Virus record (IMG/VR): IMGVR_UViG_3300005664_000018 | Location: 1 to 36,258 of that record | Strand: one strand, 5' to 3' | Origin: a virus | Length of the DNA: 36,258 bases | The notes under the pieces: generated by a model | The model's database searches: none | Told to the model about the DNA's origin: nothing | The model's input: only the letters and a program-made list of their open reading frames with translations | Translations under genes and position numbers: made by a program | Part shown: positions 1-36,258 of the stretch, one piece after another | Layout: the number at the start of each line of letters is the position of its first letter | Numbering within the stretch: the first letter of the stretch is position 1

Positions 1-101
1 GCATCATCCTGACCAATAAAATCCCATTTAATTTCTATTGGTATGTTAATGTATTTATCGTTCCCTTTTGGTAAGGTAAAGGCGTATTTATTATTATTCA
101 C
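1..101 (-). CDS. 5' end of an unidentified gene, cut by the left edge
   Basis: A reading frame opens with a GTG at 101-99, overlapping the stop codon of the preceding 605-aa gene (94-96) in another frame, and stays open for 33 codons to the window edge. The peptide begins VNNNKYAFTLPKGNDKYINI and continues with IEIKWDFIGQDD. The short stop/start overlap matches the tight packing of this operon. There is no in-frame ATG in the visible part and no obvious Shine-Dalgarno sequence. Its neighbours are putative virion proteins, so it may be another baseplate or tail component, but the visible 33 residues are too few to assign a family. The existence of the gene is likely, the GTG start is a best guess. 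Confidence 0.5.
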   Translation of the reverse strand, partial: MNNNKYAFTLPKGNDKYINIPIEIKWDFIGQDD

Positions 102-1911
102 AATCGTCTTTTGTTGGTTGAGCCGCTCCGTAAAGAGTTGCGTAGTTATTTAAATTACTTTCTATATAATTAGTTCCTTCCGGTATTATTCTAAAAATAA
201 AATTTTCATATGGATAATGTTTCCCATTTAAAAATGGATAATCCACACCATTCTTATTAGTATCCTTAAATCCATAGGTGTAAATGTCTCTCCAAATAAA
301 AGAATTGTATGTTGTTGAAAAGTAAGCATAATCCGGAACATCAACCATATTGTTAATACTTCCGGTTTCTATGTAATCTGAAAATGCTCTAATTTTTATT
401 TTACTATGTGGTTTGTAATAATAACCCATTTGATTGGCATTATCATCAGTATCTGAAATATTAAAAACAAAAGAATTAAATGTAAATTTGTGATTTATAT
501 CACTAATTAATCTTTCGGTTTGTTCATAATCATTCCATTCATAAAAACCACCATCTAAAACATCACCTTCTTTTAAAGATTCCATATATCTAAAAACAAA
601 TGATGTCGCCGTTGCCGGTGTCAATATTTTTAACGGATATGGTTGATTTAAATCTCCAACAAACACTGAATCTGAATTATCAAGTTTCCACCATTCATTT
701 GGTACATTAAAATTAGTCAACGATAAATTAAAATCAAACCCTTGTTTTAAACCATAATATTGTAGATTTGAATTAGGCACACCAAAGGTTAACCCAAAAT
801 AACCCTTCCATATTGTCGTAATAAATAAATCACTAATTGGTCGTTTATGGTTATCCCGAAATGAACTAACATCAATATCTTTATTAAACGATAGTGTATA
901 TGATTGAGACCCTTCCTTGAAGGATACTCTTTTTACGTTATTTGGAGTATAAACCGGACTTTCAAATTTCTTTTTTGACCCAAATATATTTTTTTCAAAT
1001 CCAGCATTAACAAGAACATAATCCTCAACATTAGTTAATATCTTATGTTGTAATACATAATATTTGGAAGTTGTGTCATTAGGATTATCATTATTTATAA
1101 TTCTTTTAAAGGTACCTTTAGGTTCGTTGTCGAAAGTAGTTCCGGTAAATCCAATATTAAAAATATTAAAAATGTATTCATCCGTTCCCGGCATTCCATC
1201 ACCAAATGAAAATACTTGGAATGTATTAGTATATCCATTATCCAATTTAATTTTAACAAATTCAGATTCTGATAATCCGTGTTTAACTGGACATTTAAAT
1301 TGAATCAAACTATTCCCATTCATAGAGATGTCACTTGAATACAAAATAAACGGTATACCATCAATAGCACTCCAATTATAGTACTGACTACCCACAGGTA
1401 ATGTTGGATTAAAATATTGTAAAACTTTATTAATGTTTTTATAGGGGTAACTAACAAAAAAATTCCAATTATATGTTGAAGCACTTTTTGAGATAAAATT
1501 TATGTGATTGTTTGGTGGTTGTGTATAACCACTAACATCATAATCACTACGAATAAAATCAAATTCGTGATATTGCACAAACCCTTCCCAATATACATTA
1601 TCAGGATTATTATCACACTGTGATAAAACAGATTGAGTTTCGTTTATATAATATAAATTATTCTCTAACGGGGTATATTTTGTTCTTCCGGTGTATGAAT
1701 TATTATACAGTAATTGAAATTTACAAGTAGGTCTAAATGTTGTGGATTTTTGTCTCTCATTATCAAATACCTGAACTAAATTAACATCAATACTTCTATC
1801 AAATTCTTGAATATTTTTAGAATTTTGAACTAAAGGTGTTGGTATTGATAAATCAGTGTTTGTAGATGTTTTATATCTTAGAGAACCTAAAATAATTCTA
1901 ATATCATCCAT
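94..1911 (-). CDS. Unidentified 605-aa putative virion protein
   Basis: I do not recognise this family. The protein is rich in Asn, Tyr, Phe, Ser and Thr with short alternating hydrophobic stretches, which suggests a mostly beta-structured virion protein; there is no signal peptide, membrane segment or coiled coil. It starts one base after the stop of the 1828-aa gene (a TAATATG junction), so it is probably translationally coupled to it and co-transcribed with the gp25/gp6 baseplate block. By position it could be a baseplate periphery, wedge-to-fibre connector or tail fibre component. That role is inferred from context only. The C-terminus ends KDDCE just where the next gene begins. Reality of the gene is certain from its length; function is open. 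Confidence 0.8.
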   Translation of the reverse strand: MDDIRIILGSLRYKTSTNTDLSIPTPLVQNSKNIQEFDRSIDVNLVQVFDNERQKSTTFRPTCKFQLLYNNSYTGRTKYTPLENNLYYINETQSVLSQCDNNPDNVYWEGFVQYHEFDFIRSDYDVSGYTQPPNNHINFISKSASTYNWNFFVSYPYKNINKVLQYFNPTLPVGSQYYNWSAIDGIPFILYSSDISMNGNSLIQFKCPVKHGLSESEFVKIKLDNGYTNTFQVFSFGDGMPGTDEYIFNIFNIGFTGTTFDNEPKGTFKRIINNDNPNDTTSKYYVLQHKILTNVEDYVLVNAGFEKNIFGSKKKFESPVYTPNNVKRVSFKEGSQSYTLSFNKDIDVSSFRDNHKRPISDLFITTIWKGYFGLTFGVPNSNLQYYGLKQGFDFNLSLTNFNVPNEWWKLDNSDSVFVGDLNQPYPLKILTPATATSFVFRYMESLKEGDVLDGGFYEWNDYEQTERLISDINHKFTFNSFVFNISDTDDNANQMGYYYKPHSKIKIRAFSDYIETGSINNMVDVPDYAYFSTTYNSFIWRDIYTYGFKDTNKNGVDYPFLNGKHYPYENFIFRIIPEGTNYIESNLNNYATLYGAAQPTKDDCE

Positions 1912-1912
1912 A

Positions 1913-4900
1913 TTAATTTGTTATATTACTTGTGTTTATCCATTTTGTTTTAAATCTATCAAATGATGAAGCACCTCGTCTTAATCCAAAATAAAAATGA
2001 AATGGTGCTCCAACAGTGATTTTCATATCATCAGGTGTAGGGTTATCCCAATATGTAGGGTCAGCGGTTATATTACCAATAATATTATTAACAGCATATA
2101 TGTAACCCTTTTGAAATTGAGTTTGTATACTACCCGTAGTTCTAAAATATCTTGAGGACGGGAGTAACCTATCTAAAGATTGATAGTTATTTGAAAAAAC
2201 ACTGTTACCATCAACATTGAAATCCCAATTATTAAATTGTCTACCAAAAATGGAATCACTACCAGGATTAGCATTTAGATACCACTGTGAAAATGGTACT
2301 TCTTGTGAATAAACCGGAAAATTATTAAATGAACAGTCACTATTAACTTGAACCGAACCATTAATTATTGTTCTTTTAGGCGTTATATAATCTCTAACTT
2401 GTGTATCTGATGAGAAGAAAATACCCATAACATTATCACAATTAAAAAATATAGGGTTTTGTAACTCCGGAGTTATGGTTGCAACACCATTACCCAAACC
2501 AACACCTGTAGCGGTAAATATTGTACCAACACTATTATTAGGTGAACCAATCAACGTAAAATTAGTTAAGGTCGGTGACCCGAGTGATTTAATTTTATAC
2601 TGTTGACCAATAACAAATGAACCCGAGGAAACATCACTAATAGTGTCAGGATAATTAGACGCTAAGAATGGTGAAACGCCTAATTCAGAATTAATTGATA
2701 TTAATTGAGCGTAATCAGCATCTATTTGTAATTTAGTCCCACCGACATTACTACTTGGTCTGCTATTTGAGAAGTAAGCCAAGATGTTTAAACTACCTAA
2801 TAATGTTTTTAAGAAAGTACTGTCAATAAAACGACTAACAATAAATAAGTTAAGGATATCATCCACGGTACCAAAAGAAGATGAATCTAATCTATTAACA
2901 ACATACCCATCATAATCGTCAGACATAACTAATTCTTGTAAGAAATCAGCTCTAGGCCCTAAATCCATTATTGTTGTTGGAAACCCAATATAACCGTTTG
3001 AACTTGTCTTGAACGTATTAGTTGTCACATCATAAACCGTAGCTCTATAATAATAATTTCTAGTTTGTTCGTGAAAGTTAACTAATCTACCACAGGTAGA
3101 TACAATTGGTTGATTTGGGGTTGAACTAGTTGGCGACGTATACCCTATAACCTCTGTTTTAATCGGGAAAGCATATAACACACCGTTAACCCAATTATTC
3201 ACAAATCTATGTGAAAATACATTTCTACAAGCACCCAACATAACCATATTTCTAGCAATCCATTCAAACATTAATTTCCAATCATTTATTAATGATAAAA
3301 ATATTGTTGTGACAAATCTATAACAACCAAATTCAAATATAGTTTCACCCAAATATTCTTGACAACTGTGACCGGCAATCGTAATAGTTCCATTAGGTCC
3401 GTTACTTTTACAACCATAACATTCTAAATTAACAGAACCACCACAGGTAAAACTATCAAAAACCCTATTAATGTTAGTTGAACCTGATAAGTCTTGAGTA
3501 AGATATTGTAAATCACCTGAACCAACACTACCGGTGGAGTTTTGACTGCTCGTAATACTAAGTACACCTGATTCAGGAATTAAATAAATTTTAAAATTAT
3601 TATTTTTTTGTAACACCATACCATTACAACAATATTCTTCAACATTTGTTGAGGTTGGTAATCTATCACCTCTCATCACAAATTGATTATCATTTGAACC
3701 AGCAGTAAAATTTAAAGTGTTTCCAGTTGTATTGTAAATCGGTGAATAATAATTTGATGTGATACTATAGTTACCAGCTCTATTTGTTACGTCATATAAA
3801 TAAAATGGGTCATATAAATAAAATGGGTCGTAACCATTTTCATCATATCCAAAATCATTAACAACGTCTAAATTTGTAAACATTACAGACCCACCCTCAA
3901 CTATCTCATTAGGGAAATATCCTTGATTATATTGAGTATTTGCTGTATAGGTAAAAAGGGGTAACAAAATATTTTGGTAACCATCTTCATCAGGAAATGG
4001 GTAACCTGGATAATCAACATATATAGGAATTACCCTCCAAGAAAATCTATTAGTTAAACCATTTACCCTGATTCCGTAAGTAGATGATATAGTTACAACT
4101 TCATTATCCAAAATTGGTTTGGTATTAGTTGGGTTAATACTACCGCAAATTACATTAACAGTATTTAAAGACCTATTATCCATACTTGAATAATAATTAA
4201 TTAAATTTGAATTAAATCCTGAATACCCTGAGTTAATAACACCATTATATACATACAATGTTCCTGCCGAGTATCCGGTTATAGGACCTGTTATTGTTTG
4301 CATTTGTGATTTATAAGAAAATGAGTTAAAATATAACTGTTGATTAGTGTTAGTATAAGCGTCAAAACCAATATTACCACCCGTGGTAATTACACTTCCA
4401 CCACTATTTGTAATGGTGATTTGGGGATAATCATTTGTTAAATGACTAATATTTTTAAACTTACCTTGTATCGGTATATTCATATGATAAAAACCTCTAA
4501 CAGATATTTGATTTTCATTATTATAACCAAATAATTTACCTAAACCATATTGTATATCAACTTTAGGTGTGTAAGGGTCAACACCTCTATTTAAAATTAA
4601 AACACAAATATTAAGGTAATCTTTAACATATTCAAGAGTTTTAAAATCAGGTATGTTATCAGCGTTATTAACATAACCAGAATTATCTTCTTGAGCCATA
4701 AAAATATCATTATTTAAATAACGAGTATTTAAAGAATTAAAACCTATCTCATTGGTAACACATTGACCACTAAATTGATTATAGGTCATAGCGGTTATGA
4801 CTTGGAAATATTCAATATCTGTTGGGAATTTATGGTAATTATTTGTTGTGGTTGCCGTTATGTTAACATTGTATTGAACCGGTGTTGTAACATTTCCTGT

Positions 4901-7399
4901 ACCATCTGTTTTAGCGTAATAAATATTGATATTTGTTAGACCCGTTGATGTAACCCCCGTAATTGCGTTATTTCCATAAACATTTGTAATACCACCCTTA
5001 ACATTAACATCTTTAGTATATGTGGGATTTTGAAACGATATTAACTGACCCGGTTTTAAACTATTTAAACTTTTTTTATCACAAAGTATTACAATTGTAT
5101 TATCATAATGTTCATTAACTGTTTGTGTTGGTTGGAAATTAACTGAAATTCGATTAACCCCTCCACCAGGATTATTAATAGAATTATTAAAATACTTAGA
5201 TTTAAGATTAAATAAATTAACCCTATCAGCAATAGGTAAACAAGTTGTATAAATAAATCTGTCTTGAGTCGAGTCTTCAGCACGAACATATGTTGCGTAT
5301 GGTGCTCCGAGATTATTTGAAGCGAATTGACCATCATACACAATACCCGATAATTCTTGAGAATAAACGACGGCTCTTTCAGGAAAATATCCACTTGGAT
5401 TTGACACACTTCTTGTTGGTATTTTAAACACACTTTGTGAAAATAATGGTAAAATACCCGGAGTTAATTCAACACTACTAATTGTTATGTCTGAAACAAT
5501 ATTATCACAAGGTACTCGAGGATTATCAGAATCTAACGCCCCTTCAGCACCGACCCCTTCATTAATATTTTCATTAACACTAGAATCAGGACTACAAGAA
5601 CATAACTCACAATCAGGATAAGTTAAAATTGGTACTTTAACACCATTTAGTTCTATTTTATTTAACATTCTTAATACCAAAGCTAACAAAATACCTAAAA
5701 CAACATAAATGGCAATCATAGCTAAAAACCCAACGATTAATCCTAAAGAATACGGTGCGGTACCACCAATTAATATACCATAATTAACAATATTATAAGC
5801 ACACCATATAATTAACCCTGGTATTAATATCGTTCTTAAAAGCCACACAACAAAATATAAAATGTGTAAAACTAATATTATTGCAAAAAATACAGGTGTT
5901 AAAATAATACTAAAAAACATAAAAATGATATATAAAATATCAAACCTGAAATTACCATCATTTGTTGGAAATCTATAATTTAACCCTGAACAAGTTTCAT
6001 CTAATATATTTTTTATACCAACATACCTTTCAATACCACTACCTTGATTATCTCCTGAAATAAATTGAGATACTGTATAAACTTTATTATACTGCATCAC
6101 ATAAAATCTATCTTTACAATCTATTGCGTCTTGGATAACTTGACTATAACTAGGGTGACCACTATAAGCGTAATCTCCCCAATCAACACTAAAAGCATAT
6201 GAAGTATCAATATGTGATGGTATATTATTTTCTCTAATATTTGGTACCAAAAAATACGCTCGTCTCGTAGTTTCACTTAGTGAGGGTGACTGAGCCCATT
6301 TAACTTTAAATCGATATTTACCCCTTGTTGGGATACCCTTTTCAGGGTCATTCGACAACACCTGTTCTCCAAATTCATTTGTAATATAATAATCTAAATT
6401 CATTGGTACATCAATTAACCAAGTACCATTTTCATCAATAACTTTTCCACCACCTTCTAAACTAAAGTTTTCCAAAATTGGTCTACCATTAATATCTTGT
6501 TGGATTGTTTGTCTAATAGCTAATATTTCACCCGGACCAACAGTTAAATTACATAAATGTCCTGAATTACTTGGTGGTCTACAACCTGAAGAAACCGCAC
6601 TACTATTAGGTCCTGATATAATTGACCCCATAAAAATGGATGTTGGTCTAATTTCTACATTTGCCTCACCACTTAAATCAAAATCAGTTCTTGTTATACC
6701 TAAATTACAAATTTCAGGTTGTCCCCATAATGGTTCAACCTCAATAGTTCTATTAACTGTAACTAATTGTGGTAATTCTCTTAAATTATTTGACGATTTA
6801 AAATTTGGTCCTGAAACTTGAGCTTCAGTTGCAACACCCATTCTAATCAAATCTTGAGGTGATAATGAAAATTCACCAATATCAGACAAATCAACATCTA
6901 AAACCACGGTATGTACCCCAACAGGCACACCAAATATCATATAATCACCACTATCATTTGTAGTTGCGTTATACTTATAATACTTGTCATATACTTTAAT
7001 TAATGTTGGGTTAGTTAAAACATCTGTTCTTGTAAAGAATGTACCGGTTGGTATATGAGCACTATATGATTTAACGTAAGGGAGTAAATTATATCTATAA
7101 CCATCATCATTAACATCAGATAATGATTTATAAGGATATAATTCTGAAATTATTGGGTCTGATTGGTCAATACTGTCTATTGGTATGAAGACCGAAACTT
7201 TAGCGTTTGGAATACCAAACCCATTATTAACACTAACACGACCAACAATAACCCCATAATCAGCACATTGTCGAGTATAAATGTCACTCTGTAATATTTT
7301 TAAGGATAGAATCTCTAAATAATCAAACTCTTGGTCAATTAAAACCTTAATTGATTTGTCCACACCGGGCTGAGTTCGTATTCTATATGATTTTGACAT
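1913..7399 (-). CDS. Giant (1828 aa) virion-type protein with N-terminal regulatory-like beta domain and internal membrane block
   Basis: Residues about 45-170 resemble a carboxypeptidase-regulatory/Cna-B-like beta-sandwich: a VIVGRV strand, then GIPNAKVSVFIP, and later a DSGDYMIFGVPVG turn. Residues about 486-576 form a nearly uninterrupted hydrophobic stretch with three or four potential membrane helices, followed by a Cys-rich CELCSC patch. The long C-terminal half is beta-rich, has further Cys clusters near residues 1320-1345, and holds near residues 1590-1640 a small module ending in a GTIFTATGVGLGNG-type motif that recurs in many phage structural proteins. An 18-bp tandem duplication lies inside the gene. 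The ATG at 7399 has an A-rich leader. It lies among baseplate genes, so a tail/baseplate or adhesin role is likely. The membrane block is unexpected for a virion protein and may act during genome delivery. Family not recognised. Confidence 0.75.
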   Translation of the reverse strand: MSKSYRIRTQPGVDKSIKVLIDQEFDYLEILSLKILQSDIYTRQCADYGVIVGRVSVNNGFGIPNAKVSVFIPIDSIDQSDPIISELYPYKSLSDVNDDGYRYNLLPYVKSYSAHIPTGTFFTRTDVLTNPTLIKVYDKYYKYNATTNDSGDYMIFGVPVGVHTVVLDVDLSDIGEFSLSPQDLIRMGVATEAQVSGPNFKSSNNLRELPQLVTVNRTIEVEPLWGQPEICNLGITRTDFDLSGEANVEIRPTSIFMGSIISGPNSSAVSSGCRPPSNSGHLCNLTVGPGEILAIRQTIQQDINGRPILENFSLEGGGKVIDENGTWLIDVPMNLDYYITNEFGEQVLSNDPEKGIPTRGKYRFKVKWAQSPSLSETTRRAYFLVPNIRENNIPSHIDTSYAFSVDWGDYAYSGHPSYSQVIQDAIDCKDRFYVMQYNKVYTVSQFISGDNQGSGIERYVGIKNILDETCSGLNYRFPTNDGNFRFDILYIIFMFFSIILTPVFFAIILVLHILYFVVWLLRTILIPGLIIWCAYNIVNYGILIGGTAPYSLGLIVGFLAMIAIYVVLGILLALVLRMLNKIELNGVKVPILTYPDCELCSCSPDSSVNENINEGVGAEGALDSDNPRVPCDNIVSDITISSVELTPGILPLFSQSVFKIPTRSVSNPSGYFPERAVVYSQELSGIVYDGQFASNNLGAPYATYVRAEDSTQDRFIYTTCLPIADRVNLFNLKSKYFNNSINNPGGGVNRISVNFQPTQTVNEHYDNTIVILCDKKSLNSLKPGQLISFQNPTYTKDVNVKGGITNVYGNNAITGVTSTGLTNINIYYAKTDGTGNVTTPVQYNVNITATTTNNYHKFPTDIEYFQVITAMTYNQFSGQCVTNEIGFNSLNTRYLNNDIFMAQEDNSGYVNNADNIPDFKTLEYVKDYLNICVLILNRGVDPYTPKVDIQYGLGKLFGYNNENQISVRGFYHMNIPIQGKFKNISHLTNDYPQITITNSGGSVITTGGNIGFDAYTNTNQQLYFNSFSYKSQMQTITGPITGYSAGTLYVYNGVINSGYSGFNSNLINYYSSMDNRSLNTVNVICGSINPTNTKPILDNEVVTISSTYGIRVNGLTNRFSWRVIPIYVDYPGYPFPDEDGYQNILLPLFTYTANTQYNQGYFPNEIVEGGSVMFTNLDVVNDFGYDENGYDPFYLYDPFYLYDVTNRAGNYSITSNYYSPIYNTTGNTLNFTAGSNDNQFVMRGDRLPTSTNVEEYCCNGMVLQKNNNFKIYLIPESGVLSITSSQNSTGSVGSGDLQYLTQDLSGSTNINRVFDSFTCGGSVNLECYGCKSNGPNGTITIAGHSCQEYLGETIFEFGCYRFVTTIFLSLINDWKLMFEWIARNMVMLGACRNVFSHRFVNNWVNGVLYAFPIKTEVIGYTSPTSSTPNQPIVSTCGRLVNFHEQTRNYYYRATVYDVTTNTFKTSSNGYIGFPTTIMDLGPRADFLQELVMSDDYDGYVVNRLDSSSFGTVDDILNLFIVSRFIDSTFLKTLLGSLNILAYFSNSRPSSNVGGTKLQIDADYAQLISINSELGVSPFLASNYPDTISDVSSGSFVIGQQYKIKSLGSPTLTNFTLIGSPNNSVGTIFTATGVGLGNGVATITPELQNPIFFNCDNVMGIFFSSDTQVRDYITPKRTIINGSVQVNSDCSFNNFPVYSQEVPFSQWYLNANPGSDSIFGRQFNNWDFNVDGNSVFSNNYQSLDRLLPSSRYFRTTGSIQTQFQKGYIYAVNNIIGNITADPTYWDNPTPDDMKITVGAPFHFYFGLRRGASSFDRFKTKWINTSNITN
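3791..3826. repeat. Perfect 18-bp tandem duplication inside the 1828-aa gene
   Basis: The unit gtcatataaataaaatgg occurs twice in direct succession (3791-3808 and 3809-3826). It adds six residues, so the protein reads DPFYLYDPFYLYD. The two copies are identical at DNA level, pointing to a recent slippage event that keeps the reading frame. Confidence 0.9.
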
Positions 7400-7416
7400 A
7401 CTTTTTCTTTTTTAAT

Positions 7417-7436
7417 AAATAGTTTATACACTATTT
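7417..7436 (-). promoter_or_regulatory. Inverted repeat with late-type TATAAA element upstream of the 1828-aa gene
   Basis: On the minus strand the leader holds a perfect 7-bp inverted repeat, AAATAGT and ACTATTT, around a GTATAA loop. The overlapping TATAAACT (7428-7421) resembles the T4 late promoter box TATAAATA and lies 22 bases before the ATG. An A-rich stretch then leads to the start codon. A similar AAATAG...CTATTTAT arrangement precedes the 1652-aa gene. In such A+T-rich DNA the promoter call is weak; the symmetry itself is plain. Confidence 0.35.
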
Positions 7437-7474
7437 TTAAAAGATAATTCATAATATTTCAAAATAAATTATGT

Positions 7475-8383
7475 TTAAAATTTATATTTCATAACATATT
7501 CAATAGGCGACTGATTATTAAGTGTTGTTTTAACAAGACCACAAACCATTATGTGTGTTTTATCATCAATAGATGTATGTGTAGTATTCTTAACATGGAA
7601 ATTAATTATTTTTGTGGTTGTATTACTTTTATAAGTATAAACTTGTCCTCCGGAATTAGTAAAGAAATAAAAACTGTCACTCCAAGGGTCTGAAGTTAAA
7701 TTTACAACATTCTCTACATTTGATTTAACTAAATAATTAACTGAGTTATTTTTTTTATTGGCAATATCTAAAAAAACCACTAAATTAATATTTATGTTAT
7801 TTTTTGATAATTTATCTAATACCTGTGTAATATTAAAACCACCTAAACTATGTCCAACTAAAATCACACGACCGTTAGGTTTCATCATCTTATAATAGTA
7901 AATGGTTGTATAAACTTCTTGTGGTGTTAAATTATATGAGTAACTAGCAACATATGTTAAAACTTTTGTGTTCTTATTATCAGTTTTTGACTCAATAAAA
8001 CCTAACCCTTCTTTATCTCGGGAATTAACAATGTCAACCTGTGTTTTGTTCTTATCTAAAACATCCGAAAACGGACTATTAGCCCCTTGTATAACAATTA
8101 CTAAATTTTCAGTATTTTTATCATAGAACTTGGTTACATATTCAATAGTTTCATTTTTCTGACGTATAATCATTTGTTGTACATCAGTCATTAGTATTAA
8201 GGTAATTAATAAAAGTACAACATATTTAACAATACTGTTATTTTTTAAAATTCTATTTAATAAAAAAATAAGAATCAGGAAAACCCAAAATCTAAAATTT
8301 AAAACAGTTGCAACAACAATTGTTTGTGGCCAAGTACCATTAACACCTTTAATAAACTCAACTATATCATAAAAAAAATCCAT
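7475..8383 (-). CDS. Membrane-anchored alpha/beta-hydrolase (lipase/esterase-like)
   Basis: The N-terminus carries two strong hydrophobic segments (about residues 20-43 and 49-68), predicted as membrane helices. They are followed by a globular part with the nucleophile-elbow motif GHSLGG near residue 178, preceded by the strand RVILV, as in alpha/beta-hydrolases of the lipase class. VVFLDI about 25-30 residues later could supply the acidic residue and THTS near residue 275 the catalytic His. The length of 302 aa fits a compact lipase-like domain plus membrane anchor. It lies between the gp6-like gene and the 1828-aa virion gene, behind a hairpin that covers its own start codon, so it may be expressed separately from them. 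Cleavage of host membrane lipids or surface esters, in lysis or in entry, is inference; the substrate is unknown. Confidence 0.65.
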   Translation of the reverse strand: MDFFYDIVEFIKGVNGTWPQTIVVATVLNFRFWVFLILIFLLNRILKNNSIVKYVVLLLITLILMTDVQQMIIRQKNETIEYVTKFYDKNTENLVIVIQGANSPFSDVLDKNKTQVDIVNSRDKEGLGFIESKTDNKNTKVLTYVASYSYNLTPQEVYTTIYYYKMMKPNGRVILVGHSLGGFNITQVLDKLSKNNININLVVFLDIANKKNNSVNYLVKSNVENVVNLTSDPWSDSFYFFTNSGGQVYTYKSNTTTKIINFHVKNTTHTSIDDKTHIMVCGLVKTTLNNQSPIEYVMKYKF

Positions 8384-8405
8384 ATAAAAAATATACGGAT
8401 TTTTT
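8373..8405 (-). promoter_or_regulatory. Hairpin covering the start codon of the hydrolase gene (possible weak terminator)
   Basis: Between the gp6-like stop (8421) and the hydrolase, the minus-strand RNA can fold into a 14-bp stem, AAAAAUCCGUAUA against UAUAUGGAUUUUU, with a five-base loop. The one + strand mismatch (A8382/C8396) becomes a G-U pair in the minus RNA. The ATG (8383-8381) lies in the 3' arm. The stem is mostly A-U with two G-C pairs and is followed by U residues, so it could act as a weak terminator for the baseplate message or hide the start codon. Confidence 0.45.
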
Positions 8406-8420
8406 CTTTAAAATAAATTA

Positions 8421-10259
8421 TTACGAAAAATTAACAGTTTTTAAATTTTTAACTCTAATGTTGATATCTTTGTTAGGGTATTTTATTTGATAAATTTGAT
8501 TTGGTTCCGCAAATATAGTATCATCAACCAACCCAATTTGTTTTGTTGAACTATCACTATATCTCTGAGATGTTTGTGACGAAGAATATTGACCCCCAAC
8601 TTGATTAAACACTTGTATATCCGATAATGAGATTACCCCATTTTCACTTTGTATCAATCTTCTTAATTCCGATATATTAACATTTTCTCCCATTTGTCGA
8701 TTTATCGGGTCAAAATATTCTGAAATAATAGTAATTATTTGTGATATTACTGTACCTTGGTTTTGTGTATTATCTAAAACCACATCAACATTAAAACTTA
8801 AATCAATTACATTAGCACTTTGTATTGACACATAATCATTTATCATACGATAATTTGATAAGTAATTTGCCACATTATTTTTTAAAGTATTTGAAATAAC
8901 TTCAGTTAACCCACCTGACTCATCATAAGATAACATTTGAACAATAATTTTGTTATTATTTTCAGTTATTGAAACTTTTGCCGGAGCACCGAATTGTGAT
9001 GGCATTGTTCTTAAAATAGAATCATAATCATTAACAGTAACCGCTCTTTTTTGTGCCGAAAAATTATATGATACCAAATTTCTCACTTCTTCAGTTGTTG
9101 GAAAGTTAGCCCCACCGATTGCTGCCGTAACATTAGTACATCTTAATGAATTAACAACAGTCGTATTGATACTTTCTGACGGACCATTAACAAAGAATGA
9201 TACCGTACCTATTTGAGTAATGGAATTAACCCCAATATTACTACCGGTACCACCACCAACTCTATATTGTACAAATAATGTTGTGTTAGGTTTTAAAGTA
9301 CTACCTAACGCTAAATTGTTTGAATACTTATATAAGTTTAATTGATACCCATCTCTTGCAAATTCTCTTAGTTGTTCATCCGCGGACTGACTCCCACCTC
9401 CAAAAGTCATTTTCATAAAACCTTCAGGTGTGAATTCACTAATAAATTTAGTACTAGTTTGGATGTACTTACCAACTTTAATTCCCGGAGCGTCCGAAAC
9501 TTTTGTTGGGTCTTCCACAAAAACTCTATCTTCCGCCAAAGCATCAACTTCATACCATCTATCATTTAACCCTAAAAACTCTTGAGCCGAAGGTATATTA
9601 GCATATTGAGTACTGTCTTTTAATAAAACACTAGTTATTCCTAAAACATTTTTTTCAGGTAAAAATAACTCATAAAAAGGTCTAACATCATTAGGTGTTA
9701 TAACTTTTTTGAAAACTTTTGTTGTTCCATTAACAACTGTTTCTCTTTTAGTAATTGTATAATTTAAAAGTTTGTTATTTGAATCAAAATTTGGGATTTT
9801 TAACCTGTTTGGTAATCCCTCAGCATTTATTGGTGATGCAAAATCAATATCATAAACCGTTTCAAATACTTGACCGGCACCATTAACTTGTGACCCTCTT
9901 CTTAAAATACCACAATACCTTAAATCTTCTTTGTCCCCAAAAGCTGGAACTGTAATTGAGAAATCAACTAATGCCACCGATGGTCTCATTCCCGGAACTT
10001 TTAACCCGTATGTTTTTGCAATATTAAAAATTGATGACCTTTGTTGAGCATATTGTAAAACTGTTTCTTGAACACTTCTATCAATATTAAATTGTAAATT
10101 ATCCGTGACAGCGGCATTTAAATCCAACAACACTGAAAACACAGAAGCGTCATTAAAATTTTGAACTGTATCAGGATAATAAGTTTTTGTGAAATTAATT
10201 AATTCTGTTCTAATTGATTGGAAATCCCTAGTTGTATAGGATATTTTTTTATTTGCCAT
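8421..10259 (-). CDS. gp6: Baseplate wedge protein, T4 gp6 / baseplate J-like
   Basis: The 612-aa protein opens with YTTRDFQSIRTEL and, soon after, DASVFSVLLDLNAAVTDNLQF, the typical N-terminus of T4 gp6-type wedge proteins; this is followed by an AKTYGLKVP segment. The middle has Gly-rich turns (VGGGTGSNIG) and the sequence RAVTVNDYDSILRTMPSQFG, the conserved region also found in the gpJ/gp6 family. gp6 forms the central ring of wedges around the hub and triggers sheath contraction. T4 gp6 is of similar size (about 660 aa). The gene follows the gp25-like gene with a four-base gap, the same pairing as in many contractile tails. The start ATG at 10259 sits behind TATAAAATT rather than a clear Shine-Dalgarno sequence. 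Confidence 0.88.
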   Translation of the reverse strand: MANKKISYTTRDFQSIRTELINFTKTYYPDTVQNFNDASVFSVLLDLNAAVTDNLQFNIDRSVQETVLQYAQQRSSIFNIAKTYGLKVPGMRPSVALVDFSITVPAFGDKEDLRYCGILRRGSQVNGAGQVFETVYDIDFASPINAEGLPNRLKIPNFDSNNKLLNYTITKRETVVNGTTKVFKKVITPNDVRPFYELFLPEKNVLGITSVLLKDSTQYANIPSAQEFLGLNDRWYEVDALAEDRVFVEDPTKVSDAPGIKVGKYIQTSTKFISEFTPEGFMKMTFGGGSQSADEQLREFARDGYQLNLYKYSNNLALGSTLKPNTTLFVQYRVGGGTGSNIGVNSITQIGTVSFFVNGPSESINTTVVNSLRCTNVTAAIGGANFPTTEEVRNLVSYNFSAQKRAVTVNDYDSILRTMPSQFGAPAKVSITENNNKIIVQMLSYDESGGLTEVISNTLKNNVANYLSNYRMINDYVSIQSANVIDLSFNVDVVLDNTQNQGTVISQIITIISEYFDPINRQMGENVNISELRRLIQSENGVISLSDIQVFNQVGGQYSSSQTSQRYSDSSTKQIGLVDDTIFAEPNQIYQIKYPNKDINIRVKNLKTVNFS

Positions 10260-10263
10260 AATT

Positions 10264-10722
10264 TTATATATTAATAATTACAAAGTCACTACTATTGAAT
10301 ACGTCATTATTTATCGTATAATCAATTTTAACTTTTGCGGTATGTTCTTTATCTGAGATATTAGGAACCCTGAATACTCTCTCGTCGTTATCGTTTATAT
10401 AACTACCTTTATCTTCATCACCGTCAGATGCCGCAGTAATACTAATCTTCGTTATAGTAATACCGGGTAAATACTCGCCAGCTGACTCTCTAATTTCTGA
10501 TTCAATTTCAGAAAATGTTGGTCCGTCTAAAGGTTCAAAAATAAATTCGTATAATCTTGTTCCAAAATCCGGTAAATAATACCGACTACCTTTTCTTGAT
10601 AATAAAAGGTGTATTAAATTTGACCTAATTTCTTGTTCATTATAATCGGATAAATCCAAATATTTTCCATCAAAAGAATCTCTGAAAGGAAATGTTAACC
10701 CATATGTAATTCCATCTGCCAT
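10264..10722 (-). CDS. gp25: Baseplate wedge protein, gp25-like (GPW/gp25 family)
   Basis: The 152-aa sequence has the family signature: IRSNLIHLLLSRKGSRYYLPDFGTRLYEFIFEP split over residues about 31-63, followed by an acidic IESEIRES helix and ITITKISI strand. gp25 is the lysozyme-fold wedge subunit that joins the sheath to the baseplate and is conserved across contractile injection systems. The protein is about 20 residues longer than T4 gp25 (132 aa), with an acidic insert around DGDEDKG. It is the first gene after the nrdA terminator, so it should have its own promoter; TATAAAAA (10756-10749) and TATATTTATAG just before the ATG are candidates but not convincing alone. Confidence 0.9.
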   Translation of the reverse strand: MADGITYGLTFPFRDSFDGKYLDLSDYNEQEIRSNLIHLLLSRKGSRYYLPDFGTRLYEFIFEPLDGPTFSEIESEIRESAGEYLPGITITKISITAASDGDEDKGSYINDNDERVFRVPNISDKEHTAKVKIDYTINNDVFNSSDFVIINI

Positions 10723-10764
10723 AACTATAAATATAATGTCTTGATTATTTTTTATAAATACCCC

Positions 10765-10797
10765 TAAAATAAAAAATCACGACCTAAGTCGTGATTT
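10765..10797 (-). terminator. Intrinsic terminator after nrdA
   Basis: A perfect 10-bp stem, AAATCACGAC and GTCGTGATTT, encloses a TTAG loop on the minus strand (stem bases 10797-10774). It is followed by TTTATTTT. The stem starts ten bases after the nrdA stop codon. This is the clearest Rho-independent terminator of the window, and it closes the replication/nucleotide operon before the baseplate genes resume. Confidence 0.85.
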
Positions 10798-10806
10798 ATA
10801 TTCTTG

Positions 10807-13221
10807 TTAAGAACCACATCCGAAACACTCAAACTCGGAATCCGAAGGTTTTTGTGTTAAATCAACCGTTGGTTTCTCAGTTGGTTTTGATTGACCTACT
10901 TTTGAGATATCAACAGCTAAGTGTTTTGCTCCGGTTGATATCGCTTTTGTTCTAACATAATAACAAAGAGTTTTTAGTCCTTTACCCCAAGAATGGAAGT
11001 GTGATGATGAAATCTTTGATAATGTTGGGTTAGACATATAGATATTCATTGATTGTGATTGGTCAATGAATGGAGCTCTATCTGCCGCCATATCAATAAG
11101 TTCTCTTTGAGATATTTCCCAAATCGTTTTGTATTTTGGGATTAAATGTTCTATTCTCTTAACTTTTTTATTGTAATTTTTATCTTCAATGTCAAGATAA
11201 TTATTAAAATTAATATTTTGAACAGAACCTTCATTCATAATGATTTCATTTTTTAAATCCTCACCCCAAATACCAATTTTTTCAAAATCGTTAATTAAGT
11301 ATTTATTAACAATTAAAATTTCTCCCCCAACTACACGACGATTAAATAATGCCGAGTGAGCCGGTTCTGTCATTTCAAATGAACCAGTAATCTTAGCAGA
11401 AGATGCTACTGGCATCTGAGCGGTGAATAACGAGTTACAAACCCCGTGGTTGGATACTTCTAATTTTAGATTATCCCAATCCCACATTCTACCTAATCCT
11501 TCGTAATCTAACCCCCACATATCAAATTGGAATATACCTTTTGACATTGGTGACCCTTCAAAGAAATCATATGGTTTATATTCACCTGTTTTACATAATT
11601 CCATACTCTCGGTGATTGCCGCGAAATAGATAGTTTCAAAGATTTCTTTGTTTAACTTTCTTGCCTCTTCAGATGTGAAGATATAATCCATTAAGAAGAA
11701 TACGTCAGCAAGACCTTGAGTTCCAATAGCAATCGCTCTTTGTTCTAAACCACCTTTTCTACCTTGTTCAGTTGAATAACTATTGATATCAACAACTTTG
11801 TTAAGTGCTCTAACAACATTTCTAACTTCACTATAAAGTAATTTAAAATCAAACTCACCTTTTATAATAAAGTTTTTTAATACCATAGATGATAACGTAC
11901 AGATTGCCGTTGTGTTCTCATCAGTATATTGGTAAATCTCATTACATAGGTTAGATTGTTTAATTACCCCAATGTTTTGATGATTAGTTTTTCTGTTAGC
12001 ACTATCTTTAGAACATAAGTAAGGAACTCCGGTCTCAACCTGAGATTCAATAATTTTATTCCAAATTGTTTGTGCTTTTACTTTTTTACCAAGTCCAAGT
12101 TCAACCGCTTTGTTGTAATTTTCTTCATACTCATCACCGTAAGCATCCTGTAATGGTTTGATACCCGCTTTGATAATATCGTTAGGACAGAATAAATACC
12201 AATCATCGTTATTCTTAACCGCGTTCATAAAGTTATCCGGTAACCAAATTGAGGTAAATAAATCTTTTGCTCTCAATTCTTCTGCACCTGTATTCTTTTT
12301 GATTTCAAGTAAGTCCATAATGTCTTTATGCCAAGGTTCAATGTAGATGGCGGCACTACCGGGTCTTCTCCCTTGTTGGTTGAAGAATCGTAACCCTTCA
12401 TTAACAATCTTCAAATATTTCAATAAACCACCGGCAAATCCACCTGATGAGTTAATACGACTCTCTTTACTACGAATGTTAGACATACATAATCCAATAC
12501 CAGCTGCGTCTGATGAATACGTTGAAATATCATTAAAAGTATCTAATAAACCTTGTCTTGAATCCCCATTATTGTATTTTAATACACAAGACGCTAGTTG
12601 AGGCGTTTTAGTTCCCGCATTAATCATAATTGGTGTTGCCGGAGATATAAGTTGGTTTGATAACGAATTGTAGTATTCAACCGCCTCTTCAAATGATTTA
12701 GTTACCCATAGAGCGACTCTCATATACATATGTTGAGGTCTCTCAATAATTTTACCTTCAGGATTTTTTAACAAATACATTTCTGATAATGATTTCCACG
12801 CAAAATAATCAAAATTGTAATCATTCTCGTGATTTATTACGGCATCAATATTTTCAGGTCCGTATTTTTCAATAGTTTCCATTAACTTATCGTTAATAAT
12901 ATCATCAACGTGTAATGTGTGCATTGTATTACAGAAACTTTCATCAGTCTCTTTGTGATACGCAGATATCGCCACAGATGACGCCAATCTTGAGTAGTCG
13001 TGATGACTTCCGGTATAAGCAGCTGCAATCTCGTAAACCAATTTATCTAACTCTTTTGTGGTAATCACACCTTCAGTCGGAACAGAAGTAATCACCTTAA
13101 TGAATACCTCATCAGCATTAACGTTTAACCCTTTAGCCGCTCTTTTTACTCGACTGTATATTTTTTGGGGGTTAAACGATACCTCGTCACCCCCTCTTTT
13201 TTTTATTTTTAGTGACATCAT
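10807..13221 (-). CDS. nrdA: Ribonucleoside-diphosphate reductase, large (alpha) subunit, class Ia
   Basis: The 804-aa protein begins with an ATP-cone (residues about 1-90) for allosteric activity control. The catalytic barrel shows LASCVLKY (the first active-site Cys, near 209), NLCNEI (radical Cys with its Asn and Glu, near 424) and ICTLSS (partner Cys, near 438). The C-terminus ends ECFGCGS, the mobile Cys pair that re-reduces the active site. It reduces ribonucleoside diphosphates to deoxy forms with NrdB, supplying dNTPs for phage replication. The start at 13221 is supported by AGAGGA eight bases before the ATG, inside the end of nrdB; a second ATG follows directly. The nrdB stop and nrdA start are adjacent, so translation is probably coupled. 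No thioredoxin or glutaredoxin gene is seen in the window. Confidence 0.97.
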   Translation of the reverse strand: MMSLKIKKRGGDEVSFNPQKIYSRVKRAAKGLNVNADEVFIKVITSVPTEGVITTKELDKLVYEIAAAYTGSHHDYSRLASSVAISAYHKETDESFCNTMHTLHVDDIINDKLMETIEKYGPENIDAVINHENDYNFDYFAWKSLSEMYLLKNPEGKIIERPQHMYMRVALWVTKSFEEAVEYYNSLSNQLISPATPIMINAGTKTPQLASCVLKYNNGDSRQGLLDTFNDISTYSSDAAGIGLCMSNIRSKESRINSSGGFAGGLLKYLKIVNEGLRFFNQQGRRPGSAAIYIEPWHKDIMDLLEIKKNTGAEELRAKDLFTSIWLPDNFMNAVKNNDDWYLFCPNDIIKAGIKPLQDAYGDEYEENYNKAVELGLGKKVKAQTIWNKIIESQVETGVPYLCSKDSANRKTNHQNIGVIKQSNLCNEIYQYTDENTTAICTLSSMVLKNFIIKGEFDFKLLYSEVRNVVRALNKVVDINSYSTEQGRKGGLEQRAIAIGTQGLADVFFLMDYIFTSEEARKLNKEIFETIYFAAITESMELCKTGEYKPYDFFEGSPMSKGIFQFDMWGLDYEGLGRMWDWDNLKLEVSNHGVCNSLFTAQMPVASSAKITGSFEMTEPAHSALFNRRVVGGEILIVNKYLINDFEKIGIWGEDLKNEIIMNEGSVQNINFNNYLDIEDKNYNKKVKRIEHLIPKYKTIWEISQRELIDMAADRAPFIDQSQSMNIYMSNPTLSKISSSHFHSWGKGLKTLCYYVRTKAISTGAKHLAVDISKVGQSKPTEKPTVDLTQKPSDSEFECFGCGS

Positions 13222-13222
13222 A

Positions 13223-14173
13223 TTAAAAGTCCTCTGTAAATGTTAATGATTCTCCTAATTTAGCCTTTTGATATTCCATAGTTCTTGACTCAAAGAAATT
13301 ACCCTTTGTTTCAACCGCTATTTGTTCCATAAATTTAAATGGTTGTTCAACATTAAAATGTTTTTTACATCCAAATTTAATTAGTAATCCGTCAGTTACA
13401 AATTCAAGGTATTGTTTCATCAAGTTTGAATTCATACCAATTAACGATACCGGTAATGACTCAGTGATAAACTCTTTTTCAATCTCTAACGCTGACAATA
13501 AGATTTCTTTAATTCTTTTTTCTGTTGGTTTGTTCTCAACGTGATTGTTAATCAAATGGATTGCAAAATCACAGTGTAAATTCTCATCCTTGAAGATAAG
13601 ACTATTCGCATTACATAATCCTTGCATAATTCCTCTTGATTTCATCCAAAAGATAGAACAGAATGAACCGGAGAAGAAGATACCTTCAACCGCAGCAAAC
13701 GCCACTAATCTTTCTTGGAAGGAAGCATTCTCAATCCAATCAAGAGCCCATTTAGCTTTCTTTTGAACTGCCGGTAATCTATCAATTGCGTGGAAACACT
13801 CATCTTTCTCTTTTTCATCAGACACATAAGTATCAATCAATAATGAATACATTAAAGAGTGAATATTCTCCATCATAATTTGGAATCCGTAAAAGAATTT
13901 TGCTTCAGCATATTGAACCTCTTTTAAGAAATTCTCAGCCAAATTTTCATTTACAATACCATCAGACGCTGCAAAGAACGCCAATACATTTTTAAGGAAA
14001 AATCTTTCATTATCTGATAGGTTTTCCCAATCTCTAATATCGTTAGATAAATCCACTTCTTCTGCCGTCCAAAACGCTGCTTGGTGTTGTTTGTAAAATT
14101 CCCATATATCATTATGTTCAATTGGGAAGATAACGAATCTGTCGTTATTTGGTTCTAATATTTTTTCTTTCAT
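13223..14173 (-). CDS. nrdB: Ribonucleoside-diphosphate reductase, small (beta) subunit, class Ia
   Basis: The 316-aa protein is an R2 diiron ferritin-fold subunit. All metal ligands can be seen: D71, E102, H105, E163, E197 and H200, in the contexts AASDG, ENIH, AVEG and ENLH. The radical tyrosine is Y109 (ENIHSLMY), so this is a Tyr-radical class Ia enzyme, not the Phe-containing class Ic type. The C-terminus, FTEDF, is the kind of acidic-aromatic tail that docks into NrdA. It generates and passes the radical to NrdA. The gene begins one base after the helicase stop (TAATATG) and ends just before nrdA. Order nrdB-nrdA is the reverse of the usual bacterial nrdAB. Confidence 0.97.
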
Positions 14174-14174
14174 A

Positions 14175-15560
14175 TTAATTATTTTGTTGTTGGTTTTTTT
14201 CTTTTCTCTTGTCTAACAAGTCTTTTATTCTTTGTCTATTTCTTTCTTCAGTTTGTTCTTCTAAACCTAAGAATGTTACTGAACTCTCAGTGTCAATCTC
14301 CAACATACCATTATCAAATTTACAATTCTCAAATACAACCCCATCATCACCAATACGTGATTTAGTAATTGCAATGGTTGCTAGTTTCATTTCTTTTTGT
14401 TGTAGAGATTTAGCCACGGAAATAATTACGTGTCCAACCTGAGCTTTTTTAATAGAACCACCCATTTGGTCGGTAGTAACTACATCAGAAGATATTGAAC
14501 TTCTATTACCCTGAGTCGCTGTCCACCCTACTAAATCAAGTTCGTGACACATCGCCTCAAATCCTCTCATTACAGACCCTTCAGATTTCCATTCATCCCC
14601 CAAGTTTTTATCCGGAACCACACAATCAATGTAGTCTAATAATACCATATCAATTTTGATTCCTTCTGAAATCATTTTTCTAATTTGGTTCTTAATTTGC
14701 ATCATTGTTACTGTATCAGATGGAAGTTTTTTAAGTATTAACTGATTAGACATTGTTTCTTTAACAGTCTTAACTTTTTCCATAACCTCATCTTTTCTTA
14801 AAGACAATTCATCCGGATGTATTTTTGTCCATAATGTAATGTGTTTACGTTGAATAATCTTTGGGTTATCCTCAAAGAATATTTGTAAAACATTGTATCC
14901 CAAATTAAATGCGTGATTTGAGATTTTTGTAAGTAAAGTTGATTTACCTACACCTGTTGGTGCTAAAATAACACCGATTTCACCTTTAGCCAACCCCCCT
15001 TTTAAGAGTCTATCTATCCCCGGAATACCCATCGGTATCGGATGACGATAATCCTCGTTTAAAACATCATCTAAGTTACTAAAAACACTTTCCGTTCCCT
15101 TATCGTGTTCCCCAACTTGTAATGCCTTACTAACCATTTCCTCTAATGTATCATAACTCTCAAATTCACCGGTATCGATGATTTTTTGAGCTTTAACCAT
15201 TACTTTTTGTAACTCCTGTTGCTTGCAAAATTTCATAGATTTTTCTTGTACAAATTCTGCCCCTTCAAGAGTTGATTCCTTAACTTTTGTAAGGGTATCA
15301 ATAATGATTTTTGCTGCCAGAGGTTGTTGTATCTCAGATTTTGTGATTTGTTCTAAGGTGTCAAAGGTTGGTGTATGCTCATATTTTGAGTAATATTCTT
15401 TAATCATTTGAATGATTAATTTGAAGTATTTATTCTCAAAATAATTTGGTTCCATCACATCAATAATTGACCTTGAGAAATCTTTATCGATAATGATTTG
15501 GTTTAATAATTGTATCTGAAAGGTACTACCTAGATACTCGAAATTTTTGTTTGACGCCAT
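14175..15560 (-). CDS. gp41: Replicative DNA helicase, T4 gp41 / DnaB-like
   Basis: The 461-aa protein has an N-terminal helical domain (about 1-130) with a [17 protein letters not shown] start typical of the gp41/DnaB N-domain, then a RecA-fold motor. Walker A is APTGVGKST (near residue 203), Walker B is MVLLDYID (near 306), and ATQGNR and TKSRIG later mark the sensor and finger regions. Length fits T4 gp41 (475 aa). It should unwind the fork as a hexamer with a primase, which is not present in this window. The Gln/Asn/Lys-rich C-terminus is probably flexible. It follows the 150-aa unknown gene by a short A-rich leader, with AAAAGAAAAAAT directly before the ATG, and is coupled to nrdB downstream. 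Confidence 0.92.
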
Positions 15561-15590
15561 ATATTTTTTCTTTTAGTGTAATAATAAATA

Positions 15591-16043
15591 CTACACACTT
15601 AATGTAACATCTAGATATTTTTTTGTTAAATTTTTTGATGAAAAGATGTCAGTCAATTCCATCAATAGGTTTTTTAGGTGTGGGCGTACATCCACCGTAT
15701 ATCTTACCTTTGGGGGGTATATTTTAGCGTCCACCTGTCTATGACAAATTGTCACATCATTTTGTTTAATGAAGATGTTAAAATACTCCGGACCATCAAT
15801 ATATGATGTTTCCAAAATAGCGGGATTGTTAATAATTTCATACATATTATCCGTCATATATGTAACGGTTTTTAATGATAATTGTTTTTGAATATCATCC
15901 TTAAAATCTTTTAATAACTCATAAAGTTCTAACGAGTTTTTTGCTTTATCGTTAAACTCTCTCACGTTGAAAAATCTTTGAACGATAATGTTATCGTTTA
16001 CCATCATTAAGAATTCTAATTTTACTGAATCTTGGTCTTTCAT
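15591..16043 (-). CDS. Unidentified 150-aa protein in the replication operon
   Basis: I do not recognise this protein. It is predicted as mixed alpha/beta and soluble, with a charged central part (NDKAKNSLELYELLKDF), a YIDGPEYFNIFIKQND segment and a C-terminal TKKYLDVTLSV. There is no zinc motif, membrane segment or catalytic signature. It lies nine bases after rnh and 30 bases before the gp41-like helicase, in a tight operon of replication genes, so a role in replication, repair or helicase loading is plausible but only by position. The spacing and continuous open frame make the gene itself secure. Confidence 0.8.
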   Translation of the reverse strand: MKDQDSVKLEFLMMVNDNIIVQRFFNVREFNDKAKNSLELYELLKDFKDDIQKQLSLKTVTYMTDNMYEIINNPAILETSYIDGPEYFNIFIKQNDVTICHRQVDAKIYPPKVRYTVDVRPHLKNLLMELTDIFSSKNLTKKYLDVTLSV

Positions 16044-16052
16044 AATTTTTAA

Positions 16053-17054
16053 TTAATTGTTTTTGTAATTTCTTTTTTCTTTTCTCGTTAGTTTCATAAA
16101 GGGTCTAACAAAATTAACCCACGCATCATCAACTTTCGGTAGATATTTGAAGAATCCATCATCCATCATCATCTTTATAAGATTTCGGTAACCCCTTCCA
16201 TCAGGGTCCAAAGTTTCCTTATAATATAATTCAACAAGTTCTTTACCTTCTTCTGTTATTAATGGATTTGATAAGTTTATAATTTTTTCATTCATTATAA
16301 AAAACTCATCCCCATATACTCCGGTTCTTGTTTTTCCCGATAATAAATTTTGTAATGTTTTGTTACTTCGGTTCTCCTTCAGTAAAATTTCAGCCTTTTC
16401 TAAAATATCGGTAATAGAAACCGGTTTTTCAAGTAGCTCAGGAAAAAACTTAATTAAAGTTTTCTCACCTAAACCTGATATACCATCAATATTATCCGAT
16501 TTATCACCCGATAATATCTTATAAGTTCTAATGTTTTGATGTGGAAAATAATAATATTCCAACATTACTTTATCACCGTTTCTGAATGTTTGTTTTGTTT
16601 TTGGATAATATACCGATACTTTATCGGATATAAGTTGGAGAAGGTCTTTATCCCCCGAGAATATCGTTTTCTGTTCGTTCTCCGAGATTTGACAGTAATA
16701 AGCAATCAAATCATCCGCCTCATTTTTATCAACGTTTATTTGTCTTATATAACACTCTTCCAAATACTCCTTAATTCTCTCTTTTTGTTCTTCAAAAGAT
16801 TGGTCTCTAAAGTCATCGGTTATACGTCGTTTTTCTTTATATTGGGGATATAATGTTTTTCGGGTGAGGGAATTATCATCCCCATCCCACATAACAACTA
16901 CTTTATCAAAATTTTCTTCATCAATAAGCCGGCGAAGGGTATTCACAAAGTGCCACACGGCACCTATGTGTTTTGTTCCGTTAAAAAAATCTTTAACCCC
17001 GTGAAAACCTATTTTGGTTAGGTTGTTACCATCTACTAAAAGTGTTTTAGTCAC
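16053..17054 (-). CDS. rnh: RNase H / 5'-3' exonuclease, T4 Rnh (FEN-1 family)
   Basis: The 333-aa protein shows the FEN/5'-nuclease acidic motifs in order: LLVDGNN (D8), MWDGDD, YKEKRR, the EADDLIAYY pair of metal ligands near residue 113, SGDKDLLQL near 135, and LSGDKSDNIDGISGLGEKT near 180-200, the last with the helix-hairpin-helix glycine pattern. T4 RNase H is 305 aa and removes RNA primers from lagging-strand fragments together with gp32. Here its gene lies in the same operon as gp32. The frame starts at a GTG (17054) 33 bases after the HNH gene; no in-frame ATG precedes residue 100, so GTG is preferred. Distinction from a DNA polymerase I 5'-nuclease domain is supported by length and context. 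Confidence 0.9.
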   Translation of the reverse strand: MTKTLLVDGNNLTKIGFHGVKDFFNGTKHIGAVWHFVNTLRRLIDEENFDKVVVMWDGDDNSLTRKTLYPQYKEKRRITDDFRDQSFEEQKERIKEYLEECYIRQINVDKNEADDLIAYYCQISENEQKTIFSGDKDLLQLISDKVSVYYPKTKQTFRNGDKVMLEYYYFPHQNIRTYKILSGDKSDNIDGISGLGEKTLIKFFPELLEKPVSITDILEKAEILLKENRSNKTLQNLLSGKTRTGVYGDEFFIMNEKIINLSNPLITEEGKELVELYYKETLDPDGRGYRNLIKMMMDDGFFKYLPKVDDAWVNFVRPFMKLTRKEKRNYKNN

Positions 17055-17087
17055 TTATTTTTTATTTGTGGTGATTATTCACCTGTT

Positions 17088-17819
17088 TTACAATAATATT
17101 TTGTTACTCTTTCTCAAATTATCTTCCGCCCATAATGGTTGAAGATTAGTGTAATGACATAACTTATAAAGTTCGTCTTCAGTTTTTGCTGATGATAGTG
17201 GAATGATGTGGTCAATATGCCACTCACTCCTGTTGTCCCAACTCATACCATCAGTAAATTGGGTTTCTAAATGTTCTTTTAAAAATTGGGGGGTACAACC
17301 GACGATTTCAAAAGTTTTGTTTGTCTTGGTAATGTTTCGGGTTTTAAGAAACGATAAAAGTCTAGACCTCATTACACATTTTAATCTAAAAATAACATCA
17401 TTTTTTAATCTTGAAGAATGATAAAGATTTCTTTTTACTTTAACTTTCTCCTTATTTTTTTCTGACCATTCTTTTTTATAAGTTAAAATATTTTCTTTAT
17501 TCTTCTCATAATATATTTTATACCTATTTGGGTCTTTTTGGTATCTTTTTTTTGACCTATCCTTATCTTTTATCCTAATAATATCAATATTTTCTTCTCG
17601 ATAATTTTTAACTTTTAATAAAATTTTTTCCCGGTTATCAACATATTCTTTTCTTTTTTGGTCTTTTATTTTTTTATCGTTATTATCCCTATATTTTTTC
17701 CAAACAAGATAAGAACATTGTTTACATTCAGTTCTAAACCCATCTTTAGAATCTTTTCTTTTTCTAAAATTAGACAAATCTTTTTCAAGATTACACTTAC
17801 CACAAACTTTAGTTTCCAT
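17088..17819 (-). CDS. HNH homing-type endonuclease with N-terminal zinc motif
   Basis: The 243-aa protein has an N-terminal CxxC...CxxC zinc-binding pair (CGKC and CKQC), a long Lys/Glu-rich helical linker (residues about 40-135), and a C-terminal HNH nuclease: WHIDHIIPLSSA, then NLQPLWAEDN and RKSNK. It cuts DNA and is typical of free-standing phage homing endonucleases. Its start overlaps the end of a 50-aa ribbon-helix-helix gene by 11 bases. Together these two separate uvsX from rnh and are not needed for the host operon's function, so they look like a mobile cassette. The very Lys-rich, A-rich linker coding differs from the neighbouring replication genes. Confidence 0.88.
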   Translation of the reverse strand: METKVCGKCNLEKDLSNFRKRKDSKDGFRTECKQCSYLVWKKYRDNNDKKIKDQKRKEYVDNREKILLKVKNYREENIDIIRIKDKDRSKKRYQKDPNRYKIYYEKNKENILTYKKEWSEKNKEKVKVKRNLYHSSRLKNDVIFRLKCVMRSRLLSFLKTRNITKTNKTFEIVGCTPQFLKEHLETQFTDGMSWDNRSEWHIDHIIPLSSAKTEDELYKLCHYTNLQPLWAEDNLRKSNKILL

Positions 17820-17961
17820 TTTTAATATATTCCTTTAATAATTTATTAACAAGGGAAGATAAATTTATAGATTTATCTTTAAAGTATTGTGGTAATTGAG
17901 GGTCAATCGCAACCGAAACCTTTACCTTTTTTTTATCTTCATCAATTTTATGTCTTCCCAT
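17809..17961 (-). CDS. Small ribbon-helix-helix (Arc/CopG-like) DNA-binding protein
   Basis: A 50-aa frame lies in the gap between uvsX and the HNH gene. It starts at ATG 17961 and ends with TAA at 17809-17811. The sequence begins MGRHKIDEDKKKVKVSVAID, has a short strand (VKVSVAID), then two predicted helices (PQYFKDKS and SLVNKLLKEYIK) joined by an INLSS turn, the layout of ribbon-helix-helix dimers. Its end overlaps the HNH gene start by 11 bases, so the two are translated as a pair. It may act as a repressor of the cassette or as a DNA-targeting partner for the nuclease. The function is inferred from fold and position; the length and fit are persuasive. Confidence 0.7.
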   Translation of the reverse strand: MGRHKIDEDKKKVKVSVAIDPQLPQYFKDKSINLSSLVNKLLKEYIKNGN

Positions 17962-18012
17962 ATTATATAAATATCTTAAAAATACTTAAAAGTAGTAATA
18001 GTATCAATTTTT

Positions 18013-18999
18013 TTAAGTAAAATCTTCTTCTTCAGTTTCACCCAAAATAATCTCACCTGTTCCACTAAGAATTGCATTCCAATAACTAGAATATTCTTTT
18101 TTATATTTATCTAAAGCTTCTTTTGTATCAGATATATAACCGTGAGGAACCGCAATAATCTTACCATCCTTGTATGCAATCCCATTTACGTGATTTTTCA
18201 AAATAGAAATTTTAGTTCGTATAGCATAGGAAATTGTTCTTCCATTTTTTGTTGCCGTTATATGATTTACCCCCGCCTTTTTTTGATTACCAAATAGAAA
18301 TACTAATGAAGACGCTAAATATAATGCCTCACCACCTTTGGGTTTAATTTCTGGTTGACCAAAAGGTCCATCAGGAAGGAGAACCCAAGGTTGATTACAA
18401 ACAACCAAAGTATTATAATAAGGATAATCTTCTTTTTTAGATTTAGAAATTCTAGAATGAATTCCCATACCTATTTTATCTGCAAGTACTTTAGCATTAA
18501 ACATACCCCCACCTTTACCGTCAAAAGTCATCTGACACGGTATACTTCCAATTGAGTCCCATAAGAACAATAAACTATAAGGTATCTCACCCTTTTCTTG
18601 AGCATCTAAAACATCATTTATAAAATCAGTCGCTTGTTCAATAACATCAAAAGAATCATTAAATATAAAATGACCATCCCATTCCCCATTTTCATTCTGT
18701 TCAGCCTCTAAACCCAATTCAACAGAGTGTTCCCAAGACCATTTTTTTTCAGTTATAATTAACACCGGTAAATGTCCTTTTTTTTGAGCATCAACTGCCG
18801 CTAATATCATAGCAGTTGTTTTTGAAGCGTTACTATGCCCCAAGAACATATTAATACCCCCCATTACAGGTCCGGGTAAACCACACGCTTCCATAAAAGC
18901 GTCTCCGCAGTTATAGAAACTTTCAGGTTTGTATTTTGTTTTTGTAGAGAATTTACCCTTAATATCCTCTAACGAAAATGTTTTCTTTTTTATCACCAT
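18013..18999 (-). CDS. uvsX: Recombinase, UvsX / RecA-like
   Basis: The 328-aa protein is a RecA-fold strand-exchange protein. The P-loop is GHSNASKT (residues 54-61), in which the usual second Gly is replaced by Ser; UvsX proteins often have such irregular P-loops. Walker B is SLLFLWDSIGS (near 145). NTLVVCNQPW and the Gly-rich KPKGGEALYLASSLVFLF follow, matching the L2/DNA-binding region. The acidic C-terminus (GETEEEDFT) is typical. It is shorter than T4 UvsX (391 aa). It would coat single-stranded DNA together with gp32, encoded next to it, for recombination-dependent replication and repair. The ATG at 18999 follows a 90-base leader containing a strong hairpin. Confidence 0.93.
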   Translation of the reverse strand: MVIKKKTFSLEDIKGKFSTKTKYKPESFYNCGDAFMEACGLPGPVMGGINMFLGHSNASKTTAMILAAVDAQKKGHLPVLIITEKKWSWEHSVELGLEAEQNENGEWDGHFIFNDSFDVIEQATDFINDVLDAQEKGEIPYSLLFLWDSIGSIPCQMTFDGKGGGMFNAKVLADKIGMGIHSRISKSKKEDYPYYNTLVVCNQPWVLLPDGPFGQPEIKPKGGEALYLASSLVFLFGNQKKAGVNHITATKNGRTISYAIRTKISILKNHVNGIAYKDGKIIAVPHGYISDTKEALDKYKKEYSSYWNAILSGTGEIILGETEEEDFT

Positions 19000-19030
19000 A
19001 TGTCTATGTTAATTTAATTTATTAGTTTTT

Positions 19031-19079
19031 TTAGACAAATAGGACACCAAGTAATCTTAGTGTCCAATAATATGTCTAA
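19031..19079 (-). promoter_or_regulatory. Two-tier RNA hairpin between gp32 and uvsX
   Basis: In the minus-strand RNA an outer 7-bp stem (UUAGACA with UGUCUAA) and an inner 10-bp stem (GGACACUAAG with CUUGGUGUCC, loop AUUA) stack across a small internal loop. The single + strand mismatch (C19048/A19059) becomes a G-U pair in the minus RNA, which supports a role in that transcript. No U-run follows (the 3' flank is AAAAAAC), so it is not an ordinary terminator. It may stabilise or process the gp32 message or control uvsX translation. Confidence 0.6.
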
Positions 19080-19089
19080 GTTTGTTTGA

Positions 19090-19944
19090 TTAGAATGGCA
19101 TTTCATCATCAGCCTCGTCATCCGCTTGTGGGTCAATCGGACCAGAAGATTTAGAACCACCAAATGAAGTTTCGTCTTCAGATGAATCACCATAATCATA
19201 ACCACCTTTATCAGAGTTCCATTTTGGTGTTTCACCTCTCGCAATTGCCTCTAAGTATTCAACCGGTTTTTTAGAATATACATCTTCCCAAGTCAACTCA
19301 TCGTTAATCCAAGAGTTGGCAAGTTCTTTGTCCTCGTGAACAGGAGCCGCATCATCATACATAACGGTTTGAATAACAGTGTAGTAAGCTCCTTTTGGAG
19401 TTTTTGCCTTAGTTAATTCTAAGATAAGGTCTCTACCTTTTTCAGGGTCAGCAATATCTCCTTTGTTTCTGTAGATAGGGATGATTTTGTCATAGATTCC
19501 CTCATTTTTGTAGTTAGATTTGAATCTCCAAAATTTAACACCATCTTCTTCGTTATCTCTATCGATAACCTTAACAATGTAGAATTTACGTGATAAGTAA
19601 TTTGATGCCAATTTTTTATCAGCTTCTTTACCTGTTGAACGTAATTCTTCGTAAACCTCAGTTAAAGGTGAACGTTCATTGTCGTTTTTTCCCGGGTCAT
19701 AAAATTTTTGGAATTTTCCATCTACTTGAATCTCGTGGTACCAAACTTCTTTGAATGGTGAAGAACCATCTGTGGTTGGTAAGATTCTTAATCTTTTTTG
19801 TCCTTGGGTTTCCTTATCAGTAAGGATTGCCGCGAAGTATTTTTTCATTCTCTCTTCTTGTGTAAATTTTGAGGTAGAAGAAGAACTACCTTGTTTTGCT
19901 TTCTCGTATTGAGCCAAAACTGCGTCTAATGAATTTGTCGCCAT
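19090..19944 (-). CDS. gp32: Single-stranded DNA-binding protein, T4 gp32-like
   Basis: The 284-aa protein follows the gp32 plan: an N-terminal basic arm (KAKQ, then ERMKKYF), an OB-fold core with RLRILPTTDG, VWYHEI, SRKFYIVKVIDRDN, VKFWRFKSNY and IYDKIIPIY, and an acidic, Ser/Gly-rich tail. The core lacks the three Cys that bind zinc in T4 gp32: where T4 has its CxxC cluster, this protein reads KFYDPGKNDNERSP. The last residues, DEADDEMPF, resemble the DDDIPF tip of bacterial SSB rather than the T4 tail. It binds and organises ssDNA and recruits replication partners. It is the first gene of the replication operon, directly behind a near-consensus promoter. Confidence 0.92.
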   Translation of the reverse strand: MATNSLDAVLAQYEKAKQGSSSSTSKFTQEERMKKYFAAILTDKETQGQKRLRILPTTDGSSPFKEVWYHEIQVDGKFQKFYDPGKNDNERSPLTEVYEELRSTGKEADKKLASNYLSRKFYIVKVIDRDNEEDGVKFWRFKSNYKNEGIYDKIIPIYRNKGDIADPEKGRDLILELTKAKTPKGAYYTVIQTVMYDDAAPVHEDKELANSWINDELTWEDVYSKKPVEYLEAIARGETPKWNSDKGGYDYGDSSEDETSFGGSKSSGPIDPQADDEADDEMPF

Positions 19945-19973
19945 AGTGTTTAAAATATTTAAAGGTTTATAAA

Positions 19974-20002
19974 AGTATAAGTGTCAGCCGTGTGTTTGTC
20001 AA
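19974..20002 (-). promoter_or_regulatory. Near-consensus promoter for the replication operon
   Basis: On the minus strand TTGACA (20002-19997) and TATACT (19979-19974) are separated by exactly 17 bases. The same DNA also fits the Bacteroidota pattern: TTTG, then TACTTTTA about 20 bases on. The predicted start lies about 20 bases before the gp32 ATG. It sits directly after the 20021-20039 terminator, as expected for an independent operon. A TATAAACC late-like box (19971-19964) overlaps. Confidence 0.6.
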
Positions 20003-20010
20003 ATTGTTTT

Positions 20011-20039
20011 AGAAAATAAAACGGACTTTTTTAGTCCGT
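20011..20039 (-). terminator. Intrinsic terminator after the 222-aa gene
   Basis: The minus-strand RNA forms a 7-bp stem, ACGGACT with AGTCCGT (bases 20039-20033 and 20027-20021), with an AAAAA loop. It is followed by TTTATTTTCT. The stem begins six bases after the stop codon of the 222-aa gene. It closes the virion module just upstream of the gp32 promoter. Confidence 0.8.
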
Positions 20040-20044
20040 CTTAC

Positions 20045-20713
20045 TTATCTTATTTGTTGGAATGATGTTGGTTTTCCTTCATCACCAAAATTTCTAAATG
20101 TTTTTTTAATTTCAACTGGTGAATAATCTTCAACTTCATCTTGAGTTAAAATATATTCATTTTTTCCCGATTTTTCCATATCATCTTCTTTATCATCAAA
20201 GAATTGACTTAATTTTTGGTTAAATGGTCCCGAATCCAAACTTCTAAGTTCTAATTTTTCTTGAGGAGTTTTTTCTCTATATTTCTCAATCTTCATTTCT
20301 AAATCGTTCAATTTATTCATAATACCATCCATTTCACCTAATTTAGTTTCTAAATTATCTAAATGTTGGAATAGATTGTTAAAATACTCTTCTTGTTTTT
20401 GTTCTACATTTTTTTGTGATTTAACTAAATCAGTTATATCCATTTCTTCAGTTTTACCCGTAGAATCACCTTCACCAACTTTTTCTACATCAGGGTCATT
20501 CTCTAAATCGACAGGTTGTGGTCCTGATGGTGCTGCAGGTGCTGGCGATACAACATTTGGGTCAACTGGTGCCGAAGCACCTCCCTCTGGTGGTAAAGCA
20601 TTTGGGTCTTCTCCCGGAGGTGGGGGTAATGTTGCATCTTGTTCAACAATATAATTATTGATTGAGTTATATCTAGCAATTTCTTCTAAAATTCTATTGT
20701 CTATTTTTTTCAT
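20045..20713 (-). CDS. Unidentified 222-aa protein: Pro-rich N-terminal linker plus coiled coil
   Basis: After a short helical start (KKIDNRILEEIARYN) comes a low-complexity Pro/Ala/Gly-rich stretch (residues about 28-70, PPPPGEDPN and similar), an acidic patch, then a predicted coiled coil (about 105-150, with Leu/Met heptads in LFQHLDNLETKLGEM and NKLNDLEMKIEKY). The C-terminal part reads EKLELRSLDSGPFNQKLSQF and ILTQDEVEDYSPVEIKKTF. No known catalytic motif. I cannot name the family. The architecture suggests a flexible assembly or scaffold-like adaptor. It starts one base after the 74-aa gene's stop and is the last gene of the virion block, followed by a clear terminator. Confidence 0.75.
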   Translation of the reverse strand: MKKIDNRILEEIARYNSINNYIVEQDATLPPPPGEDPNALPPEGGASAPVDPNVVSPAPAAPSGPQPVDLENDPDVEKVGEGDSTGKTEEMDITDLVKSQKNVEQKQEEYFNNLFQHLDNLETKLGEMDGIMNKLNDLEMKIEKYREKTPQEKLELRSLDSGPFNQKLSQFFDDKEDDMEKSGKNEYILTQDEVEDYSPVEIKKTFRNFGDEGKPTSFQQIR

Positions 20714-20714
20714 C

Positions 20715-20939
20715 TTATCCGTTTAATAATTGTTTTACACCAGTTGTTGTTTCAACTTGTATTTTTCTATTTTGGTTCATTGTATTATCAACTCTTTCAA
20801 TTAGACCGTCTTTCATTCTAATTGTATAACAATCTCCCGAATCCAAATCACAAACTTGTTTTGAACCGTTACCCATATCTTTTTCAGTAGTACGGGTTTT
20901 TTTACCTAAGTAATTTTCTAATAATGATTTTGTATCCAT
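20715..20939 (-). CDS. Unidentified 74-aa protein
   Basis: A small hydrophilic protein with a short N-terminal helix (KSLLENYLGKKTR), two Cys close together (QVCDLDSGDCYTIRM) and a beta-type C-terminal half ending VKQLLNG. I do not recognise it. The gene lies between the 2249-aa hub-like gene and the 222-aa gene, one base from the latter, so the two are probably translated together. TATATATAAAAAGATT precedes the ATG and could be a late-type promoter box plus A-rich leader. A virion or assembly role is inferred from position only. Confidence 0.65.
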   Translation of the reverse strand: MDTKSLLENYLGKKTRTTEKDMGNGSKQVCDLDSGDCYTIRMKDGLIERVDNTMNQNRKIQVETTTGVKQLLNG

Positions 20940-20977
20940 AATCTTTTTATATATAAATATCCGTTAATTAATAAAAA

Positions 20978-23900
20978 TTAAAATTTAAAATTGTATGAAA
21001 ATGATTTTATAGCCTGTTTTCTTGTATTGTCAAACTGTCCTCCTGATGTCATTGGGTTTGCAGATAAACATAAAGTTAAATTATAGTCCCCTTTATTATC
21101 GGTAGAATTACATTTGAATTCGGTCAATAATGATTCAGTATCAACAAAATATTGTTGTTTATTTGAACTTATACTACCAGCTGAAAGGTCTACATTAGTT
21201 CCTGAACCATCATTACAAGGAGCGGTTATATTATAATCCCATCTCGCAGAAATTATATCCCATAACCCTTTAGAAGGGTCTATTCTAACTTTTAAGGATT
21301 CAATTATTGGTTTATTAGATATAGTATAAGTATATTCAGGAATAAATGGATTAGATACTATATCAGTTGCCGATTGTTGTGTTTGCGTGAAATTACCCGT
21401 ATTTTCATTAAATAATTTTATTGCTTTATCAACGTTAGATTCTATATTACTAAGATTTGTGGTTCCCACCATTTTAGTATAAACATTTTCATCCTGAGGT
21501 ATCGCCATTGAATATAAAATTATAAATTTAGAGATTTCTTCTTTATTTAAAATTTTAATAGTTGGTGATGATTTTTCAAATCGACTAATTAAAAAATCAA
21601 TATTTTTTTCTAAACTATCAAACATAACATATGGGTTACTATTTAAAGGACCACCACAATAATATTTTTTGGTAAAGAACGCGTCAATTGACGCACCCCA
21701 ATCACTCATTAAATCCGTACCACTATAGTTATTTGATTGAGTACTTAAATTATTAACTCCATTATTACTATTCAAATACATTTTAGCAAACACACTATAA
21801 GCAAGACTTAAAGGTTTACCATTAGTTTTTGATGATATTAAATCAATAATTTGTTTATATGTTGCCGTGGTTCCTGTTGGTGTTTCAGGAGTAAATTTAC
21901 CATATTTATCATCGGTTGTTTTAACCGGTGGACATTCTTGTGTATTTTGTGGTTTAGTAACATTTTGTTGAGTATTATCATCAACGTTTTTATTTGTTTG
22001 ACCAATAACATTACTTGTAGAACCTGCTAAGTTTGAGATAGAACTTTCAACCCTTCTTTGATTATTTGTCTCAATTATAGTCTGTAACAAAGTTGTTTTC
22101 AAAGATTGAATGTAATTCTCAACTAATGGTAAAGACGCTGTCGGTTGTCTAATACCTTCAAAAGTAGTTTCAAAATTACCGGGCGTTATAGTATGATTAA
22201 CCTTTTGTATCATATATGGACCACTAAACATCGGAACGTGTCTCAAATTAAAATACATAGTTGGTTGTATCATAGCATTACCCATCATATTTACCGAACA
22301 GGCGTAACTCCTATTTTTATATAAATTATACAACGACATATTTTGAGTTGACCCCCCTCTATTTCCTGATTGATTAGCCATCTGATTAATAACCTCTAAC
22401 GACTCAGCTGTTGGTAACCCCGGATTTTGGGACACATTAAACCCTTTAAATATTGATTGATTTTGAGTTCCAAATTCAACGTTAAACCCAACAACCTTAT
22501 TTGATTTATCCCAATCATTTTTACCAATTTGATTTTCATTTAATGGGTTATCACTAGCCCGTCTCAAATCAAAAGCATCATCCTTAAATCTATAATCAAC
22601 ACTATTAATTGCGACGTGTTGACTTGGTTTACCCGCATAAAAACAAACCATCTTTGCCGATGAATTTCTATAATCAACATTCATAAAAGTACCGAACATT
22701 GTGTTTGCAAATTCCAAAGTACCATCAGGTTTTGGTTTTGGATTTTTCACCGCATCTTGTACATTATAAAAATTAACATATGAAGGTATATTCATAACAA
22801 CAAAATTATTTGTTACCAAAACATCATTAACATACGTTAACATGCTCGTAGTAATATTAATATTGGTTAAAGTATTTTTCAGTTTTATTATATCAACCAA
22901 CACTTTTTCACCAATATTTCTACTTGCCCTATCCATCAATAAAACATCTTCAAATAAAGTTTTGTTTTTAAAATCATTACCAGCAATCCACTTATCATTT
23001 GTAGCCTTAAACGATTCCCATAATTCCAATTTACTTTGAGTACTTTCTAAAACAGATTCTTTTACGGGTTTTGGTGTTTCGGTTACAACCGGTAATAACT
23101 TTTTAATTTTAATCATTGTATTATTAACAATGTTATTGTTAAACGTATCCAAATTATCTAAATACCCGTCCATTAATTTACTAAACTTATCATAAGTTAA
23201 AGTATTATCTTTTAACTTTTGAGTTGCATAAATTTTTATGATTGGCCATAAATTTTTAATATTTTCCGAGTCAAAAGCAACATTACAATCAATAAAGAAA
23301 TCAGTAATATAAGAACCACTATCTTTATAACTTAATTCCGGTATGTTTGAAAACCCAACATATGTTTCTAATGTAATCCACACATCTCGTTTTGCATTTA
23401 CAGAATCAATTAATGATGGAGAACCAATTGTACTACTTGGTAATGAATTTGGTGTTACATATCTATAATAGTCCCAAGTGTATGGACTAGTTACAGTGTG
23501 TTTTGGTGACGATGAAAAAGTCCCAAACAATCTTCTATCAAAATTAGATGGATTACCATTTTTAAGATATATATTATAATCTAAAAATTGAGAAATAATG
23601 TTAGACATATTTGTCAATTGTTTTGATTGTATATCTTCAACCAATAATGTATTATTAACCGTTGTGTTGGTTATTTTCATTAAATTTCTCATCAATGATT
23701 GAAAATTTTTAAAACTTGATTGAGTTGTCGTATCCGTAGAATTATCATCTTCAACATATTCATATGTTGATTTTGTAAAATTTAAAAATTGAGTCTCAAA
23801 CTTATCTAAAGTTTCTTTACTAAAAACAGAAAACAATTCACTAATATCCGTGTATTGTTTATCCTCACCATTTATTGAGAAGTTTTCCTGAAATGTTTGT

Positions 23901-26900
23901 CCTTTCCATATTTCTTTTAAATATCTTGTTGGTGAAGGTTTTACTATTTTAGAATTATCAAAATATCCGTAATTTGGTGCAGCCCAAAATAATCTAACAG
24001 AACCATTATACATTGATGTGTTACCGGATAAATCAAATATCAAATTACCAAAACCATCAACACATTCAGATTTTGCTTGATTTATAATGCTACCGTTTGA
24101 CGGCATTATAAATTGATATTGGTCATAATCAGATTTTACTGATATTGACCAAGGAATTACCACGTTGTTTACAGTATTTAAGATTGGAACTTGTTTCGTA
24201 TTATTAATAACCGCTTCAGGAACATAATTTAAAACAAGACCTTCATTAAACCCATTTTGAATATCGGTATTAGTATACCCGGTAAAAATTGTATATCCTT
24301 GGTAAAAAATATTAAAATCATTTATTAATTTAGGGTAAAATCCTGTATTAATTGTTGTTATTGAATTATTACTACTAGATGTTGATACCACCTTATATTG
24401 TTCCAAAACAATTGATGTTCCACTTATTTGTCCCGGAAGAAATAAATCATACGTTTTAGTTTTATCATTTGTTACCGGGTCATAATTACCAACATAATCA
24501 AAATTATTCCAACAATTATCTAATATATCAACATTTTTTTCAACATATGTTTTATATCGATTCCATATTGAACCCACCTTTAACACCCAAGCATAAGGCA
24601 TTTTATGTAACCCCCCAAATTTATTTAAAGATGCAAAAATATAATCTAAACTTTCGTCAGAATAATTATCTTCAGTTCCGGTATATGTTTTATATTTTTC
24701 TCTTAATGTTGATAATGGTAAACTATTAATAAACAAATACGCCGAACTAACAAATGGGTATTGTTCTTTATTTCTTAATTTTTCAACCCCCTCTTGAATG
24801 GCGTTAATAAAATAAGGCGTGTTTAATATAGACGTTGTTTGGTAATTACTAACTAATCCAGTATAATTTAAATATTTAACATCACCTTCTGTTGGTAATT
24901 GATTAGTATACGTTCTACTTGCATAAAAAATTCTAAAATCATCATTAATTATTTTAGGTGTTACAATATTCTTATAAACAAAATTTGTAATAGGTCTTTT
25001 ATCATCTTGACCTTGAGAATCCGTGAAATTACAAATTACTTTTTTATTACTATTATAAACTAATGTTTTTGTAGTATTAAACGATAATTTTTCATCTGTT
25101 CCAACTCCATTCGACAAATTATTTTGAACCCATTTTTTATCAGTAAACGGATAAATATCTGAAAAATCATATTTGTTTGATGTTGTTGAGTTTGAAACAT
25201 ATGTTGTAATATCTTCTTCTTTATTTAAAGAAACTAAAGGTTGTGATTTTGTATCATCAATATCGTTTTGACTTTTAAACTCAAATTCTGCATTCTCAAC
25301 ATCGTTTTTTATATATCCAGTATTAAAAATTCCTCTTATAAAATTTTGCCAACTTGGTCCATTCCCTTCGTTGGATATAAGTTTTAACACACTTTCAAAA
25401 TTATTTGATTTTAAATTATTGTCTCTAATAATTTTAATTAAAGATACGTCCGAATTTGATATACTATTTTTTATATTAATACTTTCAGCATCAGCAATTA
25501 CATTTGAAACTTTATCTAATTCTGTTGTGTTATTTTCACATCTATCTAATTTTGAATAATGAGATGTTAATAAAATTCTTTCATAAATTTCATAAATGTA
25601 ATTAACATCAACTTTATTAGCAAAAACTTCATTACTAACCGGAAACTCAATAGCCCCTAAAGATACTCGGGTTGGTTCGGTTACTGAATTTGAATTATCT
25701 GTGGTAGGTTGTGGAGGTGGGGTTCTTTGAGTTAAACCTCTAATAAACTCCTCAACAAACTCAATTTCAGGCCAAACATCGTATAAATAACCTTTTGTTT
25801 GACTAATAATATCATTATCCCCCGGATATCTTACTTCATATTTTTCTTGTCCATTTTCTCCGGTTGTTGCTTTAATTACTTGAGGCCAAGGATAGATTGG
25901 TTGGGTTGAATTACTGCCTGAAGTTTGGTTATCAGGGTTAGCGTTAGAAACTGTCGTATCAAAAATAGCATTTTTTCTAATCTTATCATCTCTTTTTTCC
26001 CAAGCTTTGGTATGAACATCATCCATCAACCTTAAAAAAGCTTCACCATTAGCAAAAATAACCGCAAGAACATTTCTGATATTAGGAATAAAACCAATAC
26101 CATTATCCTTACTTTCCAATAATTCCGCTAAAGCCTTTGTTAATTCTTCTTGGATTATTTCTCTTTTTGTTTGAAGGTCCTTATTCATTTTATCAGTTAA
26201 ATCAATAAAACTATTTTTGCCTTCAAACACAAAATATTGTGATGTTGCTTGTTTACTACCACCTTTAAGTGTTATGGTTATATTGTCTAATATATTGTCA
26301 TTTGTTAATTCCGCACGAAATTTAGTTAAATCCTCCGGTGTTGGTTGACTATTTTTTCTTTGTGCTTTATACGTCTCTTCAAGATTTATATCATCGTAAT
26401 TAACATTTTTTGGAAAAATCTCATATTTAACAGGGTTTGGTATTTTACACTCGGTTTTTTTACCATTAATCTCATAACTACCATTATCACCACAAGTTTT
26501 ATTACTATTTAATAATGTATTATACTTATCAAGTATACCTTTTAAATCCGCAATAGCATCACTTTTAGTTTGTATTGATGTATTTTTTTTAAATGTATAA
26601 ACTTTTTGTCCTGTATTTAAAATATAATAATTATTAACGTCCATATACTTTTGAAACCAAGAAGTTTGTAATGTATAATACACATCTTTTTGAAAATCCC
26701 TTAAATTATTACTATATGTATCTAAATCCGTTAAAGGGTCTAAATTTTGTTTAGTAAATGATTCTAAAACATTTGTGATAAAATTTTCAATCCTATCCTT
26801 CATTTGCATAACAGTTATTTCCGGAAAATCATTTGGAATCAACCCTTTAGATTTATATTCACTATACATTTCAACTATCTTTTGATAACCTCGTTCAACA

Positions 26901-27727
26901 ACAATATCATTAGTTTTGGTTGTTTTACTAGGTCCCCCACTAGTTGAACTAATAGTAAATCTTGATTGATACATATGTGGAGTTGCCATCAAAGCACCCA
27001 TAGTAATCTCACTTAAAACAGTATATTTGTAAGTATAGAATTTTAAATCTATATTAAAGTTACCTGTCTCGGCATTATATGTTGATGTAAAATTTTGTAA
27101 CATCAACGCTAATTTAACCGCTTTACCATAATAACCTTTAATGGTTAAATGAAATAATGGATAAGGTAAATTAAAAAACGCCGCGTAAGGTGAATTATTA
27201 CCACCTTCAAACAAAGCACGTCCTTTTATATCGACTAATTTAATATCAACTGTTGGTAAAAAATCTAACCCTTGTCTAATCTGAATTGATACGATACCTA
27301 ATAAACCATTATCTATACTTCCAGTTTGATTACCCGAATTTGGAGAATGTTTAATGTAGAAGTCATCACTAACATTAGGTTTAGATGGTGAACTTTGATT
27401 TGGTAAATTAACAATTTCCGATTTAATACTATTTTTACCTGTAATATCATCGGTATATGAATTATCTAAATATTGTTTATCACCCGGTTTTAAAAAGTTA
27501 ATTTTTGCTATTGATACTGTTTTTATTGTACTATCATTTGAGACCCCTACAGCCAATTTAGTTCTTGGTAATACACTACATTCAAGATTGGCATACATCA
27601 CCAAATTTTCTTGACTTACATATCTTTCCGTAACATTATTATCATTATCAATAACTTTATTAGGGTCAATAATTGTTATATTGTTGTAGTCAAATTCGAC
27701 TAAAATATTTTCTGATTTACCTACCAT
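20978..27727 (-). CDS. Giant (2249 aa) baseplate hub-like protein
   Basis: The N-terminal third has LFHLTIKGYYGKAVKLALML (near residue 200) and neighbouring tail-protein-like beta strands. Near residues 1800-1880 the sequence YACSVNMMGNAMIQPTMYF, then VPMFSGPYMIQKVNHTITPG and FETTFEGIRQP, resembles hub proteins of the gp27/gpD class, which form the ring that the tail tube stands on. Residues about 1960-2055, with MSDWGASIDAFF and VMFDSLEKNIDFLISRF, look a little like a bacterial-wall hydrolase (glucosaminidase/muramidase) domain; this is weak. The remaining about 1500 central residues are Asn/Thr-rich and unassigned. It replaces several small T4 hub genes by one large chain. It overlaps the gp53-like gene by 11 bases. 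Confidence 0.6.
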   Translation of the reverse strand: MVGKSENILVEFDYNNITIIDPNKVIDNDNNVTERYVSQENLVMYANLECSVLPRTKLAVGVSNDSTIKTVSIAKINFLKPGDKQYLDNSYTDDITGKNSIKSEIVNLPNQSSPSKPNVSDDFYIKHSPNSGNQTGSIDNGLLGIVSIQIRQGLDFLPTVDIKLVDIKGRALFEGGNNSPYAAFFNLPYPLFHLTIKGYYGKAVKLALMLQNFTSTYNAETGNFNIDLKFYTYKYTVLSEITMGALMATPHMYQSRFTISSTSGGPSKTTKTNDIVVERGYQKIVEMYSEYKSKGLIPNDFPEITVMQMKDRIENFITNVLESFTKQNLDPLTDLDTYSNNLRDFQKDVYYTLQTSWFQKYMDVNNYYILNTGQKVYTFKKNTSIQTKSDAIADLKGILDKYNTLLNSNKTCGDNGSYEINGKKTECKIPNPVKYEIFPKNVNYDDINLEETYKAQRKNSQPTPEDLTKFRAELTNDNILDNITITLKGGSKQATSQYFVFEGKNSFIDLTDKMNKDLQTKREIIQEELTKALAELLESKDNGIGFIPNIRNVLAVIFANGEAFLRLMDDVHTKAWEKRDDKIRKNAIFDTTVSNANPDNQTSGSNSTQPIYPWPQVIKATTGENGQEKYEVRYPGDNDIISQTKGYLYDVWPEIEFVEEFIRGLTQRTPPPQPTTDNSNSVTEPTRVSLGAIEFPVSNEVFANKVDVNYIYEIYERILLTSHYSKLDRCENNTTELDKVSNVIADAESINIKNSISNSDVSLIKIIRDNNLKSNNFESVLKLISNEGNGPSWQNFIRGIFNTGYIKNDVENAEFEFKSQNDIDDTKSQPLVSLNKEEDITTYVSNSTTSNKYDFSDIYPFTDKKWVQNNLSNGVGTDEKLSFNTTKTLVYNSNKKVICNFTDSQGQDDKRPITNFVYKNIVTPKIINDDFRIFYASRTYTNQLPTEGDVKYLNYTGLVSNYQTTSILNTPYFINAIQEGVEKLRNKEQYPFVSSAYLFINSLPLSTLREKYKTYTGTEDNYSDESLDYIFASLNKFGGLHKMPYAWVLKVGSIWNRYKTYVEKNVDILDNCWNNFDYVGNYDPVTNDKTKTYDLFLPGQISGTSIVLEQYKVVSTSSSNNSITTINTGFYPKLINDFNIFYQGYTIFTGYTNTDIQNGFNEGLVLNYVPEAVINNTKQVPILNTVNNVVIPWSISVKSDYDQYQFIMPSNGSIINQAKSECVDGFGNLIFDLSGNTSMYNGSVRLFWAAPNYGYFDNSKIVKPSPTRYLKEIWKGQTFQENFSINGEDKQYTDISELFSVFSKETLDKFETQFLNFTKSTYEYVEDDNSTDTTTQSSFKNFQSLMRNLMKITNTTVNNTLLVEDIQSKQLTNMSNIISQFLDYNIYLKNGNPSNFDRRLFGTFSSSPKHTVTSPYTWDYYRYVTPNSLPSSTIGSPSLIDSVNAKRDVWITLETYVGFSNIPELSYKDSGSYITDFFIDCNVAFDSENIKNLWPIIKIYATQKLKDNTLTYDKFSKLMDGYLDNLDTFNNNIVNNTMIKIKKLLPVVTETPKPVKESVLESTQSKLELWESFKATNDKWIAGNDFKNKTLFEDVLLMDRASRNIGEKVLVDIIKLKNTLTNINITTSMLTYVNDVLVTNNFVVMNIPSYVNFYNVQDAVKNPKPKPDGTLEFANTMFGTFMNVDYRNSSAKMVCFYAGKPSQHVAINSVDYRFKDDAFDLRRASDNPLNENQIGKNDWDKSNKVVGFNVEFGTQNQSIFKGFNVSQNPGLPTAESLEVINQMANQSGNRGGSTQNMSLYNLYKNRSYACSVNMMGNAMIQPTMYFNLRHVPMFSGPYMIQKVNHTITPGNFETTFEGIRQPTASLPLVENYIQSLKTTLLQTIIETNNQRRVESSISNLAGSTSNVIGQTNKNVDDNTQQNVTKPQNTQECPPVKTTDDKYGKFTPETPTGTTATYKQIIDLISSKTNGKPLSLAYSVFAKMYLNSNNGVNNLSTQSNNYSGTDLMSDWGASIDAFFTKKYYCGGPLNSNPYVMFDSLEKNIDFLISRFEKSSPTIKILNKEEISKFIILYSMAIPQDENVYTKMVGTTNLSNIESNVDKAIKLFNENTGNFTQTQQSATDIVSNPFIPEYTYTISNKPIIESLKVRIDPSKGLWDIISARWDYNITAPCNDGSGTNVDLSAGSISSNKQQYFVDTESLLTEFKCNSTDNKGDYNLTLCLSANPMTSGGQFDNTRKQAIKSFSYNFKF

Positions 27728-28043
27728 AATAAAAGAAATGGTTATCTAATTGTGTTTTATAGTCTTGTAACGATGTTACTAACGGGAATGGTATTGTTAA
27801 AATACTTGCATCAGGTATATTCCATTCTTCTCCTCCAAAATTTGGATTTGAAGCCATAATTAACCATCCAAATGTTGGTGTTCCATAATATTGTTGAGAT
27901 ATTTTATCCAACCTTGATTGTCCAATTTTGTAAATATACCTTTTATCTGTAGATTTACTAGCAATAGTGATATAAGGAACAACTGTTTGTTCACCATTAA
28001 ATAAAAATTCATTATATCTATTATAATTTTGTCTATTATTCAT
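27717..28043 (-). CDS. gp53: LysM-like baseplate protein, gp53-like
   Basis: The 108-aa protein has a LysM-type core: YIYKIGQSRLDKISQQYYG, then PTFGWLIMASNPN, and WNIPDASILTIPFP. This matches the short LysM-like wedge/hub proteins of contractile tails, among them T4 gp53 (196 aa) and the tail protein X family. gp53 clamps neighbouring wedges around the hub; a small tail-X-like protein would instead bind peptidoglycan or the hub. The gene starts two bases after the 1652-aa gene stops and ends inside the first codons of the 2249-aa gene, placing it between the two giant baseplate proteins. The exact T4 counterpart is less certain than the fold. Confidence 0.72.
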   Translation of the reverse strand: MNNRQNYNRYNEFLFNGEQTVVPYITIASKSTDKRYIYKIGQSRLDKISQQYYGTPTFGWLIMASNPNFGGEEWNIPDASILTIPFPLVTSLQDYKTQLDNHFFYYGR

Positions 28044-28045
28044 TT

Positions 28046-31000
28046 TTAATTAAATTGTGTTTTATCTGTCCATATTATGTTATCACCACCATTATTACCT
28101 TGATACAATAACAATAAATCAGTGGTTTGTTGTTCATTTGTCGATGAATTAGGTATTGTTGTATAAGTAAATTTACGTGTTTTACCTTTTTTATAAAGGT
28201 TTTCAACCGCAAGATAATCTTTATATTCCTGACTTTTTTTAAGTGAGTTATAAAATTTCTCCTCAGCATCTAATTCCTCAATAACTTTATCTCTAAAATC
28301 ACCAACAATATTATCAAATTTTCTTCGTAATCCCGAAGTTGTGTTATCCATTTGATTTGTAATTATTATATCCTTAAATTCATTAAATTTTGTTCTATTA
28401 TTAAAAATTTGTGACATAATCATAAAAAATCTTTTATCCGATATATTACTAATATCAAAAGCTGTTGATGTAGTATTAAACCCTCCGGGTTCAATATAAT
28501 CTTTAGTTATAATTTGTTTGGTTACCAAAAATTTATTAAAAACCAAAATATTATTACCTACACTTTGATAATCTTTCCAAAGTTCATCATAAGTATCTAA
28601 TGGTTCTGGAAGATTTAAATTACTAATTTCCGTTGTTGCAGAAATACTATATACTTTAGGTTTAGAATCAATTATTACCCCATCAGACAATGTAGTAACA
28701 TAATTAATTTTTCTAAAAACTTGAACCATACTAACTTGTTGGTTAACTAAATTATTAATAATTTCATTAACCCCCAAACTAAAATTAACTTTATAATCAG
28801 TAATGTATTTTTTCAAATTTGATTTTACTTCTCTAATTGTTGTATCATTAAAATCATCATCAATTAACCCCAATATAATATAATTGGTGTCATCATCTAT
28901 ATCTTCAAGTGTTTTTGTAAATAATTCATCAATTTTATCATCAAAAACAGATTTACCGTAAATCGGTACGAACATACTTGAATTATCTAAATTAAATTCC
29001 CCGTCAACATATAGTAAATCTTTTGAGGTCAATTGCCAAATACCATTATTATACGATTTAGTCATACTTTCTGCCTGATTTACAACATTAGTATAATATT
29101 CTTTGGTTACATCCAATAAACTATCCATAATTTTCATATAGGTAATATCCCCGGTTTGACCACTTTCTGAATTAATAGTTGTTTGTATTTGACCAATAGT
29201 ATCACCTGCGGTATTGGTTTGTTGATTATCAACATTTGTTACCGTGGGTTGAGCATCCAAAATATCTTGAAAATATTGTTTATCCAACGCTTTCCAACTA
29301 TCATCAGTCCAAGTAGACCTTTCATCATATATTTCAGTATTAGCATAATAATTAAATGATAATGCGTTTTGTAATTGTTCCACCGGTTTTTCAAGACCCA
29401 TACCACCAATTAAATCAAATGATAATGTAACTGTTGCTAACATAGGTTGTATTCCTATACCTTCAGGGTTCAAATCCAATAGTAATGGGTCATAAGTAAA
29501 TGATAAATTTCTAGGTATAATTTTAGTATTATAAAAATCACCAATTCTTAACACCAATATAGGTGGAGCTCCAAAAGACGTGTTCTGAGCATCATTTTGT
29601 CTTGGTTTTCCATCAGAACCAATTACAGGTATTGTCTCCCCAGGTCTAACACATTGATTTAAAAAAGTTAAACGAGAGTTTAATCCTTCCGGAGTTATAG
29701 AGTGAAATGCCGGATTAAAATATTTAAGTTTTTCCTGAATAGAATCATATAACATTGGGACATTTTCCTTAATAACATCAAAATAATCACATTCTGAAAA
29801 TAAATTTCTTAAAACTTGTTTACTAATACCGTCTTTTAATTTTTTCTCAATAGTTACTATTGGTTCCGGTTTTTTTGGTTGTGGGTTATTTGGTTGTGGG
29901 TTATTTGGTTGTGTTTTATCTTGTGGTGTATTGTTAACAACTACCTCAGGTTTGTCATTAGGAACAACTGGTTTAGTTAATGGTGTTACAGTAATATCCG
30001 TCATAACAACTCGTCTACAAGCCATAGCAGAAACTGAATACCTTTGAGAATCATCTGTTACCTTACCATTTTTATCTTTTATATCTTGAGTACAATTAAT
30101 ACCCACACCAAACCCACCTTTTGACGATTTTGGTATTGCAGTTTCATCCTCACCAACAGCCTCAGTATTTGAAAATGTTAAAGTTTTTGTCTCATTTATA
30201 AATTTATTTAATTTTGTTGTTTTAAAATATTCTTTAACTGAATTAGCCCTTCTTTCCGACAGTTTCTTATTATATGTTTGATTTGCCGGAGCAGATGCTG
30301 CAGATTTTAAAGATATTTTAATAGTTCCAGTTTCTTCACTTAATATTTTAAACGCATCCTCAATAAAACTATTATTAATATAATTAAAATTATCAATTAC
30401 AATATTTTCAAAAAATTCTTTAACATTTAAATTAGTACTTGGTGGAGAAAATGTTGAATTAGAAATAGCAACATATTGGTCTTGATTAATACTACTAATA
30501 TAGTTATCATAATCCGCGTTGTATGTTGAATTTGGAATTGGGTTAGTTCTGTTAGACGGTCCCGGAATATCATTATCAAAATAGAATCCAAAATTATTAT
30601 ATTTTGAATCTAAATCACAATTATTATCATTATTTGTTTGTGGAACACTACTATCAGGACCGGCATTAACTATTGCATTTTCTTTAGGTAAATTTTGACT
30701 AACAATTTTAATGTCCTCAGTAGTTACTTTAGGGTTTGTTAAAATTTCTTGATAAGTATATAAATCTCTTGTCGGAACCGTATTAAATTTTTTAGCCAAT
30801 TCATAAATATCATATTTAACACACCCCGCAAAAAATGAATCCAATATAGAATTCATCCTATCTTTATTAACACCTTTTAATTGTTTATCAACTATGGTAT
30901 TAATAACCGATGGATGGTCAACAATTATCTTCCAACTTAATGTACCGGTTCTTTTTGTATCTTTATATGTATATATTGGTTCCGGTCTACCCAAAAATGA

Positions 31001-33004
31001 TGTTTCAGACCAATTAGCGGTACTTGTATCATTAAATTTTAAATCATAAGGGGGGAACCACATAACTCTACCCCCATTTGGACCTTTTTCACAAACAGGT
31101 AAATCATCATAAGTATAACCTTGTTTTGTTGATGTTCTCCAAGCTAAATTCTCAATTGAGAACATATATTTTTTAGCATATCCACCAATTCCATTAGGCC
31201 CGTTTGCAACAATATTTGTTGACCCCGGGTTTCTTGTTGGTGAAATATTTAAATTAAAAGTATTATCTAAAACAGAACTCGCAAATCTTCTTCCGGATGT
31301 TGTTATACCATCAGTTTTTTGTAAATCAGAATATGTATAATATGGAGTATCTTTTGTAAATACTCTACAATACTCAATACCCACTTCACCCCCGGTTGTT
31401 TGGTCTTTATATGATACTACTTGAGAACCTTTAGTTATTTCTTTATATCCATCGTGGAAAACTTTACTGACTTGGTTAATAGCGTTACCAACGTGTTTTA
31501 ATCTTGAAATACCTTGTACGTTATCAGCCGAATTAACTAATCTTTGAGTTTGGTCAAGAATTGAAGTTTCTTTGAATGTGATATTTGTTGATTCATCACG
31601 AGTATAGTTACTACTAATTAAATTAAATTCAGTATCTAATGACCCTGAACCTCCACCCGGTGTTGCACTAAAACCAGCGTTTGGTTTATATTTTGGTGAA
31701 GTCCAAACAAACTGACCGTCAATACCCCCACCATCACTCAACGATTTTCCTGCCAATCCAAAGTTAAGAGTATCTTGGTTACCTTCAAATAGAATACCCA
31801 TTTCAGAAGGCCCATATACCGGTGATTGTTCTTGTTGTCCAAAGGCATTAACAGGGACTTGATTTGGTGGTGATGTTATTGTTGAAGGTTCAGCATTTCT
31901 ACTACCAACATAATAACCCCCAACCAAAGTACCGTTAGATGGGTTTATTAAACTAACAATTGCCTGTCCAATACCTAATAACCCACCATAATCTTTTCTA
32001 TAACTTGGTTGATATCTATTGTATTCTAAATTTCTAAATAATATAGACCTTTGACCGTTTCCTGTATTTGCTAAGAATATTTCAGAAGGATTTCTTTTAA
32101 TATTTAAAATTGGACCTAAAAAACCTCCGGTTAATTGATTAACAACATTTAAAGCATTTGACGTTTGTTGTGTTTGTCCATTTCTTGTATTATCTGTAAA
32201 ATAATCTCCCGGGATTAGAGATACTGGCCAATACGCCCCACCTAATCTTGTAATTAAATCTGCGGCTGCCGTAATAGGGTCCTCAGGTGAGGTAATCTTC
32301 CAATTTCTATAAATTAATGGTTCTTGTCCTGAAACAATTAAACTAGCCTCAAATGGGTCTGATAATGATTCTAAATTTACTTGACCAACGGTGTTAATAA
32401 ATATTTGACGAGCAATCCTATCTTGAAATAATTGATTTAAAAATGTCGCCCCTAATCTAGCCAAATATGAATCTTGAGATAACGAACCGTTATCACCACT
32501 TGGATTTGTAGATAACAAAATTGAATAAGGAGAATATGATGAAGGAACAAAAGTAGAATAATATGGTTGATGTACAGGTTGACCCAATATTTGAGTTGTA
32601 ACACCATACATATCATTAAACCCACCAACAGGTCCATAGTAATTATCAATATAAGCAGCATCAATAAAAAATTCATTAACAATATCCAATACCGTATCGT
32701 TTGGACTATATTCCCCTTTATTAGATGTAACCGGAAGTGGGGGTCCGTTAAATGTTATTTCATTATCAAAACCGTCATTTGGTCCGTATTCGTTTAAAGG
32801 ATATAATAGGTCAGCAAAAGGATTTTCAGAAATTAACTCATCGGGTGAATCAATAACATTAAAATTACTCAAGGTGATTTCACTATTAATATTTGACACT
32901 GGTGGTGTATAAACACCCACAACACTATATGGTGTTAAATTTCTCGTTAATAAACTATTTCTAAACGAACTTGACGAAACAAATGATAATGTACTATCTG
33001 ACAT
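28046..33004 (-). CDS. Giant (1652 aa) baseplate/tail-tube-junction protein with internal OmpA-like domain
   Basis: The N-terminus (SSSSFRNSLLTRNLTPYSV) and a middle block near residues 640-690 (GRVMWFPPYDLKF, SFLGRPEPIYTYKDTKRTG, SWKIIVDHPSV) resemble tail-tube-junction or gp48/gp54-type baseplate proteins. The matching second half is near residues 1140-1210 (GDFYNTKIIPRNLSFTYDP, LDLNPEGIGIQPM). Between them, residues about 860-1005, lies an OmpA-like peptidoglycan-binding domain with YNKKLSERRANSVKEYF and a final RRVVMTDITV strand, followed by a Pro/Gln/Asn linker (NNPQPNNPQP). The last 350 residues are helical and charged. It follows the tape measure candidate, as gp48/gp54 follow gp29 in T4. 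The tail-tube role is inference from motif memory. Confidence 0.62.
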   Translation of the reverse strand: MSDSTLSFVSSSSFRNSLLTRNLTPYSVVGVYTPPVSNINSEITLSNFNVIDSPDELISENPFADLLYPLNEYGPNDGFDNEITFNGPPLPVTSNKGEYSPNDTVLDIVNEFFIDAAYIDNYYGPVGGFNDMYGVTTQILGQPVHQPYYSTFVPSSYSPYSILLSTNPSGDNGSLSQDSYLARLGATFLNQLFQDRIARQIFINTVGQVNLESLSDPFEASLIVSGQEPLIYRNWKITSPEDPITAAADLITRLGGAYWPVSLIPGDYFTDNTRNGQTQQTSNALNVVNQLTGGFLGPILNIKRNPSEIFLANTGNGQRSILFRNLEYNRYQPSYRKDYGGLLGIGQAIVSLINPSNGTLVGGYYVGSRNAEPSTITSPPNQVPVNAFGQQEQSPVYGPSEMGILFEGNQDTLNFGLAGKSLSDGGGIDGQFVWTSPKYKPNAGFSATPGGGSGSLDTEFNLISSNYTRDESTNITFKETSILDQTQRLVNSADNVQGISRLKHVGNAINQVSKVFHDGYKEITKGSQVVSYKDQTTGGEVGIEYCRVFTKDTPYYTYSDLQKTDGITTSGRRFASSVLDNTFNLNISPTRNPGSTNIVANGPNGIGGYAKKYMFSIENLAWRTSTKQGYTYDDLPVCEKGPNGGRVMWFPPYDLKFNDTSTANWSETSFLGRPEPIYTYKDTKRTGTLSWKIIVDHPSVINTIVDKQLKGVNKDRMNSILDSFFAGCVKYDIYELAKKFNTVPTRDLYTYQEILTNPKVTTEDIKIVSQNLPKENAIVNAGPDSSVPQTNNDNNCDLDSKYNNFGFYFDNDIPGPSNRTNPIPNSTYNADYDNYISSINQDQYVAISNSTFSPPSTNLNVKEFFENIVIDNFNYINNSFIEDAFKILSEETGTIKISLKSAASAPANQTYNKKLSERRANSVKEYFKTTKLNKFINETKTLTFSNTEAVGEDETAIPKSSKGGFGVGINCTQDIKDKNGKVTDDSQRYSVSAMACRRVVMTDITVTPLTKPVVPNDKPEVVVNNTPQDKTQPNNPQPNNPQPKKPEPIVTIEKKLKDGISKQVLRNLFSECDYFDVIKENVPMLYDSIQEKLKYFNPAFHSITPEGLNSRLTFLNQCVRPGETIPVIGSDGKPRQNDAQNTSFGAPPILVLRIGDFYNTKIIPRNLSFTYDPLLLDLNPEGIGIQPMLATVTLSFDLIGGMGLEKPVEQLQNALSFNYYANTEIYDERSTWTDDSWKALDKQYFQDILDAQPTVTNVDNQQTNTAGDTIGQIQTTINSESGQTGDITYMKIMDSLLDVTKEYYTNVVNQAESMTKSYNNGIWQLTSKDLLYVDGEFNLDNSSMFVPIYGKSVFDDKIDELFTKTLEDIDDDTNYIILGLIDDDFNDTTIREVKSNLKKYITDYKVNFSLGVNEIINNLVNQQVSMVQVFRKINYVTTLSDGVIIDSKPKVYSISATTEISNLNLPEPLDTYDELWKDYQSVGNNILVFNKFLVTKQIITKDYIEPGGFNTTSTAFDISNISDKRFFMIMSQIFNNRTKFNEFKDIIITNQMDNTTSGLRRKFDNIVGDFRDKVIEELDAEEKFYNSLKKSQEYKDYLAVENLYKKGKTRKFTYTTIPNSSTNEQQTTDLLLLYQGNNGGDNIIWTDKTQFN
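29876..29922. repeat. 15-bp tandem repeat coding a Pro-rich linker
   Basis: The unit ggttgtgggttattt is repeated in tandem about two and a half times. On the minus strand it codes for NNPQP units (PQPNNPQPNNPQP). It follows directly after the OmpA-like domain of the 1652-aa protein and marks a flexible domain boundary. Such repeats change copy number easily. Confidence 0.8.
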
Positions 33005-33023
33005 ATTTTTATTATTTAATTAT

Positions 33024-33044
33024 AAATAGATAAATCATCTATTT
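33024..33044 (-). promoter_or_regulatory. Perfect 8-bp inverted repeat before the 1652-aa gene
   Basis: On the minus strand AAATAGAT and ATCTATTT pair around a GATTT loop between the tape measure stop codon and the ATG of the 1652-aa gene. CTATTTAT is then followed by a 17-base A-rich leader. The arrangement closely parallels the one at 7417-7436. It could be a processing site, weak terminator or part of a promoter. All pairs but two are A-T, so fold strength is low. Confidence 0.35.
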
Positions 33045-34819
33045 TAAGAGTATTGTAAAACACCCGGATTTCTTAATTGTTGTTTATTAGGGTTTGTTGT
33101 TGTTAAACCACCATTAGTAAACGCATCTTTAACCGCAACACCTAAAGCTTGTGAAACACCTGTATCATTAAACATTGCAATCACTTGTTCAGTATTAACA
33201 TTACTAGGTGCGGTTATATTAATATTTAATGTATGTGTTAAATCTACTTTAGAATTAGTTGAGGTAGATGTTGGTGTCGATGTATTGTTTGACCCAGTAA
33301 GTTTAGATAAAACGTCACTACCTTTTGTAAAAGCAGCAAATGTGTCTTGTGGTAATAATTGAATTTCTTGACCCGGCATTTTTAAAACGTCTTCACCTTC
33401 TCTACGGGTTACACCAAGCATCTTATCAAGCACGTTTTGAATACCATTACTTAATATTGGCATTTTTTCACTTAATTTTTGCATAGCCTCAGCAAAATTA
33501 TCCGTAGCTGAAAAAAGGGATTTTGTTTTTTCCTCCATAAATTCACTTAGCGGCATATTTCCTGCCGCAGCTTTATCAAGGTCTTTTCCAAATTGATTTG
33601 CAGTTAACGGTGGTTTAGCCTCTTTTAATGAATCATTAATCGCCGGCATAACATTTTTTGCCAACGTCAATAATTCGTCACCGGTGTATGATTTAGCTAA
33701 AGTCTTTGCCGGAGTTGAAACAAGTTTTGCAATACCTCCCGCCATCGCTTGTTGAGCGGATAATTGTTGTTTAGCCAAATCTTCCATAGTTGGTGGACCT
33801 TTTTCGGCAGCTTCTTTAAGTTTTGCAAAATCTTCAGGTGAAAGTTGGTCAACATCTTTAGTTTCATCACCAATAGTAACTACATATTTTCCACCCTTCA
33901 TTTCCGCCATATTGGCAATAAGATTTCTATCTTTTTCGTCAGCAAATTCCTTAGGGAAACTTATTTCTTTCAGTTTTTTATCTAAATCAGCACCAGCTAA
34001 CGCCATTTTTTCTAACTCACCATTACTGAAACCCATTTCCTGACCAATTTCTCTAAGTTGACGTTTTGCTCCTGGCATAATTTCAAAACCAGTACCGTCC
34101 TCTTTTAGCTTAACAAACTGTTTACTCATTTGAGCAATTTGATTTTGTAATTCAGCAGGGTCATTTTGGGATAAATCCAATAATTTTAAAGGGTCTAATA
34201 AATCTCCTTGAGTAACCCCTAATCTTTGTAATGAGGCTGCCATTTTGATAGCCCCTTCAGGGTCAAAAACTTTATTAGCAAAATCTAAAGTTGATTTCAT
34301 ATCAATTCTTAACATAGCCGCTTGAGCCGCCATTTTTGCCAAACCAGATACTCCTCCTTCAAAATTAAATTGATTAAGAGCTTTCATATTATCTATAACT
34401 TTAGCCGATACCGCCTGAGCGTTAACACCTGATTCTCGGGCTATATCAACTACTTTTTTCATTTCAGACGCAGTATTATATGCCGATATACCCACATCAG
34501 CCATACTACTAACCATTTTACCAACTTCTATATTGGTAACTTTATATGTGGCATATAAATCCTTAGACCCATCAACACTTAAAGTAACCGCTCTACCTAA
34601 ATTAGTTGCAACAGCTACTTGTAACTCCTCAACTTCTTTAAGGGTACCACCCATTTCTTGTATAGCGTCCAATGATAAAGCCATTGCGGCTCTCATCGAT
34701 TGAGCCATTTTATCGGTCATACCGAATAGACCCAACATTTTAGAACTTGAGTCGTCTATATCAAGTATTAATTTTGCTTGTGCTGCTGTTAATTTTTTTA
34801 AGTCGTCAAGTGTCCCCAT
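33044..34819 (-). CDS. Candidate tail tape measure protein
   Basis: With the ATG at 34819 the protein is 591 aa, almost the length of T4 tape measure gp29 (590 aa). It is helical, Ala/Lys/Met/Leu-rich and poor in aromatic residues, unlike its beta-rich neighbours, with long amphipathic stretches such as LTAAQAKLILDIDDSSSKML, MKKVVDIARESGVNAQAV and LAKQQLSAQQAMAGGIAKL. The C-terminal 90 residues carry a Ser/Thr/Asn linker and then beta-type sequence. The upstream TTG at 34849 is rejected because it lies inside a hairpin and its added residues look non-coding; TATAAACA (34835-34828) precedes the ATG. The position after the gp26/gp51 pair matches tail-assembly-chaperone then tape-measure order. 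Annotation as tape measure is from composition and context, not from a named motif. Confidence 0.65.
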   Translation of the reverse strand: MGTLDDLKKLTAAQAKLILDIDDSSSKMLGLFGMTDKMAQSMRAAMALSLDAIQEMGGTLKEVEELQVAVATNLGRAVTLSVDGSKDLYATYKVTNIEVGKMVSSMADVGISAYNTASEMKKVVDIARESGVNAQAVSAKVIDNMKALNQFNFEGGVSGLAKMAAQAAMLRIDMKSTLDFANKVFDPEGAIKMAASLQRLGVTQGDLLDPLKLLDLSQNDPAELQNQIAQMSKQFVKLKEDGTGFEIMPGAKRQLREIGQEMGFSNGELEKMALAGADLDKKLKEISFPKEFADEKDRNLIANMAEMKGGKYVVTIGDETKDVDQLSPEDFAKLKEAAEKGPPTMEDLAKQQLSAQQAMAGGIAKLVSTPAKTLAKSYTGDELLTLAKNVMPAINDSLKEAKPPLTANQFGKDLDKAAAGNMPLSEFMEEKTKSLFSATDNFAEAMQKLSEKMPILSNGIQNVLDKMLGVTRREGEDVLKMPGQEIQLLPQDTFAAFTKGSDVLSKLTGSNNTSTPTSTSTNSKVDLTHTLNINITAPSNVNTEQVIAMFNDTGVSQALGVAVKDAFTNGGLTTTNPNKQQLRNPGVLQYS

Positions 34820-34839
34820 ATTAAATGTGTTTATAAATA

Positions 34840-34881
34840 AATACACCAAAGAGTAGTTTTAAATTACGTCTTTGGTGTATT
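34840..34881 (-). terminator. Long hairpin spanning the end of the gp51-like frame
   Basis: A perfect 13-bp inverted repeat, AATACACCAAAGA (34881-34869 on the minus strand) and TCTTTGGTGTATT (34852-34840), encloses a 16-base loop that holds the gp51-like stop codon. It is followed on the minus strand by TATTTATAAAC. It could be an attenuating terminator between the chaperone-like genes and the tape measure, or an mRNA stability element. The stem is real; the role is inferred. Confidence 0.6.
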
Positions 34882-35037
34882 ATCTTCGATTATCCGGTCT
34901 ACAAGATATTTTCTTACATAAGTCGGCATTATATAAAAATCTGAATATGAAAGTCTAATAAAACGAGCTAAAAAATAATACTCCTCAATTAGACCTTGTC
35001 TATGATTAGAAGAAAGGGCGAAAAAAGTCCACCCCAA
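34864..35037 (-). CDS. gp51: Small gp51-like frame overlapping the gp26-like gene (possible frameshift product)
   Basis: A 57-codon frame lies in the +1 frame relative to the gp26-like gene and overlaps its last 32 bases. It includes the segments GLIEEYYFLARFIRLSYSDF and MPTYVRKYLVDRII; the EExFxLxxxxxxSYxDxxxMPxxxRRxxxxR pattern is what I recall for short gp51-like hub-assembly proteins of T4-type phages. In T4, gene 51 follows 26 directly. There is no ATG start: an in-frame stop lies at 35041-35043, and the only candidate is the TTG at 35037. The alternative is a frameshift from gp26 at the TTTTTTC run (35026-35020), giving a fused protein. Either way the coding pattern is convincing; the start is open. 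Confidence 0.6.
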   Translation of the reverse strand: MGWTFFALSSNHRQGLIEEYYFLARFIRLSYSDFYIMPTYVRKYLVDRIIEDNTPKT

Positions 35038-35761
35038 AGGTTATCTCGAAAGATACCAGTTCTCCTGAAGGGGCGATTACTTGTCTACTTAAATCTAATG
35101 ATGGTTCATTATCTCTTAAAAATTTTCTTATATATTTTGAGTCACTAATTGGTAATGTCTCAACATAAGCGGCGATTTTACCTTTATCAGTATCCCCATC
35201 AAATTCAACAATATGTTGATTTAATTTCCAAGTTACCCTTGGTGCTTGTATTCCCGCTGGATATTGATTAACCATTCTATCTAATTCAATAGTATCGTTG
35301 AATGTTGTTAATTTTAATTTAACCGTTTTACCACATTTAGGTAATGTTGTAGTAAATAAACCATTTTCATCCGGTTTTACATTAGTTTTTTTAATATTTA
35401 ACTCATCTAACAAAATTGAACCTATAAAAGGTTTGTCGGTTTTAGGGTCAATTAAATTTACTTTATATTCAGGTCCGAATGATGTATTTCTTAGGAATAT
35501 TAAAATAGCTTCAACATCACCATTTAATAATTCCTCAGGTCTTAAATCGTGTTCATATATTTTATTTCTTAATAATGATAAAATAATATTTTCACCGCTA
35601 ATTCCTGAACCAATTAAATAATTCTCATCGTTAGCCGTTAAATAACCAACTTTAACTGATTTCTTTTTTGATTGATAAAATATACCACCGGTAGGTAATT
35701 GAACAACATCGTGAGGTAAGTTAAAACCTTGTGTTGCGGCATCCATAATGTTTTGTTCCAT
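35006..35761 (-). CDS. gp26: Baseplate hub assembly protein, T4 gp26-like (T4_baseplate family)
   Basis: From the ATG at 35761 the protein has 251 aa (T4 gp26 has 208). It starts with FNLPHDVVQLPTGGIFY, then VKVGYLTANDENYLIGSG and LNGDVEAILIFLRNTSFGPE, the layout of the T4_baseplate (gp26) family and also similar to tail assembly chaperones. The C-terminal half has VKLKLTTFND and YIRKFLRDNEPSLDLSRQ. Longer versions starting at a GTG at 35824 are rejected because they run through a hairpin. The gene's last codons overlap a gp51-like frame in +1. It is the first gene of the tail module in the window, after an endonuclease gene and its terminator, so it needs its own promoter; TTATTATAAAAAAC before the ATG is a weak candidate. 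Confidence 0.75.
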   Translation of the reverse strand: MEQNIMDAATQGFNLPHDVVQLPTGGIFYQSKKKSVKVGYLTANDENYLIGSGISGENIILSLLRNKIYEHDLRPEELLNGDVEAILIFLRNTSFGPEYKVNLIDPKTDKPFIGSILLDELNIKKTNVKPDENGLFTTTLPKCGKTVKLKLTTFNDTIELDRMVNQYPAGIQAPRVTWKLNQHIVEFDGDTDKGKIAAYVETLPISDSKYIRKFLRDNEPSLDLSRQVIAPSGELVSFEITFGVDFFRPFF

Positions 35762-35810
35762 AATAATTTGTTTTTTATAATAAATAATAGGAAATATTTT
35801 TTTTATATAA

Positions 35811-35838
35811 ACAAATAACCCCACATTTATGTGAGGTT
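35811..35838 (-). terminator. Hairpin after the endonuclease gene
   Basis: In the minus-strand RNA a 10-bp stem, AACCUCACAU with AUGUGGGGUU, has an AA loop and overlaps the stop codon of the endonuclease. It is followed by ATTTGTTTATAT. The one mismatch on the + strand (C35821/A35834) is a G-U pair in the minus RNA, which supports function in that direction. The U-tract is imperfect. Confidence 0.55.
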
Positions 35839-36258
35839 AAATTATGGATAATTTTTCTTTCAAATCTGAAATAACCCATTCGGGTCTTTCATTTATATCT
35901 TTTTCCCAATAACGAAGTAATGTTATGTTAAATTTAGAACATAAGTTATTTTTAAAATTATCATTTTTTTTTGTTAGTATTTGGGTTTCATAAATAACAT
36001 CTTTGTGTTTAGAATTTGGATTACAGTGGTAAAAATCCCCATCAACTTCAATTAAAATATTATATTTTTCCAAATAAAAATCAAATAATTTACCTTTAAA
36101 ATTATATTGACAGGTATTATTTATATTTAATAAATTTAAAATAATTTCAAATTTTATTTCTAATTTAGATTTTTTATTACTCAATTTAGTTTTTAACCAA
36201 CCTATTCTCCTATTTGAAGCATCTTCACGTAATTTAGGATTATCTTTATATCTTTTCT
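35837..36258 (-). CDS. 3' part of a PD-(D/E)XK homing-type endonuclease (5' end beyond the window)
   Basis: The frame is open to the right edge without a start; the visible 140 residues begin KRYKDNPKLREDASNRRIGW. The start at TTG 36184 is not the true start because the same frame continues upstream. The core has FDFYLEKYNILIEVDGDFYH, the DxxL...EVDG pattern of Vsr/DUF559-type PD-(D/E)XK nucleases, then KKNDNFKNNL and ITLLRYWEKDI, as in free-standing phage homing endonucleases. An upstream domain, probably DNA-binding, should lie outside the window. It sits directly before the gp26-like gene and has its own hairpin, so it looks like a mobile insertion into the tail operon. Lys/Asn/Phe-rich coding differs from its neighbours. 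Confidence 0.8.
   Translation of the reverse strand, partial: KRYKDNPKLREDASNRRIGWLKTKLSNKKSKLEIKFEIILNLLNINNTCQYNFKGKLFDFYLEKYNILIEVDGDFYHCNPNSKHKDVIYETQILTKKNDNFKNNLCSKFNITLLRYWEKDINERPEWVISDLKEKLSII

Follow-up and report, generated by a model that had tools for sequence, protein, structure and literature searches.

A conserved hydrophobic block with a hypervariable half in a giant baseplate-locus protein of uncultured phages

The locus described here raises the question of whether a giant protein encoded among baseplate genes could enter the host membrane during DNA delivery. To our knowledge, the passage of the DNA of contractile-tailed phages across the inner membrane is poorly understood. 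We analyzed a fragment of an uncultured virus taken from an IMG/VR record, 36,258 bases long (referred to as the window). A preliminary description of this DNA had pointed to a membrane-type block at approximately residues 486-576 of an 1828-aa virion-type protein, and had proposed that the block is either inserted into a host membrane on DNA delivery or belongs to a host-membrane protein. We refer to the 1828-aa protein as BIG. The genes considered in this study are listed below.

94..1911, minus strand: gene of a 605-aa protein, always directly downstream of BIG
1913..7399, minus strand: BIG, 1828 aa, member of a baseplate-locus family of unknown function
7475..8383, minus strand: abh302, 302 aa, an N-terminal hairpin of two transmembrane (TM) segments and an alpha/beta-hydrolase domain with GHSxGG
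8421..10259, minus strand: gp6-like baseplate wedge protein (Baseplate_J), identified with Pfam and PHROGs
10264..10722, minus strand: gp25-like baseplate wedge protein, identified with Pfam and PHROGs
33044-34849: candidate tape measure protein, 601 aa, encoded by a gene separate from BIG

The adjacent homologues of gp25 and gp6 identify a T4-type contractile baseplate locus, and genes of a gp26/T4_baseplate-like hub protein and of a gp53-like protein were found upstream. The order gp25-gp6-(optional abh302)-BIG-605-aa gene was observed in all loci of sufficient length. The gene of the contractile sheath (PF04984) sits outside the window; it was detected in the genomes of large relatives, namely in all five relatives of 208-322 kb (E ≤ 1.7e-7), with a match above the curated cut-off in three of the five. 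The baseplate setting and the sheath agree with the earlier designation of BIG as a virion-type protein, and the gene order makes a tail or baseplate role of BIG, as a putative virion part, likely. Further genes were noted in the window. The ribonucleotide reductase genes nrdA and nrdB (window 10807-14173) lie between the replication genes and the gp25-gp6-BIG cluster, a position retained in many relatives. A homing-endonuclease-like ORF (window 35837-36256) adjoins the gp26-like hub gene.

We found at least 163 relatives of BIG in IMG/VR in a first scan and at least 533 in a profile scan. These counts are lower bounds and the relatives are metagenomic contigs, the largest of which carry BIG on 308-322 kb. 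BIG had no Pfam or PHROG family matches and no match among PDB profiles, and pattern-based scans of 85k cellular genomes gave no relatives. The search of 50,697 GenBank phage records did not reveal any relative of BIG as a whole; a single piece of approximately 56 residues, close to the C-terminus, was matched. The sole clear database relative was A0A8S5LA66, an uncharacterised protein of Myoviridae sp. ctPuP5 (BFVD). It is a direct homologue of BIG (44% identity over 384 columns, E = 1.8e-30), but it is a predicted protein of a metagenomic virus, without an assigned function. The nearest gp6 proteins among GenBank phages were those of LR756508 (484 kb), Flavobacterium phage immuto and Microcystis phage Mel-JY01. 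The proteins of 1265-1404 aa encoded downstream of gp6 in these three phages have no TM block, and their homology to BIG was rejected, as none was detected by hmmsearch or hhalign.

Outside the block, the AlphaFold model of BIG consists mostly of strand and coil, on both sides, in line with the beta-rich flanks described earlier. The most conserved part, approximately residues 40-240 (6680..7282, minus strand), is modelled as a beta-sandwich like carboxypeptidase-regulatory or CnaB-like domains. The Foldseek matches of this part were weak (best PDB E = 0.011; carboxypeptidase-regulatory-like in BFVD, prob 0.95). The model of the C-terminal part gave no usable fold match, and none of the soluble parts gave a profile match or a convincing Foldseek match to any baseplate protein. 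We rejected the assignment of BIG to the T4 gp7/Afp12 wedge family, which agrees with the gene position and has no sequence or fold support (Pfam, PHROG, PDB profiles, Foldseek). We also rejected a tape measure function, as BIG is strand and coil apart from the block and a separate 601-aa candidate exists. Further, residues 1588-1645 (window 2465-2638) form an insertion missing in nearly all homologues, and residues 1585-1640 share 55% identity with a 'phage stabilization protein' of Caudoviricetes sp. MW202481. This suggests that the insertion may be a mobile domain module.

The lack of homology to baseplate proteins would also fit a different reading, in which BIG is a host-membrane protein of the infected cell that acts in envelope remodelling, lysis timing or exclusion and is not part of the virion, although it is encoded within the baseplate gene cluster. 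The neighbouring abh302 is likely a membrane enzyme, and BIG has its own conserved upstream element, which points in the same direction. This element, ATAAACTATTTAT, was found in the spacer immediately 5' of BIG (7400-7474, minus strand) and is conserved also in distant relatives, as seen in a comparison of 18 relatives. In its exact form it occurs once in the window, in this spacer, and it is possibly a BIG-specific promoter or translation signal. A hairpin considered in the same spacer was dropped, as the pairing fails in some relatives. However, the gp25-gp6-BIG-605-aa order is strict over a clade in which identity ranges from approximately 42 to 100%, BIG is very large and its strand-rich parts are like those of tail fibre or baseplate proteins, and there is no hydrophobic signal segment at its N-terminus. 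Insertion on DNA delivery and a host-membrane protein of the infected cell are inseparable by sequence; taking the locus into account, we consider the latter distinctly unlikely.

We analyzed the hydrophobic block and its surroundings, in which the following features were distinguished.

5990..5992, minus strand: C470, just before the block, invariant (156/156)
5657-5938, minus strand: hydrophobic block, residues ~488-581, approximately 90 residues, almost uncharged
5834..5938, minus strand: first half of the block (TM1-2), residues 488-522, universal
5645..5833, minus strand: second half of the block (TM3-4), residues 523-585, hypervariable; type A in this virus, linked to hydrolase presence
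5594..5620, minus strand: Cys motif YPDCELCSC, residues 594-602, after the block; this is the Cys-rich patch noticed previously

Residues 488-576 of BIG contain one charged residue, R522. Three non-overlapping 19-residue windows of the block reached Kyte-Doolittle (KD) values of 1.77, 2.85 and 3.02, and Wimley-White octanol values of 12-19 kcal/mol. The best 91-residue KD mean was 2.11, compared with 0.66 ± 0.14 in 5000 shuffles of BIG (maximum 1.35, z approximately 10). AlphaFold2, run with 64 relatives, placed helices at residues 488-547 and 552-581 (pLDDT approximately 80-92), while the flanks 430-487 and 589-645 were poorly predicted. Hydropathy far beyond that of the shuffles and the modelled helices confirm a membrane-type block in the middle of BIG. 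The preliminary description had named a buried coiled coil as one result that would speak against this view; the helical hydrophobic moment was low along the block, and an amphipathic coiled coil was ruled out by the moment together with the composition.

The earlier count of three to four membrane helices was retained in part. The hydrophobic block is long, but AlphaFold shows one helix of 60 residues and one of 30. Because of these two helices, and because approximately 35-40 hydrophobic residues are left in the block of the shortest relatives, the number of membrane crossings may be 2, 3 or 4. The first hydrophobic stretch covers approximately 35 residues and is often broken by R/K-Pro or T-Pro near 501-502. 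A tight hairpin would be compatible with such an interruption; in the AlphaFold model, by contrast, this stretch is part of a single long helix.

Among the proteins of the window, clear TM segments were found in BIG and abh302 only, and therefore BIG is the candidate membrane-penetrating tail protein. No clear TM segment was present in the presumed tape measure (601 aa) or in the 1652-aa and 2249-aa proteins, and NrdB had one 19-mer at KD 1.77 with little octanol preference. The 2249-aa (window 20978-27727) and 1652-aa (window 28046-33004) proteins are giant products of the tail cluster and had no family matches; a weak OmpA-like stretch lies at residues 896-933 of the 1652-aa protein. A second hydrophobic patch, at approximately residues 1330-1445, was observed in some relatives of BIG and is below the threshold in the BIG of this window.

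The block was conserved throughout the family. Its best 19-residue KD value was at least 2.17 in 156 of 156 unique relatives, while any other 19-mer reaching KD 1.6 within residues 1-469 and 603-710 was found in two of the 156. Loci were also collected by gp6 alone, to avoid selection on BIG itself. Among those with enough downstream sequence, a long frame with the block was present in 51 of 53. The two exceptions are L249 and L279, where the start of the first long downstream frame lies late, which gives the impression of a broken gene; in L249 this frame still contains the hydrophobic segments. The same segment is thus found in related phages, whose lack of it the preliminary description had regarded as evidence against its claim, and such a segment, conserved in all homologues, is one of the features expected of a membrane-inserting tail protein.

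Conservation was unevenly distributed along this region. P478 was invariant among the 156 unique relatives, as were C597 and C600 of the Cys motif, and C602 was present in 154. His512, which is located in TM1-2, was found in 154/156 relatives, and residues 501-502 are usually T/R/K/Q-Pro. Mean pairwise identity was 0.67 for residues 1-469, 0.39 for TM1-2 (residues 487-522) and 0.17 for TM3-4. The distance from D487 to P590 varied from 49 to 147 residues.

The second membrane protein of the window, abh302, had weak Pfam matches to several alpha/beta-hydrolase families and no PADLOC match. The catalytic set of a GxSxG elbow, an acid and a His is complete, and the triad S179, D206 and H269 was invariant (15/15). 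The mean net charge was +3.8 in the loop between the TM segments, -1.2 before them and +0.1 after them. According to the positive-inside rule, this charge of the loop means that the hydrolase domain should be periplasmic. We conclude that abh302 is a probable two-TM inner-membrane protein and that its hydrolase domain is probably located in the periplasm. All abh302 matches adjoin gp6, and wherever the contig reaches they also adjoin BIG; both neighbours were present in 103, and in 8 the contig ended before BIG. In the 308-kb and 322-kb contigs of viruses without abh302 at the gp6-BIG slot, it was absent from the entire contig. Two other loci are of note with respect to this slot. In L102 it is occupied by a TnpB-like (IS605-type) gene (2409-3602), while elsewhere it contains abh302 or is empty; from this gene, the slot looks like an insertion site. 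L055 carries abh302 of the L017 type (7006-7929), though its BIG is sister to that of L065, and its TM4 resembles the TM4 of L029. This locus points to a possible horizontal exchange of abh302 between sub-clades.

The presence of abh302 followed the type of TM3-4. On trees of 63-residue windows of BIG, it changed 2-3 times in the block and 5-15 times in every other window (8-15 across residues 1-504, 5-10 after residue 568); on trees of large BIG regions it changed 5-9 times. The higher numbers in conserved windows are due to poorly resolved trees. However, windows as variable as the block (631-693, 1072-1134 and 1135-1197) still gave 6-8 changes. In 81 of 83 cases the nearest neighbour in TM3-4 agreed in abh302 status; L095, a natural partial exception to the pairing, and L433 did not. 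The N-terminal tree implies 8 changes of abh302, and the TM3-4 type follows it in five of six independent supported contrasts and opposes it in none (sign test, p = 0.0625). The motif used for typing TM3-4 as 'A' was picked after the sequences had been seen, whereas the window-tree scan and the nearest-neighbour test are independent of it. Among hydrolase carriers, the divergence of abh302 correlated with that of TM3-4 after correction for the rest of BIG (partial r = 0.34, permutation p = 0.001). A few other windows of BIG also had positive partial correlations, and this sliding-window distance correlation is suggestive and less specific than the tree-based scan. Altogether, the coupling of TM3-4 with abh302 rests on about 6-8 independent changes.

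The covariation taken alone could have arisen passively, if TM3-4 and abh302 had been transferred jointly on the same DNA segment, with later homogenisation of the intervening N-terminal region by recombination. The codons of the two are only approximately 1.6 kb apart, and the N-terminal 480 codons are very conserved, which would make recombination easy. On the other hand, all intervening and following windows are decoupled from abh302, in contrast to the 2-3 changes in the block, and the passive link would be broken by repeated single crossovers. With such decoupling over the intervening stretch of approximately 1.6 kb, simple linkage explains the covariation poorly. We regard the passive origin as rather unlikely, and functional matching of TM3-4 to abh302 as the better reading of these sequence comparisons.

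The same covariation bears on the question of whether the block stays buried in the baseplate at all times, as a hydrophobic bundle of helices, and has no contact with any membrane. Helical core bundles do occur in baseplates, and the AlphaFold model, with one very long helix and a return helix, would be compatible with one. However, approximately 90 residues are uniformly hydrophobic with no amphipathic pattern, the variation in D487-P590 length would be odd for a packed core, and TM3-4 evolves together with a membrane-anchored enzyme. The covariation favours a block that acts in a host membrane over one that forms a buried core, and we consider the bundle very unlikely.

Our preferred reading, to which we give a little less than an even chance, is that BIG is a part of the baseplate or tail tip whose hairpin is inserted in the host membrane at delivery, with a variable second hairpin matched to a partner, maybe in superinfection exclusion. 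BIG would become part of the baseplate of a contractile-tailed giant phage, or be attached to it, with the hydrophobic hairpin shielded. A metal or disulfide clamp at the hairpin base could be formed by C470 with C597 and C600 (and C602). After tail contraction the hairpin would enter the host membrane, probably the inner one, where it would dock the tail tube or form part of a DNA conduit. The universal, Cys-flanked TM1-2 with His512 would serve as the insertion device, and the hypervariable TM3-4 would meet a specific membrane partner, as the covariation implies. In type-A viruses this partner would include the phage's own abh302. The likeliest role of abh302 would be to act on incoming type-A virions (superinfection exclusion or immunity); otherwise it may be a cognate helper of the type-A block. 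Since abh302 is phage-encoded and is expected in the membrane of the infected cell, the simplest function would be to exclude type-A virions that arrive later. The features of the block and its surroundings suggest membrane insertion at DNA delivery, though the 1250-residue C-terminal part after the block needs to be accommodated in such a model.

The main rival to insertion at delivery is a role in assembly: BIG would hold the nascent baseplate on the inner membrane of the infected cell, and the block would act at that stage instead of at delivery. BIG is in the same cluster as gp25 and gp6, residues 1-487 would stay cytosolic as there is no N-terminal signal segment, and abh302, which covaries with the block, is a predicted membrane protein too. 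There is also a precedent, the tail-fibre-like Cis13 of the Anabaena tCIS, which has a putative TM helix entering the membrane and for which thylakoid anchoring was shown; conservation of its TM domain often goes along with that of other baseplate extensions (PMC8894136). However, tCIS remain in the cell, whereas a phage needs release, after which the hydrophobic block would be exposed on the virion. Moreover, a general assembly anchor should show conservation throughout, and the hypervariability of TM3-4 does not fit this. We consider this anchor unlikely. BIG also differs from Cis13/Cis12: a single TM region (residues 122-154) is predicted in Cis13, which fixes to the thylakoids a machine that is not released, while BIG is far longer and its block is polytopic.

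Insertion at delivery has been proposed for other tail proteins. The tape measure pb2 of T5 contains a hydrophobic stretch of approximately 46 residues, proposed to form two TM helices and a channel after tail opening (PMC10038345). BIG is similar in being a tail protein with a proposed membrane-inserting hydrophobic stretch, but it is encoded in the baseplate cluster right after gp6, its block is in the middle of the protein between strand-rich parts, and it is not the tape measure; the protein presumed to have that function in this phage lacks a TM segment. In the megatron of RcGTA, a large baseplate protein, a segment is thought to enter the host membrane as a pore (PMC7296036). This segment (iris/penetration domain) is N-terminal, residues 1-46, and the particle has no contractile tail; no sequence relation between BIG and the megatron was detected. 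By analogy, BIG may work like the T5 tape measure, the RcGTA megatron and Cis13, but it belongs to none of them by sequence. For abh302 we propose SieA of P22 as an analogue. SieA is an inner-membrane phage protein thought to interfere with the gp16/gp20 DNA-delivery conduit of an incoming phage (PMC10883804). Similarly, abh302 is a probable inner-membrane phage protein with a possible role in exclusion, but it carries an alpha/beta-hydrolase domain with an intact triad. In the literature searched we found no description of a mid-protein polytopic block, one half of which is exchangeable and linked to a membrane hydrolase, in a giant baseplate-locus protein of contractile giant phages.

We tentatively propose, although we think it on balance somewhat improbable in this full form, a new two-part membrane system of giant contractile phages, in which the variable half of a modular hairpin in a baseplate protein would be an exchangeable specificity cassette, genetically matched to a phage-encoded, periplasmic, membrane-anchored hydrolase that recognises virions with the same type of cassette and either excludes or licenses them. 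In summary, the BIG family, an abundant uncultured clade with more than 500 relatives in IMG/VR, offers a specific candidate for how DNA passes the inner membrane; it combines a universal hairpin with invariant Cys and His residues and a putative specificity cassette. Its natural covariation with abh302 predicts which pairs of block and hydrolase should or should not interact.

Follow-up and report, generated by a model that had tools for sequence, protein, structure and literature searches.

A conserved UUU_CGN site and an upstream RNA hairpin point to +1 frameshifting for the long tail assembly chaperone of T4-type phages

Results

Overlapping gp26-like and gp51-like frames lie upstream of a presumed tape-measure gene

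The window, by which we mean the whole 36,258-base virus record analysed here, comes from a T4-type phage and has a G+C content of 30.5%. On its minus strand, a gp26-like ORF runs from an ATG at 35761 to a TAA at 35008–35006 and encodes 251 aa; its product matched the PF12322 profile (T4_baseplate) at 25.1 bits (cut-off, 24.5) and the baseplate hub family phrog_150 (E 2.7e-9). The gene ends with GAC TTT TTT CGC CCT TTC TTC TAA. A gp51-like tail frame, +1 relative to gp26, overlaps this end: it is open from 35040 to 34864, is closed upstream by a TAA at 35043–35041, and spans 57 codons when counted from a TTG at 35037–35035. This TTG is the sole start-like codon nearby, and no ATG lies upstream of the conserved part of the tail. 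A preliminary description of this DNA had given the coordinates, the +1 frame, the overlap, the upstream stop and the lack of an ATG, all of which were correct on re-reading of the minus strand. The two frames sit directly upstream of a gene (33044–34819) that is presumed, mainly from its position, to encode the tape-measure protein; in Flavobacterium phage immuto, the gene at the equivalent place is annotated as tape measure, and the product of the window gene is only marginally similar to that protein. The features are as follows (all on the minus strand; RNA positions are counted from the slip codon as 0).

35006–35761, minus: gp26-like gene, 0 frame, predicted short form of the tail assembly chaperone (PF12322 and phrog_150)
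34864–35019, minus: gp51-like tail in the +1 frame, 51 codons past the slip, stop at 34866–34864 (conserved peptide, profile chain)
34867–35761, minus: predicted trans-frame fusion gp26-gp51, 298 aa, junction ...GVDFF/ALSSN... (translated with CGCC as one step)
35070–35075, minus: 5' arm CGCCCC of the RNA hairpin (−52 to −47; CCCC in 90/90)
35061–35069, minus: invariant asymmetric bulge NUCNGGAGA (alignment columns 90/90; Gly codon GGA in 118/118)
35039–35057, minus: inner hairpin GGTATCTTTCGAGATAACC, variable in the clade (folds in most relatives, in two registers; covariation)
35035–35037, minus: TTG, sole start-like codon of the tail frame in this region (88/90 in the window clade, 29/139 in the second clade)
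35030–35035, minus: 3' arm GGGGTG (−12 to −7; GGGG in 90/90, position −8 paired in 90/90)
35024–35026, minus: E-site codon TTT, Phe (TTC in loci L168 and L170–L171)
35021–35023, minus: slip codon TTT (P site), followed by a C that would permit re-pairing of tRNA-Phe on TTC (TTT in 118/118 and 139/139)
35018–35020, minus: CGC in the A site, a rare codon for Arg that is presumably decoded slowly (CGN in 117/118)
33044–34819, minus: presumed tape-measure gene, next gene downstream, ATG at 34819 (position and immuto annotation)

The junction codons and the frame of the tail are conserved in the window clade

The clade of the window comprises 197 environmental IMG/VR loci with 118 distinct coding sequences at about 52–99% aa identity; counts over these relatives are not counts of independent samples. 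The tail is in the +1 frame in every locus that could be read, and it carries the peptide [AGDV]LSS..R..IEEY....MPTYVRKYL or close variants. The arrangement is thus confirmed as real and as more than chance because it recurs in 197 loci, and the same relatives rule out a sequencing error or a pseudogene. The predicted fusion, with CGCC read as one step, was aligned with 28 relatives.

In the 118 distinct genes, the codons at the junction are F247 TTT (118/118), R248 CGN (117/118), P249 CCT (118/118) and F250 TTC (118/118). Elsewhere in these genes, TTT makes up 72% of Phe codons and AGA 72% of Arg codons. The A-site Arg codon is CGG in 56 genes, CGC in 42, CGA in 14 and CGT in 5, such that CGC and CGG account for 98 of the 117 CGN codons. 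These two are also the rarest Arg codons in the 18 main ORFs of the window, at 0.27 (CGC) and 0.36 (CGG) per 1000 codons; CGC amounts to 0.9% of Arg codons there, which bears out the earlier remark that CGC is unusual in this DNA. The overlapping +1 protein could account for part of the conservation of CGG/CGC and CCT-TTC.

Coding constraint switches frame at the site. Upstream of the slip codon, the +1 residues vary (W, L, R, S, Q or P at codon −3; S, T, N or I at codon −2), while the 0 frame keeps V/A, E/D, F and F; downstream, the +1 frame reads x-L-S-S and the 0 frame soon ends. A T6 or T7 run is present in most relatives. In L168 and L170–L171, the site reads TTC TTT CGN, which breaks the T run and leaves the +1 move from UUU to UUC intact. 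The T run stressed in the preliminary description is therefore not essential. The A site holds a sense CGN codon, and the 0-frame stop follows several codons later at a variable position. We rejected this stop as part of the signal since its position moves by a few codons (L108, L109, L119 and L123).

A covarying RNA hairpin precedes the proposed slip codon

The preliminary description overlooked an RNA hairpin whose 3' arm, GGGGY, ends 6–7 nt 5' of the slip codon. The stem pairs RCCCC (−51 to −47) with GGGGY (−12 to −8), and its distance to the slip codon is fixed over the whole window clade. Silent sites are fixed at A230 (GCC, 112/112), G233 (GGA, 118/118) and G243, which is GGG in 118/118 although GGG supplies only 17% of Gly codons. 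The covariation score of the stem in 90 distinct sequences was 0.200, compared with 0.100 ± 0.006 for shuffles and ≤0.077 for slid versions. The −51/−8 pair is kept in 90/90 (G-U 75, G-C 10, A-U 5), and the −52/−7 pair alternates between C-G (43) and A-U (22). Measured against synonymous shuffles, the folding energy had a mean z of −2.0 at the hairpin, 0.2 and 1.3 in segments lying a few codons further 5', and between −0.7 and 0 in the rest of the gene. No Rfam family matched the hairpin at E ≤ 1.

The bulge NUCNGGAGA is the same in 90/90, even though its Gly codon would allow variation. Inspection by eye raised a pseudoknot of GGAGA with UUCUUC, an idea we abandoned since six loci (L108, L110, L116, L184, L203 and L205) have lost UUCUUC but retain GGAGA.

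A second clade places the tail in +1, in many cases with no start codon

Two further scans yielded a second clade of 156 loci with 139 distinct sites. The slip codon is TTT in 139/139, followed by TGG (99) or TAC/TAT (37) and then by CCT (130). Searches with the tail HMM (hmmsearch) placed the homologous tail in +1 in 148 of the 156 loci; of the other eight, seven are LR756511-like and lack the site, and one is L349. At 57 of the 139 sites, no ATG, GTG or TTG occurs between the nearest tail-frame stop and the conserved tail, and only at 3–5 codons upstream of the slip are tail-frame stops frequent (codon −5 has 24 and codon −3 has 21). Independent initiation therefore cannot make the tail at those sites. 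Five loci (L406, L412, L445, L447 and L370) read TTC TTT TGG/TAC and keep the tail frame. The sequences of the second clade differ from those of the window clade, and pairing at −10 to −7 is raised in them as well (0.68–0.76 vs 0.52–0.60 in synonymous shuffles).

The tail is likewise in +1 in the isolated Flavobacterium phage immuto (AGC TTT CTT TGG), Microcystis phage Mel-JY01 (AAC TTT TTT TGG), Streptococcus phage GXN1 (TTC TTT CGT), Bacillus phage SP-15 (TTT TTT CAC) and jumbo phage LR756508 (TTT CTA), all of which fit UUU_Y. The distant Listeria phage LIS04 (TTT AGT) has no UUU_Y and counts against the +1 frameshift reading. A scan of genome contigs added one remote Deltaproteobacterial locus, and scans with L131 gp26 and SP-15 gp26 alone matched only themselves.

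Two further departures in this material also count against the +1 reading. L349 is the sole second-clade locus with TTC TTC (then TGG) in place of TTT TTT, and its tail is read in −1; this locus may be a true exception in nature or the result of misassembly. In the LR756511-like loci (L086, L379–L382, L389, L390 and L414), gp26 carries a basic tail extension and lacks TTT TTT, and the homologous tail lies in the other frame; in L086, an ATG overlaps the stop (TAATGG).

Cyanophages carry the tail in −1 and T4 has two genes

In the cyanophage-like loci L219–L298, gp26 ends NNT TTT TTC NNN stop in 79/79. The base before TTT TTC is always T (79/79), so that a U_UUU_UUC heptamer falls at the same two Phe codons in all 79, with the gp51 frame in −1. 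KVP40, Atu_ph07 and PA5oct likewise have U_UUU_UUC with the tail in −1, and RAS14 has U_UUU_UUU with the tail in −1. A −1 heptamer of the X_XXY_YYZ kind with a −1 tail thus occurs in 79/79 cyanophage loci and not in the window or its clade. The comparison with synonymous shuffles gave no raised pairing at −10 to −7 in the −1 cyanophages.

T4 genes 26 and 51 lie on opposite strands (L218:3306-3929, minus; L218:3980-4726, plus). Both products match PF12322 (E 8.8e-64 and 3.9e-52, respectively) along ~200 residues, and gp51 consists of a gp26-like domain plus an extra C-terminal segment, to which the short gp51 of cyanophages is related (E 3.5e-4). The preliminary description had held that separate gp51 genes in relatives would speak against frameshifting. 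T4 does have such a gene, but it is the long form as a gene of its own; since T4 gp51 joins a gp26-like domain to the same kind of tail, it fits the chaperone reading and is not a refutation of it. It is as though the two products of a frameshift had come to be encoded separately in T4.

Profile comparisons linked the tails in a chain, from the window clade to the second clade (E 7e-13, 97.8%), from there to cyanophage gp51 (E 3e-6, 87.8%), and from cyanophage gp51 to the C-terminus of T4 gp51 (E 3.5e-4). A direct comparison of the window-clade and cyanophage tail profiles was not significant. On this profile evidence, the window tail is homologous to the gp51 C-terminus through intermediate profiles only.

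The fusion structure was modelled with AF2 from the relative L054, which stands in for the window protein. The model (pLDDT 82.5) has a folded three-helix tail and resembles gp26-like proteins (SP-15 gp26, TM 0.82); its neighbours among viral predicted structures are mainly other gp26-like or unnamed phage proteins. No significant fold neighbour of this model was found in the PDB, so the chaperone fold is not confirmed from solved structures.

Discussion

The site, frame, tail and hairpin described above are conserved. From this conservation, we infer slippage at the site, an efficiency for it, a contribution of the hairpin and a chaperone role for the products. Specifically, it is highly likely that +1 programmed frameshifting makes the long T4-type tail assembly chaperone, and the conserved upstream hairpin probably promotes the slip. 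The gp26 and gp51-like frames would then specify short and long chaperone forms that act on the tape-measure protein. A majority of ribosomes would terminate at the gp26 stop, and a minority would pause when the P site contains tRNA-Phe on UUU and the A site the rare CGC. While CGC waits, tRNA-Phe probably slips +1, from UUU to UUC in the window clade and to UUC or UUU when both clades are considered. The hairpin would re-form once the ribosome has passed over it, with a 3' arm that stops 7 nt short of the slip codon, and would probably favour the forward slip and block backward slips in place of a Shine-Dalgarno (SD) helix. Such a slip, joining gp26 to the gp51-like tail, had been put forward in the preliminary description and gains support from the 197 close loci and the second clade; comparative data also favour its suggestion that this device operates in a T4-type setting before the tape-measure gene.

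In influenza PA-X, +1 slipping at UUU_CGU has been proven and is abolished when the site is changed to UUC_AGA; predicted sites related to PA-X show a preference for CGN as the A-site codon (PMC3498833). With 70S ribosomes, a stable hairpin upstream of the shift site stimulates +1 slipping to ~60% of the effect of an internal SD (Huang, Cho & Chang 2018, PMC6321510). Nearly all of the 18 main ORFs of the window lack a purine-rich leader. Since the genes of the window lack SD leaders, a hairpin within the mRNA may take the place of the SD helix; this lack, together with the Flavobacterium relative, suggests a host in the Bacteroidota. In Bacteroidota, the anti-SD is occluded, yet prfB still uses a perfect SD (PMC8710568).

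The main competitor to frameshifting is that the tail is a separate small protein, begun at the overlapping TTG (35037–35035) and translationally coupled to gp26. This TTG occurs at −14 in 88 of 90 window-clade sequences with no stop between it and the slip site; its frequency there is largely a by-product of the conserved TTT GGG. Val244 is never encoded by GTA (0/107 vs about 24–30% expected), as a TTG start predicts, because GTA would put a TAG into the +1 frame after the TTG; this avoidance may instead follow from the stem, in which −7 covaries with −52. Existing annotations also agree with separate initiation: the short gp51 ORFs of cyanophages and KVP40 are annotated as separate genes, and the Mel-JY01 tail as an ORF that opens at such a TTG. 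However, the second clade has the TTG in only 29/139 sites and no start codon in 57/139, ATG (17/18) and GTG (1/18) open the main ORFs of the window with none beginning with TTG, and the codon sits on the margin of the strongest RNA stem in the region. L183 and L185 lack this TTG and have another 6 nt later. A TTG start also leaves the invariant TTT-C, the rare CGN and the fixed hairpin unexplained. The plain TTG start named in the preliminary description is therefore unavailable to many second-clade sites and, in the window's own clade, where the TTG is nearly constant, is weakened, not dead; overall, we consider it improbable. A Mu-type slip of −2 on the T run would give a product with one extra Phe, and the T6 or T7 run of most relatives would allow it. 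The variants with TTC TTT (L168, L170–L171, L406, L412, L445, L447, L370 and GXN1) cannot re-pair at −2, yet they keep the tail frame, and this second mechanism of the preliminary description is thereby disfavoured to the point of being very unlikely. Slippage of RNA polymerase, to which the T run at the junction might also point, is less credible still: the run is only 6–7 T, falling to 3–4 T in the TTC TTT variants, and neither the CGN codon nor the conservation of the upstream hairpin would be explained.

Whether the hairpin belongs to the frameshift signal is a separate question. The hairpin and the invariant GGAGA might serve mRNA processing, contact with a protein or rRNA, or regulation of the downstream gene; the 3' arm lies 7 nt from the slip codon, as against 2–3 nt in prfB, and the GGAGA bulge has no assigned role. 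Against this, the distance to the slip codon is fixed over the whole clade, pairing at −10 to −7 is raised in the second +1 clade and not in the −1 cyanophages, and stimulation of +1 slipping by an upstream hairpin has been published (PMC6321510). We regard a function apart from frameshifting as a serious possibility, albeit the less probable one, and favour a hairpin that promotes the slip.

The proposed +1 site combines traits of several known systems. In lambda, the short and long chaperones G and GT are made from overlapping frames before the tape-measure gene by −1 frameshifting. The window shares the overlapping frames in this position, but its direction is +1. As in systems of the lambda kind, a conserved slippery site marks the junction (TTT in 118/118 and 139/139); a second frame without a start of its own is found at 57 of the 139 second-clade sites, while 88 of 90 window-clade sequences have the TTG. 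The likeness to T4 gp26/gp51 rests on the PF12322 match of the gp26 part and on the profile chain of the tail, with the difference that the T4 short and long forms come from two separate genes. Influenza A PA-X (UCC_UUU_CGU, PMC3498833) has the same P-site UUU_C, A-site CGN and proposed tRNA-Phe move; its E-site codon is UCC, compared with UUU (rarely UUC) here, and the window phage adds a bacterial ribosome and a conserved upstream hairpin. The prfB signal (AGGGGG UAU CUU UGA C; in F. johnsoniae AGGAGG UAU CUU UGA C, PMC8710568) likewise combines a +1 P-site slip with a slow A site and has a helix to the rear of the ribosome. However, its A site holds a stop rather than a sense codon, and its helix is formed with the SD, not within the mRNA, and lies about 3 nt upstream rather than 7 nt; the SD of prfB is thus closer to the P site than the 3' arm of the hairpin is, a point against the proposed reading. 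In the constructs of Huang, Cho and Chang (PMC6321510), a 5' hairpin is similarly proposed to push the 70S ribosome forward, but these were designed on CUUUGA, whereas the window hairpin is natural and conserved. The chaperones of Vandenendeviridae and Andersonviridae (PMC12846349) offer another parallel, with a missed C-terminal domain annotated as a small ORF and a T-rich frameshift site; those are −1 sites with GTTTTT in other phage families.

Part of this picture is already in the literature. Vladimirov, Gautam & Davidson (2022, Virology 566:9–15), as cited in PMC10885494 and PMC12846349, identified gp26/gp51 as T4-type tail assembly chaperones. According to PMC10885494, which cites that study, some T4-like phages have short and long chaperone copies instead of frameshifting, and PMC12846349 refers to it with regard to poly-T signals for −1 frameshifting in such phages. 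The signals cited there are −1, whereas the window tail is in +1. We found no description of a +1 chaperone version with a hairpin in the searchable literature. The +1 version with the hairpin thus appears to be undescribed, the chaperone identity being known and the −1 version probably known.

We tentatively extend these findings to a broader proposal, in which our confidence falls just short of even: that this is a natural +1 signal in which a hairpin, located where an SD helix would be found behind the ribosome, replaces SD–16S pairing, suited to hosts that do not use the SD, and that within a single chaperone family the same two Phe codons have been adapted to +1 (UUU_Y with a hairpin) or to −1 (U_UUU_UUC without one), or have given way to two full-length genes, as in T4. 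Sullivan et al. (2010, PMC3037559) reported that the gp51 proteins of cyanophages and marine vibriophages are without their first ~200 residues. If the loci are read as proposed, the missing N-terminal residues of these marine T4-like proteins are gp26, supplied by −1 frameshifting in cyanophages and by +1 frameshifting in the window phage. This reading would add a conserved PA-X-type +1 site (UUU_CGN) in phages and, in the covarying upstream hairpin, a natural test case for structures that push the ribosome forward, a role shown with designed constructs (PMC6321510). If it is true, the annotation of many phage genomes would shift from two proteins to a short form and a fused form.

Other features of the window

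A homing-endonuclease-like ORF (35837–36256, minus; phrog_559, E 1.7e-13) lies directly upstream of gp26, and an ORF at 17088–17819 (minus) that is HNH-like by eye lies among replication genes. The intergenic sequence GTGTATTTATTTATAAACAC (34829–34844, minus) precedes the presumed tape-measure gene and occurs at the same place in many relatives. Its opposite strand, TATAAATA, resembles the T4 late promoter motif and is present in one copy in the window.
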